Part shown: positions 1-60,589 of the stretch, one piece after another
Layout of the letters: each line of letters starts with the position of its first letter
How positions within the stretch are numbered: position 1 is the stretch's first letter
Assembly: GCA_018812485.1 (NCBI GenBank)
Contig: JAHJDO010000119.1
Span: 1 to 60,589 of the forward strand
Source of the DNA: a bacterium
GTDB lineage: Bacteria; JAHJDO01
DNA: 60,589 nt
Reading direction: 5' to 3'
The notes under the pieces: model-generated
Seen by the model: the letters and a program-made list of their open reading frames with translations, nothing else
The model's database searches: none
Told to the model about the DNA's origin: nothing
Program-made: the position numbers and the translations under genes

Positions 1-419
1 ACTGTAGCTGCTTTTCTGTGCTCACTTTTCCTCTCTCCCTGCTGTGTCCAATAATAGGTATAACAATACGGCTTTCTATCTCCCTCCTGCGCTACCATCA
101 GATAATCCATGCCCTCGCCTTCTCTTCCTGTCTTCGGGTTATTGTCCCTGTCGAGATACATGCGCACCATACCGTATGAAGGACAGTCCTTCTCAAAGAC
201 AATTTTGAACAGGTAATTGTCGTCTCTTATGTTTGCTATCCGGATGGAACTCACATGACTTGACGGAGAAGAATATACCTCATGGAGATTATTCAAGTCT
301 TCCGCTGATACGCCAAGTAAATTCATCTCTTCACTGATTAGTTCCGATGATTCTGCTCGTCCAATACTCAAGAAGATTACAATGACTGTAATCAGAGCGC
401 CTATTATATACTTGTACAT
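1..419 (-). CDS. Secreted protein of unknown function, C-terminus outside window
   Basis: The start codon lies at 419 behind a clear AGGAGGTGAAG ribosome site, and the frame stays open to the left edge, so only the first ~139 residues are visible. Residues 1-23 form a signal peptide (MYKYIIGALITVIVIFLSIG, then R-A-E). The mature part has no family that I recognise. A D-R-D-N-N-P-K-T-G loop followed by G-E-G-M-D resembles an acidic metal-binding turn of the kind seen in secreted carbohydrate-associated proteins, but that is inference. It follows the LamG gene by 22 bases, so the two are probably co-transcribed and act outside the cytoplasm. Confidence 0.6.
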   Translation of the reverse strand, partial: MYKYIIGALITVIVIFLSIGRAESSELISEEMNLLGVSAEDLNNLHEVYSSPSSHVSSIRIANIRDDNYLFKIVFEKDCPSYGMVRMYLDRDNNPKTGREGEGMDYLMVAQEGDRKPYCYTYYWTQQGERKSEHRKAAT

Positions 420-441
420 TTTATCTTCACCTCCTGATTTT

Positions 442-1158
442 TTATTTTGTTACAGTCGGACCTTCATTATAGCTTTCCTCTACATCCTGCGGACTCAGTT
501 CCTTCTCCCAGATCCTGATCTCATCAATTATTCCGTCAAATAGACCTATCTTCGGCACATGAGTTCCGATGCACAGATATGTGTCAGCCAGTCCCCAGTC
601 AAAGGCATATGTTTTCTTTGAAAGGATACTCTTGCCGTCTACATAGAAATTTTCCGTCGCACCAGGCCTGCCTTTGAAGGGCATTACTGTATAAACGAGA
701 TGGTACCATTTGCCTTCTTTCAGTTTGTAGCCTGTATTACTGTGACGCCATATAAGCACACCATTCCAGAGGCGAAGCAATAATCCACCCTGCCATTTAG
801 CAAGGACAACAGTGAGTCCCTGAAGAGCAGGTTCATACAGCTTTATCCATGCCTCAACACTCAGGACACTTGGCCCTCTTTCACCTGCCCAGTTAATACT
901 TTCAGGGCAAAAACCAGATGCCTGTTTCTCACGCTTAAGCTCTATGCCTTTTTCGCCTGGTGTTTTCACCTGAAAGTAATTCTGCATCTTGAGGCGGCTT
1001 TTCCACTTCCCCTCACTGACAAAGATATCTCCATCTTCAGACGGAGAGTTAAATGTCCATTTCTCAAGCAGATTAGAGGGTTCCCCGACCGCATATGAAA
1101 CATCGGCAACCAACAGTAAAAATAATCCTATTACCAGTCCACCACATCCTAAACGCAT
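442..1158 (-). CDS. Secreted LamG / concanavalin A-like domain protein
   Basis: The ATG at 1158 was chosen because AAGGAGG sits 11 bases upstream; a GTG 12 bases earlier overlaps that site. The 238-residue product starts with a signal peptide (~22 residues, ending V-S-Y-A). The rest is one LamG-like jelly-roll domain: a central V-E-A-W-I-K strand, the W-Y-H-L-V-Y-T strand and the typical C-terminal F-D-G-I-I-D-E-I-R-I-W followed by a helix E-L-S-P-Q-D-V. Such domains bind sugars or protein partners outside the cell. No catalytic domain is attached. It probably works with the downstream secreted protein. Confidence 0.75.
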   Translation of the reverse strand: MRLGCGGLVIGLFLLLVADVSYAVGEPSNLLEKWTFNSPSEDGDIFVSEGKWKSRLKMQNYFQVKTPGEKGIELKREKQASGFCPESINWAGERGPSVLSVEAWIKLYEPALQGLTVVLAKWQGGLLLRLWNGVLIWRHSNTGYKLKEGKWYHLVYTVMPFKGRPGATENFYVDGKSILSKKTYAFDWGLADTYLCIGTHVPKIGLFDGIIDEIRIWEKELSPQDVEESYNEGPTVTK

Positions 1159-1203
1159 GATTCTACTCACCTCCTTTTCCTTATTTAAGTAACAGTTACC
1201 TAT

Positions 1204-1232
1204 AATTTAGCATATGAACAATTTCTTGTCAA
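1204..1232 (-). promoter_or_regulatory. Likely promoter for the LamG / secreted protein pair
   Basis: Reading the minus strand there is TTGACA (1227-1232), a 17-base spacer and TAAATT (1204-1209), about 45 bases before the LamG start. A second TTGACA lies 12 bases further upstream in tandem. Prediction from sequence only. Confidence 0.5.
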
Positions 1233-1279
1233 GTTTTTTGTCAAGCACATTTAGAAATGTTCTATTTTAAGAAAATTAG

Positions 1280-2671
1280 TTATTTCCCTATGCAGAATTT
1301 TGAAAATATTCTATCCAGCACTTCATTATTCACTGTTTCTCCTGTTATTTGGCCAAGAGAGTCCAGAGCATTCTTCAGGTCAAGAGAGACAAACTCTTCG
1401 GTTAATTTTGTTCTTGTCATAGTATGAATAATATGGGCTAAACTCTTTTGCGCATTTAACAGCGATTCTTTATGTCTCATATTAACACATATAGCGGACT
1501 GAGGATTCTTAAACTTAGATAATGCTATATCAAACATCGTGTTCTTGAGCTCATCAATTCCAATTTCCTTCTTTGCGGATATTTTTAAAATTATCCCTTT
1601 AGGAACAAGTTTACGAATATCAGATATTTTTGTTTTAGATGGTAGATCTATTTTATTAAGCAGTACAATAGTATGCCTCCCTTTAACAAGTTCAAACAGT
1701 TTCTTATCATTGGAATTAATCGTGGTGTTTGCGTCTAACATTAAGAGTATAAGGTCAGCTTCTAAGAGTTTTTTCTTGCTTCTGGCAATGCCTATTCTTT
1801 CTACAATATTGCTTACAGGCTGTAAGCCGGCAGTGTCTATTAATATGAAGGAAAGCCCTTGTATATGAATCTGTCCCTCTACTGTGTCCCTTGTAGTCCC
1901 TGGAATCTCTGTTACTATGGCTCTCTCTTCCTCCACAAGTATATTCAAAAGACTGGATTTCCCGACATTTGGTTTGCCAACAATAACAGTCTTTACACCA
2001 TGCCTGAAAATCTCTCCCTGATCAGCAGTATCAATTAAAGATTCAATCTTTTTCTGCATCTTCTTAACTGAAGATAATATTGTACTTCTGCTTATTGAGC
2101 TAACTTCATCCTCAGGGAAATTAAGCAATGCTTCTATACGCGCCAGTAAATCAAGTAATTCCATACGTAATTTTTTTATTTTAACAGATAATTTGCCTGA
2201 TAGCTGCTGCGCTGCTAATTTCAATCCTTTTGACGACATGCTTCTTATCAAGTCTATCACTGACTCAGCTTGTGACAGGTCTATTCTACCGTTTAAAAAC
2301 GCTCTTTTAGTAAATTCACCCGGCTGCGCTGTACGTGCACCGTGTCCTAATGCAAGCTCTAGAATAGATATTAAAATTAAAACCCCGCTATGACAATTAA
2401 TCTCCACAACATCTTCTTTTGTGTATGAATAAGGCGACTTCATTATGGAAACCAGTACTTCATCAAGAACAGTTTTTCCCTTAATAATATATCCAAAATG
2501 AAGCGTATGAGATTTTTGCTTTTCTAGATTTATGTTTTTCTTTGGCTTGAATATTTTTGAGGCAATCTTTATTGCATCCGGTCCGCTTAGCCTTATAATC
2601 CCTATTCCACCCTCGCCAAGCGGAGTTGATATTGCTGCTATTGTGTCTGTGGTTATAATTCGGGACGGCAT
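1280..2671 (-). CDS. mnmE: tRNA uridine-5-carboxymethylaminomethyl modification GTPase MnmE
   Basis: 463 residues, the usual length. MnmE works with MnmG to place carboxymethylaminomethyl on wobble U34 of tRNAs. The N-terminal tetrahydrofolate-binding domain opens with D-T-I-A-A-I-S-T and contains G-E-F-T-K-R-A-F-L-N-G (~125). The inserted G domain has the P-loop G-K-P-N-V-G-K-S-S (~232), the switch G-T-T-R-D-T, D-T-A-G and N-K-I-D. The protein ends in C-I-G-K, the conserved C-terminal motif that carries the catalytic cysteine. The start ATG overlaps the yidC stop (TAATG), so it is the last gene of the rpmH operon. Confidence 0.97.
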   Translation of the reverse strand: MPSRIITTDTIAAISTPLGEGGIGIIRLSGPDAIKIASKIFKPKKNINLEKQKSHTLHFGYIIKGKTVLDEVLVSIMKSPYSYTKEDVVEINCHSGVLILISILELALGHGARTAQPGEFTKRAFLNGRIDLSQAESVIDLIRSMSSKGLKLAAQQLSGKLSVKIKKLRMELLDLLARIEALLNFPEDEVSSISRSTILSSVKKMQKKIESLIDTADQGEIFRHGVKTVIVGKPNVGKSSLLNILVEEERAIVTEIPGTTRDTVEGQIHIQGLSFILIDTAGLQPVSNIVERIGIARSKKKLLEADLILLMLDANTTINSNDKKLFELVKGRHTIVLLNKIDLPSKTKISDIRKLVPKGIILKISAKKEIGIDELKNTMFDIALSKFKNPQSAICVNMRHKESLLNAQKSLAHIIHTMTRTKLTEEFVSLDLKNALDSLGQITGETVNNEVLDRIFSKFCIGK

Positions 2672-4509
2672 TATTTATGTTTCTTGCGGATCCAGATTTG
2701 CTGACCAATACTGAGGATATTGTTGGTTAACCAATACAGGACTAATCCAGAAGAAAAATTATAAAAAATGAACAGCATAAACACGGGCATAAAAAGCATC
2801 ATCTTTGCCTGTTTTGGGTCCGCAGACTGGGCAGTAAATTTTTGCTGAAGAATTGTTGTTATACTCATTAAAATAGGAAGAATATTTAAAGGATATACTC
2901 CCGGTTTATCTATTAATGCTCCTAAGTAGAATACTGTGTCAGGTAAAGATAGGTCTGTAATCCATCCGGGAATAAAACAGGTTCCTTTTAACTCTATGGC
3001 ATTTCTTAAAGTTGTAAAAAGCGCGAAGAAAAGAGGCATTTGTAACATCATTGGCAAACACCCGCCAAGCGGATTGACCTTGTTTTTTTTGTATAGTGCC
3101 ATCGTCTCTTTATTTATTTTTTGGGCATTGTCCTTATACTTATTCTTCAGCGCACTGATTTGCGGTTGAAGTTCCTGCATGGCTCTCATTGACTTATGGC
3201 TTTTTATTGTGAGCGGAAACAGAACTATACTCATCAGAATTGTTAATAAAATAATTGCCACTCCATAGTTCCCGGTAATTTTGTGTAAGAACTTTAGAAT
3301 ATGAACGATTCTGAAAAGATTTCCAAAAAAACCAAAGTCAGCAAGCGCTTCTAAATTAACTTCTTGTTTTGCCAGCCTATCCACATTCTTCGGACCTAAA
3401 TAGCAGTTAATACTGTAAGAAAAACTTTGATTAGGCCTAATATCTGGAATAACTGTTTCCACACAGTTTTGTAATATATTTAATTTGCTTTTCTTAATAA
3501 CAACTTTTGATGCGGGTTCTACTGGAATTAGAGCATTCAAGAAGTATTTTGTAGATAATGCAGTCCACCATATTTTGCCAATATACGACTGTGTTAAATC
3601 TTTGTCTTTCTCTCCGCGGCCAAACGGCTTTTTTATCACCTTATCATTTATATAAGATACAGATTGTAATTCGACTCCTCCTCCCCTACCAGAACTTTGT
3701 TCCTCCATTAGCCTGAGACCTGTGCCGGTACTAATTAAAAAACCAGTTTGTTCAATATTCTTATCTGTATTATTTATCAATTCTAGAGTGATACCAATAA
3801 GATAACTATCATTTCTAAATAGAATCTTTTTAATTATAGTCGAGCCATCTTTCATATGAGAAACAAATCCAACATAGCCTTCTGGCTCTTTTCCAGAAAG
3901 CAAAAGCCCATTACTATCACATTGAAAATTATTAATAACAGACACTTCTCCTTTTACCTGAAAATACGTCTGGAGAGGATAGGTTTGAGTATAATAATTT
4001 GCAAATGATACAAGTTCAATATCTTGCGGTACCTTTAGCTTGTCCTGCCTTTTTTCTGATATTAATCCATTAATATACTCTATCTCCTCTTTTTGATATA
4101 AAAGGCGCTCCTTCTGCTCTTCTGAGGCAGCTTTGGCAAGTTGCCCGGAGAGTTGTTCTATTCTTTGATTATTCAGCGCAATTGCATTTGGTTTTACTTC
4201 AGCTTCCTTATATTCCTTTATCTTATAACTTTTAATTGTCCCGGAAGAGCCTCCTAAAACAATTTTTACTAAATCTGTTTCAACAATGACTTCTTTCTCC
4301 TTGACTAAAGGCTTTTTTTCTTCCTCTTTATACACATATTCTTCCTGCTTTTCCTTTCCAACTCTAACTGGAACAGTTCTAACTGGGACAGCTCGAGAAG
4401 AGATATTCTCTTCAACAGGTTTCTTTGGCAATTTGGAACTATAATAATGGTTAAATATCAGAAATACTGAAAGAGACAATACAACCGCCATTAATGTTCT
4501 TCTGTCCAT
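2671..4509 (-). CDS. yidC: Membrane protein insertase YidC
   Basis: About 612 residues. The ATG at 4509 is preferred over a GTG six bases upstream because AGGAG lies 7 bases before it. An N-terminal transmembrane anchor (M-A-V-V-L-S-L-S-V-F-L-I-F) is followed by a Lys/Glu-rich linker, a large periplasmic P1 domain (~80-385) and a C-terminal insertase core with five membrane segments. The core includes the amphipathic K-S-H-K-S-M-R-A-M-Q region and N-P-L-G-G-C-L-P-M. The big periplasmic domain is typical of Gram-negative YidC rather than Gram-positive SpoIIIJ. It inserts inner-membrane proteins alone or with SecYEG. Adjacent yidD, rnpA and rpmH give the conserved order. Confidence 0.96.
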   Translation of the reverse strand: MDRRTLMAVVLSLSVFLIFNHYYSSKLPKKPVEENISSRAVPVRTVPVRVGKEKQEEYVYKEEEKKPLVKEKEVIVETDLVKIVLGGSSGTIKSYKIKEYKEAEVKPNAIALNNQRIEQLSGQLAKAASEEQKERLLYQKEEIEYINGLISEKRQDKLKVPQDIELVSFANYYTQTYPLQTYFQVKGEVSVINNFQCDSNGLLLSGKEPEGYVGFVSHMKDGSTIIKKILFRNDSYLIGITLELINNTDKNIEQTGFLISTGTGLRLMEEQSSGRGGGVELQSVSYINDKVIKKPFGRGEKDKDLTQSYIGKIWWTALSTKYFLNALIPVEPASKVVIKKSKLNILQNCVETVIPDIRPNQSFSYSINCYLGPKNVDRLAKQEVNLEALADFGFFGNLFRIVHILKFLHKITGNYGVAIILLTILMSIVLFPLTIKSHKSMRAMQELQPQISALKNKYKDNAQKINKETMALYKKNKVNPLGGCLPMMLQMPLFFALFTTLRNAIELKGTCFIPGWITDLSLPDTVFYLGALIDKPGVYPLNILPILMSITTILQQKFTAQSADPKQAKMMLFMPVFMLFIFYNFSSGLVLYWLTNNILSIGQQIWIRKKHK

Positions 4510-4517
4510 AAACACTC

Positions 4518-4760
4518 CTATACTAGTGGATCATGCCCGCCTGCATGAAAAGGATGACATTTAACCAAACGAAGAAAACCTAACACACATCCCTTAAAAA
4601 ATCCATATTTTAATACGGCAAGTTTTGTATATTCTGAACATGTTGGGAAAAATCTGCATGTAGACTGCTTCATAGGTGAAATATAGTTTTGGTAAAATCG
4701 TATAATAAAAACAGCTACTTTATTTAATATGTTCATTGCTTTGTTCATTAAGCCTGCCAT
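4518..4760 (-). CDS. yidD: Membrane protein insertion efficiency factor YidD
   Basis: 80 residues with the full family signature: Y-Q-N-Y-I-S-P (~25), C-R-F-F-P-T-C-S-E-Y (~36-45), then the amphipathic helix and C-H-P-F-H-A-G-G-H-D-P-L near the C-terminus. YidD aids YidC-dependent insertion at the inner membrane. The start at 4760 has AAAGG just upstream and overlaps the rnpA end by 13 bases. An internal ATG at 4748 that overlaps the rnpA stop is the alternative. It lies between rnpA and yidC, as in most bacteria. Confidence 0.95.
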   Translation of the reverse strand: MAGLMNKAMNILNKVAVFIIRFYQNYISPMKQSTCRFFPTCSEYTKLAVLKYGFFKGCVLGFLRLVKCHPFHAGGHDPLV

Positions 4761-5110
4761 ATTTTTGCCTTTTTATACAGATTAAAGGCATTTATTTCAA
4801 CATCATTATATTTGTACGTACTAGAGGAGAGAAACACTTCGAAAACGAGATCAATCCCTTTAACTATGTTGTGTTTATTCAATCTGAAGAACTCCCTTAC
4901 TAATCTTTTAGCCCTGTTTCTTTGTACAGCTCTGCCTTTGAAGGCTTTTGGCACTCGCACAACAATTCCCAACCTGGTTCTTGATGCATCATTTGTTCTT
5001 ATATAAAGATTAGCAAATGCTCCACAATGCCTTTTACCATTTGTGAACACAAGCTTGATCTGATTATATTTCTTAAGCTTTTCGTCTCTTGAAAAAGAAA
5101 AAATTTTCAC
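4748..5110 (-). CDS. rnpA: Ribonuclease P protein component RnpA
   Basis: 120 residues starting with GTG. It is the protein subunit that helps the catalytic RNA remove 5' leaders from pre-tRNAs. The signature R-N-R-A-K-R-L-V-R-E-F-F-R (~70-82) is present, as is the central cleft strand Y-I-R-T-N and V-R-V-P-K-A. It begins 19 bases after the rpmH stop. The RNA subunit gene (rnpB) is not in this window. Confidence 0.95.
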   Translation of the reverse strand: MKIFSFSRDEKLKKYNQIKLVFTNGKRHCGAFANLYIRTNDASRTRLGIVVRVPKAFKGRAVQRNRAKRLVREFFRLNKHNIVKGIDLVFEVFLSSSTYKYNDVEINAFNLYKKAKIWQA

Positions 5111-5129
5111 AGGCAGGAAGTATCCTACT

Positions 5130-5267
5130 TTATACAGTCAATCTTGCTCTACCTTTACGTCTTCTTCTTTTGAGAACCAATCTTCCATTTTTAGTAGAAT
5201 TTCTCTTACGAAAACCTAGTGCCCTATTTCTACTTAAATTAGACGGCTGATACGTTCTTTTAGACAT
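5130..5267 (-). CDS. rpmH: 50S ribosomal protein L34
   Basis: A 45-residue gene. It starts [10 protein letters not shown], continues with R-A-L-G-F-R-K-R and ends [18 protein letters not shown], the diagnostic L34 sequence. It is the first gene of the rpmH-rnpA-yidD-yidC-mnmE operon and lies about 42 bases downstream of the predicted transcription start. In many bacteria dnaA and oriC lie next to rpmH; here the upstream neighbour is queH. Confidence 0.97.
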
Positions 5268-5315
5268 AATAATTTATACTTTCATAAATGCTTATCATTT
5301 TAAAAATGAATCCTG

Positions 5316-5344
5316 ATTATACAGAACGCCCTCTAACCTGTCAA
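5316..5344 (-). promoter_or_regulatory. Consensus sigma70-type promoter of the rpmH operon
   Basis: Minus strand TTGACA (5339-5344), exactly 17 bases, TATAAT (5316-5321): a 12/12 match to the housekeeping consensus. The -35 box overlaps the queH stop codon. Predicted start of transcription is near 5309. Confidence 0.85.
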
Positions 5345-5874
5345 GCAGAACGCTGGTACCGTTCTTTCTCGCTATATATACAGCCGCAATACTGCTGACG
5401 GTAAAGGCCTGCATCCTTGGAAAGAGATATGCTTTCTTTATATCCCTCTCTAAAATCCTTATAGAAAAAACTAATGCCAAACTCAGCTGCAACTGATTCA
5501 CCAATGCTTTTAATTAAGTCGTGGTTTTGGTAGGGGCTTATGAGCATTGTTGTAGAAAAGGCATCAAATTTTCCTGATTTTGCAGTTTTCGCTGTCTCAG
5601 CTAATCTGATCCTATAACATATTAAGCATCTATTGTTTTCCCTAAATATAACCTGCCTCAGGAATTCTTCAATAGCATAGTCATCTTTTATAATCAGCTT
5701 TATCCCTTTTTCTTCAGTGTAATCTTTGAGGCAATTCAATCTCTTAGCATACTCTGTAAATGGATGAATATTCGGATTGTAAGAAAATGCCGATACCTGC
5801 ATTCCCTGTTCTGAAAGTATTTTATATGGATACGTCAAACAAGGCGCACAACAGGTATGCAAGAGTAGTTTCAT
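5341..5874 (-). CDS. queH: Epoxyqueuosine reductase QueH
   Basis: I place the start at 5874 (M-K-L-L-L-H-T-C-C-A-P-C), giving 177 residues, because QueH proteins begin just before this CC motif. The 25 codons upstream overlap the promoter. QueH (formerly DUF208) is the cobalamin-independent enzyme that reduces epoxyqueuosine to queuosine in tRNA. Cysteines expected to bind the Fe-S cluster and metal are visible: H-T-C-C-A-P-C, C-L-I-C-Y-R (~98) and Q-Q-Y-C-G-C-I-Y-S near the C-terminus. It stands alone upstream of the rpmH promoter. Confidence 0.93.
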   Translation of the reverse strand: MKLLLHTCCAPCLTYPYKILSEQGMQVSAFSYNPNIHPFTEYAKRLNCLKDYTEEKGIKLIIKDDYAIEEFLRQVIFRENNRCLICYRIRLAETAKTAKSGKFDAFSTTMLISPYQNHDLIKSIGESVAAEFGISFFYKDFREGYKESISLSKDAGLYRQQYCGCIYSEKERYQRSA

Positions 5875-5881
5875 AATATCT

Positions 5882-5909
5882 ATTGTAACAAGAAATACAT
5901 GCCTGTCAA
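5882..5909 (-). promoter_or_regulatory. queH promoter, predicted to give a leaderless mRNA
   Basis: Minus strand TTGACA (5904-5909), a 16-base spacer and TACAAT (5882-5887). Only 7 bases separate the -10 box from the queH ATG, and no Shine-Dalgarno sequence is visible, so transcription would begin at or next to the start codon. Confidence 0.6.
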
Positions 5910-5973
5910 TGCTCACATTTTGCTTGACAAAGAATAGCAACATGCTCACACTTCTTAAAGATAAGAGGAGAGT

Positions 5974-6678
5974 ATGGATATGTCTGAAATTTTTAAGATT
6001 TTTACGAGCTTTGGCGCAGGGCTTCTATCTTTCTTCTCACCCTGTATATTGCCTCTTATTCCTGTATATATCTGTTTTATTACTGGTCTCTCAAGTGAAG
6101 AATTGGGTGATTCAAATAACAAAGACTTCAAAAAAAGAAAACTAATTCTAACAGAAACCATTTTATTTGTTCTTGGTTTTTCATTGATTTTTGTTCTTAT
6201 GGGTGCTTCAGCCAGCCTTTTGGGCACATATCTTTTTTCTAAACAGAAAATCATAAGAATTATTGGAGGTATAGTAGTTATTCTATTTGGACTGCATATC
6301 AGCGGACTGTTTAATATAAAGTTCTTGCAGTATGAAAAAAAACTGCATCTTAACAGCAAGCCTGTAAACAAGTTCGGCTCTTTTTTAGTAGGCGCAGCTT
6401 TTGGTATTGGCTGGACACCATGTGTTGGTCCTATATTAGGCAGTATTCTTATGCTTGCAGCTAATGATGCTACTTTAAGTAAAGGCATTCTGCTATTGAG
6501 CTTTTATTCTCTGGGATTGGGCTTGCCATTCCTTTTACTCAGTATAGGGATAGGAAAGACACTGATTCTATTATCCAGGATAAAGAGACATTTCAGACTA
6601 ATTTCAAGCATAAGCGGTGTATTGCTTAGTGCTATTGGAATATGGATTATAGTTGGGGCACTCAGCAATAATTATTAA
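5974..6678 (+). CDS. ccdA: Cytochrome c biogenesis / thiol-disulfide transporter CcdA
   Basis: 234 residues with six predicted membrane segments. CcdA moves reducing equivalents from cytoplasmic thioredoxin to periplasmic thiol proteins. The two redox cysteines are in the expected settings: F-F-S-P-C-I-L-P (~23) in the first helix and G-W-T-P-C-V-G-P (~149) in the fourth. A GAGGAG ribosome site precedes the ATG; a second ATG two codons later is possible. The thioredoxin-like gene 28 bases downstream is its likely partner. It is divergent from queH. Confidence 0.92.
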   Translation: MDMSEIFKIFTSFGAGLLSFFSPCILPLIPVYICFITGLSSEELGDSNNKDFKKRKLILTETILFVLGFSLIFVLMGASASLLGTYLFSKQKIIRIIGGIVVILFGLHISGLFNIKFLQYEKKLHLNSKPVNKFGSFLVGAAFGIGWTPCVGPILGSILMLAANDATLSKGILLLSFYSLGLGLPFLLLSIGIGKTLILLSRIKRHFRLISSISGVLLSAIGIWIIVGALSNNY

Positions 6679-6706
6679 TTTTAATTTTTAATAAGGAGGA
6701 AGAAAA

Positions 6707-7174
6707 ATGCAAAAAAAGACAATTAGTATTTTAATCACAGCCTCATTAACAATTTTTTCGTTTTTAGTAATAAACACAAGTGCTCAAACTCTATTATGGA
6801 TCCATGATTATGACCAGGCATTAAAAGACGCTAAAAAATATAGCAGGCCAATTCTAATCAATTTTACAGGTTCAGACTGGTGCGGTTGGTGTATTAGATT
6901 AAAAGAAGAAGTATTCAGCAAACCTGCATTTAAAAATTATGCCAGCAACAACCTGATATTACTTGAATTAGACTTTCCCAGAAGAAAACCTCAACCACCA
7001 AAGATTAAAAAGCAGAATAACGACTTAGCGAAAAAATATAAAATAAGAGGATATCCCACTATAATATTAATTGACCACAAGGGTAACGTAATTGCAAGAA
7101 CAGGTTATAGAAGAGGAGGCCCTGATAAATACATTGAACACTTAAAAGAATTAATATCACAAAAACCTAATTAA
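6707..7174 (+). CDS. Exported thioredoxin-like protein (thioredoxin_7 type)
   Basis: 155 residues behind a strong AAGGAGG site. Residues 1-26 are a signal peptide ending N-T-S-A-Q. The thioredoxin fold carries the active site S-D-W-C-G-W-C (~59-65) and a cis-Pro strand I-R-G-Y-P-T-I (~115). It is probably kept reduced by the CcdA encoded just upstream and acts on periplasmic proteins, such as apocytochromes or misoxidised cysteines. The substrate cannot be read from sequence. Confidence 0.88.
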   Translation: MQKKTISILITASLTIFSFLVINTSAQTLLWIHDYDQALKDAKKYSRPILINFTGSDWCGWCIRLKEEVFSKPAFKNYASNNLILLELDFPRRKPQPPKIKKQNNDLAKKYKIRGYPTIILIDHKGNVIARTGYRRGGPDKYIEHLKELISQKPN

Positions 7175-7202
7175 GAACGATAATTTTTATATAACGTCGT
7201 TA

Positions 7203-7847
7203 CTAGCATATTATATCTTTTAGTTTGATTATATTATCTATAATAAAATCCGGTTCTGCTCTAATTATATCCTCTTTTTTGCTTACTCCATAAGTAACAG
7301 CGCAGGTGAGTATACCTGCATTTTTACCGGCTAATATATCTATATCCATATCACCGACCATTATAGATTTTTCCTCATTTATATGAAATCCCTGCATTGT
7401 TTTACATAAGTGGAATGGAGAAGGTTTTATGTACTCAACTTCATCTCCTCCTATGATATTCTCAAAATAATCATATATTGCCAACGACTTTAAATTAGAT
7501 ACAACTTCTTCATGATTTTTATTGCTTACAACAGCCTTTTTCTTATCTTTAAAATATTCAAGAACTTCTTTTACATTCGGATATAGAATGGAGTTATCCA
7601 TAGAATGTTTTTTGTAGTATTCTCCAAACACAGAAACAGCTTCTTTTAGAAAATTTTGTCTATCTCCCAGTAACCTTTTTACTAAATGTTCTCTCCCTTC
7701 TCCGACATAAGAAGTTATCTCTTGGACGCTTTTTTTCATAAGCCCAAAATTCTCTAAAGTAAAATTGCCGGCATTGGCTATATCTTTCATTGAATCAACC
7801 AGCGTGCCGTCCAAATCAAACATAATAAGCTCTATATTCTTTTTCAT
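7203..7847 (-). CDS. HAD-family phosphatase, phosphoglycolate phosphatase-like
   Basis: 214 residues. HAD motif I is D-L-D-G-T-L (~10), motif II is V-V-S-N-K-N (~109), and motif III/IV contains the Lys of I-K-P-S-P-F and G-D-M-D-I-D. The helical cap after D-S-M-K-D matches the Gph/PPase subgroup, so a small phosphorylated metabolite is the likely substrate. Its ATG overlaps the stop of the helicase gene upstream (ATGA), so translation is coupled. Confidence 0.85.
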   Translation of the reverse strand: MKKNIELIMFDLDGTLVDSMKDIANAGNFTLENFGLMKKSVQEITSYVGEGREHLVKRLLGDRQNFLKEAVSVFGEYYKKHSMDNSILYPNVKEVLEYFKDKKKAVVSNKNHEEVVSNLKSLAIYDYFENIIGGDEVEYIKPSPFHLCKTMQGFHINEEKSIMVGDMDIDILAGKNAGILTCAVTYGVSKKEDIIRAEPDFIIDNIIKLKDIIC

Positions 7848-9760
7848 ATTTTCAAGAAGTCTTTTACCTCATTTACATCAAAAGTATGTCTGCATTTTGG
7901 TAAAGCATTGATAAACGATCTTCCATAATATCTGGTTTTAATCCTCGGGTCCAAGATTCCCACTACGCCTCTATCTGATTTAGTTCTTATTAGTCTTCCA
8001 CATCCTTGTTTAAACATCATTATTGCCTGCGGTACCTGATACTCCATAAAAGAATTCTCATTTCTTGATTCCATAAGTTCCATTTTTGCTTCTGTTATAG
8101 GATCATCTGGAACAGAAAAAGGTAATTTTGTAATGATTACACATTCCAAAGATTTTCCCGGAACATCTATACCCTGCCAAAAAGTAGTTGTTCCCAATAA
8201 AACAGAATTCTTATTTTCTTTGAAATTTGCAAGTAACTCGTAACGAGGTTTATCTCCCTGCCTCAATAAATTTATATCTTTGTAACTTAAGATTAAATCA
8301 TTAAATATAACATTTAACATTTTGTAACTGGTAAATAATATAAATATTCTTCCTTTCATAATATCTATTATCTTTTTGATGTGTTCAAGAACCTGCCCCT
8401 GGAATACTTCAAATTTATGGTTTGGGTCTTCCATCTTTTTTGGAAGATATAAAAGAACATTTTTCTCATAATTAAAAGGGGACCCTAGCAACAGTTCATC
8501 ACAGTCTTTTATCCCGAGACGCTTCTTTATAAATCCAAAATCATTATTTGTAGATAATGTAGCAGAGGTAAGTATAATTGGTTTTATTTTGCTGAATAAT
8601 TGCTTGTCTAACTCCTCTGCAATTTCTATCGGAGCAGCAAAAAGCGAATATTTTACGGCTCTTTTCCCCTTTGATATTTCAATCCAATAAACATAATCGT
8701 CCTTTGTGTGATTTAAAATAAACGACATGGCTTTTGATATATCAACACACCTTTTTGCATACGATTTTATTAAAATCTCATCTTCTTCGTCTTTTATATA
8801 ATTTAATAATTCAGATAAAGAGCCTGCAAGACGTTTTAATGGTTCTTCCATGTAATTAAAAACGATACCTTTTGTCCTTATCCTCTTTGAGTCATTTTCC
8901 GTGCCGAACATTTGGCTTATCTCATGAAAAAAATCACGAGACGCTTGCTCTGACTCGGTCAAGTATTCCTTGATACTTTTTATCGTTTGTCTATTTAGAT
9001 TCTTGAATTTGCTCAATAGTCCTTTGTTTGTTTTTGGATTATATATTGAATCAAACAGATATTTAATTTTTGAATTGCTTAGGTCTATGCCAAGGTAACT
9101 TGTTGCTACCTTTTCCAGTGTTTGAGCCTCATCAAATACCACAGCATGAAAATTTGGCAAAACCTGACCACCTGAGGCAAGATTAGTAAAAAATAGGGAA
9201 TGGTTTGTTACTAAAATATTGGATTTTCTCTCCGTGTTTTTCGCTCTTTTATAGAAACAATCATCTTTAAAAGAACACTTTTTTCCCAAACATAAATCCG
9301 ATTCTCTGCATACATTATTCCATACCCCGCTTTTGGGAATAAAATCTAAATCCGATTTGATCCCCGATTTGGTTTTAGAAGACCAGTCAAGTATTTTCGT
9401 CATCTCATTGAACTGAGTATCCGAATCAAGCAAATCGTATGCATATTTACTGTTCAGACGTCTTAAACACAAATAATTTTCAGAACCAAGACATAACGCG
9501 TAACTAAATTTTATCCCCAGCGATTTTTTCAAAAAGGGCAGATCTTTTGAACATAACTGATTCTGGAGTGTCTTTGTATAAGTTGAGATTATAACTTTAT
9601 TATTATTTCCAGCGGCATAAATTATAAAAGGTATCAGATACGCAAGGCTTTTCCCTATCCCGGTGCCTGCTTCTACTACCAGGTGTTTGTTGAGTTTAAT
9701 AGCATCGTCAATCGCTTCTGACATTTGAAGCTGCTGAGGTCTTAATTCGTAACCCCGCAA
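7844..9760 (-). CDS. DinG/XPD-type ATP-dependent DNA helicase
   Basis: 638 residues of superfamily 2 helicase. Walker A is E-A-G-T-G-I-G-K-S (~31-39), the DEAH-like box is F-D-E-A-Q (~208), and motif VI is Q-G-C-G-R-L-I-R (~585). Four cysteines between motifs I and II (C-R-E-S-D-L-C, then C-S-F-K-D-D-C) would hold the 4Fe-4S cluster of DinG/XPD enzymes. No exonuclease domain is present. The TTG start may be too far in: the preceding in-frame codons encode G-G-I-I-S-Q-R, which fits the N-terminus of DinG homologues, but no ATG exists there. Probable role: unwinding forks, R-loops or damaged DNA. Confidence 0.87.
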   Translation of the reverse strand: MRGYELRPQQLQMSEAIDDAIKLNKHLVVEAGTGIGKSLAYLIPFIIYAAGNNNKVIISTYTKTLQNQLCSKDLPFLKKSLGIKFSYALCLGSENYLCLRRLNSKYAYDLLDSDTQFNEMTKILDWSSKTKSGIKSDLDFIPKSGVWNNVCRESDLCLGKKCSFKDDCFYKRAKNTERKSNILVTNHSLFFTNLASGGQVLPNFHAVVFDEAQTLEKVATSYLGIDLSNSKIKYLFDSIYNPKTNKGLLSKFKNLNRQTIKSIKEYLTESEQASRDFFHEISQMFGTENDSKRIRTKGIVFNYMEEPLKRLAGSLSELLNYIKDEEDEILIKSYAKRCVDISKAMSFILNHTKDDYVYWIEISKGKRAVKYSLFAAPIEIAEELDKQLFSKIKPIILTSATLSTNNDFGFIKKRLGIKDCDELLLGSPFNYEKNVLLYLPKKMEDPNHKFEVFQGQVLEHIKKIIDIMKGRIFILFTSYKMLNVIFNDLILSYKDINLLRQGDKPRYELLANFKENKNSVLLGTTTFWQGIDVPGKSLECVIITKLPFSVPDDPITEAKMELMESRNENSFMEYQVPQAIMMFKQGCGRLIRTKSDRGVVGILDPRIKTRYYGRSFINALPKCRHTFDVNEVKDFLKI

Positions 9761-9786
9761 TCTTTGAGAAATAATACCGCCACAGT

Positions 9787-10590
9787 CTAATGCGTTAATA
9801 ACTTCCCTTCTCTATCTGCTGTTATATACTCCATACAAAAATTATCCTTGCCGATTAACGCCTGAGTTGCATAAATTGTTGAGACCATATTTGGTTCTGT
9901 GGGATCAATAATTGCAGTATCAAGCCCGGCATTGATCATCAGGCTTAAGAAAGTCCTGTTAATATGGTTCCTTTTAGGCAGGCCAAAGGATACATTGCTA
10001 AGACCGCATATAGTATGCGCTCCTTTTAATTCCTTCATTATAATGCTCACTGCCTGAAGCACATAACTTACCTGCTCAGGATTTGTGCTTATTGGCCTTA
10101 TTAATGTATCAAAATAAACTCTGTCCAGAGATATGCCTTCAGACATTAATTTATCTCGCAACTTCCTTGCTACATCAACCCTTTTTTCAAGATTATCAGG
10201 CATTCCTGAATCATCCATAGTAAGAGCCACTACCTTGGTATTATATTTCTTAACCAATGGCAAAATACTATCAATTCTATTCTTTTCTCCTGTTATAGAA
10301 TTAACAATAGGAACTTCGTTCTTATTCCTTTTAAGCGCAGCTTCAATAGCCTTAGGATTGGCACTATCAATGCACAATGGTTTATCTGTAACTTCCTGCA
10401 CAATGTCCACAAGCCATTCAATGTCCCCTACTTCTCCTGATACACTGGTTCCCGCATTAACATCTATATAATCAGCACCTGCCTTATCCTGCATTCTGGC
10501 CTGCTCTTGAATATATGCCTTATCTCTTTCGCTGACAGCCTTGTTAATATGCTTTCTGCTTGTATTAATTCTTTCTCCAATAATTTCCAT
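9787..10590 (-). CDS. Methyltetrahydrofolate:corrinoid methyltransferase (pterin-binding)
   Basis: 267 residues forming one DHPS-like TIM barrel. It has I-G-E-R-I-N (~4), the pterin-contacting D-Y-I-D-V-N-A-G (~40-47), C-I-D-S-A-N (~73), N-S-I-T-G-E (~96), L-T-M-D-D-S (~122) and G-L-S-N-V-S-F-G-L-P (~195). This is the stand-alone form, as in AcsE/MeTr, that passes a methyl group from methyl-tetrahydrofolate to the cobalt of a corrinoid protein. Together with the homocysteine-binding gene at 12366-13256 it could form a split methionine synthase, but the B12-binding module is not in the window. Confidence 0.9.
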   Translation of the reverse strand: MEIIGERINTSRKHINKAVSERDKAYIQEQARMQDKAGADYIDVNAGTSVSGEVGDIEWLVDIVQEVTDKPLCIDSANPKAIEAALKRNKNEVPIVNSITGEKNRIDSILPLVKKYNTKVVALTMDDSGMPDNLEKRVDVARKLRDKLMSEGISLDRVYFDTLIRPISTNPEQVSYVLQAVSIIMKELKGAHTICGLSNVSFGLPKRNHINRTFLSLMINAGLDTAIIDPTEPNMVSTIYATQALIGKDNFCMEYITADREGKLLTH

Positions 10591-10667
10591 TTACGTTGTC
10601 TCCTTTTTTGTAATTAAAAAATTATATCATCAATGCATGTGCCCAGCAATATTTTTTCTGGATACTT

Positions 10668-11324
10668 TTACGTACTTATACCAGAGATGGATACTATCTG
10701 GGCAAAGACCTCTTCAAAATCTTTTGTCTTACATTTATAGTCGACTATATCTGAAAACGCCTTATCAGATGAATTAAACGCTATAGAATACCCGCTGGAT
10801 TTAGCCAAGGGTATGTCTCCGGCGCTGTCCCCTACACTTATTACCTCATGTGGTTTGACACAGAATCTTTTCATTATCTGTCTTGAAATTTTACCTTTCT
10901 CCCCATGATTTATGTTTATTTTAACTCTGCCGGTTAGAATGCCTTTTCGGGAAACAATCTGGTTAGATAAAACATAATCAAACCTTAATTCTTTTTTTGC
11001 CCTTTCGGCCATATATTGAAGCCCCGTAGAAATAGCAGCTATCTTAAACCCTCTCTGTTTAAGTCGTTTTATACAGGATGGGACATTACTAGCGTAAGGG
11101 AGTTCCTGAAAAATTTCTCTGACTTTTTCTTCTGACAGCCCCTTCCAATGAGCCGCGTCAAGTTCACAGAATTTTCGGTAACTTAACTTGCCGGCCAGAA
11201 ACTGTTTCTGATACTGGAAGGCAAGCGTATCCCATAATTCAAGCCTTTCATGGATATATCTCCACGAACTTATATGCTTAGTTATCGTCCCGTCAATATC
11301 AAATATTATAAGTTTATATTTCAC
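10668..11324 (-). CDS. HAD-family phosphatase, phosphoserine phosphatase-like
   Basis: 218 residues. Motif I D-I-D-G-T-I-T (~9-15), motif II A-I-S-T-G (~97) and motif IV G-D-S-A-G-D (~167) are present, with an all-alpha cap between motifs I and II as in SerB-like enzymes. The substrate is not certain. Its start overlaps the rlmN stop by 11 bases, which suggests coupling. The 77 bases between its stop and the next gene contain nothing that I recognise. Confidence 0.8.
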   Translation of the reverse strand: MKYKLIIFDIDGTITKHISSWRYIHERLELWDTLAFQYQKQFLAGKLSYRKFCELDAAHWKGLSEEKVREIFQELPYASNVPSCIKRLKQRGFKIAAISTGLQYMAERAKKELRFDYVLSNQIVSRKGILTGRVKININHGEKGKISRQIMKRFCVKPHEVISVGDSAGDIPLAKSSGYSIAFNSSDKAFSDIVDYKCKTKDFEEVFAQIVSISGIST

Positions 11325-12360
11325 AGTCAGCCGTTTGCTTTAACCTGCCCGCCAGCTGGCCGCAGGCCGCTTGTATATCCTTGCCTTTGGACTCGCGCCG
11401 GGTCACCTTTATCCTGCCTTGCACAAGCCTGGACATAAATATATCTATGTCTTTTTTAGAGGGAGGCTGGAATCCGAGACCGGGTACAGGACTACAGGGT
11501 ATTAAATTCACCTTTGCCTTCAACCTTCTGGCTATGACCTCAAGCCCGTCCGCATCTTTTAAGGAATCATTCTTACCTTTTATTAAAACATACTCTAAGG
11601 TAAGTATCCGGCCTGTTTTTTTTATGAAATGTTCGCTGGCCTTAATGAGTTCTTTCAGGGGATAACGTCTGTTAACCGGGACAAGCGTATCCCGGAGATT
11701 GTCAGTTGCCGCGTGAAGGGATATAGATAAATTAATCTGCAGGCCCAGGTCTGTTAGCCGCCTTATACCTGGAATTACACCGCAGGTTGAAACAGTTATT
11801 CTTCTGGCACCGATATCCATGCCTGGCTTAGAATTCATTATCATAATCGCCTTCAGGACATTATCGCAGTTATTCAGGGGCTCACCCATACCCATAAAGA
11901 CATAATTCGTTATTTTGTGTTTGAGCTTGTCTTTTAAGAACAATATCTGATTGATTATCTCTGAAGGACTAAGGTCTCTTATAAAACCGCCGTGGCCGCT
12001 GGCGCAAAAGACACACCCGAATTTACACCCGACCTGAGTGGAAAGACAGACTGTTTTTCTATCTCGGGCGCATATAAGTACAGTCTCTATAAAATTACCA
12101 TCGCCGAGATTAAACAGAAATTTTTCAGTCCCGTCAGAGGAACTGAGTTTTCCTGAAAGACTTAATGCGCTTATATAATAATCCTGCTCCAGTCTGGACA
12201 TAAAGGCCTGCGGCAGATTGCTCATTTTCTGAAAGTCACAGACCCCTTTTTTATAGAGCCAAAAAAATATCTGTCCGGCCCGATAACCAGGTTCCCTGAT
12301 TTCAACAACGGCCTTTTTCATCTCCTCTAAGGTAAAATCTTTTATATCCCTTTTATCCAT
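11314..12360 (-). CDS. rlmN: Dual-specificity rRNA/tRNA adenine C2-methyltransferase RlmN
   Basis: 348 residues. This radical SAM enzyme methylates A2503 of 23S rRNA and A37 of some tRNAs. The Fe-S motif is C-K-F-G-C-V-F-C (~112-119), followed by G-M-G-E-P-L-N-N (~155), S-T-C-G-V-I-P-G and S-L-H-A-A. The methyl-carrying cysteine is in the C-terminal D-I-Q-A-A-C-G-Q-L-A-G (~334). It sits between the homocysteine methyltransferase and a HAD gene with very short gaps, so it is a middle member of the cobO-led operon. Confidence 0.96.
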   Translation of the reverse strand: MDKRDIKDFTLEEMKKAVVEIREPGYRAGQIFFWLYKKGVCDFQKMSNLPQAFMSRLEQDYYISALSLSGKLSSSDGTEKFLFNLGDGNFIETVLICARDRKTVCLSTQVGCKFGCVFCASGHGGFIRDLSPSEIINQILFLKDKLKHKITNYVFMGMGEPLNNCDNVLKAIMIMNSKPGMDIGARRITVSTCGVIPGIRRLTDLGLQINLSISLHAATDNLRDTLVPVNRRYPLKELIKASEHFIKKTGRILTLEYVLIKGKNDSLKDADGLEVIARRLKAKVNLIPCSPVPGLGFQPPSKKDIDIFMSRLVQGRIKVTRRESKGKDIQAACGQLAGRLKQTADCEI

Positions 12361-12365
12361 AATCC

Positions 12366-13256
12366 CTAGAGAAGGCGGCTGTCCACTGCGTTTCTTATGG
12401 CTCTTATATGTTCAGGGGTTGTACCGCAACATCCTCCTATGATATTTGCTCCAGCATTTATGAGTTCAGAAACCTTTTTTGCCATATCCAAAGGAGTCTC
12501 TTTAAAACAAGTTTTCCCATGTATTAGTTCAGGAACCCCAGCATTAGCGTGAACAAGAATTGGTTTAGAAGAATACTTTCTCATCTCTCGAACAATATCC
12601 ACCATAGGTCCAATGCCATTACCACAATTCGTCCCTATAATATCCGCACCTGCCTTTTCTAATCCAAGCGCAGCCTCTTTTATACTTACACCCATCATTG
12701 TTCTATATCCCTTTATACCTTTATCAAATGTCATTGTACCAATAGCAGGAACAGCTGTGTTTTCCTTTACAACCTTTATAGCAATAGAAACTTCTTCAAG
12801 AGAAGTCATGGTTTCTACGCATATTGCATCTGCTCCGCCTTGTATTTGAGCAAGAATCTGTTCCTTAAATACATCATGCATTTCATCTTCTGTTACAGTT
12901 CCCAGCGGTTGCATAAATTCTCCTGTTGGACCAAGGGAGGCCACAACAATTCCTCCGTATTGCAGGGCAGCTTTCTTAGCCAGGCTAACACCTGCTTTGT
13001 TGAATTCGGCAACCTTTGCTTCTAAACCAAATTTTGCAAGTTTGAATCTGGATCCGCCGAATGTGTTCGTTAATATCATATCACTTCCGGCTTTTAAGTA
13101 AGCTGCTGCAATTGCTTTGACTTCTCCTGGATGAGTTATATTCCATTCTTCAGGGCACTCTCCCACTTTCAATCCTTTATTCTGAAGCATGGTGCCCATA
13201 GCACCATCAGAAACTAAAATTTCGCCTTTTTTAATACGGTCAAGTAGTAAACTCAT
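12366..13256 (-). CDS. Homocysteine S-methyltransferase domain (MetH N-terminal half)
   Basis: 296 residues, only the zinc-dependent homocysteine-binding barrel of methionine synthase. The signature pieces are S-D-G-A-M-G-T-M-L-Q (~16), the first zinc ligand in G-T-N-C-G-N-G (~207) and the last two in G-G-C-C-G-T-T-P-E-H (~274). Full MetH also has folate, B12 and reactivation domains, and those are absent. The separate folate methyltransferase 1.8 kb downstream suggests a split enzyme that needs a corrinoid protein in trans. The ATG overlaps the cobO stop (ATGA). Confidence 0.9.
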   Translation of the reverse strand: MSLLLDRIKKGEILVSDGAMGTMLQNKGLKVGECPEEWNITHPGEVKAIAAAYLKAGSDMILTNTFGGSRFKLAKFGLEAKVAEFNKAGVSLAKKAALQYGGIVVASLGPTGEFMQPLGTVTEDEMHDVFKEQILAQIQGGADAICVETMTSLEEVSIAIKVVKENTAVPAIGTMTFDKGIKGYRTMMGVSIKEAALGLEKAGADIIGTNCGNGIGPMVDIVREMRKYSSKPILVHANAGVPELIHGKTCFKETPLDMAKKVSELINAGANIIGGCCGTTPEHIRAIRNAVDSRLL

Positions 13257-13783
13257 AGCTCAATTCCTTCTCTCGCTTTTATTTTCTTATCATACGGATG
13301 TTTAATCTTCACACACCGCGTTACCAAATCAGCAAGCTCAATAATCTCTTTAACTGCTCCTCTGCCTGTTAGAATAAGTTCTGTATTTTGAGGCTTATTT
13401 TTAATAAGTTTCACAACTTCTTCTTTATCGAGTAAACCTTTCTTAACCAACAGATTTATTTCATCAAGTATCACTATATCATAATGCTTTTGTTCTATCT
13501 CATTAGCAATCTCATCTATGATTTTCCCAAAAAATTCTTTTGCTTCTCTTTTTTTCTCTTGTCCCAACTTTCCGCAAAATGCATAATCATGACCAAAACA
13601 CTTAATATCAACTCCCAGCTTTTTCAGGACAACTTGCTCTCCTGAACTATCATCTTTTTTCAGGAACTGTATCATATAAACATTTAATCCTCTCCCTCTG
13701 GCGCGCACTGCCTGACCAACAGCTGATGTTGTCTTTCCTTTACCATCTCCGGTATATATATGAACAAGTCCCGTTTTTAACAT
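13253..13783 (-). CDS. cobO: Cob(I)alamin adenosyltransferase, CobA/CobO type
   Basis: 176 residues. It transfers adenosyl from ATP to Co(I) corrinoids during salvage and assembly. The atypical P-loop G-D-G-K-G-K-T-T-S-A (~13-22) and the I-V-I-L-D-E-I-N (~102-109) strand mark the CobA/BtuR family, not PduO or EutT. It heads an operon with homocysteine methyltransferase, rlmN, HAD and methyl-folate transferase. The ATG lies only 9 bases after a TATAAT box. Confidence 0.95.
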   Translation of the reverse strand: MLKTGLVHIYTGDGKGKTTSAVGQAVRARGRGLNVYMIQFLKKDDSSGEQVVLKKLGVDIKCFGHDYAFCGKLGQEKKREAKEFFGKIIDEIANEIEQKHYDIVILDEINLLVKKGLLDKEEVVKLIKNKPQNTELILTGRGAVKEIIELADLVTRCVKIKHPYDKKIKAREGIEL

Positions 13784-13792
13784 ATTAACCCC

Positions 13793-13820
13793 ATTATAGA
13801 ATATATTATCTTTACAGCAA
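13793..13820 (-). promoter_or_regulatory. cobO promoter with very short leader
   Basis: Minus strand TTGCTG (13815-13820), 16 bases, TATAAT (13793-13798), then 9 bases to the cobO ATG. Transcription would start about 2-3 bases before the ATG, leaving no room for a ribosome site. Confidence 0.5.
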
Positions 13821-13974
13821 AGATAAAGTTATCTAAAGTTTTCTCTCTGCACTCTGCAGAATTGTAGGAGCATTTGACTAAATCAATAAAAATTTGGTAT
13901 GTTTTGTAATAAGGAATCAAGAAAAAACGGATTCCATATATTAATTGTTGGACAAAATAAGGAGGGAAAGAATT

Positions 13975-15045
13975 ATGAGAATTCTGGGAATGACGATCGT
14001 TTGTTGTATGGTTGTATTTTTCTCCTGCACTGATGTGGCAACAGGAGACAATGCCCGCGAGGAGAAGGAAGCGAAAAACAGTCAAATCGGTGTTTATAAT
14101 GAATGGGGGCGATTGCGTGAAGCCTTTATCGGACAGGAAGATCAAACAGTTGAACCGGAGTATGTCCCGGCATTGAAGTGGGTAAAAAGTGTGTGGGATA
14201 TAGAAAATCTCCATAAATACGGTGGCCGTAAAACCAGTGACGTGCTTCCGGAATTGTCGAAACAGATACAACAGCAATTAAATACGATGGCGAGCATACT
14301 GAAAGCTGAGGGTGTGATTGTTCATCGCACCCAGCCCGTGCCATACCCGGAAGAGTTATCTTTTCTGGACAATATCCAGAAAGGGAACATGCTGTTCGGC
14401 GGAGCCGGCTACGTCCGGGTCATTGGCAATACTGTTTTGCTGATGAATTCATTCCGGTTACCCTTCCGTCGCAAACAGGTCTGGATGGTCAGGAGAGTAC
14501 TGGAGCCTTTGTTGAAGGACAGAGATGTAAGATACTGTGCAAGTCCACCTCCGTCACCTCATCATCTTGAACATGATATCTATATTGAAAACGGTGACAT
14601 CATGTTGGACGGGTTTAATGTTTATGTCGGTCTGTCCGGAAACGCTACCAGCGAAGAGGGGGCAGAGTGGTTACAGCAGTTTCTTGGTCAAGAATTCAAA
14701 GTTTACACAATCCCACTTAAATCCGATCTCTTCCACCTCGATTGGGTTTTATCGCTAAACAAGCCCGGTCTCATGACCTATTGTCCGGAAGCATTGATCG
14801 AGAAATTGCCGGAGCCTCTTCTCTCCTGGGATAAGATCGAGATAACCCTGGATGAGGCCCGCACTGCCGGAGCGAATAATCTCAGCATCAGTCCAGATAC
14901 GATCATCGTTTCATCTCAACACGAGCGGATTGCCAAGGAGTATGAAAAAAAGGGCATGCGGGTCATTCGAATTTCGGTTCCGACGACTATCGTATATGGC
15001 AGCGGCCCGCGTTGTTTAACGGGAGTATTGAGCCGAGACCACTAA
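13975..15045 (+). CDS. Secreted amidinotransferase-family protein (GC-rich, likely acquired)
   Basis: I start at the ATG at 13975 because AAGGAGG lies just upstream; this gives 356 residues. The N-terminus M-R-I-L-G-M-T-I-V-C-C-M-V-V-F-F-S-C reads as a signal peptide, possibly a lipoprotein. The body matches the amidinotransferase/arginine deiminase fold, with E-N-G-D (~206), F-H-L-D (~246) and a C-terminal catalytic Cys in G-P-R-C-L-T-G (~346), forming the Asp/His/Cys set. Family members move or hydrolyse an amidino group from arginine; export is unusual. It is the only plus-strand gene between 7.2 and 56 kb, and its base composition is visibly richer in G+C than that of its neighbours. An attC-like hairpin follows it, which suggests transfer as a cassette. 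Confidence 0.8.
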   Translation: MRILGMTIVCCMVVFFSCTDVATGDNAREEKEAKNSQIGVYNEWGRLREAFIGQEDQTVEPEYVPALKWVKSVWDIENLHKYGGRKTSDVLPELSKQIQQQLNTMASILKAEGVIVHRTQPVPYPEELSFLDNIQKGNMLFGGAGYVRVIGNTVLLMNSFRLPFRRKQVWMVRRVLEPLLKDRDVRYCASPPPSPHHLEHDIYIENGDIMLDGFNVYVGLSGNATSEEGAEWLQQFLGQEFKVYTIPLKSDLFHLDWVLSLNKPGLMTYCPEALIEKLPEPLLSWDKIEITLDEARTAGANNLSISPDTIIVSSQHERIAKEYEKKGMRVIRISVPTTIVYGSGPRCLTGVLSRDH

Positions 15046-15058
15046 AGAAATGTGCTAT

Positions 15059-15133
15059 GTCCAAACAAATCAGTTCACCTGACGGGGATTGGGCTGTCGC
15101 TTTATCCCTGCCAGTGAGTTCTAACGTTAGCGC
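15059..15133. repeat. attC-like imperfect inverted repeat after the amidinotransferase gene
   Basis: From 15059 a CCAAAC-AAATCAGTTCACCTG arm pairs imperfectly with CCTGCCAGTGAGTTCTAAC, ending in CTAAC/GTTAG (15121-15130). The order core-like site, arm, loop, arm, GTTAG core resembles an integron attC site, although the last core (GTTAGCG) departs from GTTRRRY. It could also serve simply as a two-way terminator between convergent genes. It overlaps the cobQ stop codon. Confidence 0.4.
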
Positions 15134-16671
15134 AATGAAAGCGTAGAAGAACGGGTGTTTGTTGGTTTCTTTAGACCTATTATCGAATATATCTTTTTCA
15201 TATCGATGCTGTTTCTTACTAATGAAGCTAGTTTATCGTACTCCTTTTCCTTATCGAACAAATCACTCTCGCCCACTTCCGGTAATTGCATCGACTCCCT
15301 CATGTTCTTTAGAAAAGCTCTTCTGAAATTATCATTATCAAAAATGCCGTGAATATATGTCCCCCAGACGTTTCCATCACAACTTTTTGTCCCGTCTTTT
15401 ATGTTAACCCCTTTGCCAGACCTCTCGAATATCTCAAAAATTGGTTCTGCCTTATTGCCTAATAGTGTCTTGCCCATATGTATCTCATAACCATGTATTA
15501 TGCTTGAGGAGAAAAGGTTATCATATGCTTTTATCTGATGAGTTTGTTTTTCTTTTTTTATTGTTGTAGTTATATCTAACAAACCCATTCCTTTTATGTT
15601 TGTTTTTTTAGTTTCAATATGATCCGGATCAATAATTTCTTTACCAAGCATTTGATAGCCGCCACATATACCAATTATAGAAACTCCCTTTCTGCTGTAT
15701 TCTTTTATTTTTGATGTAAAACCACTCTTTCTCAGAACTGCTAAATCATCTATTGTATTTTTACTACCGGGAATTATGATAACGTCTGCATGTTTAAGCT
15801 CATCAGGCCGCTTAATATACTCAAGCTCCACACCGTGTTCCTTCTCCAGCATATCAAAATCTGTAAAATTGGAAATGTGCGGCAAATAAATAACCTTTAT
15901 TCTTATATTATTTTTATCTTTCAAAGGAGAACTGCTTTTGTAAGGATCAATACATACAGAATCTTCTTCCTGAATCTTTATATCAGTAAAATAGGGAATA
16001 ACACCCAGAACAGGTTTCTGTGTTCTTTTCTCCAAAAATGTTATTGCAGGTTCCAAAAGACTCCTGTCTCCACGAAACTTGTTTATTAAAAATCCCTTAA
16101 CACGTTTTTTTTCTTTATTTGATAGAAGCGCTATAGTGCCAACAAGCCACGCGAAAACTCCACCCAGATTTATATCGCCGACAAGGATTACAGGCGCATC
16201 TATTTTTTCAGCAATACTCATATTCACAATATCATTTTTTCGTAGATTAATCTCTGCAGGAGAACCCGCTCCTTCTATTACAATTATATCGTTCTTTTCT
16301 GCAAGCCTGTTAAAGGCCTTTACCACTGTATCCATCAATTTTGGTTTATGCTTATGGTATTCAACACTATCCATATTTCCGACAGGTTTTCCCATAACAA
16401 TAACCTGACATCCCACATCCGATGACGGTTTAAGTAAAACAGGATTCATGTCGACTGAGGGCTCTATTCCACAAGCTTCTGCCTGAACAACCTGAGCCCT
16501 TCCCATCTCCTTACCATTTTTGGTTACAAAGGAATTTAAAGCCATATTCTGCGCCTTAAATGGCGCTACTTTATAACCATCAGCCGTAAATATTCTGCAC
16601 AGCGCAGCAGTAACTACACTTTTGCCCACATAAGAACCAGTTCCCTGAATCATTATTGTCTTTGCTTGCAT
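15127..16671 (-). CDS. cobQ: Cobyric acid synthase CobQ/CbiP
   Basis: 514 residues. It amidates four carboxylates of adenosylcobyrinic diamide using glutamine and ATP. The N-terminal dethiobiotin-synthase-like domain has G-T-G-S-Y-V-G-K-S (~10-18) and A-Q-N-M-A-L-N-S. The C-terminal type I amidotransferase domain has the nucleophile in G-I-C-G-G-Y-Q-M-L-G (~337-346) and Y-I-H-G-I-F-D (~437). The last dozen residues (T-N-T-R-S-S-T-L-S-L-R) run into the attC-like repeat, whose CTAAC supplies the stop codon, so the tail may be non-native. It is the last gene of the riboswitch-led block. Confidence 0.94.
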   Translation of the reverse strand: MQAKTIMIQGTGSYVGKSVVTAALCRIFTADGYKVAPFKAQNMALNSFVTKNGKEMGRAQVVQAEACGIEPSVDMNPVLLKPSSDVGCQVIVMGKPVGNMDSVEYHKHKPKLMDTVVKAFNRLAEKNDIIVIEGAGSPAEINLRKNDIVNMSIAEKIDAPVILVGDINLGGVFAWLVGTIALLSNKEKKRVKGFLINKFRGDRSLLEPAITFLEKRTQKPVLGVIPYFTDIKIQEEDSVCIDPYKSSSPLKDKNNIRIKVIYLPHISNFTDFDMLEKEHGVELEYIKRPDELKHADVIIIPGSKNTIDDLAVLRKSGFTSKIKEYSRKGVSIIGICGGYQMLGKEIIDPDHIETKKTNIKGMGLLDITTTIKKEKQTHQIKAYDNLFSSSIIHGYEIHMGKTLLGNKAEPIFEIFERSGKGVNIKDGTKSCDGNVWGTYIHGIFDNDNFRRAFLKNMRESMQLPEVGESDLFDKEKEYDKLASLVRNSIDMKKIYSIIGLKKPTNTRSSTLSLR

Positions 16672-16686
16672 AAGCCTCCCAATGTT

Positions 16687-17487
16687 CTACTGCAGAACTT
16701 TAGCTTTTTCTTCTTCTGAAACTACCAGTATGTATGGCTTAGAAGAAATAGGATTTTTTTCAACTACTACTGTCGTGTCGTAAACATCCTCAATAATCTG
16801 ATACGTTAATACTTCCTGTGGTGTGCCAACTTTGTGAATAAGTCCATTGTTAAGAAGAATTAATCTATCGCAATATTCGCTTGCCAGATTAAGATCATGC
16901 AAAACCACAATGACAGTAAGTCCATTTTGCCTATTTAACCTTCTTATAAGATCTAAAACTCTAATTTGATGTGTTATATCCAAATGAGCAGTAGGTTCAT
17001 CTAAAAGAAGTAGTCTCGGCTCCTGAGCAAGCGCGCGGGCAATAACTGCAAGCTGTCTCTCTCCACCGCTTAACTCTCCTATAAGCCTGTTCTTAAACCT
17101 GAGAGTATCCGTTAAAATCATCGCCTCTTCAGCAATCTCCTCATCGTGTTTACTTTCCAAAAACTGAAACTGCCTGCGGTAAGGAATCCTTCCCAGAAGA
17201 ACGAATTCTTCTATGGTCATATTATATCCTATCTCCGAACTCTGAGATACAAAAGCTACTTGTTTTGCGAATTCTCTAAATCCAAATTTTAATATATCCT
17301 TCCCTTCAAAAAGAACCTCTCCACTCCGAAGCTTAAGTATTTTAGTCATTGCCTTAAGCAGAGTTGTTTTCCCTGAGCCGTTGGGGCCAATTATACCCCA
17401 GAGACCTCTCTTTTGTATTCTGAAATTAATCCGGCTAAGTATAAATTTTGAGTCATACCCGCAGGTTAGATCTTTTACCTCAAGCAT
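16687..17487 (-). CDS. btuD: Corrinoid ABC transporter ATP-binding protein BtuD
   Basis: 266 residues. Walker A is G-P-N-G-S-G-K-T-T (~36-44), the signature is L-S-G-G-E-R-Q (~138) and Walker B is L-L-L-L-D-E-P-T (~158), followed by the switch V-V-L-H-D-L-N (~192). It belongs to the FecE/BtuD subfamily for iron siderophores, haem and cobalamin. The cobalamin assignment rests on the riboswitch, cobQ and DUF71 neighbours. Its ATG overlaps the btuC stop (TAATG). Confidence 0.92.
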   Translation of the reverse strand: MLEVKDLTCGYDSKFILSRINFRIQKRGLWGIIGPNGSGKTTLLKAMTKILKLRSGEVLFEGKDILKFGFREFAKQVAFVSQSSEIGYNMTIEEFVLLGRIPYRRQFQFLESKHDEEIAEEAMILTDTLRFKNRLIGELSGGERQLAVIARALAQEPRLLLLDEPTAHLDITHQIRVLDLIRRLNRQNGLTVIVVLHDLNLASEYCDRLILLNNGLIHKVGTPQEVLTYQIIEDVYDTTVVVEKNPISSKPYILVVSEEEKAKVLQ

Positions 17488-18506
17488 TATTGCTTGCCCC
17501 CTAATACAACTTGTTTTTTGCTAAGAAAATAGACAAAAATTGCTCCACCGATAATTCCTGTAATCACTCCGACAGGAAGTTCCAAAGGAGCAATAATTGT
17601 TCTGGCAAGGGTGTCGCAAAGTATAAGAAATGCCCCGCCCGAAAGAGCAGACGTAATAAGAAGTATACGGTGATCTCCTCCAACAAACATACGCATAAAA
17701 TGAGGCACAACCAATCCAACAAAGCCAATAACTCCCGCAACTGAAACCGCACAGCCTGTGAGTAAAGAGGCAAGTATAAACAGCAATCTCTTTGTCCTTT
17801 CTGTATTTATGCCTAAATGCAGAGCCTCTTCTTCCCCTAAAGCAAGCGCATTAAGCTCTGCACAAAATAAGTAAGATATGAATAAACCCAGGGCAGATAT
17901 TAAAACCACTGTCTTTATAAGAGCCAGATTCGGTTCTTCTAAAGAGCCCATTATCCAGAAAATAATTCCATGAAGATCCTCCGTGCGAGATATAGCCATA
18001 ATAAGCATAATTAGGGATGAGGAGATAAAACTTATCATTACTCCAGTAAGAAGAAGTCCCTGAATTTTTAATATGCCCTTTCTTGCGCTTAACGAGTAAA
18101 CAGCAAGAATTACAACGATCGCTCCCAGAAATCCGCTTGCCGGGATGGATAAGATTCCTCCTATTCTATTCAGTTTTAGGACGATATTTAAACACACACC
18201 CAAAGCTGCTCCGCCAGAAATACCCAGTGTATATGGCTCTACCAGAGGATTGCGAAACATGCCCTGAAGAAGTACCCCTGCAATGCTCAGAGCGCTCCCC
18301 ACTGCAAGACCCAGAATAATGCGGGGCAAACGTATGTCAAAAAGGATGCTGTATTCAGTAGTGCCTCTGCCTCCAAGAATTAAAGGTATGATTTTCTTAA
18401 AAGGTATACCAGCTGAGCCAACGCTCAATGAAAAAGCGCCTACTCCAAGAAGAATCCCGCATAAAATTAATATACAGATAAGCCAGCGAACTAATTTTCT
18501 ATTCAT
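17487..18506 (-). CDS. btuC: Corrinoid ABC transporter permease BtuC (FecCD family)
   Basis: 339 residues, about ten membrane helices. FecCD marks include R-L-P-R-I-I-L-G (~59-66), G-I-S-G-G-A-A-L-G (~97), the coupling region around A-L-G-E-E-E-A-L-H-L-G (~221-231), G-F-V-G-L-V-V-P-H (~262-270) and the C-terminal P-V-G-V-I-T. It moves the substrate across the inner membrane. It is coupled to btuF upstream and btuD downstream by overlapping stop/start codons. Confidence 0.92.
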   Translation of the reverse strand: MNRKLVRWLICILILCGILLGVGAFSLSVGSAGIPFKKIIPLILGGRGTTEYSILFDIRLPRIILGLAVGSALSIAGVLLQGMFRNPLVEPYTLGISGGAALGVCLNIVLKLNRIGGILSIPASGFLGAIVVILAVYSLSARKGILKIQGLLLTGVMISFISSSLIMLIMAISRTEDLHGIIFWIMGSLEEPNLALIKTVVLISALGLFISYLFCAELNALALGEEEALHLGINTERTKRLLFILASLLTGCAVSVAGVIGFVGLVVPHFMRMFVGGDHRILLITSALSGGAFLILCDTLARTIIAPLELPVGVITGIIGGAIFVYFLSKKQVVLGGKQ

Positions 18507-19375
18507 TATTCATCCTTTGCGTGGATCAATCCAACTATTTCTTCCAACACCTCAACGAAACTTACTGGTGTAGGGCTGCAAACTTTATCGGAATCAACAA
18601 TGTAAATTCTGTTGTTTTTTGCTGCGTTTAGAGTCTTGTACTTCTGCCACGTTTTTTTCTCCTGTTCACCTACAATGCCCATAGTCACAATAATTATCAC
18701 GTCAGGATTTTGCTCAAGAACCTTTTCCCTGCTGTAAAGACCTGTTTTTGCCCCAGAAGTAATATTTATCCCACCGGCAAACTTTATGAAGTCATTAACG
18801 AAAGAATCGCTTGTTACTGTAAATAAAGGTTTTGCTCCTACTTGAACAAAGACTTTAGGTTTAGGTAAATCTTTCACCATCTCAGTGATAGAATTCACCT
18901 TTTTTCTAGATTGACTAAGAATTCCCTCTGCCTCATTTTCTTTGCCAACAATTCTTCCTAGTTCTAAGAACTGATCGCAAATTTGGGAGAAACTTCCTGC
19001 AATAGAAAAAGTGATTACCCTTATTCCCAGATTTTTTAATTTTTCTACTTGCTTATGATTAGTCAGAGAAGTAGCCAGAACTAAATCCGGCTTAAGAGCT
19101 ATAACCTTTTCTAAACTTAATTTCGTTACTGTCCCAATCTTTTCTTTTTTCTGTGCTTTGGGAGGCTGCCTGCAATATATAGTGTTTGCCACCAGTCCAT
19201 CTTCTACTCCCAAAAGATAAAGTTCTCTGGTCAAAGAAGGACCTAATGAAATTATTCGTTGAGGGAAATTATTCTCCGCATGGGTTACAGAGCCGACATA
19301 CAAAAGAGCAAAAATTGTAAAAAAGCAATATAGCAATAATCCTAAATTTTTCAATCTATTTTTGGATACAAACAC
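18506..19375 (-). CDS. btuF: Periplasmic corrinoid-binding protein BtuF
   Basis: 289 residues with an N-terminal signal segment (L-L-L-Y-C-F-F-T-I-F-A-L-L-Y-V-G) and a TroA/BtuF-type two-lobe fold. It begins Q-R-I-I-S-L-G-P-S-L-T-R-E-L-Y-L-L-G, the usual BtuF opening, with A-L-K-P-D-L-V-L-A (~93) and the long bridging helix after. The GTG start at 19375 overlaps the radical SAM gene by 25 bases; a downstream TTG is the alternative. It delivers corrinoids to BtuCD. Vitamin B12 rather than haem or siderophore is inferred from the riboswitch and cob genes. Confidence 0.9.
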   Translation of the reverse strand: MFVSKNRLKNLGLLLYCFFTIFALLYVGSVTHAENNFPQRIISLGPSLTRELYLLGVEDGLVANTIYCRQPPKAQKKEKIGTVTKLSLEKVIALKPDLVLATSLTNHKQVEKLKNLGIRVITFSIAGSFSQICDQFLELGRIVGKENEAEGILSQSRKKVNSITEMVKDLPKPKVFVQVGAKPLFTVTSDSFVNDFIKFAGGINITSGAKTGLYSREKVLEQNPDVIIIVTMGIVGEQEKKTWQKYKTLNAAKNNRIYIVDSDKVCSPTPVSFVEVLEEIVGLIHAKDE

Positions 19376-20118
19376 TTAGCATGCTCCCTTTCTCTTCTCA
19401 TCCTTATATCTCCCCACATGGATGCAAAAGTATAGGTATTTGGAAGTATATTCTTCACTTTATTAGAGCACTTTTTTACATCTTCTTCTGTTGCATTTCT
19501 TCCATACAGACTATACGAGAGATACTTGTCAATTCTATATCTTAAATTTTTATTATATTTTGCAATATACTCTGCGATTTTTAAAATCTCTTCGCATTCA
19601 ATCAATCCTGGGATGTAAATTGATTCCATTTCAATCTTTCCACAGTTATGAAATTTCTCAAAATTTTCAAGTGTTTTTTTATTGCTCACCCCAGCATACG
19701 TCTTATGAATTTCGTCATCCAGTGCTTTTATGCTTAATGTCACTTCATCAACCATATCAATTATTTTTTCATTTAAAAGTCCGCCGTTTGTGACAAGTTT
19801 GAGCCATATTCCTTCGTCTTTTAATCTCGCGAGTATTTCAACAATATTAGGGTCTATTGTTGGTTCATGCCCCCCAAGATATGCCTTTTTAGCATTATTA
19901 TCTTTGAGAATTTCCACGACATCATCTAAATTTAGTTTTAATTTAGGTTTATCGGCCTCAGGATAAATTTTATCTAATTTTTTTATATCAGATGGAGAGA
20001 GGTGACTCTCCCACCCCCGCAATCTCACACAACCTTTGCATCTCCAATTACAGCCGAGAAAATTTAAGTATGCTGAATTATCTTTAAACTGCATAATATG
20101 ATAGATATTTGTTATCAT
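19351..20118 (-). CDS. Radical SAM protein of unknown reaction, B12 operon
   Basis: 255 residues. The cluster motif is C-N-W-R-C-K-G-C (C-X3-C-X2-C, ~23-30), followed by Y-L-G-G-H-E-P-T (~79) in the position of the SAM-contacting G-G-x-E strand, and L-V-T-N-G-G (~107). The size is close to activase-type radical SAM enzymes such as PflA-like proteins, with no extra cluster domain. It lies between DUF71 and btuF in the cobalamin-riboswitch block, so a role in corrinoid remodelling or in activating a partner is likely but unproven. Confidence 0.8.
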   Translation of the reverse strand: MITNIYHIMQFKDNSAYLNFLGCNWRCKGCVRLRGWESHLSPSDIKKLDKIYPEADKPKLKLNLDDVVEILKDNNAKKAYLGGHEPTIDPNIVEILARLKDEGIWLKLVTNGGLLNEKIIDMVDEVTLSIKALDDEIHKTYAGVSNKKTLENFEKFHNCGKIEMESIYIPGLIECEEILKIAEYIAKYNKNLRYRIDKYLSYSLYGRNATEEDVKKCSNKVKNILPNTYTFASMWGDIRMRREREHAKCLYPKID

Positions 20119-20132
20119 TTTTCTCTTCTATA

Positions 20133-20786
20133 TTATTTTTTGGCTACAAGCCCTAAAAACCAGTTTTTTCCTCTCAATATTTTCTTGCCTTCTACAAACC
20201 TCACTGACTTCCTAAAAATAGGGCCGTCATAGACAAATGTATGATATTCTCCATCTTCTCCGCAGATGTCCACATTGCCCAAGTTCTCAATATCTTTCAA
20301 AAATTCCTTATCTAGGCTTCTTCCCAACCAATCTTCCCCCAGAAACTCAGAATTAATAGCAACAATAATTGACTTGAAACCAGTTTCTATAAATTCATCC
20401 ATAATTTTCTTTCTTTTTTTCTTCCATAACGGAAATAGCGGTTTGATCTGCAATTCTTTACAAACTCTTTCTATCCAATCCCTATGCTCCTGAACATCAA
20501 TATCTCCAAAAACACCAGCATGAACATCTCTATCTTTAAGAACAGTAATGGCTCTTTTGAATTCTTCCTCATAACTTTTCCCAACAGCCTTTTGAATGAT
20601 AGGAATTCCGATTGCTTCTGCTTGCACTCTCAACAAATCTGAGCTAACTCCATGCGAACGAGAATGCTTGCCCTCTTCTGATATCATATTTAACAAATAA
20701 GAAACCTCTATATCTTTACTTTGCTTTGCCTCATAACAGGAAAGGCAACTATCTTTCCCTCCGCTCCATGAAACAAATGCTTTCAC
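20133..20786 (-). CDS. DUF71/COG2102 ATP-pyrophosphatase, B12-salvage type
   Basis: 217 residues from a GTG at 20786, chosen because AGGA lies 6 bases upstream and because the GTG overlaps the stop of the small gene before it (GTGA). A TTG 45 bases further up is the alternative. The PP-loop S-W-S-G-G-K-D-S-C (~6-14) and the motif G-E-D-G-E-Y-H-T-F (~180-188) define the Dph6-like family, which activates a carboxylate with ATP for amidation. A bacterial branch has been predicted by comparative genomics to work in B12 salvage, and this context agrees. Bacteria do not make diphthamide. Confidence 0.85.
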   Translation of the reverse strand: MKAFVSWSGGKDSCLSCYEAKQSKDIEVSYLLNMISEEGKHSRSHGVSSDLLRVQAEAIGIPIIQKAVGKSYEEEFKRAITVLKDRDVHAGVFGDIDVQEHRDWIERVCKELQIKPLFPLWKKKRKKIMDEFIETGFKSIIVAINSEFLGEDWLGRSLDKEFLKDIENLGNVDICGEDGEYHTFVYDGPIFRKSVRFVEGKKILRGKNWFLGLVAKK

Positions 20787-20941
20787 TTTATTCCTCTTCG
20801 TTTTGACAACCTGCCCTGCACAAAATTCCAAATTAAACCAGCAAAAAGGATCACAATACTACTAGAATAAGAACATAATGGACATACCCCTGCACAACCT
20901 CCAATTTTCCCTTTAGTAAGAAGATTTATTAAAATACACAT
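20783..20941 (-). CDS. 52-residue Cys-rich membrane peptide, not previously listed
   Basis: A short gene filling the gap between the HgdC-like and DUF71 genes. It starts 6 bases after the HgdC stop and ends with TGA overlapping the DUF71 GTG start, a classic coupling arrangement. The peptide opens M-C-I-L-I-N-L-L, then has K-I-G-G-C-A-G-V-C-P-L-C (C-x3-C-P-x-C, residues 12-23). A hydrophobic helix I-V-I-L-F-A-G-L-I-W-N-F-V follows, then a basic tail R-L-S-K-R-R. The four cysteines suggest metal or Fe-S binding at the membrane. I recognise no family. Confidence 0.6.
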   Translation of the reverse strand: MCILINLLTKGKIGGCAGVCPLCSYSSSIVILFAGLIWNFVQGRLSKRRGIK

Positions 20942-20947
20942 ATTTCT

Positions 20948-21724
20948 TCAACCATTTTTCCGAGATAAAATTGCTGCAGCGCCAAATGCCACTGTGAATT
21001 GAGGTATTGGAAAGACCTTAATATCTCTCATAAGCTCCTCTTGCATAGCTGATACCAGTCCTCTGTTTGCTCCCGGCCCTCCATCCAGATAGATTTCTTC
21101 TTCTAAATATAAACTTCCCGCAAGATCCGAGATTCGTCTAGCCACTGATTTATGAAGCCCGGCTATAATATCATGAGTATTTGTCTCCACAGACAAGAGA
21201 GACATTATCTCACTTTCGGCAAAAACAGTGCAAGTACTATTGATATGAGCCGGCGACTGACTAAGAAGCCCTAACTTGCCAAATTCCCGAACAGGAATAT
21301 TCAGTATCTTTTCAGCCATTTCGAAGAATCGACCTGTTCCAGCCGCGCACTTATCGTTCATTTTAAAATCTATAACTTTTCCGTCAGAAGAGAGCTTAAT
21401 AACTTTAACATCCTGTCCACCTATATTGATAACAGTCCTTGCTGTCTTATCACTCAGGATATAAGCTCCCGCGGCATTAGCAGAAATCTCATCTACTATT
21501 CTTCCTGCATTAGGAAAAAGACGTTTGCCATAGCCTGTTGCTGCTATACCTGCAAGGTCTTTTTCCCGGATTGAAAGAGATTCTAATCCTTCTTCTAAAA
21601 GCTTTTCGGAAATCTCAACATACTGTGGCATTGTGGGAAGCGCTTTTGCCCAGAGTAAATTGCATTTATCAATAAAAACAACCTTTATAGCTGCTGTTCC
21701 TAAGTCAATCCCAGCTGTTATCAT
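20948..21724 (-). CDS. HgdC/BadF-type ASKHA ATPase, activator of the HgdB-like protein
   Basis: 258 residues from the ATG at 21724; AAAGGAG lies upstream, while the earlier in-frame start is a TTG in that site. The ASKHA fold shows A-G-I-D-L-G-T-A-A (~3-11), I-N-I-G-G-Q-D (~96) and D-G-G-P (~216). The bridging 4Fe-4S cluster ligands are in N-D-K-C-A-A-G-T-G-R (~119) and S-T-C-T-V-F-A-E-S-E (~158). In known systems the homodimer uses ATP to push one very low-potential electron into an Fe-S partner. The partner here is the adjacent HgdB-like gene. Confidence 0.9.
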   Translation of the reverse strand: MITAGIDLGTAAIKVVFIDKCNLLWAKALPTMPQYVEISEKLLEEGLESLSIREKDLAGIAATGYGKRLFPNAGRIVDEISANAAGAYILSDKTARTVINIGGQDVKVIKLSSDGKVIDFKMNDKCAAGTGRFFEMAEKILNIPVREFGKLGLLSQSPAHINSTCTVFAESEIMSLLSVETNTHDIIAGLHKSVARRISDLAGSLYLEEEIYLDGGPGANRGLVSAMQEELMRDIKVFPIPQFTVAFGAAAILSRKNG

Positions 21725-21741
21725 ATTTTTATGCGCTCCTT

Positions 21742-22983
21742 TCAACAGAGTGTTTCTCTGAAAGCTTCCAGCCTGATAAGAATATTTTGTCTGTCTTCGT
21801 GCGAATAATCCGTCTCTATTTTTATAAAGTGATACCCGTTTTCTTTAATCATTTTCTCAAAATAAAAACTTTCTATATCATATGGATGGCATCCTTTTAA
21901 AATATGATAGATTACACCTTTTATGTTATGGATGCGCATTGTATCCAGAATATTCTTTGCCCGTCTGTAGTTGTCTGCAAAACTTGGGCAGCTACAGGAA
22001 AGCTGGTATCTCTCTGCCAGCGTCTTGAGAATGCCATGCTCTGAATAATCATCACAAATCGTTGCGCCAGTCAAATTTCTCTCCGAAGTGCATAATTCAT
22101 CTCCAGCAATGAACATTCCCGCTTCCTCAATCAATTCCGAAATTTTTAGATTGGGAAAGAAAACAGGTGAGCCGGTAAGAAATACATCCGGATTATTTTT
22201 CTTTTTGGGCACGTTGTAATTTTTGAGAACCTGTTTAACCTTTTCCGTCCACGATTCAACGTTGTCCAGCATAAAAGCATTCGCTATAATAATGCTCCAT
22301 GTGCCTGAAATAGCCCCTCTCCGTCTTAATTCAATCAACTGCCCCAATACTTGCCACGCACTCATGTATTTTTTTATGGATGAGCTAAGTTGGCGGCGGT
22401 TAAGCCGCCTGCCTGCGTGAACTTCCAGCACTTTTTTTAGTTCATATACTTCTTGTATCCATCTTTCTCTACCTCTTTCACTTTCTTTGATATGCGGCAG
22501 TTCCATGATGTGTATGGAATTGGCTTTATCTCCTATTATTTCAGGCAGTTTGGCGTTCCAGTCGCAGGTGGTAGGTATAACTATTAAATCACAGAGTTTC
22601 TCCATGGATTCGTCAAGATAAAAGGAACTGAGACACGATTTTATAATAGGACATGTCAAAGACGGAACACGGCCTGAAGAAAGCCTTTGAATAGCCAACG
22701 ATCCGCTGCACAGCCTGAATGGATGAAACCCCAATGCGTCAAAGAGTTCCAGAGGAACCTGTACGCAGTAAAGACCAGCAAGAGGCTTATTAAATCTCTC
22801 CTTAAATTTTTGTGGATAAATACCCAGGGAAAGTATCTCAAGAAAATATTCAAACTCCGAAGAGAAATCATCCCTTTCCCTGAGAGACATAAGTTCAATA
22901 TCGTGCTCACACTGAATGTCTTTCTTTACCTTTCGCAGTAACCGCTCTTCCATATCTTTTCTGGAATAAGTTTCCCGATTCAT
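21742..22983 (-). CDS. HgdB/BcrC-like 2-hydroxyacyl-CoA dehydratase family Fe-S protein
   Basis: 413 residues from the ATG at 22983 (GGAAAG upstream); an in-frame start 30 bases earlier overlaps the previous gene. The fold matches the D-component family: G-F-H-P-F-R-L-C-S-G (~117-126), P-T-T-C-D-W-N (~170), S-C-S-C-P-S-F (~337) and L-K-G-C-H-P-Y-D-I-E-S (~370), giving cluster-binding cysteines. Only one such subunit is present, whereas dehydratases and benzoyl-CoA reductases use two. This, plus its B12 operon, argues against acyl-CoA chemistry and for reduction of another substrate, perhaps a corrinoid. Confidence 0.82.
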   Translation of the reverse strand: MNRETYSRKDMEERLLRKVKKDIQCEHDIELMSLRERDDFSSEFEYFLEILSLGIYPQKFKERFNKPLAGLYCVQVPLELFDALGFHPFRLCSGSLAIQRLSSGRVPSLTCPIIKSCLSSFYLDESMEKLCDLIVIPTTCDWNAKLPEIIGDKANSIHIMELPHIKESERGRERWIQEVYELKKVLEVHAGRRLNRRQLSSSIKKYMSAWQVLGQLIELRRRGAISGTWSIIIANAFMLDNVESWTEKVKQVLKNYNVPKKKNNPDVFLTGSPVFFPNLKISELIEEAGMFIAGDELCTSERNLTGATICDDYSEHGILKTLAERYQLSCSCPSFADNYRRAKNILDTMRIHNIKGVIYHILKGCHPYDIESFYFEKMIKENGYHFIKIETDYSHEDRQNILIRLEAFRETLC

Positions 22984-22987
22984 AGAA

Positions 22988-23929
22988 TTACTTTCCAAAC
23001 AATTTGCCGACATATTTTCTTGACGAAGAAAAAACCTTCCACTTTAAAAATTTAACAGAGAGAGCATTATCCTGCGGACAGGCTTCCACACACTTAAAAC
23101 ACTCCATACAGTCCTGAGTAAGCACGTTCTCTTTTTCTTTCTCTAAATGTACCTGTCTTATATTCATAGGACATACCCGCTGGCAGTTGCCGCAGCCAAT
23201 ACAGGCATCCACTTTCTTTTTAAGCTTAACGAATCCAATGTTGTCAAAAAGGCTAATAAGAGCAAGCAGAGGACAGAACATACAAAAAAAACGATCCTTA
23301 AAAATCATTCCTATTAAAATACTCCCTGCCAGAACCATAGACAATACAGTCATGGTAATAGTTACTGGATTGGTAAGGTCAATTGCAAACTTGGAAAAAT
23401 CTCCCACAAACAGAGGCATTAATGGCTTAGCCGGACATATCTGACAAAAGGGAAGTGTGAAATCTCCATGAAGACTAGCGTTCCCGATAAGGACAGGAAC
23501 AACTATAAGATATACAAGAAATATATACTTAATTGGTTTTAATTTATCTCTTAATCTCCATGAAAATTGCGACTCTCTAATCGAAAGTTTCTTTCTTAAC
23601 CAGGTAATCCAGTCCTGCAAAGTACCAAAGGGACATATCCATCCACACCAAGTCTTATTTAGCAGAATAGCCAGTATGAAAAACCCAAGAAACATCTTCA
23701 AAAATTTCAGACCATACATGCTAAAATAGAGATGGAAAGGCATTTCCATGCCACATTGAGAACGCTGAAGAACCATTAAATAGCAGGCTCCCAAGAATCT
23801 ACCTATATAAGGACAGGAAAATACAGGAAGAAAATGCCCTAACTTCAGGTTTATGCCGAGATAAGCAGCGTAGGTTAACAGAAAAAAACTTATGATCTGA
23901 ATCAAAAAACGCAGCCTGTAAACCCTCAT
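22988..23929 (-). CDS. NapH/CcoG-like membrane polyferredoxin
   Basis: 313 residues with about five membrane helices. It has the membrane-side cysteine motifs W-C-G-W-I-C-P-F-G (~93), C-Q-I-C-P (~161) and F-C-M-F-C-P-L (~213-219). The C-terminal domain has two 4Fe-4S binding runs, C-I-G-C-G-N-C-Q-R-V-C-P (~240-251) and C-M-E-C-F-K-C-V-E-A-C-P (~274-285). NapH-like proteins pass quinol electrons across the inner membrane. Here it could feed the HgdC/HgdB pair encoded next. Its ATG overlaps the preceding stop (ATGA). Confidence 0.88.
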   Translation of the reverse strand: MRVYRLRFLIQIISFFLLTYAAYLGINLKLGHFLPVFSCPYIGRFLGACYLMVLQRSQCGMEMPFHLYFSMYGLKFLKMFLGFFILAILLNKTWCGWICPFGTLQDWITWLRKKLSIRESQFSWRLRDKLKPIKYIFLVYLIVVPVLIGNASLHGDFTLPFCQICPAKPLMPLFVGDFSKFAIDLTNPVTITMTVLSMVLAGSILIGMIFKDRFFCMFCPLLALISLFDNIGFVKLKKKVDACIGCGNCQRVCPMNIRQVHLEKEKENVLTQDCMECFKCVEACPQDNALSVKFLKWKVFSSSRKYVGKLFGK

Positions 23930-24810
23930 ACCTGGAACTTTCTCCTTCTTACAGCAATAATAATAAATGTAACAGCTATTGTTCCAGCGAAAATACTGCC
24001 ACCAAGAATAAGATTTCTACTTCCAAATCTGGAACGATGGAATAAAAGCGTATATGAAGATTTATAAATTATATTTCCTTCCGTTTCCTCTGCTAATATT
24101 ACAGTCTGTTTGTATGCCGTTAATCCTTTTTGCCTTAATTTTTTATCATCAGACGATATATAAACAAAATTCCCTTCGTCATTGGTCTCTACATCTATAG
24201 GATTTTTATTCTCATCAGCTATATGAATCTTTTTTTTACATAGATGGTTTTTATCAAATAAAGGTGTCAATTTAACATGGTTTCCTGTCTGGGGCCAGCA
24301 TGAATGTTCCGGAGCAATACATATTTCAAACCGATCGCTAATCTCATCAGATAAAACAGGTTCTATCTCTTTCTCTTTGAATGGAGAATGTCCAAAGAGA
24401 AGGAAGGATGCCTTTGCAAGATAATTGCATTCTACTCCCTTAAAATTTCTTTTTCCCTTGACCAGGACTGTAACACAATTTGTTTTCAATGAATTGATTC
24501 TAACAAAGGATGTTTTTTTATCTTCTTCTATATCCGCTCCATAGAAGATATTTTCTCCATTCTCATTTTTCTTATTCAATGTATAAAATACTTTAATATC
24601 TTTCAGTCCTGAGACATCTCCCTTCCTATCAGGGAATCTTCCATAATAAATAGACAAAGGCTGTGTCACAGATCCATTCTTCTCTTTAATCTGCTTCCCA
24701 TATTCAACCCAGAGATAATCATTTTTTGAAGAGAGAGTATAAGCGCTTGTATTGCCTATAAGAAAAAACAATAAGACAAAAATAATAATTGGAAGTAATT
24801 TCTTTTCCAT
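23926..24810 (-). CDS. Exported, membrane-anchored DUF4198-like protein
   Basis: 294 residues. A signal peptide (I-I-I-F-V-L-L-F-F-L-I-G-N-T-S-A-Y) is followed by an extracytoplasmic beta-rich domain. A K-L-T-P-L strand with I-D-V-E-T-N-D-E-G-N-F (~206-216) resembles the Ig-like half of DUF4198 proteins, a family linked in other bacteria to nickel and cobalt uptake loci. A C-terminal membrane helix (I-F-A-G-T-I-A-V-T-F-I-I-I-A) and R-R-R-K tail follow. The family assignment is tentative. Position between the PilZ and NapH genes suggests a periplasmic part of the same system. Confidence 0.6.
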   Translation of the reverse strand: MEKKLLPIIIFVLLFFLIGNTSAYTLSSKNDYLWVEYGKQIKEKNGSVTQPLSIYYGRFPDRKGDVSGLKDIKVFYTLNKKNENGENIFYGADIEEDKKTSFVRINSLKTNCVTVLVKGKRNFKGVECNYLAKASFLLFGHSPFKEKEIEPVLSDEISDRFEICIAPEHSCWPQTGNHVKLTPLFDKNHLCKKKIHIADENKNPIDVETNDEGNFVYISSDDKKLRQKGLTAYKQTVILAEETEGNIIYKSSYTLLFHRSRFGSRNLILGGSIFAGTIAVTFIIIAVRRRKFQV

Positions 24811-25424
24811 TATTTCTTCCGCCAGACAACTTCAAGATCATAATAAGAAATTTGCTTATGGCATTTTGGACAGATTACTATTCTCTCTTCATTCATTTCT
24901 TCAGGGATATCCAGAAATGCATATTCAGTGCTGTAAGATGTATGAACGCACATTGGACATTTTAGTTTTTCTGTGGCGTATTTGCTGACAGTCCTTGCAT
25001 GAGCTATATCCCCTATCTTTGGAGCGCTTAAAATACCAACCAATATTATCGCCAGTACAGCAACTATTGTTGGCAGTAAAAAACTAGGAACTCTTCTCCA
25101 TACAGGATTTTCAAAACGCTGATATAATTTTTTAAAGAATTCTGTGGATTTGCTATCTCCCTGAAGCAGACGAATACCCGCTTTACAGCCAAAACCTGCT
25201 GTTCGCTCAGTCCATCTGACCTCTCCCTTAAATCGCATAGGTTTCTTTGCCTTATGAGTATATATTCTAAGATTTACCTTTTCCCCGATGTGGAGAAAGT
25301 TTCTCAACCGTATTCCTATACCGCGTTTGGAAAAATCCTGCAGAGTAGCAACCTCTTTACCCAATTCTACTCTAGTCTTTTCCAGAGAAAATCTTTTATG
25401 TCTTCTTTTATTTTCACTACCCAT
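24810..25424 (-). CDS. PilZ domain - membrane helix - zinc ribbon protein
   Basis: 204 residues in three parts. Residues 1-100 are a PilZ domain with R-R-H-K-R-F (~6-11) and D-F-S-K-R-G-I-G-I (~29), the two parts of a c-di-GMP site. Residues ~112-135 are a membrane helix (F-L-L-P-T-I-V-A-V-L-A-I-I-L-V-G-I-L). The C-terminal part has C-P-M-C (~157) and C-P-K-C-H (~185), a zinc ribbon. I know of no characterised protein with this layout. It follows the pseudopilin gene by 5 bases. Confidence 0.75.
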   Translation of the reverse strand: MGSENKRRHKRFSLEKTRVELGKEVATLQDFSKRGIGIRLRNFLHIGEKVNLRIYTHKAKKPMRFKGEVRWTERTAGFGCKAGIRLLQGDSKSTEFFKKLYQRFENPVWRRVPSFLLPTIVAVLAIILVGILSAPKIGDIAHARTVSKYATEKLKCPMCVHTSYSTEYAFLDIPEEMNEERIVICPKCHKQISYYDLEVVWRKK

Positions 25425-25429
25425 GATTA

Positions 25430-26257
25430 TTAATCCGGTTCATGATGTCCATAGAGTTTATTTGCAACTGCTGGGTCAGTGCTATCCTCCCCAATCCAGC
25501 CTATATTAACTGATTCATAATCCCTGCCATACATAGTTCGCGAATAGGACATCCTCTCGCTGGTGATATGCCCATCACACCATACAACATTTGCCAAGCC
25601 GTTATGCCTGAAATGCATAGATGGAGAAAGTTGATTCCAACTAACACCACCTATAGTTTTGTAATATGGGGCGCCCAAATCATAATTTTCCACAATCGCT
25701 CCGCTTCTAATTCCTGCAGTATCAGATAAAATAACAGTTTCGGAAGGATTCTTTATGTCCGAATCTTTATGTTGTTTGTAGAACCACTGACTACTTCCTA
25801 GATTACCTCCAACAAACTGTTTATTGTATCCGTAACCTCCACTTGCAGGTTGATATGCTGTTTTACTAAACTGTTTAAAATTGGGGCATGTTTTAATTTC
25901 ACCCATTTTTAGATAGGAATAGATAGGACTACCTGTAAAATCAAGCTCTCCTTCTGCTGTGTACTGTGCTCCTGTCCAGAATATTTGTGGTCCGTTTGGA
26001 TAGGGATCTCCCTTACTCAAACCGCCGACATAGTTAGTACAATCAGAACAGAGCGGATAATATCCGTCATTATCATTTTTGTACATCTCTATTGCCAGAA
26101 AAATCTCTTTCAAGTTAGAGATACATACTGTCTGCCTTCCTTTTTCCCTTGCCTTTGAAAGCGCAGGAAGAAGGATTGATGAGAGCATGGCTATTATTGC
26201 TATCACAACCAAAAGCTCTAAAAGTGTAAACCCTTTTTTGTTCTTTCTTGTTACCAT
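25430..26257 (-). CDS. Pseudopilin with H-X9-DG domain, first gene after B12 riboswitch
   Basis: 275 residues. The type IV pilin-like N-terminus is K-K-G-F-T-L-L-E-L-L-V-V-I-A-I-I, with prepilin peptidase cleavage expected after G9. The C-terminal signature H-N-G-L-A-N-V-V-W-C-D-G (~213-224) is H-X9-DG. Such proteins are numerous in Planctomycetes, Lentisphaerae and Omnitrophota and form surface or periplasmic filaments of unknown function. Being the first gene behind the cobalamin riboswitch and terminator, its expression should rise when B12 is scarce. A GGGGAAAAG ribosome site precedes the ATG. Confidence 0.88.
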   Translation of the reverse strand: MVTRKNKKGFTLLELLVVIAIIAMLSSILLPALSKAREKGRQTVCISNLKEIFLAIEMYKNDNDGYYPLCSDCTNYVGGLSKGDPYPNGPQIFWTGAQYTAEGELDFTGSPIYSYLKMGEIKTCPNFKQFSKTAYQPASGGYGYNKQFVGGNLGSSQWFYKQHKDSDIKNPSETVILSDTAGIRSGAIVENYDLGAPYYKTIGGVSWNQLSPSMHFRHNGLANVVWCDGHITSERMSYSRTMYGRDYESVNIGWIGEDSTDPAVANKLYGHHEPD

Positions 26258-26287
26258 CTGTCTTTTCCCCTTTTTGTTAACTCATCC

Positions 26288-26322
26288 AAAAATAAAAAAG
26301 CCCAATCTTCGCAGATTGAGCT
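26288..26322 (-). terminator. Rho-independent terminator of the cobalamin riboswitch
   Basis: Minus strand 10-bp stem AGCTCAATCT / AGATTGGGCT with a GCGA loop (26299-26322), then a U-rich run. It lies between the aptamer and the pseudopilin start, the expected expression platform for transcriptional control. Confidence 0.85.
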
Positions 26323-26334
26323 TTCCATTATAAA

Positions 26335-26462
26335 AACTTCCCCTTTCCACGAAGGTACTTACCTAAACAGGCAATGGTCCGGGCTTTCCCAAAATTTTCG
26401 GGAATTACCGTTGCGGGACAGCGCCCAGAATCTCACTGGGACTTCCTTTGCCTCTCCGGCTA
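26335..26462 (-). promoter_or_regulatory. Cobalamin (adenosylcobalamin-type) riboswitch aptamer
   Basis: On the minus strand the conserved elements appear in order: GCCGGAGAGGCAAAGGAAGT, a CCCAG...CTGGG hairpin, GCGCTGTCCCGCAACGGTAA, and the B12 box AAAGCCCGGACCATTGCCTG. This is the canonical cobalamin aptamer core. Ligand binding should favour the terminator just downstream and shut off the pseudopilin-to-cobQ block. Confidence 0.92.
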
Positions 26463-26499
26463 AAAACTAATTTTCAAAAGAACGTTCTAAACTTGCTGA

Positions 26500-26527
26500 A
26501 TTATAACACTATTAATTCATATGTCTA
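26500..26527 (-). promoter_or_regulatory. Promoter of the cobalamin riboswitch transcript
   Basis: Minus strand TAGACA (26522-26527), 16 bases, TATAAT (26500-26505). It lies between the feoB stop and the aptamer. Predicted transcription start is near 26493. Confidence 0.7.
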
Positions 26528-26545
26528 TAACAGATTTGTGTTTTC

Positions 26546-28252
26546 TTAAAGAATAAGATTAAGCATTCCTCCTACTATCAATACAGCCGCAATCATAATT
26601 GCTGATGCTTTGAGCATATCTACAAATCCCAACTCCTTTACCAATGTACTGAAAGTAGCTATACATGGAAAATACATTGTCAAGACTATACTGGCTATTA
26701 TCAGCTGCTTCAAATTAAGGGCTAAAGGCGCTAACATTCCAACAGCCACATCTTTACGCAGGAAACCAACTAATAGCGCTCCTATTGCCTCTTTTGGCAG
26801 TCCAAAAATTCCAGAAATAACAGGAGCAGTATATTTCCCCACGAATTGGATTATGCCCAATGTATAAAGTATGTTTACTATAAATACTCCCAAAAGCACA
26901 AAAGGGATCGCTTCTTTAATAAACCACTTCGTGCGAATCCATGTTTTTTTCAGCAGATGTGTTAGGTAAGGTCTTCGGTAAGGTGGTATTTCCATAAATA
27001 TCTCCGGTGACGTTCCGCTTACCAGGTGAGCCATTAAGATTCCCAGTACCAGCCAGACCACAAAGAGTGTTCCGTAAACAACGCCTAGTCCATATACCAT
27101 GTGCTTGCCCATCAGTCCCACCACCATGGCTTGCAAAGCCGCACATGGTACTGCAATAGATAACAGAGTCACCGCGATAAATCGCTCTCTTCTGGTAGCT
27201 AATATCCTGGTGGAGAGAATGCCGGGAACATTGCAGCCCAATCCCAGCATCATAGGTATTATTGCCAGACCATGTATACCTAAACGGTGCATCAGTCCGT
27301 CCACCAGAACAGCTAATCTGGGCAGATAGCCACAATCTTCTAAAACTGACAACATTACATAAAAAGCAAAAACATAAGGCAATACTGCTCCTATTGGAAC
27401 AAACAGACCTGTAGTCAATAGTCCAAAGGACTGACCATAATCTATTTTACCCTCTATCAGCTTACCAATTAAGATATCGTGGATAATTCCATCAGATCCC
27501 AATATTGCAGACAATTTCAGTAATAATGGTGTCCATAATTTTTCAAAAACAGGTTCAAATACATAACCTATAAGTCCTTCCCCTATAAATCTTATAATTT
27601 TGAAAGTGAAGAATAATATCACTAGGGCTAGTGGAATTCCGAAGACAGGAATCGTTGAAATATCTCCTAATCTTTCCATGAAGGTATGGTCATGGTGACT
27701 TAATTCCTGAACTTGACCTATAATATCTCCTATAACATGCCATTTTTCTTTATCTTCGTAATCAAATTTAGAAAATTTTGCCTCTTTCAGTCTCTCAGTC
27801 AGTTTTTTGATTCCCTCGCCTGTAACTGCGCAGATAGGGACACAGGGAACACCTAACATCTCTTCCAGCTTTTGAAAATCAATGGTAATCCCTTTATGCT
27901 TGGTTTCATCCCAGAAGTTAAGCGCTATTATCATAGGTTTTTTCTTTTTTATTAATTGCATTGTGAGGTTAAGACTTTTTTCCAAATTGGTGGCATCAAC
28001 AACATTAATAACTATATCTCCCCCCTTAAGCATTCTAACTGCAACTTCTTCTGCTTTATCACCAGCATCTAAGGAATAAGTTCCCGGCACATCTATTACC
28101 ATCATCTCTTCTTCATCTATCCGCATTTTACCCTGTGTAAAATCAACTGTTGTACCTGGATAGTTGGAGATAATAACATTTGCACCCGTTAGTCTATTGA
28201 AAACTACACTCTTACCGGTGTTGGGATTTCCCATAAGCAATATTTTTTTCAT
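26546..28252 (-). CDS. feoB: Ferrous iron (or other divalent metal) transporter FeoB, short form
   Basis: 568 residues from the ATG at 28252, which overlaps the feoA stop (ATGA). The N-terminal G domain has G-N-P-N-T-G-K-S (~8-15), D-V-P-G-T-Y-S-L (~55) and N-F-W-D (~114). The core follows with Gate-like repeats (G-C-N-V-P-G-I and P-C-A-A-L-Q) and about eight membrane helices. It is shorter than the ~770-residue E. coli protein. Fe(II) is the standard substrate; its coupling to cobT makes cobalt worth considering. Confidence 0.92.
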   Translation of the reverse strand: MKKILLMGNPNTGKSVVFNRLTGANVIISNYPGTTVDFTQGKMRIDEEEMMVIDVPGTYSLDAGDKAEEVAVRMLKGGDIVINVVDATNLEKSLNLTMQLIKKKKPMIIALNFWDETKHKGITIDFQKLEEMLGVPCVPICAVTGEGIKKLTERLKEAKFSKFDYEDKEKWHVIGDIIGQVQELSHHDHTFMERLGDISTIPVFGIPLALVILFFTFKIIRFIGEGLIGYVFEPVFEKLWTPLLLKLSAILGSDGIIHDILIGKLIEGKIDYGQSFGLLTTGLFVPIGAVLPYVFAFYVMLSVLEDCGYLPRLAVLVDGLMHRLGIHGLAIIPMMLGLGCNVPGILSTRILATRRERFIAVTLLSIAVPCAALQAMVVGLMGKHMVYGLGVVYGTLFVVWLVLGILMAHLVSGTSPEIFMEIPPYRRPYLTHLLKKTWIRTKWFIKEAIPFVLLGVFIVNILYTLGIIQFVGKYTAPVISGIFGLPKEAIGALLVGFLRKDVAVGMLAPLALNLKQLIIASIVLTMYFPCIATFSTLVKELGFVDMLKASAIMIAAVLIVGGMLNLIL

Positions 28253-28491
28253 GGTTGCTCTATCTCCACCCATATTTTCTGAGCCATACCAAAACCTACA
28301 GCAGCCCTGGTATTCCCATGGCTGACAATAACAGGTCCTCTCATTAATTGCCTGCTTACTTTCTTAATTGTTTTGCCAACTCTTAAACCAAGCGCATCAA
28401 GCCTGCAATTCATCCCGGCTCCACCGTCTATTTGAACTATTTTCCCATTTTGACCAGACCTCATATTAACTAAAGAAATCAGTCCATTCAT
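28249..28491 (-). CDS. feoA: FeoA-like SH3-domain protein
   Basis: 80 residues. The FeoA pattern is present: [12 protein letters not shown] (~13-24), [14 protein letters not shown] (~30-43), then the strand [15 protein letters not shown] (~52). FeoA binds FeoB from the cytoplasmic side and supports transport. Its ATG overlaps the cobT stop and its stop overlaps the feoB ATG, so the three are translationally coupled. Confidence 0.9.
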
Positions 28492-29558
28492 TTTACTTCC
28501 TCCGAAACCCCTGCATCTTCAAAAGTTGCCATCTCATTCAATATCTTTATTCCAGCTTCTATTACACTGATTCCAAGTGCTGCTCCTGTGCCTTCGCCCA
28601 GTCTCATGTTCAAATCCAAAATTGGATTAAGATTCATTCTACTGAGCATGTACTGATGTCCTGCTTCCACAGATTTGTGCGCTGCAAAAATATAATCCTT
28701 TACCTGAGGGCATAGTTCGTATGCAATAAGAGCGCCCGCTGTAGATATTAGTCCATCAATTACAACAGGAGTATTTGATGCCGCTGCCCCGAGCACACAG
28801 CCGCATAATCCACCAATTTCAAATCCGCCAACCTTTGCTAATACATCAATAGGATCTTCAGGATTCGGCTTATTAATATCCAGTGCCTTTTTTATAACTC
28901 TAACTTTATTCTCAAATGCTTCATCTGAAATTCCTGTTCCGCGGCCCGTGACTTTCTCAACTTCAATCCCTGAAAAGGCTGCAATCACTGCGCTGCTTGG
29001 TGTAGTATTTCCTATTCCCATATCCCCTGTTCCCAATATGTCAATCCCGTGTTTTTTCCTTTCCATAAATACTTCTATCCCATTCTCTATAGATTTTACT
29101 GCTTCCTCTCTTGTCATTGCAGTACCTTTTGTCATATTCTTAGTGCCAAACCCCACCTTTTTATCCATGAAATTTCGGATTTCGGATTTCGGATTTCGGA
29201 TTTCGGCAGCCACTCCCATATCAATGACAATTACCTTTGCTCCAACATGTCTTGCCAGAACATTAATACCTGCTCCTTCTCTTAAAAAATTATAGACCAT
29301 TTGAGGCGTAACTTCCTGAGGGAACGCGCTAACCCCTTCCTCCACGACTCCATGATCTCCAGCCATTGTAAAAATCACCTTATTCCCGAATTCAGGTTTG
29401 AGACTTCCTGTGATTCCTACAATCTGTTTTGCAAACTCCTCTAATCTGCCCAGACTCCCTCTTGGCTTGGTAAGACTATCAAGCCTTCTCTGTGCTTCAT
29501 CCATAAGCTTTGAATCTAATGGCTTAATTCTACTAATTACCTGTTTGATTTTGTCCAT
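28488..29558 (-). CDS. cobT: Nicotinate-nucleotide:dimethylbenzimidazole phosphoribosyltransferase CobT
   Basis: 356 residues. It makes alpha-ribazole phosphate, the lower ligand precursor of cobalamin. Family marks: the N-terminal [10 protein letters not shown] (~32-41), A-G-D-H-G-V (~66), G-I-G-N-T-T (~170) and the C-terminal [11 protein letters not shown] (~322), which holds the catalytic Glu. After I-D-M-G-V-A the reading frame carries an in-frame insert ([12 protein letters not shown]) from a 7-base tandem repeat, probably in a loop. cbiB lies 11 bases upstream. Confidence 0.95.
29172..29206 (-). repeat. Five tandem copies of CCGAAAT inside cobT
   Basis: Coding strand CCGAAAT repeated five times without change (35 bases). 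Because 3 x 7 = 21, it stays open in frame and encodes repeated E-I-R-N-P-K-S. The same CCGAAAT-like words occur in the inverted repeat at 52751-52873, so both may come from one repeat family. Confidence 0.85.
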
Positions 29559-29569
29559 GATTTACTCCC

Positions 29570-30520
29570 CTATTTTATTAACAATTTTATACAGCACCCA
29601 AAAACTATTGACAATGCAGAACATGCATACATTATCCTTATAGAATCTTTTATATCTGAAGGTTCCAAGGACTTTTCAGCATCGCCTATACAGGGTTTTT
29701 CAACCAGTTTTCCCTCATAATAATTTGCCCCTCCAAGTCTCACTCCAATCGCTCCTGCAAATCCTGCTTCAGGAATACCGCTGTTTGGACTTGCATGCTT
29801 CTTCCTGTCCCTTAAAATTACCCTAATAGAATCCCTGAATCCCTTTCCTGAAATAAACGAAGCTATTGGGATTAACAGCATTGATATTCGCGCAGGTATA
29901 AAATTAGCTATATCATCCAGTTTAGCTGATGCCCATCCAATATCTATATATCTCTTGTTCTTGTAGCCAACCATTGAATCAAGTGTATTTGTTGCCTTGT
30001 ACGCCATAGATAAAGGCGCTCCTCCAATAAATGCAAAGAAAACAGGGGAAATAATTCCATCTACTGTGTTCTCTGCCACAGTTTCCACACTGGCTCTTAT
30101 AATTTCTCTCTCATTTAAGCCTTCAGTATCCCTTCCAACAATCCTTGCCAGATTCTCCCTTGCTAAAGACAAGTTATGAGTCTTTAGAGATGTATACACT
30201 CTGTTTGTTTCAATTGAGAGGTCTTTTACTGACAATGAGACAAAAATAAAATAAATACTTACTATTACTCCAAATATCCAATGCAAGCGCGCTGCAAGCC
30301 CTATCAATATAAAAACAAAAAAATATGTTCCAACTACAACCAGAAACACCAGAATTATTCCAGCAACTTTTTTATTAGTTATAACTTTTGTTATACCTTT
30401 TTCTAATATCTCTATTACCTTGCCTATTAAGACAATTGGATGAGGAAGCCATTCAGGATCCCCTATAATCAAATCCAGAATATATGCAAAAATTATTTGA
30501 ATTGTAATGAAATATGTCAT
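29570..30520 (-). CDS. cbiB: Adenosylcobinamide-phosphate synthase CbiB
   Basis: 316 residues, about four to five membrane helices. It joins aminopropanol phosphate to cobyric acid. Family marks: D-L-I-I-G-D-P-E-W-L-P-H-P (~16-28), N-T-V-D-G-I-I-S-P (~150-158), N-T-L-D-S-M-V-G-Y-K-N (~181-191) and P-N-S-G-I-P-E-A-G-F-A-G-A-I-G-V-R-L-G-G (~244-263). Its start overlaps the cobD stop (ATGA). Confidence 0.95.
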   Translation of the reverse strand: MTYFITIQIIFAYILDLIIGDPEWLPHPIVLIGKVIEILEKGITKVITNKKVAGIILVFLVVVGTYFFVFILIGLAARLHWIFGVIVSIYFIFVSLSVKDLSIETNRVYTSLKTHNLSLARENLARIVGRDTEGLNEREIIRASVETVAENTVDGIISPVFFAFIGGAPLSMAYKATNTLDSMVGYKNKRYIDIGWASAKLDDIANFIPARISMLLIPIASFISGKGFRDSIRVILRDRKKHASPNSGIPEAGFAGAIGVRLGGANYYEGKLVEKPCIGDAEKSLEPSDIKDSIRIMYACSALSIVFGCCIKLLIK

Positions 30521-31584
30521 CCGAATATATTCCTAAGAGCCTTGATCAAGAGCTTATTCTCCGTCCTTTTCTTAACTGCCACTCTCACAAACGAGCTGTC
30601 CAGCCCCCTGAAATTGCCGCAATTTCTTACAACAATCTTGTCCTTTATGAGAAGTTCCTCTAACTCTTCAACCTTAAAACGAATACTAGACGTAAATAAA
30701 ATAAAGTTTGTACATGAGTCAAATCCCTTTATGGATTTTATCTTTTTTAATTCGGAAGACAGAAAATTTCGTTCCTTAATCAAAATTCTTTTGCTTTTCT
30801 CAATATATGCTGAGTCAGCTAATAAATAAGAACCAGCAATTTGAGCAAACGTATTTACAGACCATGTCGGCTGGAAATTTTTTATCTTTGCGCTTAGGCG
30901 AGCAGATGCCACTCCGAAGCCAAGCCTTAATCCCGGAATCCCAAGAAACTTTGTCAATGACCTTATAACAAAAAGATTTTGCTGCCTTTGAGCTCTCGTA
31001 ACTAAACTCTCTTCCTCAACCAAATCTATAAATGCCTCATCAATTACTACAAAGACATTATTCTGCTTGGCAAGATCCAGCACATTATAAAGTGTATTGC
31101 GGGATATTTTCTGACCTGTTGGATTGTTCGGATTACAGATAAAAAGGAGTTCTACATTTTTAATAATATTTTTCAGATTTTGTGCTTTTAATTTGAACTC
31201 TTCTTTTTCTTCTAATTTCATAAATTTGATATTACAGCCAACATTCGATAAGGCTCTTTCGTATTCTGAAAACGCAGGAATAATAATAGCTGCCTTTTTG
31301 GGACGCAGCAAGTAGCATATAAGGTATATTAGTTCTGTTGCGCCATTAGACGGGACCAAGCATGTTTTCTTGATGTTATACCTATCTGAGATCGCATTTA
31401 TCAACTGGTTACAATCAGGATCGGGATACATGCGGATTTTATTAAAATCTTCTTTCATAATCCGCTTCAGTCCATCTGGAAAGCAAAGGGGATTTATATT
31501 TGCGCTAAAGTCAATTATTTCATCAAGCGCTATATTGTGCTTTTTACTAATTCGGTATAAGTTGCCGCCGTGCTGAGGTTTCAA
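30517..31584 (-). CDS. cobD: L-threonine-O-3-phosphate decarboxylase CobD
   Basis: 355 residues, PLP-dependent fold type I. It turns threonine phosphate into aminopropanol phosphate for CbiB. H-G-G-N (~5), F-S-A-N-I-N-P (~26), Y-P-D-P-D (~53), N-G-A-T-E (~79), C-N-P-N-N-P-T-G (~150) and the PLP lysine in R-S-L-T-K (~211) separate it from histidinol-phosphate aminotransferases, its nearest look-alike. Neighbours pduX and cbiB confirm the assignment. It overlaps pduX by 38 bases. Confidence 0.93.
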   Translation of the reverse strand: MKPQHGGNLYRISKKHNIALDEIIDFSANINPLCFPDGLKRIMKEDFNKIRMYPDPDCNQLINAISDRYNIKKTCLVPSNGATELIYLICYLLRPKKAAIIIPAFSEYERALSNVGCNIKFMKLEEKEEFKLKAQNLKNIIKNVELLFICNPNNPTGQKISRNTLYNVLDLAKQNNVFVVIDEAFIDLVEEESLVTRAQRQQNLFVIRSLTKFLGIPGLRLGFGVASARLSAKIKNFQPTWSVNTFAQIAGSYLLADSAYIEKSKRILIKERNFLSSELKKIKSIKGFDSCTNFILFTSSIRFKVEELEELLIKDKIVVRNCGNFRGLDSSFVRVAVKKRTENKLLIKALRNIFG

Positions 31585-32452
31585 CTAGTTCTCCTCCCCC
31601 ATTTACAAGTTTAGTAATATAAAAGGTGAACTTTGCCTTAAATCTTTTTTCTATTTTGCAAACAACTGTCTGCATATCAACCTGACCTGGGAAAAACAAA
31701 ATACCAACAACTGTTCCACTATGGGCAGTATTAATTCCGCAAGCTCCTAATTCATCTGCAATTTTCATAAGATCCATAAGCTCTCTTTTATACAGAATTT
31801 TCTGATTGAATTCAGCACTCATTGTTGCGCCTTTTCCAAGCATATGTATGTCTTTTTTTCTGATTCCGTCTTTAACAAGCTCATAAGCCTCTCTTAACTC
31901 TAAAGCATTATTGAATTTCTTCAATATTTCATTACGTCTGGAATTAAACTCAAGAGTATTGACTCTTCCGCCTAAATCAATAATTAATATATCCATTTCA
32001 GGAGGAGGGCCAATATATTCCACTATAGAACCGCCTACATGATCAAAAACAACTATATCTTCAAACATCAAACCATCTGTTGGCTCAATAGAAACTGCTA
32101 TTCTGGCAATTTCCAAAGGGGTTATATCTCTGCCTAAAGCCTTCGCTGTAGCAATGCAGGTTCCAATTATATCTGAGGTACTGCTGCTCATTCCCTTTTC
32201 CTGTGGAATTTCAGAATTGATATATATTTGCCCACCACATTTATGCATACCAAAATAATCCAGAACCTTTCTCATAGCCTCGCAGGATTTATACTTATCG
32301 TCCGGAGCCTTTATTCTGGAATTTGATTCATATATATTGATCTCAACATATGAATAGACATTTACAGGGCATGTTATAAGAAGATGCGTCCCGTCAAGCA
32401 CACCCTGCCACAATTCTCCACATGAACCAGGAACTTTTACTACTGTCTTCAT
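31547..32452 (-). CDS. pduX: L-threonine kinase PduX (GHMP family)
   Basis: 301 residues. It phosphorylates L-threonine to feed CobD. GHMP motifs: the N-terminal P-G-S-C-G-E-L-W-Q-G (~8-17), the ATP loop P-Q-E-K-G-M-S-S-S-T-S-D (~88-99) and the C-terminal G-A-C-G-I-N-T-A-H-S-G-T (~238-249). The start lies 7 bases after the nadB stop, so nadB and the cob genes may share a transcript. Confidence 0.9.
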   Translation of the reverse strand: MKTVVKVPGSCGELWQGVLDGTHLLITCPVNVYSYVEINIYESNSRIKAPDDKYKSCEAMRKVLDYFGMHKCGGQIYINSEIPQEKGMSSSTSDIIGTCIATAKALGRDITPLEIARIAVSIEPTDGLMFEDIVVFDHVGGSIVEYIGPPPEMDILIIDLGGRVNTLEFNSRRNEILKKFNNALELREAYELVKDGIRKKDIHMLGKGATMSAEFNQKILYKRELMDLMKIADELGACGINTAHSGTVVGILFFPGQVDMQTVVCKIEKRFKAKFTFYITKLVNGGGELVETSARRQLIPN

Positions 32453-32459
32453 ATATCAC

Positions 32460-34079
32460 TTATAAAATAGCAATCTCACAGTCCTTTTTTAAAGATAACT
32501 CTATATGAGTATTTCGCCACTTTTCATCATTCTGCATTGGATAATCTTTGCGATAGTGGACACCTCTAGTCTCCTTCCTGATAAGGGCTGCTTTCTGAAT
32601 AAGCCCTGCTACAAGAAGCATATTTTGAAATTCCCAATCCCTGATATCTGAAAATTCTTTCCCCATTACATATGAAGACCAAAAATTAATTTCTTTCTGA
32701 GCTGCCAAAAGACCTGCCCCATCTCTCTCAATGCCCACATACCTTGTCATTAAACTTTTCAGGGAAGCCTTGAGATCTCCTATATCCAGTTTTTTTGTGC
32801 CAATATGATCCAATACATTGCTTATATCCGGAGTTCTCTCAAATCGCTTTCCACAATCTATATCCTTGCCTGCAGATTGCCCTGCTCTATAACCAAAAAC
32901 AAGCCCTTCAAGGAGAGAATTGCTCGCCAGTCTGTTAGCGCCATGAACTCCTGAAGAAGCTGTCTCTCCGCACGCATATAGATTTTGAATATTAGTTTTC
33001 CCATTTTCATCTATTTTAATTCCTCCTATCATATAATGAGCAGTAGGCCGAACAGGTATAAAATCCTTTTTAATATCTATGCCAAAAGAAGAACAAACCT
33101 CCATTATATTTGGGAAACGATTTTTTACTAATTTATTACTTAAGTGCGTAAGGTCTAAATAGACGCGTGTATCAGCCGTCTCTCTCATTTCTTTCAGAAT
33201 TGATCTTGACGTCACGTCACGAGGAGCCAGCTCTCCATCCTTATGGTACTTAAACATAAATCTTTCACCATGCTTGTTTCTCAAGACTCCGCCTTCACCT
33301 CTAACTGCCTCAGAGATTAATGTGCGGGACAGACCTGCTACATATAAAGTAGTAGGATGAAACTGAACAAATTCCATATCTATAAGCTTAGCGCCTGCTC
33401 TATAAGCAAGCGCCATACCGCATCCTGTAGCAACAGGGGAATTTGTTGTCTCACGATAAACCTGCCCAATTCCACCTGTAGCTAATATTACTTTCTGCGC
33501 ATAGACTATCTTTTTCTCATTATTTTTCACATTAACAACAGCACCAAAACAAGTTCGGTCTCTATGAAGTAAATCTATGACAAAAGCATACTCCAGAATC
33601 TTAATCTTAGTGTTCTGTTTGACTTTTGATATCAGCGCTCTTTCTAATTCCGCACCTGTAGCATCGCCTTTTGCATGAATCACTCTTCGTATGCTATGAC
33701 CCGCTTCCCGGGTAAAAGAGAGCTGATCTCCCTGCCTGTCAAATTCTGTTCCCCATTGGATCAATTCCTTGATACGAGCGGGTCCTTCTTCTACTATTAT
33801 CTTGACCGCCTTCTCGTTGCATAACCCGCACCCAACTCTTAATGTATCTTCTATATGCCCCTCAGGCGAATCATCCTTTGATAACGCCACAGCTATTCCG
33901 CCCTGAGCTTTTTGAGTGTTGCTTTCGCTGAGTTTATCCTTGGTTATTATAGTTACCTCTCCACATTTTGCCGCCTGAATAGCAGCAGAGAGTCCGGCTA
34001 CCCCACTTCCAATAATTAAAATATCAGTTTTGATAGACGGCAGGTTTTTTGTGTTAAAGGAGGTGAGGAATTTATTCAT
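32460..34079 (-). CDS. nadB: L-aspartate oxidase NadB
   Basis: About 539 residues from the ATG at 34079; two in-frame starts 9 and 36 bases upstream are possible. It makes iminoaspartate for NAD synthesis using FAD; fumarate can replace oxygen as acceptor in anaerobes. FAD motif G-S-G-V-A-G-L-S-A-A (~24), T-Q-K-A-Q-G-G-I-A (~56), H-P-T-T-L-Y (~243), R-G-E-G-G (~264) and the late G-V-H-G-A-N-R-L-A-S-N-S-L-L-E (~383-397) are all present. nadA and nadC are not in the window. Confidence 0.93.
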   Translation of the reverse strand: MNKFLTSFNTKNLPSIKTDILIIGSGVAGLSAAIQAAKCGEVTIITKDKLSESNTQKAQGGIAVALSKDDSPEGHIEDTLRVGCGLCNEKAVKIIVEEGPARIKELIQWGTEFDRQGDQLSFTREAGHSIRRVIHAKGDATGAELERALISKVKQNTKIKILEYAFVIDLLHRDRTCFGAVVNVKNNEKKIVYAQKVILATGGIGQVYRETTNSPVATGCGMALAYRAGAKLIDMEFVQFHPTTLYVAGLSRTLISEAVRGEGGVLRNKHGERFMFKYHKDGELAPRDVTSRSILKEMRETADTRVYLDLTHLSNKLVKNRFPNIMEVCSSFGIDIKKDFIPVRPTAHYMIGGIKIDENGKTNIQNLYACGETASSGVHGANRLASNSLLEGLVFGYRAGQSAGKDIDCGKRFERTPDISNVLDHIGTKKLDIGDLKASLKSLMTRYVGIERDGAGLLAAQKEINFWSSYVMGKEFSDIRDWEFQNMLLVAGLIQKAALIRKETRGVHYRKDYPMQNDEKWRNTHIELSLKKDCEIAIL

Positions 34080-34133
34080 AAGCCGCATTCTACATCGCTT
34101 ATAAAACAGTGTCAAATAGGAAGATAATTACAG

Positions 34134-34982
34134 TTAAGCAGAAACAGCCTCACATGTGTAAATTCGGTAGTGCAAGTTCGCCTGAAATCCGGACGGAATG
34201 AGTCGAAAGACGTCTTTCATCACACCGAATTCTTTCGCCATTATATCACGTATATAAGCGATATCACTTGTGTTCAGAGCATACCTCTGGCCCAATTCAT
34301 CCGAGGTCAACAGGAGCGAACGCGCAGGAATCGTATCCGTTACGCGCCAGCGGGAATCCGTCATGTGTCTTTGCAAGTCTTTAACCGTGGGATACCATTT
34401 GTTAGTACGCATGTGTCTATACAGCGCATTGAGGCAGACAGCTTCTTCCTCGTTGTCAAACGACGCAGTCTGATGCACAAAAAACTCACCTGCTTTTGCC
34501 TGACTGCGAAGATAGCACAATAAAGGCGACAAACCATCTTCCCCGAAATAGTGGAGAACGGACCGCATCATGAATAAAACCCGTCCATCTTTGGACGCAA
34601 CATCACTGCGCCTGAACTTATCTACTGAGGTGCAGACAAAAGAAATGTTTTCCTTATTTGACAAAGCAAGTTGGGCATCTGAGCAGTCAATGTTCACAAG
34701 AGCTGTATCAGCGCCGATTCCCTGCGCTCTCAACTGAGACAGCAGAAAACCCGTTCCTCCCCCTAAGTCCACAACCACATCCGCCGGAGATTTTACCAGA
34801 ATGTTTTTTATTGTTTTGACCAGAGGACTTGCAATCGCGGGGTCGGAGAAATAGCCGCTGTGCATCGCACCCCATCTCCGCCCATGAACGACCGTTTCCG
34901 TTCCGATTCCTTTTTTCTTATTATAAGATCGGGATAGTGCCATTCGGAATCCATTTAGCATATATCCTTTTAAAAGTCCCAT
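34134..34982 (-). CDS. Class I SAM-dependent methyltransferase, small-molecule type
   Basis: The SAM site is V-V-D-L-G-G-G-T-G-F (~72-81), followed by N-I-D-C-S-D (~96) and M-R-S-V-L-H-Y-F (~126), the pattern of O-methyltransferases with a V-L-H helix. The start is uncertain: the ATG at 34982 overlaps the upstream gene by 62 bases, whereas ATGs at 34943 and 34865 (the last with GGAG upstream) are alternatives. Base composition is visibly richer in G+C than that of the flanking genes, suggesting transfer. The substrate is unknown. Confidence 0.7.
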   Translation of the reverse strand: MGLLKGYMLNGFRMALSRSYNKKKGIGTETVVHGRRWGAMHSGYFSDPAIASPLVKTIKNILVKSPADVVVDLGGGTGFLLSQLRAQGIGADTALVNIDCSDAQLALSNKENISFVCTSVDKFRRSDVASKDGRVLFMMRSVLHYFGEDGLSPLLCYLRSQAKAGEFFVHQTASFDNEEEAVCLNALYRHMRTNKWYPTVKDLQRHMTDSRWRVTDTIPARSLLLTSDELGQRYALNTSDIAYIRDIMAKEFGVMKDVFRLIPSGFQANLHYRIYTCEAVSA

Positions 34983-35703
34983 CTTCGTACATCGATTGAA
35001 AAGCCTGTTTCCACAAATCTACCAAACTCTGAGGAGTAGTTTTGGAAATCGCAATATAAAAATGACCTGTACTGACGACGAAAACAGGCTCCAGATCATT
35101 GATGGAATATCCCGCTTGAATCGCAATTTCAGGGATTGTGATATCAGTAAAAATCGAAAGGTCAACTTCTCCTTCTACTAATTGACGAACATTTTCTGTT
35201 GGTAGTGGTGAACTAACAAGATTGGTAAAACCAGCATCTTTAAGGTCTTGCTCGGAAAACCATGCAGAACAGGTTGCGATTTTTGATACTTTTTTTGCAT
35301 CATCCATGCTATCGATTTTGATTCCGGAACCTTTCTTTGCATAAAAAATTGTATTATTACTTCCAATAGGTCCGATCCATTGAAAAAGATTCTCTCGCAA
35401 TTCTGTGCGTTTCATTGTAAAGAGAACCACGTTAGCCTCTTTTAAACATAAATCGTATCCTTCTTTCCATGGCAGAATGCGAATATTATCCGTAATATTC
35501 AATCTGTGAATAATTTCACGCACAACTTCCGTACCAAATCCCATTATCTCTCCATCTCTCTCAAATGTTAAAGGCGGATAATCTTCCGTTAATAACTGAA
35601 ATTCATTCTCTTCAGACGATATATTCGGTTTGTTAATTGTATTGCAGCCGGATAAAACAATAGAAAATAACAGGATAACTAATAGAGCCCTAATTGATTT
35701 CAT
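34921..35703 (-). CDS. Family 3 solute-binding lipoprotein (amino acid type)
   Basis: 260 residues from the ATG at 35703, which follows GGGAGGGAAAGAG. The lipobox is I-V-L-S-G-C (~15-20). The fold is SBP_bac_3: L-T-E-D-Y-P-P-L-T-F (~36), G-F-G-T-E-V-V-R-E-I (~51), then D-L-S-I-F-T-D (~185). These proteins catch amino acids or similar solutes for ABC importers or sensors. No permease or ATPase gene is adjacent, so it may serve a distant transporter. Confidence 0.82.
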   Translation of the reverse strand: MKSIRALLVILLFSIVLSGCNTINKPNISSEENEFQLLTEDYPPLTFERDGEIMGFGTEVVREIIHRLNITDNIRILPWKEGYDLCLKEANVVLFTMKRTELRENLFQWIGPIGSNNTIFYAKKGSGIKIDSMDDAKKVSKIATCSAWFSEQDLKDAGFTNLVSSPLPTENVRQLVEGEVDLSIFTDITIPEIAIQAGYSINDLEPVFVVSTGHFYIAISKTTPQSLVDLWKQAFQSMYEDGTFKRIYAKWIPNGTIPIL

Positions 35704-35782
35704 TCTCTTTCCCTCCCAAAATCCCTCGTTTTTATATTGATTCTTAAACAATAATTTATGCCCTGATATTACCATGGTTTAT

Positions 35783-37240
35783 CTAATTCACAAACTTTTT
35801 CAATTCGCTAATAATTAACACCATTCCTTCTGTATCCAAACAGCAGTATTTCAACAGGTTCTTTCTTATTTCTTCTTTGTTGTTTGACTTACTTTTAATG
35901 TGGCTTTGAAAGAACTGCATACTTGCATTTTCCCCGGTTGCGATCTCCATTCCTTCGTAGCTTTCTCCCGTAATCGCCGGAAGGACTTTTTTCATAGAGG
36001 CGCTGCCTTGCTGAGATGGGTTATAGTAGCAAAAGTTTCTGAAAGGAATTAGCAGGTCTACTATTCCTGGAAGTATTTCATTGACCCAATTCTGATATTT
36101 GGGGAAATCTCTTGCCAGCTCACCTAAAACGCCTTTCTCAAATTGTTGATTATAAACAACAATACTGCTCTTAGTTCCAAGAACCTCTTTTAGATTTTTT
36201 AATAATGCAGGTCTCGGGTCTTCACTTCCTTCCGCAAGAAATTCAAAATGCTTTGTTTTGTTATCTTTCTGCTGAATATGAAGAGAATACTGAAACGGAA
36301 TCTTCTGATATGGCCTTGAATTATCGTATTCGGGAACCGCAGGAGAAAAGGTCTCAAAATCCAGATAATAGAGAGGATAATTTAATGTATCAAGAAACTG
36401 CTTTATTCCTGAAGGCTGAACGTGGCATTCTCCTGTTTTCTCGCACTTCTTCTGTATCTCCTGCTTATCTGTAAGTCTAAAATCATCAGGAATATCCGCT
36501 ATGCTGTGTACGCCGTTATTGAAGAGCTCAGCGCTTTTCCCCCCGCCTCCGCAGAGTGTGAAAATATTATTTTCAGGCAGAAATTCCCAGCATTCATCTT
36601 TTAGGTTGCAGGTATAATGAGAATCGCAGTGTCTGCCTATCAAAACCGAAGGGCATCTGCTCAATCTTACGGCATCGGACATCTTGTCAATTCTCTCCTG
36701 AATACCCTGCTGAGCTTCAGCAACCTCCATACTTATATCCTGAATGGAGAACAGTTCCCCAACATTAATATCGCCCTTTCTGACATATTGGTTATCAATA
36801 AAGCATAAATGGCATTTTGCGATCTTTAGTCCTGCCATTTCACAGCAATGTTTTTGAAAAGAAACATCGTGAACATTTTCTTCTTTAACCTTTGTTCCTG
36901 CTTTGACTTCAATAATATCAAAACTCCCGTCATCATTTGGCTTAAGAACGTCAATTCTTGAATAGCAATTATTAGCCATGATCCCTGCTTCAAAAAGCGG
37001 CGCATTATTTGACAGACTATCCTTTGTCAAATAAATATTCCGCATGAAATCATCCGTTGGGATATCAATACCTTCGGGAAATAATTGTTTAGCCAGAATA
37101 CCAACTTCAGTTCCAGCATCCATTCTAAACTGAGCATCCTCAGCCGGCGCAGGAATCCTATCCTTCGCTTTGACAAGCATCCATAATAGCTTTGAACACT
37201 GAAGCCCTGCAAGGTATTTTGATTTGGTTAAAAGAGACAC
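35783..37240 (-). CDS. DUF2779 protein: PD-(D/E)XK nuclease plus DEDD-type exonuclease-like domain
   Basis: 485 residues. The N-terminus L-T-K-S-K-Y-L-A-G-L-Q-C (~4-15) and D-I-I-E-V-K-A-G (~107-114) look like the Cas4/RecB nuclease core, with a C-terminal cysteine group C-N-L-K-D-E-C-W (~211) that may hold an Fe-S cluster. The second half opens with Y-Y-L-D-F-E-T-F (~291-298), a DEDD exonuclease-like motif, and ends with C-C-L-D-T-E-G-M (~467). The family has no firmly known role. It borders a zone of toxin and abortive-infection genes. Confidence 0.8.
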   Translation of the reverse strand: MSLLTKSKYLAGLQCSKLLWMLVKAKDRIPAPAEDAQFRMDAGTEVGILAKQLFPEGIDIPTDDFMRNIYLTKDSLSNNAPLFEAGIMANNCYSRIDVLKPNDDGSFDIIEVKAGTKVKEENVHDVSFQKHCCEMAGLKIAKCHLCFIDNQYVRKGDINVGELFSIQDISMEVAEAQQGIQERIDKMSDAVRLSRCPSVLIGRHCDSHYTCNLKDECWEFLPENNIFTLCGGGGKSAELFNNGVHSIADIPDDFRLTDKQEIQKKCEKTGECHVQPSGIKQFLDTLNYPLYYLDFETFSPAVPEYDNSRPYQKIPFQYSLHIQQKDNKTKHFEFLAEGSEDPRPALLKNLKEVLGTKSSIVVYNQQFEKGVLGELARDFPKYQNWVNEILPGIVDLLIPFRNFCYYNPSQQGSASMKKVLPAITGESYEGMEIATGENASMQFFQSHIKSKSNNKEEIRKNLLKYCCLDTEGMVLIISELKKFVN

Positions 37241-37263
37241 GCTGTTATCCTAAAATATCCTTC

Positions 37264-37288
37264 TGTCATTGCGAATGAAGCGATTTCC
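37264..37288. repeat. Fragment resembling a dispersed GTCATTGCGA-type repeat
   Basis: TGTCATTGCGAATGAAGCGA followed by TTTCC, in the 82-base gap before the DUF2779 gene. It resembles a short repeat family that I have seen dispersed in several bacterial genomes, but only one copy is in this window, so the call is weak. Confidence 0.25.
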
Positions 37289-37322
37289 TTTTTACGTTTT
37301 ATTTTTGTTCAAAAGACCAAAC

Positions 37323-37811
37323 TCACCGAATGCCATACTTTTTGCTAATACTTTCGTATGTGAACTCAGCATTATATGAAAATTCTACTTGAGGTTTTTC
37401 CTTGAAGCATACTATGGTATTTGATGAACTTGGCTTAGAAATGTTGTAGGTTTGCCCACCTCTTGTTTTTGTTTTGGAATTAAAGTAGGCCATATTTCCA
37501 TATGTATTTACCCTGCCACTGGTTGTATGTCTGGTTGGTGTCGTATAAGTGCTATTTGATGAATAACTTCCTGAATCAATTATCACAAAATATTTATACC
37601 CGTTATTCAATGTTAACTCTGCACTACGCATCAATGCGAAATCAGATGCTCTTTCTCTACTGGTATAACCATTGCCTCTGAACGATACTTTAAACATATT
37701 CTCATCTAATTGGGTTTCTGAATAGCCACCACCAAATCCAGATGGTTGATATACGGTAGCACAACCTTGAAGGAAAATTACACCAAGCAAGATTATCATT
37801 ACGTTTTTCAT
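37323..37811 (-). CDS. Small lipoprotein, CC0125/CC1285-like
   Basis: 162 residues with a lipoprotein signal (V-I-F-L-Q-G-C at ~11-17) behind a GGGGGAG ribosome site. The domain Y-S-E-T-Q-L-D-E-N-M-F-K-V-S-F-R-G-N-G-Y (~30-49) and R-A-S-D-F-A-L-M-R-S-A-E-L (~55-67) matches the CC0125/CC1285 lipoprotein family of unknown role. A Ser/Thr-rich stretch follows in the middle. It is probably anchored in the outer membrane or the periplasmic face. Confidence 0.75.
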   Translation of the reverse strand: MKNVMIILLGVIFLQGCATVYQPSGFGGGYSETQLDENMFKVSFRGNGYTSRERASDFALMRSAELTLNNGYKYFVIIDSGSYSSNSTYTTPTRHTTSGRVNTYGNMAYFNSKTKTRGGQTYNISKPSSSNTIVCFKEKPQVEFSYNAEFTYESISKKYGIR

Positions 37812-37894
37812 TACTCCCCCTTTTTACAAAACATCAATTATTGAACAGTCACTTCTACTTTAATGTTGCCATAGCTCAAATTGCTTAAAATCTT

Positions 37895-38719
37895 TTATTT
37901 TGTTTTTAATTCAAATGTTTCTAATAGAAAAGTACACAACGTAATTGCAGCCCCAACAGCAAGTCGAGCGTGTCTTGAATTTAGTCCTTTCCTCTTTTCT
38001 TTCCCGTGTCCAGTTCCATATAAATTCCTTAATTCGGCTGTTTTGATGGCAACTTGTCCTAAGTTACTTAATAGTACTTTGATAACATCAACTCCTTTCT
38101 TTGCATCATCAATATCCGCTGGCGCAAGGTCAAGGACTTTCTGTGTCTCTTTCAAAAGCTTTGGTACATAATCATTTTTATTATACCTGATTCCCAATTC
38201 CGTTAAAATAGTTTTAAGTGTTGATTCAACCAATTCTTTTGCTGAGCCAATTGCTAAACTTGGGTCAGTGTCAATCGAGATTTTTATTCTCTCAATATAT
38301 TCTTGAAAATGGGTTCTGTCTAATAAATTAGTTGCTGTTTCAAGTTGTTGATATTCGACTTGACCAATAGGAACAATTAAAGTTCCATTAAATTCATATC
38401 CGTCCCTTTTAAGAGTTCTGATTAGTTTTTCAAACCATTTTTTTCGATAATCTACATTCCAAACTCCCTCTTCATTTAGGTAAATTAATACATCAGCGTA
38501 GACACTCAATACTTTCTTTATATCTTTTGGATTTGTCCAGTCAATAGATACATAATATTCTTCTACAAGCCCTCTTCTTTGTCCAGAAGGTAATTTCCCT
38601 TCAGGTAATTGTGTTTGAGGAATATCGTAATTGTCAAAATGAAGTTCTATTTCTCGAAGGGTAGTGCCTACAAAGTACTCTTGGAATTCTCTTCTTGTTC
38701 TTTTACTTATTAAATTCAT
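37895..38719 (-). CDS. Abi_C-type abortive infection / HEPN protein
   Basis: 274 residues. The C-terminal third (D-P-S-L-A-I-G-S-A-K-E-L-V-E-S ~152 to the end) fits the Abi_C domain: E-L-G-I-R-Y-N-K-N-D followed by E-L-R-N-L-Y-G-T-G-H-G-K (~230-241). R-N-L-Y-G-T-G-H is an R-X6-H HEPN nuclease motif. The N-terminal half (D-W-T-N-P-K-D ~60) is not a family that I know. Likely a phage-defence RNase; this is inferred from family only. Confidence 0.75.
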   Translation of the reverse strand: MNLISKRTRREFQEYFVGTTLREIELHFDNYDIPQTQLPEGKLPSGQRRGLVEEYYVSIDWTNPKDIKKVLSVYADVLIYLNEEGVWNVDYRKKWFEKLIRTLKRDGYEFNGTLIVPIGQVEYQQLETATNLLDRTHFQEYIERIKISIDTDPSLAIGSAKELVESTLKTILTELGIRYNKNDYVPKLLKETQKVLDLAPADIDDAKKGVDVIKVLLSNLGQVAIKTAELRNLYGTGHGKEKRKGLNSRHARLAVGAAITLCTFLLETFELKTK

Positions 38720-38795
38720 TTATCGTTTTTCACATTGACTACAACGTTCGTACACATTCATTATTCTCACACCACCAAATTGACGATATATAAAA

Positions 38796-38874
38796 ATCTG
38801 CATTACTTGCGAAAACCTCCGGAGCCGCATAATTTCCGTATTTTTCCTGCGCGGCTTTCAAGCGTTTCTTCCAC
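38796..38874 (-). pseudogene. Truncated second copy of the pckG 3' end
   Basis: Reading the minus strand, codons give K-K-R-L-K-A-A-Q-E-K-Y-G-N-Y-A-A-P-E-V-F, closely matching the pckG C-terminus K-K-R-L-K-T-A-Q-E-K-Y-G-D-Y-V-A-P-K-V-F. About 11 differences occur in ~78 aligned bases. One base is lost just before the stop, so the stop codon is out of frame. No other part of pckG is present. It lies 10 bases beyond the HEPN stop, in the same orientation as intact pckG. Confidence 0.8.
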
Positions 38875-38884
38875 AATTAATTTT

Positions 38885-39292
38885 CTATTTTAATCTTGAG
38901 ACAACCCAAGTATAAAATCTCTCTGTAAGTTTTAATATTTCCAGAGCTTCTTTCTGGGTAAAATCTCTATTTTCGTATTCAATTATATTCTTTTTAGCTA
39001 AAATCTTTCTTAAAGTTCCACATTTAGATTTAACTTCAGGCAGGTTCACAGAACTGGATAATAAATCAATTACTGAACGATGATCAGCATTTATTGAGCG
39101 AATGCCTGCGTAAAACACAAGCATCGTATCAGCAGAGGATATTGCGCAATGCACAGCATTCAAACCCACTGCATTTCCCTTTCCTCTCTCTTTAGCTTGA
39201 AGCATTGTATCATAGAATTCACTGGCCTTTTTAAGATAGGTTTTATATTCACTTCTTTGTATTCCTTTTGTATTGATCTTCTTGGCTGACAT
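38885..39292 (-). CDS. HEPN-domain protein, partner of MNT nucleotidyltransferase
   Basis: 135 residues, all-helical. The S-A-D-T-M-L-V-F-Y-A-G-I-R-S (~53-66) and E-Y-K-T-Y-L-K-K-A-S-E-F-Y-D (~15-28) segments and the closing R-F-Y-T-W-V helix fit HEPN domains. An R-S-I-N-A-D-H run (R-X5-H, ~65-71) is a possible catalytic motif. The ATG directly follows the stop of the MNT gene (TAAATG). In known MntA/HepT pairs the HEPN protein is the toxic RNase and the nucleotidyltransferase AMPylates and silences it. Confidence 0.7.
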   Translation of the reverse strand: MSAKKINTKGIQRSEYKTYLKKASEFYDTMLQAKERGKGNAVGLNAVHCAISSADTMLVFYAGIRSINADHRSVIDLLSSSVNLPEVKSKCGTLRKILAKKNIIEYENRDFTQKEALEILKLTERFYTWVVSRLK

Positions 39293-39916
39293 TTACAATA
39301 ACTCCTCTAATGACCTGCCAAAGAGTAAATTATGAGACTTTAATATATTCTTTATCAAAGGAACTTTCTTTTTATATTTTGACTTAAGTTCTTCAACAGT
39401 CTGTAGGTAAGTAGAGACCGTGTTGCCAAATTTGTCCATAATCTTTTCATTTACCTTTTCAAAGTCTTTTTCAACAGCTTTTTTGTTTTCTGGATTCTTT
39501 ACCACTATTAGAATATCTATGTCACTGATAGGCCGCTCTTTTTTTCTCTTTACACTGCCAAAAACTGCTATAGAAACTATGTTCTTTATTACAAGAGAGG
39601 AGATATTTCTTACCATAGCTTCATATACCTTCTCAGGGATTTTGCTTTCTTTTTCATATAAAGGTTTAAGTAAGTCTGAAATAATAAAATTTTCTTTATT
39701 TAAACTGTAGAGATAACTCTTCCCTACACTTCTTAGCAAAAGCACTCTTTCATTATTTAGCTCTCGAAGAGATTTATGGCAGGCTGCGGGACTCACTTTT
39801 ATTTCTTGAGCAATCTGTCGTCCACTCCACTCCGCCTCTGTCTTGCAGAGAAAACGCAAGATTTTAACCTTTATCTCATTATTTAAAATCTTATCTAATG
39901 GGTCATGTACTCTCAT
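39293..39916 (-). CDS. wHTH-fused minimal nucleotidyltransferase (antitoxin-like)
   Basis: 207 residues in two parts. Residues 1-75 form a winged helix: K-I-L-R-F-L-C (~18), S-G-R-Q-I-A-Q-E-I-K-V-S (~31-42), S-Y-L-Y-S-L. Residues ~105-207 are a Pol beta-type nucleotidyltransferase with F-G-S-V-K-R (~119) and S-D-I-D-I-L (~130), the metal-binding motif. The HTH fusion suggests that it represses its own promoter, where three TGTTTA/TAAACA half-sites lie. It is paired with the HEPN gene. Confidence 0.82.
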   Translation of the reverse strand: MRVHDPLDKILNNEIKVKILRFLCKTEAEWSGRQIAQEIKVSPAACHKSLRELNNERVLLLRSVGKSYLYSLNKENFIISDLLKPLYEKESKIPEKVYEAMVRNISSLVIKNIVSIAVFGSVKRKKERPISDIDILIVVKNPENKKAVEKDFEKVNEKIMDKFGNTVSTYLQTVEELKSKYKKKVPLIKNILKSHNLLFGRSLEELL

Positions 39917-39946
39917 AAACTTATTTCTCTTTTATGTTTTTCAATA

Positions 39947-39972
39947 TAAACACATGTTTACAAAACTAAACA
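39947..39972 (-). promoter_or_regulatory. Three-half-site operator upstream of the MNT/HEPN genes
   Basis: TAAACA (39947-39952), 2 bases, TGTTTA (39955-39960), 6 bases, TAAACA (39967-39972): alternating inverted half-sites. They cover the predicted transcription start (~39967), fitting repression by the winged-helix MNT protein. Confidence 0.55.
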
Positions 39973-39973
39973 T

Positions 39974-40002
39974 AATATATTATTTATATAGGTTGATGTC
40001 AA
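39974..40002 (-). promoter_or_regulatory. Promoter of the MNT/HEPN operon
   Basis: Minus strand TTGACA (39997-40002), 17 bases, TATATT (39974-39979). It adjoins the half-site operator. Confidence 0.7.
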
Positions 40003-40004
40003 GA

Positions 40005-40044
40005 ATTAAAAAAAGAGAAAACTGTGGATACTAACCTGCCACAG
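40005..40044 (-). terminator. Rho-independent terminator of the pckG transcript
   Basis: Minus strand CTGTGG (40039-40044), an 11-base loop, CCACAG (40022-40027), then TTTTCTCTTTTTTT. It closes the long rib-to-pckG gene run just before the MNT/HEPN promoter. Confidence 0.6.
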
Positions 40045-40053
40045 ATATCTGCG

Positions 40054-41937
40054 TTATTTGCAGAAAACCTTCGGAGCTACATAATCTCCGTATTTTTCCT
40101 GCGCAGTTTTCAGCCGTTTCTTCTGCTCTTCAAGAATGCTAAAAAGAATGTTCGGGGTATCTGAGACCTTTGTTTTATATATCTCTGTGATTCTCTCAAT
40201 CTTTTCCAGATTTTCGGGTATTCTCAAAGTAAACTGGTTTATATAGTCTTCTTCTGCGTAATCGATATCAAGAACTTGTTTGAATAACTTTTTAAGGTCC
40301 TCGTATTTCGGGATATAACCTGTTGGAGTTTTGATTGCATCTACATCATTATTAACCCGCAATTCCATCCATTTAATCCATACACGCTTATCCTGCATAC
40401 CTGTCACATATTCAGCGGTTTTACTGTCTTTAAGAAAGTAATTTGCTGCAAAAATCGTTGGAGGAGAATCTACGGAATCTACAAATTTAAGATGATTTCT
40501 AATATATTTGCCAAGTGGGATAGAAACAAAATCAAGATTTGACATAGGACAGAACTGCCTGACGCCTTCCTTTCCTAATGTTGCGGATGTAGTCTCTGAT
40601 TCCAGAGACGCACCCATTGTTATTACTCCATGGGCCCAATCAAAAGACTGCTGGACAGGAGACCAAGTGCTTGAATCTCTTCCGCCATAGATTATTCCTT
40701 TTGTTTGTGCTCCTCGGGCATCATCCAGTTTAGTATCCAGATTTTTAAGAGAACGAAGCGTAACTGTATATCTTGCATTTTTATGAGAATGTGTAATCTC
40801 ATTGCCTTTTGAATCTTTTTTCTCTTTTAACCATTCCCCTGAATGGTTAATCCCTTTCTCAGGTATTTCTCTGCGGTCTCCAAGCCAAAAAGGAGTTTTA
40901 TCTTCCGTTACAAGAACATTAGAGAAGATCACTTCATTAGGGGATGTTAAAACTTCCCATATTAAAGGATCATCCTTTGCATTAACATTCTGAATAATCC
41001 CAAATATTCCGCTCTCAACATTTACTGCATAGACTTTACCATTCCTCTGTCTTAAATATGCTATATCATCACCTACAATGCTCTCACCTCTCATCATAGC
41101 AGTAGATGTTTTTCCACAGGCGCTTGGATAAGCTCCGGTGAAATAGGTGACTCTTCCATCCGGACCATGCACCCCCATAACTAACATGTGTTCAGCAAGC
41201 CAATCCTCTCCTGATGCCTTGTGAATAGCAAGTCTTAGAGAGAGCTTTTTAAGTCCAACTGTGTTACCTGCGTATTGAGTATTTGTGCTGTATACAATGT
41301 TCTCCTCAAGATCTATATATACTCTGCGTTTGTCTACATCTTTGCTTACCATATCTTTCAGAGCACCAGCACTATGCATAATCCTGAAGAAATCCTCAGA
41401 ATTGCCAATTCTTTCAAACTGCTTGTATCCTTTCCTGTAGAGAATATATTCTGAATGCGCAACATAACTGGAATCAGTTATCTGAACACATGGTATAGAG
41501 AATTCAGAATTGGTTGGCCCAAGACAGAAAAATAAAACCAGCATCTCCTTTCCAGCCATACTGTTTTTTAGATATTCATGGACTTCTCTTATCCCTTCTT
41601 CTCTGTCTATTGTGTTAAGAGTGGCTCCGAGCTCCATTCCTTCAGAAAGAAGATATTTAGTCTGCGCTTTATCCCGCGCCTGATCATTGTAACCGTCGTA
41701 ATGAATTGTATGTCCCTGAATTGCAAGCTTTTTTTCCTCTCCGATTTCTAATGCCTTGTTCCTTATATATTGAGCATCCTCATCAGAATCATCGCCAATA
41801 AAAACCGAATCAGGATTACAAAGCTCTGCATACTTTCCAACAAAATCATGAAGTTTCGCATTATCCAATGCCATTAGCTTTCTATAACTTGTTTCTGTGC
41901 ATTTTTTCTTAAGCAATTCCGTATATTTCTCTTGCAT
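40054..41937 (-). CDS. pckG: GTP-dependent phosphoenolpyruvate carboxykinase
   Basis: 627 residues, the usual length for the GTP-using type. It interconverts oxaloacetate and PEP. Motifs: the GTP loop F-T-G-A-Y-P-S-A-C-G-K-T-S (~267-279) with the active-site cysteine, V-G-D-D-I-A (~289), N-V-N-A-K-D-D-P (~315) and Y-G-G-R-D-S (~425). The last gene of the long minus-strand run, 14 bases after lon. Its final ~25 codons are duplicated 1.2 kb away. Confidence 0.96.
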   Translation of the reverse strand: MQEKYTELLKKKCTETSYRKLMALDNAKLHDFVGKYAELCNPDSVFIGDDSDEDAQYIRNKALEIGEEKKLAIQGHTIHYDGYNDQARDKAQTKYLLSEGMELGATLNTIDREEGIREVHEYLKNSMAGKEMLVLFFCLGPTNSEFSIPCVQITDSSYVAHSEYILYRKGYKQFERIGNSEDFFRIMHSAGALKDMVSKDVDKRRVYIDLEENIVYSTNTQYAGNTVGLKKLSLRLAIHKASGEDWLAEHMLVMGVHGPDGRVTYFTGAYPSACGKTSTAMMRGESIVGDDIAYLRQRNGKVYAVNVESGIFGIIQNVNAKDDPLIWEVLTSPNEVIFSNVLVTEDKTPFWLGDRREIPEKGINHSGEWLKEKKDSKGNEITHSHKNARYTVTLRSLKNLDTKLDDARGAQTKGIIYGGRDSSTWSPVQQSFDWAHGVITMGASLESETTSATLGKEGVRQFCPMSNLDFVSIPLGKYIRNHLKFVDSVDSPPTIFAANYFLKDSKTAEYVTGMQDKRVWIKWMELRVNNDVDAIKTPTGYIPKYEDLKKLFKQVLDIDYAEEDYINQFTLRIPENLEKIERITEIYKTKVSDTPNILFSILEEQKKRLKTAQEKYGDYVAPKVFCK

Positions 41938-41951
41938 TATAACCCTTTCGC

Positions 41952-44261
41952 TTATTTTAAAATCCCCACCTTTTTAAAGATCTGATCAGTATTTTTTACA
42001 AAAAAGAATTTTATCTTTTTTCTTACATTTAAAGGAATATCATCAAGATCCTTTTTATTTTCCTGCGGCAGAATAACTGTCTTTATATTGCTTCTGTGAG
42101 CTGCCAGAACTTTGGATTTTATACCTCCTACCGGCAGGACGTTTCCCCTGAGCGTTATTTCTCCTGTCATGGCAATATCCTTCTTAACGGGTTTCTTAGT
42201 AAGTGCAGAAGCCAGAGAAACTGCCATTGCAACACCTGCGGAAGGACCATCCTTTGGGATGCCTCCTTCAGGAACGTGAATATGTATGTCAATGTTCTTA
42301 TAGAAATTCTTTGCCAGACCAAGTTCTTTTGCTTTAGAGCGAATAAAACTGAGCGATGCCTGGCCGGACTCCTTCATAACATCTCCTAACTGACCTGTTA
42401 AAATAAGCTCTCCTTTTCCAGCCATTACAGCAACCTCTATTGATAATATCTCTCCTCCAACCTCTGTCCATGCAAGACCAGTGACAACTCCAATTTCTTC
42501 TTTTTCCTTTCCTTTATTATATCTGAATTTTTTATTTCCCAGAAAATCAGAAAGATTACATGGAAGTACTTTTATTTTTTTTGTCCTCTTTTTTTCAACA
42601 ATCAGTTTTGCTGTTTTTCTACATATAGATGCAATCTCTCTCTCCAAATTCCTCACTCCAGCTTCGCGTGTATAGTGTCTCACTATACTGAGAATGGTTT
42701 TATCTGAAATTTCAAGCAAGTTACTATTCAACCCATTGGCTTTTAGCTGTTTTGTTATTAAAAACTGGTTTGCTATTTTTACCTGCTCTATCTCTGTATA
42801 GCCTGAAAAATTTATTACTTCAAAACGATCAAGTAGTGTAGAAGGGATATTATGAATAACATTTGCCGTTGCTATAAATAATACATTCGAAAGATCAAAA
42901 TCCACTTCAAGATAGTGATCATTAAATTCATGATTCTGTTCAGGGTCTAGTACTTCAAGCAATGCCGAAGACGGATCCCCGCGAAAATCAACGCTCATTT
43001 TATCAACCTCATCAAGTAGAAAGACTGGATTTCTACTACCGACTTTTCGGAGTGATTGGATTATCTTCCCGGGCAGAGCTCCTATATATGTTCGTCTATG
43101 TCCTCTAATCTCCGCTTCATCTCTTACTCCGCCAAGGGAAACCCTTATGAACTTTCTTCCCAATGCGCGAGCAATGGATCTTCCCAGAGATGTTTTTCCA
43201 ACACCAGGCGGTCCCACAAAACAAAGTATTGGGCCTTTAAGCTTCTTTACTAACTTTCTTACCGCCAGAAATTCCAGTATCCTTTCCTTAGCCTTTTCCA
43301 GTCCATAATGATCCTGGTTGAGAATTTCCTCACTCTTTTTTATGTTCAATTTATCCTGTGTTTCTTTGCTCCATGGAACCCCAATCAGCCAGTCCAGATA
43401 ATTACGAATTACAGTTGCTTCTGGTGACATTGAATGCATCTTTGTCAGCTTTTCAAGCTCCTTATTCGCTTTCTCTTCAGCTTCTTTTGTCATCTTAGCT
43501 TCTTTTATTTTTACTTTAAGTTCAGAAAATTCGCCTCCCTCTTCTGAACCTTTTCCCAGCTCCTTTTCTATTGCTTTCATCTGCTCCTGCAGATAAAACT
43601 GCTTTTGTGTTTTACCAATCTGTTCTGTGACTCGCCCCTGTATCTTCTTTTCAACACCAAGAATCTCTACCTCTCCCATAAGTATTTCTATTATTTTTTT
43701 CAATCTGTCTTCATGCTGAAAGGATTCCAGAATTTGCTGTTTGGCTTCCATTTTAACTCTAACATGAGAGGCAATTACGTCTGCTAACCTACCAGGCTGA
43801 TTGAGATCATTAATTGAGCTTAGAAACTCTCTGGGTATTTTAGGATTTAATTCTCCATACTTCTGAAATAATTTTATAACTGTTCTCATCAAGGCTTCTA
43901 TTTCTGGCGTCTTTTCGGAGGGTTCTTTTATCTTTTCTGTTTTTACCTCAAATATTCCTCTTGTATTGACATATCTTATTATTTTTGCTCTATTTGTGCC
44001 TTCTATCAATACTTTAATAGACCCATCCGGATTTTTCACCACCTGCAGGATTTCTCCAATTGTTCCAACTTCGTATATATCTTCAGGGTTTGGATCCTCT
44101 GTATGAGCATTCTTTTGCGCTACTAATAAGACCTTCTTTGAACCTGCCATAGCTTTTTCTACAGCAAGAATAGACTTGCTTCTGGCAATCCATAACGGGA
44201 CTATCATATATGGAAGCACAACAATATCTCTGATGGGAATAAGAGGAAATCTATCAGGCAA
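41952..44261 (-). CDS. lon: ATP-dependent protease Lon
   Basis: 769 residues from a TTG that overlaps the clpX stop; no ATG lies at the right place and the product already opens with the typical [13 protein letters not shown]. The N-terminal substrate domain is followed by the AAA+ domain with G-P-P-G-V-G-K-T-S (~347-355) and F-L-L-D-E-V-D-K. The protease domain has catalytic Ser in P-K-D-G-P-S-A-G (~668) and Lys in G-G-I-K-S-K-V (~712). It degrades damaged and regulatory proteins. Confidence 0.97.
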
Positions 44262-45486
44262 TTTTTGTTTTCTTTCCGGTTATAATAATAGGCGGGATTT
44301 TTTTATTGATCACATCTCCAGATATAATACATTCTTCAACATCTTCTCTTGAAGGAATATCATACATAATCTCGAGCATAACATCTTCTATTACAGAACG
44401 CAGTCCTCTAGCACCTGTTCCAAGTTTAACAGCTTGCTCAGCAATAAGAGAAATTGCTTCTTTTGTAAAAGTTAATTTCACATTTTCCATTGAGAAAAAC
44501 TTTTTAAATTGCTTTGTTAACGCATTCTTAGGTTTAATCAATATATCTATGAGAGCTGATTTATCCAATTTATTCAGAATCCCTATTATAGGCAGTCTGC
44601 CAACAAATTCAGGAATTAATCCAAATTTTATTAAATCTTCCGGCAGTAAGTTTTTCAACATATCCTGTTTCTCCGCTCTTGAACTGCCTCTAAACCCAAT
44701 AGTTCCCTTTCCTGCCCTTGCCTGGACTATTTTATCCAAACTATTAAATGTGCCTCCGCAAATGAATAGTATATTGGATGTATTTACTTGAATATACTTC
44801 TGCTGAGGATGTTTCCTTCCTCCCTGCGGAGGAATGTTTGCAACACTGCCTTCGACTAATTTAAGCAAGGACTGCTGTACACCCTCTCCTGAAACGTCTC
44901 TGGTAATAGATATATTATCTGTGGTACGAGCAATTTTATCTATTTCATCTATGTAGATAATACCTCTTTCAGCTTTTTTTACATTAAAGTCTGCTGCATG
45001 GAGAAGCTTCAGAATTATGTTCTCAACATCTTCTCCAACATACCCTGCTTCAGTAAGAGTTGTTGCATCTGCAATGGCAAACGGAACATTGATGATTCTT
45101 GCCAAAGTCCTGGCAAGTAGAGTCTTTCCACATCCGGTAGGCCCAATAAGAAGAACATTGCTCTTCTCCAGTTCAACATCATCTAATTTAGCACTGGCTT
45201 TTATTCTTTTATAGTGATTATGAACCGCTACAGCCAGAATTTTTTTTGCTTTTTCCTGACCAATAATATATTGATCCAACGCCTTTTTTATATTTACCGG
45301 TTTTGGTATAGAAATTTCTCTTTCCTCATCATCACTACGATGTTTCTGTCCCTGTTTCAGTATATTATTGCAAAGAAGAATGCACTCGTCACAAATATAG
45401 GCATCTGTTCCTGCAACAAGCTTGCTCACTTCCATTTGCGCCTTGCCGCAAAAAGAACATTTCGGAAATTTTGAATCTTCCATCAT
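44254..45486 (-). CDS. clpX: Clp protease ATP-binding subunit ClpX
   Basis: 410 residues. The N-terminal zinc finger C-S-F-C-G-K (~10-15) and C-D-E-C (~32-35) is followed by Walker A G-P-T-G-C-G-K-T (~111-118), I-I-Y-I-D-E-I-D-K (~174), pore loop G-Y-V-G (~146) and the sensor 2 G-A-R-G-L-R (~364). ClpX unfolds proteins for ClpP. clpP is not next to it here. The start overlaps the AmaP-like gene end. Confidence 0.97.
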
Positions 45487-46055
45487 TTAATGTCCTCTTC
45501 GTCTCTCTTGACCTCAGACTTAGCTATTTTAGTCACATATATTTCTACGGAGGTAAGATCCTTAATACCAAGTACATCACCCACATAGTTTTTTATAGAC
45601 TCTTGCAGCTTACTGGTAGAGGATGGAATATCTACATCTGATTTTAATATCACCTTACTCTTTATTTGCAAACCGTTTTTAGTTATATAAACCTTTGGAA
45701 TAAGATCTTTTATTTCCTTAATTTCCAATCCTCGTCTTCTTACGAACCCTTCTATGGCGCTAAACGCAACCTTTACTTTTCCGTTAGAATTCTCAAACGA
45801 AAACGCCTGCTCTTTCCTCAGCCTGAAACACGAGACACAAATCTGAATTATACTTAAAAGCACAAATAGTGCCCCTGTACAACCAATGGCCATCTTTATA
45901 TCCTTGTCCGCATAAAATTCTCCAAGTGCTTTATAACCATCTTCAATAAAAACCTGTGGCGAGATATAAAACATAACAAGAAGCAACCCGACAATTAAAA
46001 GCACAAGAATCGAAAATGCCGCAATTAGTCTAGTGCCTATTCCCTGATCACTCAT
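45483..46055 (-). CDS. AmaP-like alkaline shock membrane anchor protein
   Basis: 190 residues. Two membrane helices (~10-30 and ~56-76) flank a short loop, followed by a cytoplasmic domain with [13 protein letters not shown] (~131-143) and [11 protein letters not shown] (~153). This matches AmaP, which holds Asp23 at the membrane in Firmicutes. The adjacent Asp23 gene supports the pairing. Function outside Gram-positives is unclear. Confidence 0.8.
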
Positions 46056-46456
46056 TTCTTCTCCTTTACTTTGTCCTGTTTGACAGATTCTTTTTTCTCT
46101 TTAGGGAAATGAATACCTCCCACATTAATATTGACCTTTGACACGGCAAGTCCGCTCATTTTCTCAACCTGCTTCTTCACATTTTGCTGAATCTGCAGAG
46201 CCACTTCAGGAATCTGCACCCCGTACTTAACAACAATAGCCAGTGTAATGTTAACCTCTTTTTCCCCAATCTCTACCTTCACACCTTTGTCCGCGCCTTT
46301 TTTACCAAATATCTCCGTAATCCCTCCAACAATACCCTCGTTCATACAGGTAACGCCCGGAATCTCTGTAGCCGCCATACCTGCAATGACTGCTACTACT
46401 TCATTGTTTATCCTGACTGTTCCCAAACTATTCTTTACTCCACGTTCTTCTTCCAT
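46052..46456 (-). CDS. Asp23/Gls24 family envelope stress protein
   Basis: 134 residues from the ATG at 46456, which has AGGGAG upstream; an ATG 15 bases earlier overlaps the accC stop. The Asp23 core is visible: G-T-V-R-I-N-N-E-V-V-A-V-I-A (~12-25), A-A-T-E-I-P-G-V (~28), the strand V-N-I-T-L-A-I-V-V-K-Y-G (~68) and V-N-I-N-V-G-G-I-H-F (~108). The C-terminal tail is Lys/Glu-rich. It probably coats the inner membrane through the AmaP-like protein. Confidence 0.88.
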   Translation of the reverse strand: MEEERGVKNSLGTVRINNEVVAVIAGMAATEIPGVTCMNEGIVGGITEIFGKKGADKGVKVEIGEKEVNITLAIVVKYGVQIPEVALQIQQNVKKQVEKMSGLAVSKVNINVGGIHFPKEKKESVKQDKVKEKK

Positions 46457-46467
46457 AACATCTCCCT

Positions 46468-47820
46468 TCATTTTTGTTCTTTTTTTAATAAATTTTCCAC
46501 AAAATCAGTGGATATGACTCCTTTTTGAAAAGCAGTGTCGCTAAAAACCAGTTTATGAAAATCAATGGTTGTTTTTATGCCATTTATTACATATTCATCC
46601 AATGCCCTCTGCATTCTTTCAATGGCCTGACTTCTATCCTCTGCCAGCACAATTAATTTACTTATTAGTGAATCGTAAAATGGCTGTACAGAGTAGCTAT
46701 TATACACGTAACTATCCACTCTTATTCCTGGACCACCCGGGGAATGATAACCTGTAATTACACCTGGTGATGGTAAAAATCCATTTTTAACATCTTCAGC
46801 ATTTATTCTGCATTCTATTGCCCATCCACGTCGCTGTATGCTGTCCTGCGTATATTGCAATTTTTCTCCAGCAGCTATTTTTATCTGTTCCTTTACAATA
46901 TCAACACCAGTTACAAGCTCTGTTACTGGATGCTCTACCTGCAGCCTTGTATTCATTTCCATAAAGTAGAATCTTCCATTTTTGCCAAGCAAAAACTCCA
47001 TAGTCCCAGCATTTGTGTAATTTACCTGTTTTGCTCCTGTTACAGCCATATCTCCCATTTTTGCTCTTAATTCATCTGTTACTGCTGGAGCTGGAGACTC
47101 TTCTACTAATTTCTGATGTCTGCGCTGGACTGTACAGTCTCTCTCTCCAAGATGTATAATATTTCCAAAGTTATCGCCTAATATCTGAAATTCTACATGT
47201 TTTGGCTCTTCCAGATACTTTTCAATATATATATCTGAATTTCCAAATGCTGCATTTGCTTCTGCCTGTGCAATCATAAGCAGGCTCACCAGCTTACCAT
47301 CATTATGGGCTATTCTCATGCCCTTGCCGCCACCTCCAGCAGAAGCTTTTATCATTACAGGATATCCTATTTTCTTTGCCACTTCCACTGCTTCTTCTTT
47401 GTCTTTTATAATCCCATCGCTCCCTGGCATAATTGGTAATCCTGCCTTTTTCATAGTCTTTAATGCTTCTGACTTATTGCCCATCAAGCGTATTATTTCC
47501 GGCGATGGGCCTATGAACTTTATCTGACATGATTTGCATATCTCAGCAAAATGCGCATTTTCTGCAAGAAATCCATATCCAGGATGTATTGCTTCAACAT
47601 CTGCTATTTCAGCAGCACTGATTATACTCGGGATATTTAGATAACTATCCTTCGAAGATGCAGGACCTATGCATATTGCCTCGTCTGCATACTGTACATG
47701 CAGAGAATCCCCATCTACATCAGAATAAACAGCAACAGTCTTTATACCAAGCTCCTTACACGCCCTTATAATCCTGACAGCTATTTCGCCTCTATTTGCA
47801 ATGAGTATTTTAGAAAACAT
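46468..47820 (-). CDS. accC: Biotin carboxylase subunit of acetyl-CoA carboxylase
   Basis: 450 residues, the normal length. It carboxylates biotin on AccB using ATP and bicarbonate. N-terminal [10 protein letters not shown] (~5-14), ATP-grasp loop [10 protein letters not shown] (~161-170), H-V-E-F-Q (~208), [12 protein letters not shown] (~225-236) and [10 protein letters not shown] (~287-296) are all intact. The next gene upstream is accB. Confidence 0.97.
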
Positions 47821-47833
47821 ATACTTAAAATCC

Positions 47834-48277
47834 CTATTCTGGTTTTACTAGAAACAAAGTCTGTCCAAACTCTACAGGCTGGCCATTATTAACAAGTATC
47901 TTTACTATCCGTCCGTTAACATCAGCCTTTATTTCATTCATCAACTTCATTGCTTCAATTATACATACAACTGTATCTTCAGTCACCTTTGAATCAATAT
48001 CGACAAATGGGTCTACATCTGGAGCTGGTGCTTTATAAAATGTCCCTACCATTGGAGTTTTAATCTCAACAAGCCCTTCATTTTTCTCTTCAACTTTGCC
48101 TATATCTGGTCCAATTGATTCTGCAACTGATATATGCGGTTGTGCTGCTATATGCCTTACTTCAGGTTCTGAGTGCCGCTTAAGCCTGATCTTTGCATCC
48201 TCTCTCTCTATTTCAAGTTCTTCTATATCCGCCTCTTGAAATATCGCAATAATTTCCTTTAACTCTTTAATATTCAT
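47834..48277 (-). CDS. accB: Biotin carboxyl carrier protein AccB
   Basis: 147 residues from the ATG at 48277, which sits behind AAGGAGG; an upstream in-frame start lacks a ribosome site. A helical N-terminal domain and a Pro-rich linker lead to the biotinyl domain, with the target Lys in [10 protein letters not shown] (~108-117). It carries CO2 between AccC and the carboxyltransferase. accA and accD are not in the window. Confidence 0.96.
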
Positions 48278-48337
48278 TATTCGCCTCCTTACCTCTGGAT
48301 TATATTGTTTCAACCAATATTTGTCAAAATAAAAGGG

Positions 48338-48895
48338 CTAAACTCTTTCCATATAGTTTCGAGTTCTTGTGTCAATTTTTAGCATATCCCCCTGGTTTAT
48401 AAAAACAGGAACTTGTATAACAGCCCCTGTCTCAAGAGTTGCAGGCTTAGATCCACCTGAAGCTGTGTCTCCCTTTTTGCTGGGCGATGTGTCGGTAACT
48501 TTTAAGTTTACAAAGTTTGGCATTTCCACATTAACAAGTTTGTCTTCACAGTAGATGCCTGTTAACTCGCATTCCTCTTTGAGAAATTCCGCATTCTCGC
48601 CTATGATTATCCTGCTTATTGGCATTTGTTCGTATGTATTAAGATCCATAAAATAGTAATCGTCTCCTGAATTATAAATATACTGCAGCTTCTTTTCCTC
48701 AATACGAACATCCTCTACGCTCTCTCCAGCTCTGAAGGTCTTATCTGTCACTGCGCCTGTCTTAAAATTTTTAAATTTTGTCCGCACAAACGCTCCGCCC
48801 TTACCCGGCTTCACATGCTGAAAATAAATGACAGTAAACAACTCCCCATTCATTTTTATCACATTGCCGTTTTTAATATTATTTATTGATATCAT
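48338..48895 (-). CDS. efp: Elongation factor P
   Basis: 185 residues, three beta-barrel domains. The N-terminal I-K-N-G-N-V-I-K-M-N-G-E-L (~7-19), the loop H-V-K-P-G-K-G-G-A-F-V (~28-38) with Lys at the modification site, and the C-terminal G-D-M-L-K-I-D-T-R-T (~169-178) with Y-M-E-R-V. EF-P rescues ribosomes stalled at polyproline. The loop lysine could be beta-lysylated, but epmA and epmB are not nearby. Confidence 0.97.
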   Translation of the reverse strand: MISINNIKNGNVIKMNGELFTVIYFQHVKPGKGGAFVRTKFKNFKTGAVTDKTFRAGESVEDVRIEEKKLQYIYNSGDDYYFMDLNTYEQMPISRIIIGENAEFLKEECELTGIYCEDKLVNVEMPNFVNLKVTDTSPSKKGDTASGGSKPATLETGAVIQVPVFINQGDMLKIDTRTRNYMERV

Positions 48896-48908
48896 ATTCT
48901 TCTCCCGT

Positions 48909-49976
48909 CTAAATCTCTATTATTTCTTTTGATGACTTTGTTATAATTCTATATCCATCTTCTGTTACCAACACCATGTCTTCTATCCTGATGCCGCCCC
49001 ATCCCGGGATGTATATGCCAGGCTCAATTGTAAAAATCATACATGGCTGTAATACTTCATTACTCCCAGCTGATACAGCAGGAAGCTCGTGTACATCCAA
49101 TCCAACACCATGACCAGTGCTATGTCCAAAGTATTCGCTATATCCTTTATCAGCTATATAATCACGCGCTGCTTTATCTATACAGGATGCTTTTATTCCC
49201 GGTCTTATACTCTGAATAGCAATTTTCTGCGCTTCTAAAACAATGTTGTAGATTTCTTTTTGTTTTACTGTTGCTTTCCCGAAAAATATGGTTCTTGTCA
49301 TATCTGAGTTATAACCTGAACACACACACCCAAAGTCCAAAAGAACAATGCCATTTTTTAATAAATCCTGCGATGGCGCCCCATGAGGAAGTGATGTTCT
49401 CTCTCCTGAAAGCACTATTGTATCAAACCCCACACAAGATGACCATTTTCTTTTTGCTGTGTACTCAATCTCTTCTGCAATATCTACTTCCCTCATACCA
49501 TGTTTTACAAAACCTGAAATATGTTTAAACACTTCATCACTGATTCTTGTTGCCTTTTCTATTGAAGCGATCTCTTCTCCATATTTAATAGCCCTCAATC
49601 TTTCCACTACATTCAATGTTGGCACAAGACGATTCTGTGGTAATGATTTTTTTATCTCTTTATGCTGTTTAAAGGTTATGGAATCTGACTCAAAAGCAAT
49701 CTCTTCATTTTTATATTTCTTCAATACATCTCGTAACAACAAGTGTAAAGCCCCTTCTCTTTTAATGACTTTTGTATTTTTTGCCTCCTTCTGCGCCTGT
49801 TCCATATACCGAAAATCAACAATAAGACAAACCAATGTTGGAGTAATGAGTACCACACCTTCAGAGCCGGTAAAGCCTGTTAAATAAAGACAATTCCGTA
49901 TGTTTGTAACAATAAAAAATTTGAGTCCTGACTTACCCAACTCCTTTCTTAGCTTTTTAATACGCTCTTTGTACAT
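48909..49976 (-). CDS. Xaa-Pro aminopeptidase / creatinase-fold peptidase
   Basis: About 355 residues from the ATG at 49976; a GTG 9 bases upstream overlaps the ligase gene. An N-terminal creatinase-like domain is followed by the pita-bread metallopeptidase domain. The metal ligands are in L-L-D-F-G-C (~214), S-D-M-T-R-T (~226), H-S-T-G-H-G-V-G-L (~285-293), E-P-G-I-Y (~319) and R-I-E-D-M (~334). It removes residues before proline, a good partner of the adjacent efp. Confidence 0.92.
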   Translation of the reverse strand: MYKERIKKLRKELGKSGLKFFIVTNIRNCLYLTGFTGSEGVVLITPTLVCLIVDFRYMEQAQKEAKNTKVIKREGALHLLLRDVLKKYKNEEIAFESDSITFKQHKEIKKSLPQNRLVPTLNVVERLRAIKYGEEIASIEKATRISDEVFKHISGFVKHGMREVDIAEEIEYTAKRKWSSCVGFDTIVLSGERTSLPHGAPSQDLLKNGIVLLDFGCVCSGYNSDMTRTIFFGKATVKQKEIYNIVLEAQKIAIQSIRPGIKASCIDKAARDYIADKGYSEYFGHSTGHGVGLDVHELPAVSAGSNEVLQPCMIFTIEPGIYIPGWGGIRIEDMVLVTEDGYRIITKSSKEIIEI

Positions 49977-49977
49977 G

Positions 49978-51780
49978 TTACTCACGCTCTTTTTCCATCT
50001 GCTCTGCCTTTAGCAGCAAATTACCCGCTTCCTCATTCCTGCCCATAAGCCTATATATATATGCAAGATTTTTTAAATAGAACGGCTTTGTCGGATACAA
50101 TTCTACGGTTTTTTCGAATTCTTTAATGCCTTCTTCTATCATTACACTGTTTCCTTTGCCTCTCATAATAAGAAGTTTTCCCAAAGCAAAGTGATAATGC
50201 GGCATATATTTATTGTGCGCTATTGCTTTTCTATAGTAATCTGTTGCTCCATCAAATCTGCCTTCCTGCTCTAATGTTTTCCCCAATAGAGAGTAGTATT
50301 GACCATTGGTTTTATCAAACCGAATTGCTGTCTCAAGTTCTTCTTCAGCAAGTCCAAGATTCTTATTGCGTAAATAATCAATTGCTCTGTCCTTATGTAT
50401 CTCTGCAATTGATGGTCTGACTAAAATAACAGATATTACCCATACAACTAAAACCAAAAACATAGAAAATACTATTTTCATGCCTCTGCATCCCGAAAGC
50501 TTTCGGGATGCATCTGTGCCTTTCTTGCTTTTTGTCTTCATGGCCTCTATCATTCCTATAAACAGCCATACATTCATTGATATTCCCGGCACATAGAAAC
50601 CAAAATCAACCAGACTATGGATCAAAAAAGCACCACATCCCATATACATACCAATACTTAGCGCCTTTGTATACGCAATGCGAAACGTTTTCTGCCAATT
50701 CCTAAAAAACATAATCCATACCAATAAAAAACCCAACACACCTAGCGTTCCTATCTCAGTCCAGAGCTGCAGAAAACTATTGTGTGCAAGCTGCACTTCT
50801 CTTGCCTGAGGAATCTTGTACTTTGTATAAATACTTCCAAACGTACCTATACCACTGCCAAATGGAAAGTCTCTAACCATACTGGGACATGCTTTCCAGT
50901 AATTTAACCTTACTTTAAATGAACCTAACGTGTCATAAACCATATGAGTTTTGTCAATAATTTTCAGGAACATCGCAGAGAATATAATCAGCCCAACTAT
51001 TACTGATATTGAAACTATATAAAACATCTTCTTATGCCTGAATTTCCTATACATCAAAATCAGAATTGATACTAAGACCAATATTAAAAAAATCCCCCAT
51101 CCTCCCTTGGAATATGTAAGATAAAGGCATAAAATAACGCTTACTGCTGCCATACTAAGCAACAACTTAGAAAAAGACTTAGAAATAAAAAATAACGCGA
51201 TAGAAAGAGGCAGGACTAATAAGAGATATCCTGCTAGAGCGTTGGGATAAACAAAAGTTGAAAAAGCATGATTAACACTTAATCTGGAAGAAAAGTCCGG
51301 ATGAAATTGCATATTCTGCTGAAGAATCCAGCTTCTTGTCTCCTCTAATCCCCAGAAATACTGATATATACCATAGAGAGAAACAATGGTCGTTGCTATT
51401 ACCAGACATGCTGCGATTATAAAAACCTGCTTCCTTTCCTTAATAGTATTTACAACTAAAAAACACAATAAGATATTTGGAATAATAATATAGGTTTGCT
51501 TTAAGCTGGCATTAAGATTAACTGAGTATATACAGGACAAAATAATGAAAAAAGCAAAACTTAATATTGGAATATATAAGGATGTTTTAACCAGACTAAA
51601 TTTACCCAGCCAGACACACTTGGTAAGCCAAACTGCTAAAATTAGTAAAATAGTAAGCTGACATACAGTATTCGACCAGGGATAGCTTATTCCGGAGACC
51701 AATGGCCTAAATAGAACGAGAAATGCCAGAAATCCTGTGCTGAGCCAGAGGGCTATTTCCTCAATTTTATTTCTATTCAT
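49978..51780 (-). CDS. O-antigen ligase/polymerase family protein with C-terminal TPRs
   Basis: 600 residues. About ten to twelve membrane helices are followed by a periplasmic or cytoplasmic tail of TPR-like repeats (A-E-E-E-L-E-T-A-I-R-F-D-K ~486; A-T-D-Y-Y-R-K-A-I-A ~522). The Wzy_C/WaaL mark is G-S-G-I-G-T-F-G (~303-310) with A-H-N-S-F-L-Q-L-W (~327-335). Such enzymes join or polymerise surface sugars, or glycosylate pilins. A 26-base palindrome is embedded at codons ~423-431. Confidence 0.85.
   Translation of the reverse strand: MNRNKIEEIALWLSTGFLAFLVLFRPLVSGISYPWSNTVCQLTILLILAVWLTKCVWLGKFSLVKTSLYIPILSFAFFIILSCIYSVNLNASLKQTYIIIPNILLCFLVVNTIKERKQVFIIAACLVIATTIVSLYGIYQYFWGLEETRSWILQQNMQFHPDFSSRLSVNHAFSTFVYPNALAGYLLLVLPLSIALFFISKSFSKLLLSMAAVSVILCLYLTYSKGGWGIFLILVLVSILILMYRKFRHKKMFYIVSISVIVGLIIFSAMFLKIIDKTHMVYDTLGSFKVRLNYWKACPSMVRDFPFGSGIGTFGSIYTKYKIPQAREVQLAHNSFLQLWTEIGTLGVLGFLLVWIMFFRNWQKTFRIAYTKALSIGMYMGCGAFLIHSLVDFGFYVPGISMNVWLFIGMIEAMKTKSKKGTDASRKLSGCRGMKIVFSMFLVLVVWVISVILVRPSIAEIHKDRAIDYLRNKNLGLAEEELETAIRFDKTNGQYYSLLGKTLEQEGRFDGATDYYRKAIAHNKYMPHYHFALGKLLIMRGKGNSVMIEEGIKEFEKTVELYPTKPFYLKNLAYIYRLMGRNEEAGNLLLKAEQMEKERE
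50487..50512. repeat. 26-base perfect palindrome inside the O-antigen ligase gene
   Basis: TGCATCCCGAAAG/CTTTCGGGATGCA, perfect over 13+13 bases and centred at 50499/50500. It is read through as D-A-S-R-K-L-S-G-C in a loop between membrane helices. Confidence 0.9.
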
Positions 51781-52225
51781 TTATAGATTTCAATATTTCC
51801 CTTTTATCTTTTCTTATCCTGTCAAGAATTCCGTTAACAAATCCTCCACTATTCTCTGTACTATATTTCTTGGCCAGTTCCACTGCTTCATCAATGGATA
51901 CGACATCAGGAATATCATCTCTAAAGAGTATCTCATATATAGCCATTTTTATTATGCTTTTATCTATAACTGCTACTCTGCTTATCTCCCAGTGCTCCAG
52001 ATACTTCTCAAGAAGTTTATCGATTATCTCTCTATTTGCAAGTACTCCTCTAAATAAATCTTCTGCAAAATCTCTTGTATCTGATCCATATTGTTCAACA
52101 TCAAGACCCGTCGGGTCAAGCTTGATAATATTTTCTATAGCCCGCTTTATATTCTTATCACTAGAAAACTCGGTTCTATATAACAATGTCAGAACAAGTT
52201 CCCTTCCTTTTCTCCTACTTCCCAT
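51773..52225 (-). CDS. nusB: Transcription antitermination factor NusB
   Basis: 150 residues, all-helical. M-G-S-R-R-K-G-R-E-L-V-L-T-L-L-Y opens the protein, followed by D-I-P-D-V-V-S-I-D-E-A-V-E-L-A-K-K-Y (~105-122) and a closing F-V-N-G-I-L-D-R-I (~130). NusB joins NusE/S10 on the boxA of rRNA transcripts. The ribH-nusB order is common. Its 3' end overlaps the ligase start by 8 bases. Confidence 0.94.
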   Translation of the reverse strand: MGSRRKGRELVLTLLYRTEFSSDKNIKRAIENIIKLDPTGLDVEQYGSDTRDFAEDLFRGVLANREIIDKLLEKYLEHWEISRVAVIDKSIIKMAIYEILFRDDIPDVVSIDEAVELAKKYSTENSGGFVNGILDRIRKDKREILKSINE

Positions 52226-52693
52226 TTACTTTCCTATCTCATCAAACAGATTCACCATTTCAATTGCTGAGAGAGCAGCGTCCCTGCCCTTGTTTCCGGA
52301 TTTTGTTCCTGCTCTTTCAATTGCCTGCTCCAATGTATCGCAGGTAATTACACCATATATCACAGGCACTCCTGTAGAGAGAGAGACTTGACCTATTCCC
52401 TTTGTTACCTGTGAGCTTATATAGTCAAAATGAGGTGTGCCTCCGCGAATCAATGCGCCAATACAAATAACACTGTCATACTTCTTGCTTTTCGCCATCT
52501 TATCTGCTGCATACGGAATCTCAAATGATCCAGGCACCCAGGTAATAGCTATCTCTTTATCCTTAGCGCCGTGACGCTTGAGTGTGTCTATGCATGCATC
52601 CAGCATCTTTGATGTAATGAACTCATTGAACCTTGATACAACAACACCAAACTTTTTTCCTTCAACAACCAGTTTCCCTTCATACACTTTCAT
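52226..52693 (-). CDS. ribH: 6,7-dimethyl-8-ribityllumazine synthase
   Basis: 155 residues. It condenses the ribityl pyrimidine with dihydroxybutanone phosphate. V-V-S-R-F-N-E (~18-24), W-V-P-G-S-F-E-I-P (~51-59), [13 protein letters not shown] (~78-90), with the catalytic His, and F-D-E-I-G-K at the end. It is separated from ribBA by a 199-base gap that holds a large inverted repeat. Confidence 0.97.
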
Positions 52694-52750
52694 TTTTACC
52701 CCTCCCTTTTTTTTATTGTTAAAAACTAACTACATGCAACAAAAACATAA

Positions 52751-52873
52751 AATCCGAATACCGAAATCCTAAACAAATTTTAAATCCTAATTTTCAAAAT
52801 TCAAAACATTGTTTTGAACATTTGCATTTTGGTCATTTGATATTGTTTCGTATTTCGTGCTTTGTGCTTCGAA
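52751..52873. repeat. Large imperfect inverted repeat in the ribBA-ribH gap
   Basis: Two arms of about 58-64 bases meet at a perfect core TTCAAAACA-T-TGTTTTGAA centred at 52809. The outer arms share CGAAAT, AAACAA, AAAT and CAAA words in reverse order. CCGAA-type words link it to the tandem repeat in cobT. It fills most of the 199-base gap and contains no open frame. It looks like a dispersed intergenic element rather than a terminator, since genes on both sides belong to the same run. Confidence 0.7.
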
Positions 52874-52892
52874 TTTAATCCTTTTTGTCATT

Positions 52893-54104
52893 TTATATAT
52901 GTCTCAGTATATGCCCCAATTTTTTTTTCTTTGTCTTGAGATATTTTTTATTATACTTCGTTGGCTCAATCTCAATAGAAATCCTCTCTGTAACCTTCAG
53001 TCCATAGCCTTGCAATCCAATAATCTTCTTCGGATTATTTGTTAAGAGACGTATAGTTTTCAGTCCTAAATCCGCCAGTATCTGAGCTCCAATTCCATAA
53101 TCTCTTAAATCCGGATGAAATCCGAGTTCTACATTTGCTTCAACTGTATCTAATCCCTTATCTTGAAGGCTGTACGCACGCAATTTATTTGCAAGGCCAA
53201 TCCCCCTGCCCTCTTGAGACATATAAAGAAGGACTCCCTCATCTTGCTTTTGGATTTTTGTTAATGATTGAGATAACTGCTCCCCGCAATCACATCTTAA
53301 AGATCCTAATATATCTCCTGTTAAGCATTGTGAGTGCACTCTTACAAGCACATTCTTTTTATTTTTAATATCTCCCTTTACAAGTGCGATATGGACTGAG
53401 TGATCTATCGTACTCTCATAAGCAATAAGCCTAAATTGCCCATATCTGGTTGGTAGTTTCGTCTCCACAATCCTTCTGATTAATTTCCCAAATTTTCTCT
53501 TATATTTAATCAGGTCAGCTATTGTACATATCTTCAAATCGTATTGTCTTGCAAATTTCCTAAGATCAGGAACTCTTGACATGGTTCCGTCTTCATTCAT
53601 TATTTCGCAAATCACACCGGCGGGATATAATCCAGCCAGCTCTGCTAGGTCCAAAGATGCCTCCGTATGCCCGGCTCTTTCCAACACACCTCCAGCCTTA
53701 GCTTTTAAAGGGAAAATATGTCCAGGCCTTGTTAAATCATCCGGCTTTGTCTTGAAGTCTATAAGTCTTTTTATAGTCAATGCTCTATCATGAGCCGATA
53801 TACCTGTTGTTATGCCTTTTTTTGCATCAACTGATACTGTAAAAGCCGTATCCAGCCGGTCGGAACTATCAGGCACCATAGCGTCAATTTTTAACTCTTT
53901 CAGGCGTTTTTCTGTCATAGGAACACAAATTAGGCCCCTGCCATGCTTTGCCATAAAATTAATTCCGTCTGAAGTTATCTTCTCTGCTGCTATAACTAGA
54001 TCTCCTTCGTTTTCCCTATTCTCATCATCTACTACAATAACAAATTTCCCTTCTTTAATATCCTTTATTACCTGCAGTATTGTATTGAACTTATATTTTT
54101 CCAT
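52893..54104 (-). CDS. ribBA: Bifunctional dihydroxybutanone-phosphate synthase / GTP cyclohydrolase II
   Basis: 403 residues. The RibB half has [11 protein letters not shown] (~25-35), G-R-G-L-I-C (~54), A-H-D-R-A (~103), H-I-F-P-L (~128) and H-T-E-A-S (~146). The RibA half has [11 protein letters not shown] (~251-261), the zinc ligands in R-C-D-C-G-E-Q-L (~268-275), and R-G-I-G-L (~295). It supplies both precursors of riboflavin. The C-terminal tail is Lys-rich. Confidence 0.97.
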
Positions 54105-54106
54105 AT

Positions 54107-54736
54107 TTAGGTTATCCCTTTATCTTCTAAAAAATTCATATCTATCTTTTTAGTCTTCTCTTTTATAAGTTTTGCAACATGCTTTCCCAATATATCCACC
54201 TCTAAATTAACTACATTCCCTCTTTTCTTATTGCCCAATGTCGTAGTACTGATGGTATGTGGAATAAGTGCGGCTTTGAAACTCCTTTTATAAACTCCAG
54301 CAACTGTCAAACTTACCCCATCAATAGCTATGGAACCCTTCTCAACAATATAGGTCATAATCTCATCATTTGTTTCTACTTCAAGAATTCCCCCAGAGCC
54401 AAGAACTGTGGATATAATAGTTCCTGTATTATCAATATGTCCCAGAACAAAATGCCCGCTTAATTGATCTCCAACACGTAGAGGTCTCTCAATATTAACT
54501 CTGTCTCCCATACGCAATAAATCAAGATTCGTCCTCTGTAAAGTTTCATTAATTACATCCACTGAGAAATCTCTCTTCTCTATTTTTGTAATAGTTAAAC
54601 AAACCCCATTAACCGCAATACTATCTCCTATGTTTGAGCTCTCTATGCTTTTCGATGCAATGGTAAATTCCCGCGTCTGAGCACTCTTTTTTATTCTAAG
54701 AATACTACCTATTTCCTGAATTATTCCTGTAAACAT
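54107..54736 (-). CDS. ribE: Riboflavin synthase alpha chain
   Basis: 209 residues in two lumazine-binding halves. It opens with [10 protein letters not shown] (~1-10). V-N-G-V-C-L-T (~43-49) is matched by I-D-G-V-S-L-T (~137-143), and G-H-F-V-L-G-H-I-D (~93-101) is typical. It converts two lumazines to riboflavin. Its gene ends 2 bases before ribBA. Some schemes call this gene ribC. Confidence 0.96.
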
Positions 54737-54754
54737 AATATTACCAGTCCGGTA

Positions 54755-55861
54755 TCACCAGTTCGGATATCCTTCTATCATTATATCATCTTTAAACCTT
54801 CTGACTCTAACATCTTTTAGGGAAACTGCATTTTTTATCTTACTTACTCCCCTGCTCACAAAAGGAACTAATGCCGTCTTTCCCCCTATTATTTTGGGAC
54901 AAATAAAAGCATAAATTCTGTCTATTGCTCCATTCTCTATAAATGATGATATCACTCTTGAGCCCCCTTCAACAAGGATGCTTGCAATGCCTTTTTTACC
55001 TAATCTAACAAGCAGGTCATAAATATCAACCACTTTATTTTTATCCATTTTGCAACACATTATTTCAATCCCCATTTGTTTCAGTTTTGCTACATTGGAG
55101 TTAGGAGCTTTTTCTGTAACTGCAACGATAGTAACTGCTTCTCTAGTATCCAAAATTCTTGATTTTATAGGAATCCTTGCGCTACTGTCCAATATTATCC
55201 TTATTGGCATTCTATCTGTAATACCGCCGTGTCTTGGTGTAAGACGAGGATTATCCTTAATAACAGTACCTACTCCAACAAGAACTGCATCAGAGATACT
55301 TCTTAACCTGTGCACAAACCTTCTGGATTTATCATTGCTTATCCATTTTGAATCACCTGTTCTTGTGGCAATTTTACCATCAATGCTCATTGCATATTTA
55401 ACTGTAACAAATGGCAGTTTAGTTGTTATATATTTGATATAAACCTTGTTAAGTTCCTTTGCTTCTTTTTCCATAACTCCGCACACAACCTGAATATTGG
55501 CACTTTCTAGTGCTCGCATACCACTGCCTTTTACTAATGGATTCGGATCTATCATCCCCATTACTACTCGGCTCAATCCATTTTTAATAATAGCCGGCAC
55601 ACACGGAGGTGTTTTTTTATTGGTATGCACACATGGTTCCAAATTCACATACAATGTTCCATGCCTTACCTTTTTACCAGCATCTTCAATAGCACAAACC
55701 TCTGCATGATTCGCTCCAGCACGCACATGATATCCTCTTCCGGCAATCTGTCCATTTTTAACAATAAGTGCTCCTACCATCGGATTAGGAGATGTATACC
55801 CCTCTCCTTTCTTTGCCAAGGCTAAAACCAGTTTCATAAATTTTATATCTTCGTTAATCAT
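54755..55861 (-). CDS. ribD: Bifunctional diaminohydroxyphosphoribosylaminopyrimidine deaminase / reductase
   Basis: 368 residues. Deaminase half: N-H-A-E-V-C-A-I (~51-58) and P-C-V-H-T-N-K-K-T-P-P-C (~76-87) bind zinc. Reductase half: K-Y-A-M-S-I-D-G-K-I-A (~160-170), S-D-A-V-L-V-G-V-G-T-V (~197) and L-V-E-G-G-S-R (~303). First gene after the FMN riboswitch; an AGGAA site precedes the ATG. Confidence 0.97.
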   Translation of the reverse strand: MINEDIKFMKLVLALAKKGEGYTSPNPMVGALIVKNGQIAGRGYHVRAGANHAEVCAIEDAGKKVRHGTLYVNLEPCVHTNKKTPPCVPAIIKNGLSRVVMGMIDPNPLVKGSGMRALESANIQVVCGVMEKEAKELNKVYIKYITTKLPFVTVKYAMSIDGKIATRTGDSKWISNDKSRRFVHRLRSISDAVLVGVGTVIKDNPRLTPRHGGITDRMPIRIILDSSARIPIKSRILDTREAVTIVAVTEKAPNSNVAKLKQMGIEIMCCKMDKNKVVDIYDLLVRLGKKGIASILVEGGSRVISSFIENGAIDRIYAFICPKIIGGKTALVPFVSRGVSKIKNAVSLKDVRVRRFKDDIMIEGYPNW

Positions 55862-55881
55862 TTAATTCCTACAGCTAAACC

Positions 55882-55909
55882 AAAAAAAATCCCGAACTTC
55901 TTCGGGATT
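55882..55909 (-). terminator. Rho-independent terminator of the FMN riboswitch
   Basis: Minus strand AATCCCGAA-GAAG-TTCGGGATT (55888-55909), followed by eight U residues. It lies 21 bases before the ribD ATG. Confidence 0.92.
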
Positions 55910-55925
55910 AAACTAGCTCAAACTC

Positions 55926-56076
55926 TATCTTCTTCCATCCAGACTATACTGTCGGCCACGGTCTCTCACCGTATCAATCCTGTCCCTGCACAATTACAGA
56001 AACCAGAACTTGCGGGCTTTCTTCAACAACAAAAAGATTTACCGCCGGTAGGGATTCTCACCCTGCCCCGAAGACA
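55926..56076 (-). promoter_or_regulatory. FMN riboswitch (RFN element) upstream of ribD
   Basis: On the minus strand the conserved blocks occur in order: GGGCAGGGTGAGAATCCCTA, CCGGCGGTAAA, AAGCCCGC, GGTGAGA...CCG, and GCCGACAGTATAGTCTGGAT ending GGAAGAAGAT. This is a complete aptamer. FMN binding should promote the terminator and lower expression of the rib genes and whatever is co-transcribed with them. Confidence 0.97.
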
Positions 56077-56081
56077 TGTTT

Positions 56082-56111
56082 ATAATAGCAAATTCAGTTC
56101 CTAAATGTCAA
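56082..56111 (-). promoter_or_regulatory. Promoter of the rib operon
   Basis: Minus strand TTGACA (56106-56111), 18 bases, TATTAT (56082-56087), just upstream of the FMN aptamer. Confidence 0.65.
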
Positions 56112-56204
56112 TCAATTTAAAAATGTGGTAATTTTTTCTTGAGTTATAGCCTGAAAAAGTGTTAAATATAACTGCCTTTAATACTGAAAGGATATGGAAG
56201 GGAC

Positions 56205-56444
56205 ATGGTCAGAGAGAAAAACTGGAGAAAGATACTACTTGGATTAGGTCTTGATAATAAGGATGGTCATAAGCGGTTTACAAAAGGCTATAATTTCTAT
56301 CTGGTAGGCGGTTCTGAAGACACGCATAAGACAATGCAGGAAAAATCAATAAAGTTTAATGAACAGCTTAAAAAACGCGGAAAGACTTTAGACGACATAA
56401 ATAAAAAAGAGTTTTATGAGATTGCTGATAAAATAGGCTTATAG
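56205..56444 (+). CDS. Small conserved-looking protein of unknown function
   Basis: 79 residues, charged, no signal peptide or membrane segment. It reads K-N-W-R-K-I-L-L-G-L-G-L-D (~5-17), then F-Y-L-V-G-G-S-E-D-T-H (~31-41), a long helix with K-F-N-E-Q-L-K-K-R-G-K-T-L-D (~50-63) and a final A-D-K-I-G-L. GGAAGGG precedes the ATG. I recognise no family. It is the first gene of a plus-strand group and is divergent from ribD; TTGAGT (56139) with TAAATA (56163) may be its promoter. Confidence 0.65.
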   Translation: MVREKNWRKILLGLGLDNKDGHKRFTKGYNFYLVGGSEDTHKTMQEKSIKFNEQLKKRGKTLDDINKKEFYEIADKIGL

Positions 56445-56476
56445 ATGCCTGATGACAAGAACAAAAAATCAAAGTT

Positions 56477-57139
56477 TTGAATAATCGAATAACATTTCGC
56501 TATACAAATAACTCTGCAGTTATGATCAGTTGTAAGAGAAATTTCAATAAACATACTATTCGATTACATAACATGTTTAAAAATGCCCCTGAATATGTTC
56601 TTGATGCAATACTTAAGATATACACTCGCCTCACAAGAAAAAGCACACGTGCCGCGTGCAGGAAAGTAATAAGGAATTTTATAGCCCAAAACCAGCATAG
56701 AATAGTATGCAAATCAAAAACTTGCGGAATCTTGCCAGATCCAGTTGGCAAGGTGTTTAATCTTGGAGAAATTTACAACAACCTAAATAGCGAATATTTC
56801 AGCGGTAATCTGGATATTCATATCACGTGGTCACGTAAACCTAATAAACGACTTATGGGAACATGGAAAGATACAGGATCAGAAAAAAATCTTATAAGAA
56901 TTAATCGGCTTCTCGATACCAAAAAAGTTCCCCCGTACTACATTAACTATTTAGTTTATCACGAAATGCTGCATGAGGTATTTAAACAAAAAATGGTTAA
57001 TGGCAGGATACAAAGACATCCAAAAGAACTTAGAAAAACTGAAAGGAATTTCCCTTTATATAAAAAAGCATGTGCATGGCAAAAGGACCATCTTTTAAAT
57101 TTCATAAAACAGATATCAGGAGGTTATATATGGCAATAA
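56477..57139 (+). CDS. SprT-like zinc metalloprotease family protein
   Basis: 220 residues. The zinc site is Y-H-E-M-L-H-E-V-F (~161-169, HExxH form), preceded by G-E-I-Y-N-N-L-N-S-E-Y-F (~96-107), the typical SprT lead-in that shows a minimal SprT-like domain. A TTG start is used because the frame is closed just upstream and no ATG precedes the conserved part. The role of bacterial SprT-like proteins is not established. It overlaps the nuclease gene by 10 bases. Confidence 0.75.
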   Translation: MNNRITFRYTNNSAVMISCKRNFNKHTIRLHNMFKNAPEYVLDAILKIYTRLTRKSTRAACRKVIRNFIAQNQHRIVCKSKTCGILPDPVGKVFNLGEIYNNLNSEYFSGNLDIHITWSRKPNKRLMGTWKDTGSEKNLIRINRLLDTKKVPPYYINYLVYHEMLHEVFKQKMVNGRIQRHPKELRKTERNFPLYKKACAWQKDHLLNFIKQISGGYIWQ

Positions 57140-58512
57140 AATTTAAATTTTGCGGTGGTGTTGGAACAGTAAGCGGTTCCATGCATTTAGCAACTACCGA
57201 TAAATCTGCAGTTCTCATAGACTGCGGCCTTTTTCACGGACACAGGGATGAGTATTATGCTGTAAATTCCACGTTCCCTATTAATCCATCGGATCTGGAT
57301 TGTTGTATAATATCGCATGCCCACATCGATCACTGCGGAAATTTTCCAACACTTGTAAATAAAGGGTTCAGAAAAAAGGCATATTTGACTCCTTCCACAA
57401 TGGAGCTCTGCCAGTATATGCTGCCGGATAGCGGGCATATTCAGGAGGAAGATATAAAATATGTGAATAAAATAAACCTGCGAAGAGGACGCCCGCCAAG
57501 AGAAGCGCTTTACACAAGATATGACGCTGAAAATTCTTTGAGGTATCTTTACGCTCTTGATTATCACAAAAAACAGAGAGTGACAGAGGATATGGAGCTT
57601 ACATTCTTTGATGCAGGTCATATCCTGGGCTCTTCTATACCGACAGTTGATATTTCTGCTAATGGCAAAATAATACGTATCGCTTACGCTGTAGATCTTG
57701 GACGTCCGAATCTGCCGTATATTGGAAATCCGGAAATACCCAAAAATATTGACTATCTTATAATTGAAAGCACGTACGGAGGCCGTAAACATTCTCCTAT
57801 AGAAGAAACAGAGAAGAAGCTCATGGAAGTTGTGAATAAGACCGTAGCTCGCGGTGGAAAGATTATTGTCCCGTCATTTGCTCTGGAAAGAACTCAGGAG
57901 GTTATATATTTCCTATCACGGCTTTTGAGAGAAAGAAAAATAAAAGAGATACCAATATACGTGGACAGCCCGCTCGCTGTGAAGGTAACAAAAGTTTTTG
58001 AAAATAACAGGGATTACTTTAGCAAGGAAATTCAGGATATGGACCCTCTTGCAAGTGAGAACATAACATACATAGAGGATGTTGAACAATCAAAGCAATT
58101 ACATAATAAAAGAGGCCCTATGGTTATTATATCTGCATCCGGCACATGTGAACACGGAAGAATTCTTCACCATCTAAAAAACAATATAGAAAATCCATAT
58201 AATACCATCGTTATTGTAGGATACATGCCTCAAAATACTCTCGGAAGAAGGATTGTTGAACATGACAGGCCGACTGTCAACATTTTTGGAAGACCGTATG
58301 AACTAAAGGCAGAGGTCGTTGTTGTTGATTCTTTTAGCGCACATGCAGACAGTGATTACCTGGTTCAGTATGTTAACGAAACCAGAGATTCTCTCAAGAA
58401 GGTGTTCATTGTCCACGGCGACCCTGAGCAATCTGAAAAGTTGAAAGAAAGACTGGTTTCTCTTAATGTTGAAAGCATGATACCGGAAAAGAACGAAACA
58501 GTATGCCTTTAG
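57130..58512 (+). CDS. MBL-fold beta-CASP ribonuclease / exonuclease
   Basis: 460 residues from the ATG at 57130, chosen for the AGGAGGT site directly upstream; a longer start lies inside the SprT gene. Metal motif S-H-A-H-I-D-H-C-G (~56-64) and D-A-G-H-I-L-G-S (~161) give the MBL core. The beta-CASP part has E-S-T-Y-G-G-R (~211), P-S-F-A-L-E-R-T-Q-E (~248), S-A-S-G-T-C-E-H-G-R (~333) and S-F-S-A-H-A-D (~397). Related to CPSF73/RNase J-like enzymes that process RNA. Confidence 0.9.
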   Translation: MAIKFKFCGGVGTVSGSMHLATTDKSAVLIDCGLFHGHRDEYYAVNSTFPINPSDLDCCIISHAHIDHCGNFPTLVNKGFRKKAYLTPSTMELCQYMLPDSGHIQEEDIKYVNKINLRRGRPPREALYTRYDAENSLRYLYALDYHKKQRVTEDMELTFFDAGHILGSSIPTVDISANGKIIRIAYAVDLGRPNLPYIGNPEIPKNIDYLIIESTYGGRKHSPIEETEKKLMEVVNKTVARGGKIIVPSFALERTQEVIYFLSRLLRERKIKEIPIYVDSPLAVKVTKVFENNRDYFSKEIQDMDPLASENITYIEDVEQSKQLHNKRGPMVIISASGTCEHGRILHHLKNNIENPYNTIVIVGYMPQNTLGRRIVEHDRPTVNIFGRPYELKAEVVVVDSFSAHADSDYLVQYVNETRDSLKKVFIVHGDPEQSEKLKERLVSLNVESMIPEKNETVCL

Positions 58513-58536
58513 TAATTTGAGGATTTATAAATTTAT

Positions 58537-59706
58537 ATGGCTAAGGATCCTATTTGCGGAATGACGGTTAACGAAAAGGACGGCTTACGCATTACACACG
58601 CCGGAAACACTTATTTTTTCTGCAGTAAAAACTGCATGAACAAATTTGCAAAAGAAAATAATATTTTAACCTGCGACACGATCTCCTGTGGCAGAGACCA
58701 AAAGAACTCTATCTATAAAAACAAAAATTTTATTGTCGTCTTGATCTTACTTTCTGTCGTCTTCCTGTCTTACGTGGTTCCGTTGCTTGAGCCTTTTAGA
58801 ATTGCGCTGTGGGAATATTTTAAAATTATATGGTGGGCGATATTGTTAGGCTTTTTTCTTGGCGGCATAATAGATCATTATGTTCCCCGGGAATATGTCT
58901 CGCACCTCCTTGCGCAACCGAAAAAAAAGACTATTTTTTATTCTGTTTTTCTTGGCTTTCTGATGAGCGCTTGCTCGCACGGCATACTGGCTCTCGCAAT
59001 ACAGCTTCATAAAAAAGGCGCGTCAAATGCTGCGACTGTCGCGTTTTTACTCGCTTCTCCATGGGCAAATGTGGCCGTGACTATAATGCTTATAGGTTTT
59101 TTTGGGATAAAAGCACTATATATAGTCTTTTCAGCAATTATAATTGCTATCAATACAGGCTTTATCTTTCAGTTACTTGAGAGAAAAAATATTATTGGAA
59201 AAAACATGAATCAACTAGAATACAATAAGGATTTCTCTATAAAAAAAGATATCAAAAACCGGCTTAAAAAATACAGACTATCACGGCAGACCCTGCAAAG
59301 TGATATAAAGGGAGTTTATCAAGGAGCGATATCTCTGAGCAATATGGTATTATGGTGGATACTTATAGGCATTGGGATTTCTTCTATCGCGGGAGCATAC
59401 ATACCTTCCCACATTTTCCAGAACTATATGAACGCTTCTATTGGCGGTCTTTTTGTAACATTACTCGTTGCCACTGTTATTGAAGTATGTTCCGAAGGCT
59501 CCGCTCCAATGGCTTTTGAGATATTCAAACAAACACATGCTATTGGAAACAGCCTTGTATTTCTTATGGCCGGCGTAGCAACCGACTATACGGAGATAGG
59601 TCTTCTATGGCATAATGTTGGCAAAAAAACGGCTCTATGGCTGCCTATCATAACTGTTCCGCAAGTAATTATTTTGGGATGGATAGCAAATATCATTTTC
59701 AAATAG
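58537..59706 (+). CDS. YHS domain - permease (PF03773/ArsP-like) fusion
   Basis: 389 residues. Residues 1-45 are a YHS-type metal-binding domain (D-P-I-C-G-M ~4-9, Y-F-F-C-S-K-N-C ~26-33), followed by C-D-T-I-S-C. About eight to ten membrane helices follow, with S-A-C-S-H-G-I (~147-153), A-S-P-W-A-N-V (~172) and C-S-E-G-S-A-P-M-A-F (~319), marks of the permease family that exports organoarsenicals or other metal(loid)s. The cysteines suggest soft-metal handling, but the substrate is unknown. Confidence 0.85.
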   Translation: MAKDPICGMTVNEKDGLRITHAGNTYFFCSKNCMNKFAKENNILTCDTISCGRDQKNSIYKNKNFIVVLILLSVVFLSYVVPLLEPFRIALWEYFKIIWWAILLGFFLGGIIDHYVPREYVSHLLAQPKKKTIFYSVFLGFLMSACSHGILALAIQLHKKGASNAATVAFLLASPWANVAVTIMLIGFFGIKALYIVFSAIIIAINTGFIFQLLERKNIIGKNMNQLEYNKDFSIKKDIKNRLKKYRLSRQTLQSDIKGVYQGAISLSNMVLWWILIGIGISSIAGAYIPSHIFQNYMNASIGGLFVTLLVATVIEVCSEGSAPMAFEIFKQTHAIGNSLVFLMAGVATDYTEIGLLWHNVGKKTALWLPIITVPQVIILGWIANIIFK

Positions 59707-59751
59707 CTCTCATAACAAAATAATCTAAGTGTGTCTTGGGTGGTTTGAGAT

Positions 59752-60381
59752 TTACAAATACTGCTTCAGTAGAGCATATACCTGCTCGGCAATAAGCTCA
59801 TATCCTTTATCAGAGGGATGGATGTGGTCACTCATCATATCAGGTTTACCAAGTATTTTATCGTAGATATCTGGGATAACAAGCGTGCCATGTTTTTTTG
59901 CGATTTTCACAAATCTCTTTTTGTAACTTGTACCCATTAAAGATGGCTGGATACCAAGCACTAACCCCAAAGCTCCTTTTTCCTGAATTCTGGTTATAAT
60001 CAGTTCCAGATTTTCAAAGGTTTTCTCCATAGGAACGGTTTTTCTCAGTGCATCATTGCCGCCAAATTCCACAATAACAATTTTGGGATCCATATCCAGC
60101 ACATCCCTTTGAAGTCTTCTGATTGCATCTTCGGTTGTATCTCCCCCTACTCCTGCGTTGATTACTGGCAGCCCTAATTTCTTACTGAGTAAAGATGGAT
60201 AGTCCCATCCTTCCGATGCTCCAAGACCTTCAGTTATACTGTTTCCAAAGCATATGATATTAGTTCCCTCTGGACGGCTGTTTTTAATTTCCCAGTGATT
60301 AGTTCTTCCACATCCTGCAGTAAAAGATAATAGAAAAATCAGTTCTATACTTAATAAGGATATCTTTTTTATATTCAACAT
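59752..60381 (-). CDS. SGNH/GDSL hydrolase lipoprotein (TesA-like)
   Basis: 209 residues with a lipobox F-T-A-G-C (~20-24). SGNH blocks are complete: F-G-N-S-I-T-E-G (~45, catalytic Ser), G-V-G-G-D-T (~78), G-G-N-D (~107) and D-H-I-H-P-S-D-K-G (~187, catalytic Asp and His). Close to arylesterase/lysophospholipase TesA. Probably a periplasmic or outer-membrane esterase. A G-rich tract lies ~48 bases before its start. Confidence 0.88.
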   Translation of the reverse strand: MLNIKKISLLSIELIFLLSFTAGCGRTNHWEIKNSRPEGTNIICFGNSITEGLGASEGWDYPSLLSKKLGLPVINAGVGGDTTEDAIRRLQRDVLDMDPKIVIVEFGGNDALRKTVPMEKTFENLELIITRIQEKGALGLVLGIQPSLMGTSYKKRFVKIAKKHGTLVIPDIYDKILGKPDMMSDHIHPSDKGYELIAEQVYALLKQYL

Positions 60382-60589
60382 GTTATTTGATATTATATAC
60401 TAATTACGCAACATTGCCGAGCTATTTTCCCAACCAACCCAACCAACCCGGTAATGCAAGAAGTTTTATGCAAATTCATACTATCAATCTCTCCTAAGGA
60501 CTGTAAATTATCAGTCATCTCCTAAATTGTTTATGCTACTTCTCTTCACCTTGTGGATACTGCCGTTCTGTGTATAACTCTTCGAGTTA
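60382..60589. other. Right-edge region without a clear gene
   Basis: 208 bases up to the window edge. They hold a G-rich tract (60429-60449, minus strand) and an open minus frame of 26 codons at 60511-60588 that enters from the right (ends N-N-L-G-D-D, then a stop). The latter could be the C-terminus of a gene beyond the edge but is too short to judge. Confidence 0.35.
60429..60449 (-). other. G-quadruplex-capable tract upstream of the SGNH gene
   Basis: Minus strand GGGTTGGTTGGGTTGGTTGG plus one G: five G runs separated by TT, able to form a two-tetrad quadruplex. It would lie in the leader or promoter of the SGNH gene. Confidence 0.55.

Follow-up and report, generated by a model that had tools for sequence, protein, structure and literature searches.

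The window, 60,589 nucleotides of a bacterial contig (JAHJDO010000119.1), carries a predicted B12 operon in which a riboswitch-terminator leader is followed by genes for a pilin, a PilZ protein, g3, NapH, HgdB, HgdC, DUF71, a radical SAM protein, BtuF, BtuC, BtuD and CobQ. Its features, as read from the sequence, are as follows.

26500..26527, minus strand: promoter-like site TAGACA-16-TATAAT, TG-extended (11/12 match)
26329..26473, minus strand: AdoCbl riboswitch RF01482 (50.5 bits, E 2.5e-6)
26295..26326, minus strand: riboswitch terminator of 14 pairs, its sequence kept in all four species compared
25430..26257, minus strand: pseudopilin (N_methyl + DUF1559), first gene after the leader
24810..25424, minus strand: protein combining a PilZ domain with a transmembrane helix and a CxxC zinc ribbon
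23926..24810, minus strand: g3, predicted envelope protein with an N-terminal signal or anchor, a beta-rich domain and a C-terminal helix; first gene of a four-gene cassette
22988..23929, minus strand: NapH-type ferredoxin membrane protein; two [4Fe-4S] motifs of cytoplasmic type, plus other conserved CxxCP motifs
21742..23013, minus strand: HgdB, double-cubane-type reductase, B12-operon branch (HGD-D domain PF06050, 253 bits)
20948..21745, minus strand: HgdC, ATP-dependent [4Fe-4S] activator, ASKHA family (BadF/HgdC)
20783..20941, minus strand: 52-aa ORF (CAGVCPLC, hydrophobic), doubtful as a gene
20133..20831, minus strand: DUF71/COG2102 (Diphthami_syn_2), B12-linked branch by neighbourhood
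19351..20118, minus strand: radical SAM protein, PFL-activase-like
18506..19375, minus strand: BtuF-like periplasmic corrinoid-binding protein (Peripla_BP_2)
17487..18506, minus strand: BtuC permease (FecCD)
16687..17487, minus strand: BtuD ABC ATPase
15127..16671, minus strand: CobQ cobyric acid synthase

The riboswitch match passes the gathering score (50.5 versus 50 bits) and recurs at the same place in three sister species, G002, G003 and G004 (46 to 50 bits), the leader being near-identical across these and the window genome, G000. TAGACA-16-TATAAT is the top-scoring promoter-like site of the region, in which the total number of such sites is at chance level (48 versus 47.9). The 12 clear genes downstream of the leader are separated by gaps of at most 15 bp or overlap, with the single exception of a 138-bp stretch containing the doubtful 52-aa ORF. 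No terminator-like site, of the kind that would split the block, was found between its genes; those on the minus strand within the block all lay inside coding sequence. The original prediction of a promoter, cobalamin aptamer and terminator, followed by a compact series of genes on one strand that runs from pseudopilin to cobQ, was borne out, and its domain labels held for the N_methyl/DUF1559 pilin, PilZ, NapH-type ferredoxin, HGD-D, BadF/HgdC, Diphthami_syn_2 (DUF71), radical SAM, Peripla_BP_2, FecCD, ABC ATPase and CobQ. The label "DUF4198-like" for the third gene was dropped because g3 matched no Pfam family even at an E value of 10. The whole run is best explained as one B12-repressed operon made of three modules; to this explanation as developed below, mechanism included, we give even odds.

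The first module is conventional. BtuFCD, CobQ, DUF71 and the radical SAM gene are the usual neighbours in B12 loci, and DUF71 adjoins btuCDF in the window, in G004 and in 40 of 74 other B12 loci. Downstream of the cobalamin riboswitch we found Peripla_BP_2, FecCD and ABC ATPase genes, the make-up of a BtuFCD importer; the BtuF-like protein scores under the NCBIfam BtuF equivalog cut-off (115 versus 234 bits). The true DUF71 start probably lies some 20 bp or more inside the ORF. DUF71 has already been predicted to act in B12 salvage, its hallmark being a position beside btuCDF, and the DUF71-B12 subgroup has an altered C-terminal EGGE/D-x-E motif (PMC3541065). The window shares btuFCD, DUF71, cobQ and the cobalamin riboswitch with the loci described there, but differs in having the pilin, the PilZ gene and a reductase cassette inserted between riboswitch and btuF; its radical SAM gene is not mentioned in the text of that paper. 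BtuFCD, CobQ and DUF71 would import and remodel corrinoids in the usual manner.

Directly behind the leader lies the pseudopilin. It has a prepilin N-terminal signal (PF07963, 37 bits) and, like other pseudopilins of the DUF1559 family (PF07596, SBP_bac_10), combines this signal with a DUF1559 match above cut-off and a C-terminal H-x9-DG motif, which is visible in the protein while the H-X9-DG domain itself scores under the cut-off (15.3 versus 19 bits). A planctomycete paper has described DUF1559 as a solute-binding family (PMC2754498). The genome carries about 30 other pilins (DUF1559/GspG-like), and PilT-like retraction ATPases are present. Unlike the other pilins of the genome, that of the window sits under a B12 riboswitch and is orthologous between species: its orthologues in G002 and G003 (217 and 190 bits, versus at most 83 for other pilins) begin at the same start codon, which again follows the near-identical leader. 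The pilin evolves fast. A structure model was discarded (pLDDT 34).

The leader reaches the same ATG in all four species, where it is followed by the pilin in three, including the earliest-branching one, and by ExbB in the fourth. In that fourth species, G004, ExbB-ExbD-TonB-TonB receptor genes occupy the pilin position and no pilin orthologue was found; tree support for its place is moderate (85/91), and the exchange is read from four incomplete genomes (90 to 96%). We found no TonB receptor belonging to the window genome or to G002 or G003. The latter two have no Plug domain, and the single Plug domain of the window genome is likely a contaminant, being on a contig that bears a T9SS sorting domain and differs in GC (0.42 versus 0.38). 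Each of these three genomes has one ExbD, which is TolR-like and lies beside TolQ-like and TolB-like genes, while G004 has two further ExbD genes beside its TonB receptors. The Plug receptor and dedicated ExbD that TonB-dependent B12 import requires were not found in the pilin-bearing genomes searched. Elsewhere, 61 of 74 B12 loci include a TonB receptor. In G004, TonB-ExbBD-BtuB import genes stand behind the leader and at the position that the pilin has in the window, and they occur in most Omnitrophota B12 loci; they are absent from the window locus, where the pseudopilin stands at that start codon.

The lack of a TonB receptor in the pilin-bearing genomes and its presence in 61 of 74 loci elsewhere led us to the idea that a pilus-like protein replaces TonB in B12 transport. 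The pseudopilin would be assembled by the type IV pilus/type II secretion apparatus of the cell and would take over the outer-membrane step done in relatives by TonB-ExbBD and the TonB receptor. We slightly favour a role of some kind for the pilin in corrinoid acquisition. That it directly carries corrinoid in the receptor's stead is doubtful, and the most explicit version, in which it would capture corrinoid at the cell surface and pull it through the secretin to BtuF, is somewhat more doubtful still. The strongest competitor, only a little below even in our estimate, is that one of the many pilins of these genomes landed behind the riboswitch as a bystander, the loss of TonB being unrelated and corrinoid entering by another porin. 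This would fit the number of pilins, the fast evolution of this one and the fact that no cobalamin-binding feature was recognised in it. It fits less well with a pilin that three species, the earliest-branching among them, have kept at one start codon behind one leader, with its 4-bp overlap with btuF in G002, or with a sister that has ExbB-ExbD-TonB-receptor genes there and no pilin orthologue. The exchange of pilin and TonB genes behind one fixed leader can be read as a swap experiment made by nature. Should the pilin indeed stand in for the receptor, an outer membrane could be crossed by nutrients without a TonB receptor, and this would suggest jobs for the many DUF1559 pilins of related bacteria. 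A search of the open-access literature returned no papers that connect B12 uptake with either pseudopilins or double-cubane proteins.

The remaining module is the cassette g3-NapH-HgdB-HgdC. A structure model of g3 was too poor to use (pLDDT 46) and gave only weak beta-sandwich matches in Foldseek, none below 0.001. The best solved relatives of HgdB are the double-cubane proteins (DCCPs) 7yyl and 6eno (E about 4e-44) of the Carboxydothermus DCCP/ATP-dependent reductase system, with which it aligns over 347 residues. HgdB retains the family's full set of seven cysteine positions (C83, C102, C121, C150, C308, C342 and C375), as do nearly all of 21 aligned sequences. The adjacent HgdC, whose relatives among solved structures are HgdC-type activators, belongs to the same family as the activator of that system, where the two genes are likewise neighbours, and has both cluster cysteines (motifs KCAAGTGRF and STCTVFAESE). 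HgdB is about 28% identical to the DCCPs, on a long branch with extra clade-specific cysteines (127, 340 and 423), and unlike them it is joined to NapH and g3 in a B12 operon. Because it falls short of the double-cubane reductase equivalog NF040772 (245.5 versus 350 bits), we describe it as DCCP-like. The biological role and native substrates of DCCPs are not known (PMC11971306).

Two Omnitrophota genomes carry the four genes within B12 operons and in unchanged order (44 to 72% identity). In G221 (locus L129; 44, 65, 67 and 72%) the operon begins with a cobalamin riboswitch and has the cassette immediately after btuR; in G312 (L192) btuD precedes the cassette, and a cobalamin riboswitch and the genes for a TonB receptor, ExbB, ExbD and TonB come after it. 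An HgdB-only genome scan returned nothing because the branch is rare, and the loci were gathered by a BtuC scan instead. All three members found in about 770 genomes searched are in B12 operons; they are monophyletic (support 100/100) and score above 850 bits among themselves, versus below 230 for the next homologues. Since the HgdB proteins of G221 and G312 are 88% identical, these occurrences represent only two independent lineages. The cassette is absent from G002, G003 and G004 and so is not needed for B12 use in the genus. Relatives of NapH-HgdB-HgdC are also found at sites remote from B12 genes, so corrinoid is a predicted substrate of this branch.

From this gene context, the cassette quite probably acts on corrinoids. 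As a dedicated reductase, it would take electrons from the membrane through NapH. HgdC would drive them one at a time, at the expense of ATP, into the predicted [8Fe-9S] double-cubane cluster of HgdB, and HgdB itself would bring the cobalt of corrinoids taken up by the cell to the Co(I) state for use by the adenosyltransferase BtuR. Among possible jobs for HgdB we rank ATP-driven reduction of cobalt highest, although for production of Co(I) as such we put the chances a shade below even. An unlikely alternative is that the cassette serves corrinoids in another way, stripping imported cobamides of their upper ligands by decyanation or dealkylation, or supplying electrons for radical SAM/DUF71 remodelling. 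The cassette does accompany uptake and salvage genes, and in the window it has uptake-side genes on one side and DUF71/radical SAM on the other and is not next to btuR; in G221, on the other hand, it directly follows btuR, and removing a ligand as a rule calls for less extreme potentials than those of an ATP-driven double-cubane system. Alternative enzymes are often under the control of B12 riboswitches, and B12 limitation might switch on a B12-independent route in which the cassette has some other substrate. The related cassettes outside B12 loci leave room for this, as does the lack of an established native substrate for DCCPs (PMC11971306), but we consider it the least probable reading, as the G221 and G312 cassettes lie among uptake and assembly genes and not with a pathway that has a B12-dependent counterpart. 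Found only in B12 operons, the HgdB branch offers a concrete test substrate for double-cubane proteins and, if HgdB does reduce cobalt, would put ATP-driven cobalt reduction beside corrinoid salvage.

The original prediction had made the first genes of the block one undescribed corrinoid system. Its corrinoid link is partly supported: five of the eight genes adjoin B12 genes elsewhere, the pilin with the B12 locus in two sister species and g3-NapH-HgdB-HgdC beside btuR/btuD and a B12 riboswitch in the two Omnitrophota genomes. The block is nevertheless made of separable parts rather than one system, in that the pilin and the reductase cassette are each found without the other, the radical SAM gene recurs beside DUF71/btuF in 10 of the 74 other B12 loci, and a role in B12 salvage had already been predicted for DUF71 (PMC3541065). 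The 52-residue peptide proved unsupported as a member: no homologue was found, and the two related cassettes have nothing that corresponds to it. Membership of the PilZ protein is weakly supported. The second gene of the G003 locus also encodes a PilZ protein, but one differently built and without BLASTP similarity to that of the window, so we do not count PilZ as a conserved part.

The thirteen-gene block behind a cobalamin riboswitch, predicted on one strand of the window (15127-26527), stood up to a gene-by-gene check. Its regulatory element is the following:

26329-26473, minus strand: AdoCbl riboswitch

An 11-of-12 promoter precedes the riboswitch and a 14-pair terminator lies 3′ of it, and the genes then follow on a single strand in the order pilin, PilZ, g3 (a predicted envelope protein), NapH, HgdB, HgdC, DUF71, radical SAM, BtuF, BtuC, BtuD and CobQ, adjacent genes overlapping or lying at most 15 bp apart except across the HgdC-DUF71 gap. 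No terminator-like site was found between the genes of the block. Domain searches backed the gene labels with the exception of that of g3, which matched no Pfam family even at an E value of 10. The 52-residue peptide proposed as a member lacks support: this doubtful open reading frame, which occupies the HgdC-DUF71 gap, had no relatives and no equivalent in either of two related cassettes (L129 and L192).

We compared the locus with four further genomes of the genus, one of which is only 62% complete; the results come from the other three (G002, G003 and G004). Each has FeoA-FeoB upstream, where the contig extends that far, and btuC, btuD and metH downstream, joined by cobQ in G003 and G004. 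Every genome holds exactly one RF01482 match, always at this locus, and the whole leader (aptamer, terminator and ribosome-binding site) is near-identical in all four species. Past the start codon, the genes differ:

G002: pilin, btuF
G003: pilin, a 333-amino-acid protein with a C-terminal PilZ domain, thyX, btuF
G004: ExbB, ExbD, TonB, TonB receptor, DUF71, btuF
G000 (the window): pilin, PilZ, g3, NapH, HgdB, HgdC, DUF71, radical SAM, btuF

The middle stretch of BtuF is of two types, one in G002 and G003 and the other in G000 and G004.

The most surprising result was that, after an unchanging riboswitch leader, a TonB cassette and a pseudopilin appear to have been exchanged. By sequence comparison, the window pilin is the orthologue of those in G002 (190 bits) and G003 (217 bits), which align over most of their length, and not a random pilin; the remaining pilins of the genus scored at most 83 bits, mostly through the N-terminal helix alone, G000 by itself having about 30 pilin matches. 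The same search found no orthologue in G004. The species tree, (G002,(G004,(G000,G003))), in which the placement of G004 is moderately supported (85/91), suggests an ancestral pilin in the genus, swapped for the TonB cassette in G004.

A genome search for the Plug domain of TonB receptors found none in G002 and G003, two in G004 and one in G000. The last, a SusC-like protein, lies on a contig (C151; L046, L232) that is likely a contaminant from another phylum, because a neighboring protein has an above-cutoff T9SS sorting domain and the GC content is 0.42 versus 0.38. G000, G002 and G003 each have one ExbD-family gene, adjoining TolQ-like genes and, where the locus extends to it, a TolB-like gene; G004 has the same gene plus two more adjoining its TonB receptors. 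Outside the genus, 61 of 74 B12 loci, mostly from Omnitrophota, have a same-strand TonB receptor (counted from −6 to +8 kb relative to btuC). Contig ends truncate several of the other 13, the receptor of L135 falls slightly past the limit, and none of the 13 has a pilin in the operon. Plug proteins occurred genome-wide in 13 of 14 other genomes reached via the BtuC scan. Type IV pilus/type II ATPases were also found, PilT-like proteins among them. Together with the pilin/TonB distribution and the species tree, these ATPases led us to propose that the pilin may take over the outer-membrane step, a correlation in four incomplete genomes and not proof. Separately, one Omnitrophota genome with no Plug match has a B12 operon (L070) in which an asparagine-synthase-like gene separates the riboswitch from DUF71.

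The best-supported novelty is a B12-dedicated double-cubane reductase cassette, g3-NapH-HgdB-HgdC. A phylum-wide BtuC search of 285 genomes, followed by retrieval of 60 neighborhoods, yielded one B12 locus with all four genes in the same order (L129 in G221), directly after btuR in an operon that opens with a cobalamin riboswitch and cobS-cobC-cobU-cobT. An HgdB profile search of 384 genomes of the same phylum and 385 across the domain added just one member (L192 in G312), located after btuD and before a cobalamin riboswitch, TonB receptor, ExbB, ExbD and TonB. All three members of this HgdB branch thus lie in B12 operons; they score above 850 bits, against less than 230 for the next-best homologues, and they group (100/100) on a long branch within a nine-member group. 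Such independent recurrence bears out part of the predicted corrinoid link; the block itself is a set of separable modules rather than one system. Four other loci of the nine-member group (L193 to L196) have NapH beside HgdB-HgdC with no B12 genes nearby; their wider cassette (periplasmic protein, NapH, HgdB-like, HgdC), present in several genomes, looks like a double-cubane reductase system that is membrane-linked and not yet described. Elsewhere, on a non-B12 contig (G521), a pilin lies directly upstream of HgdB-HgdC (L185).

HgdB retains the seven cysteines of double-cubane proteins, whose biological function is unknown (PMC11971306), and has extra clade-specific ones. Among solved structures, HgdB comes closest to the Carboxydothermus double-cubane proteins and HgdC to activators of 2-hydroxyacyl-CoA dehydratases. 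On the basis of these families and the position adjoining btuR, electrons would pass from the membrane through NapH to HgdC, with ATP, then to HgdB and on to corrinoid cobalt.

DUF71 adjoining btuCDF is a published signature of B12 salvage (PMC3541065), and 40 of the 74 B12 loci have this arrangement. The radical SAM gene (19351-20118) recurs near DUF71 or btuF in 10 of the 74.

FeoA-FeoB (26546-28491), between cobT and the riboswitch, is conserved in the sister species. A GHMP kinase among the cob genes (31547-32452), with 46% identity in two other B12 loci (L079 and L080), is perhaps an L-threonine kinase. Between cobQ and btuR lies a gene for an apparently secreted protein weakly similar to arginine deiminase (13945-15045, plus strand). 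A second cobalamin riboswitch in the same genome, a strong one (103 bits; G000:C1, L044:1812-4221), precedes a Zn-dependent dehydrogenase gene and one for a TrpD-type phosphoribosyltransferase; these may belong to a lower-ligand or alternative pathway under B12 control. The window also contains an FMN riboswitch (106 bits; 55923-56079, minus strand).

What the first reader, a model, noticed from the sequence alone, without database searches (positions are those of the whole stretch)
20783..20941. Hidden 52-residue Cys-rich membrane peptide coupled to DUF71
Seen: a frame that exactly fills the gap, starts 6 bases after the HgdC stop and shares GTGA with the DUF71 start. It has C-x3-C-P-x-C followed by a membrane helix and basic tail. 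Inference: a small metal- or Fe-S-binding membrane subunit of the redox module. It moves the DUF71 start to GTG 20786.
Basis: seen in the sequence. Interest (0 to 1): 0.72.

Follow-up and report, generated by a model that had tools for sequence, protein, structure and literature searches.

The report
Tiny membrane protein in B12-uptake operon
A real, previously unannotated 52-residue membrane protein with conserved cysteines lies inside an operon switched by vitamin B12, so it probably helps import B12-like cofactors or metals rather than being a subunit tied to its neighbour DUF71.

Summary
The 52-codon frame at 20941-20783 (-) exists as described and is almost certainly a gene. It fills the only hole in a 13-gene gapless run. 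It has clear homologues in two genomes of another phylum (40% identity over 47 residues, E 2.5e-8, shuffle z = 10); there it has a good ribosome site, and DNA identity between the two genomes runs through it and stops at its stop codon. Three cysteines are invariant: C2, C16, C20.

The DUF71/redox-subunit reading is not supported. In the same genus, DUF71 (87% identical) sits in a B12-uptake operon with no peptide and no HgdC. The foreign homologues end a TonB-receptor/TPR run without HgdC or DUF71. The decisive find is an AdoCbl (B12) riboswitch at 26473-26329 (-), with a near-consensus promoter and a terminator. It heads the run containing NapH-like/HGD-D/HgdC, the peptide, DUF71-B12, BtuFCD and CobQ.

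Best reading: a small N-out/C-in single-span accessory of corrinoid/metal import whose thiols handle cobalt or iron. The thiol chemistry is inferred. The family is rare and matches nothing in Pfam or NCBIfam; function is untested.

The parts
20783..20941 (-). 52-aa Cys-bearing single-span membrane protein (the finding); invariant C2, C16, C20; helix about 21-48
   Evidence: Homologues in G119 and G289; shuffle test z = 10; AF2 helix 21-48 at low confidence, mean pLDDT 61
26500..26527 (-). Near-consensus promoter TAGACA-16-TATAAT with TG extension (consensus match only)
   Evidence: Best of 31 promoter-like sites in the region, 11 of 12
26329..26473 (-). AdoCbl (B12) riboswitch aptamer RF01482 heading the run of genes
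   Evidence: 50.5 bits, gathering 50, E 4.7e-6; full-length alignment
26295..26326 (-). Intrinsic terminator directly after the riboswitch
   Evidence: 14-pair stem and T run, longest stem of the terminator-like sites in the region
25430..26257 (-). First gene: N-methyl pilin-like/DUF1559 protein
   Evidence: Pfam PF07963, PF07596
24810..25424 (-). PilZ-domain protein with Cys pairs near its C-terminus
   Evidence: PF07238
23926..24810 (-). 294-aa protein with N- and C-terminal hydrophobic segments, no family match
22988..23929 (-). NapH-like membrane 4Fe-4S ferredoxin
   Evidence: PF12801, PF13237; best NCBIfam matches NapH, below cut-off
21742..23013 (-). HGD-D/double-cubane-type reductase
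   Evidence: PF06050 6.6e-75; NF040772 245 bits, below its cut-off of 350
20948..21724 (-). HgdC-type ASKHA activase
   Evidence: TIGR00241 225 bits, above cut-off
20133..20786 (-). DUF71 (PF01902), B12 subgroup, start GTG 20786
   Evidence: GEYHT motif as in PMC3541065
19351..20118 (-). Radical SAM protein
   Evidence: PF04055
18506..19375 (-). BtuF-like substrate-binding protein
   Evidence: PF01497; NCBIfam BtuF match below cut-off
16687..18506 (-). BtuC-like (17487-18506) and BtuD-like (16687-17487) ABC transporter
   Evidence: PF01032, PF00005
15127..16671 (-). CobQ (cobyric acid synthase-like), last gene of the run
   Evidence: PF07685, PF01656

Best explanation
The frame is a real gene for a small inner-membrane protein: an exposed N-terminal segment with C2, C16 and C20, one transmembrane helix, and a basic cytoplasmic tail. 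It is the seventh gene of a 13-gene run that starts with an AdoCbl riboswitch and holds corrinoid import (BtuFCD), corrinoid processing (DUF71-B12, CobQ) and an ATP-driven low-potential reductase (NapH-like, HGD-D, HgdC). It most likely is an accessory of corrinoid/metal import, placing two or three thiols at the periplasmic face of the membrane to bind or exchange the metal (cobalt of corrinoid here, possibly iron or corrinoid in G119) during hand-over. Shown: gene reality, conservation of three Cys, riboswitch and gapless gene run. Inferred: single transcript, topology, location of the thiols, metal or corrinoid ligation.
For: Homologues with conserved Cys. DNA identity between G119 and G289 runs at about 91% through TonB receptor, TPR protein and peptide, then ends at its stop codon, with third-codon-position excess of changes 3:1:6. 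Riboswitch, promoter and terminator; 13 genes with spacings of -26 to +17 nt. Hydrophobic segment 19-37 with charge 2/5, 0/4 and 0/6 on the N/C sides, hence N-out by the positive-inside rule. In both lineages the gene stands in a TonB- or Btu-type uptake context. Precedent: BtuM holds corrin cobalt by a cysteine near the periplasmic surface (PMC6072759).
Against: No B12 riboswitch was found in front of the G119 operon, so its substrate may be iron or heme. The window run has no TonB receptor. Four of five genus members lack a detectable peptide, so it is dispensable for B12 uptake; only G001's B12 operon was inspected. Only three sequences are known, two nearly identical. The AF2 model has low confidence.
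Confidence: 0.5

Rival explanations
1. It is a small membrane subunit of the NapH-like/HGD-D/HgdC electron chain: the cysteines form an Fe-S or redox relay from the membrane ferredoxin to the activase.
For: It starts 6 nt after hgdC and lies in the same run of genes; HGD-D is absent at E 1e-40 from the listed genus mates, as is the peptide.
Against: G119 carries the peptide with no NapH, HGD-D or HgdC match in 18 kb around it. G231 has NapH-HGD-D-HgdC with a ModA-like gene next and no peptide. Three conserved Cys on the probable outer side do not make a standard Fe-S site for cytoplasmic partners.
Confidence: 0.2
2. [quoted passage not shown]
For: feoB genes lie nearby in both lineages: window 26546-28273, and FeoA-FeoA-FeoB about 7.5 kb upstream in G119. 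Size and membrane-plus-Cys design resemble PF12669 (PMC8749426).
Against: No PF12669 match even at E 10. In the window feoB ends before the promoter and riboswitch, outside this run.
Confidence: 0.15
3. It is a precursor peptide modified by the nearby radical SAM enzyme (RiPP-like).
For: A radical SAM gene follows it in G119 directly and in the window after DUF71.
Against: The two radical SAM proteins are only 26% identical over 98 aa and only one has a SPASM match. In G289 the DNA after the peptide is unrelated and carries no radical SAM gene in the 419 nt held. Helix plus basic tail is unlike a leader-core precursor.
Confidence: 0.07
4. It is a short-lived or selfish small membrane peptide (toxin-like or regulatory) without a role in uptake.
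For: Hydrophobic helix and basic tail; patchy distribution across two phyla.
Against: Conserved Cys motif; tight placement inside operons; no antitoxin-like partner was seen beside it.
Confidence: 0.08

Closest known systems
[quoted passage not shown]
   Same: About 50 aa, one membrane helix, Cys motif, metal-uptake neighbourhood
   Different: No HMM match at E 10; here the Cys lie before the helix and include C2; not in the feoB transcription unit of the window
BtuM (B12 membrane transporter)
   Same: Small membrane protein of B12 uptake with an essential Cys near the periplasmic face (PMC6072759)
   Different: BtuM is about 22 kDa with six helices and one invariant Cys; no sequence match here
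DUF71-B12 subgroup operons (BtuCDF-DUF71-cbiB)
   Same: The window run is such a B12-salvage operon; 75 of 102 surveyed genes of that subgroup adjoin B12 transporter genes (PMC3541065)
   Different: The carried NapH-HGD-D-HgdC genes and the 52-aa protein are not in the passages of that paper read here
2-hydroxyacyl-CoA dehydratase/double-cubane reductase with HgdC activase
   Same: Neighbouring HGD-D and HgdC belong to these families
   Different: The peptide is not part of these systems in the other loci inspected here

Membership tests
[quoted passage not shown]
   No family at E up to 10 for any of three members
[quoted passage not shown]
   C2, C16, C20 conserved; C23 only in the window copy; no fourth Cys
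[quoted passage not shown]
   feoB lies before the riboswitch in the window and about 7.5 kb away in G119
AdoCbl-riboswitch corrinoid-uptake operon (membership of the locus) | Riboswitch above the gathering score, terminator, downstream btu genes on the same strand without gaps | tested here: met
   50.5 bits against 50, terminator and promoter, spacings -26 to +17 nt, BtuFCD
DUF71-B12 subgroup (neighbour) | E188 of Dph6 replaced by His before the conserved Thr; adjacency to B12 transport genes | tested here: met
   GEYHT in the window sequence compared with the rule in PMC3541065; by eye, no structural alignment was run
BtuM | About 22 kDa, six helices, invariant Cys | tested here: not met
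   52 aa, one helix
Subunit of the NapH/HGD-D/HgdC redox module | Co-occurrence of the peptide with the module | tested here: not met
   Peptide without module in G119; module without peptide in G231
Fe-S binding protein | Cluster bound by the Cys | not testable with these tools
   Needs purified protein and spectroscopy

The most novel reading that the evidence does not exclude
The run encodes an ATP-driven corrinoid reduction and import machine: NapH-like ferredoxin, HGD-D double-cubane protein and HgdC deliver very low-potential electrons to freshly imported corrinoid (Co(II) to Co(I)), and the 52-aa protein holds the corrinoid cobalt by cysteine at the membrane during hand-over. That would be a new use of the dehydratase-type activase system in B12 salvage and a new class of cobalt-thiolate membrane protein.
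Probability: 0.15. Interest if true: 0.8.

Novelty: new variant of a known kind. Interest (0 to 1): 0.42.

Why it matters
It adds a small protein family, matching no Pfam or NCBIfam model, to B12/metal uptake, a field where accessory proteins are still being found (for example the btuK, btuJ, btuL and btuX genes of Bacteroides, PMC12751083). More broadly it places a dehydratase-type ATP-driven reductase under a B12 riboswitch, which suggests a testable electron source for corrinoid reduction in anaerobes.

Tried and rejected
A genome-wide DNA pattern scan for GGCxGxCPxC returned mainly chance matches: none of the 119 fetched loci had the HgdC/HGD-D/DUF71 context; this was a poor use of the single scan. 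Weak tblastn or profile hits in many genomes were inspected, and none kept the MC, GCxGVC and helix layout; several crossed stop codons. Viral and plasmid collections gave nothing. The PDB profile search gave only weak single-helix matches, best E 0.53. The RiPP idea was dropped after the synteny break in G289. A B12 riboswitch in front of the G119 operon was sought and not found, even at relaxed threshold. A first attempt to hand in this report failed for missing fields.

Full report
Observation. The frame lies at 20941-20783 on the minus strand, 52 codons, starting 6 nt after the hgdC stop and overlapping a DUF71 GTG start by four bases. Without the frame, the hgdC-DUF71 gap would be 161 nt, in a run of 13 genes whose other spacings lie between -26 and +17 nt. 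Shuffled gaps give such a filling ATG frame in about 1% of cases. The codon score is positive in frame and about -0.39 in the other two sense frames, though one antisense frame is also weakly positive.

Homologues. A search of 289 genomes found one strong relative, G119, with E 2.5e-8 and 40% identity over 47 residues. G289 of the same genus as G119 has it too; G256 of that genus does not. The similarity of the window and G119 proteins is 10 standard deviations above shuffles that keep the three segments apart, and no shuffle of 20,000 reached it. In G119 a strong AGGAGG site precedes the ATG. Between G119 and G289 the DNA stays about 91% identical through TonB receptor, TPR protein and peptide, and ends exactly at the peptide stop; the ten base changes in the frame fall 3:1:6 by codon position. 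Invariant residues include M1, C2, G11, K12, G15, C16, G18, V19, C20 and I37-W38-N39.

Distribution. Apart from the window genome, G119 and G289, no convincing member was found among four other genus members, 386 genomes sampled mostly across the domain (overlapping), 388 genomes of one phylum reached through a PVC-group record and 341 of one reached through an Elusimicrobiales record. The profile rests on two or three sequences, so distant members can be missed.

Where the neighbours belong. In G001, same genus, DUF71 is 87% identical but stands in ExbB-ExbD-TonB-TonB receptor-DUF71-BtuF, with an AdoCbl riboswitch-like element upstream at 46.6 bits, just under the gathering score of 50. The window DUF71 has GEYHT, with the His that marks the DUF71-B12 subgroup, of which 75 of 102 surveyed genes adjoin B12 transporter genes (PMC3541065). 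DUF71 is therefore a B12-salvage gene. NapH-HGD-D-HgdC recurs in G231 next to TonB/ExbBD-like genes and an ABC transporter whose binding protein looks ModA-like by eye, but without the peptide. G119 has the peptide and no match to that module within 18 kb.

Regulation. An AdoCbl riboswitch (RF01482, 50.5 bits, gathering 50) lies at 26473-26329 on the minus strand. It follows the best promoter-like site of the region (11 of 12, extended -10) and precedes a terminator-like site with the longest stem. feoB ends upstream of the promoter. The run then reads pilin-like/DUF1559, PilZ, a 294-aa protein, NapH-like, HGD-D, HgdC, the peptide, DUF71, radical SAM, BtuF, BtuC, BtuD and CobQ. The simplest inference is that the peptide is made when B12 is scarce.

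Mechanism. The hydrophobic stretch 19-37 is followed by a clearly more basic end (net +5, +4 and +6 in the three proteins, against +2, 0 and 0 before it). AF2 gives one helix at 21-48 with low confidence. By the positive-inside rule the N-terminus with its cysteines faces out. In both lineages the gene stands in a Btu- or TonB-type uptake context. I therefore commit to an accessory of corrinoid/metal import whose thiols contact the metal. BtuM shows that a cysteine near the periplasmic face can ligate corrin cobalt in a B12 importer (PMC6072759). That ligation here is inference, not a result.

Novelty. No Pfam or NCBIfam family matches any of the three members at E 10, and the PDB profile search gave nothing convincing. 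[quoted passage not shown] The more provocative element may be the neighbouring ATP-driven reductase under a B12 riboswitch: activases of this type lower electron potentials to about -600 to -800 mV, and ATP-dependent corrinoid reduction is known from other activators (PMC6739815). Whether HGD-D here reduces corrinoid is untested.

Noticed in passing
window 20948-23929: A NapH-like/HGD-D/HgdC reductase set lies in an AdoCbl-riboswitch gene run; a candidate low-potential corrinoid reductase. The same trio occurs in G231 (L217:6465-10092).
   Followed up: partly
window 24810-26257: The first genes after the riboswitch are a pilin-like DUF1559 protein and a PilZ-domain protein with Cys pairs near its C-terminus, unusual company for a B12-uptake operon.
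   Followed up: no
window 26546-37240: Upstream genes on the same strand: FeoB, CobT-type phosphoribosyltransferase, CbiB/CobD, an aminotransferase, a GHMP kinase and an NadB-like enzyme; a second block with corrinoid genes.
   Followed up: partly
window 55923-56079 (-): FMN riboswitch, 106.5 bits.
   Followed up: no
L150:6731-7585 (-): Radical SAM/SPASM protein next to the G119 homologue; best NCBIfam match is the tungsten cofactor oxidoreductase maturase TIGR04317, below cut-off.
   Followed up: partly
L150:2828-17905: In G119 a long same-strand run with FeoA-FeoA-FeoB, two TonB receptors, HPr, DUF2292, methyltransferase, TPR, the peptide, radical SAM, DUF3450, MotA/ExbB-type proteins, ExbD-like and TonB-like proteins.
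   Followed up: partly
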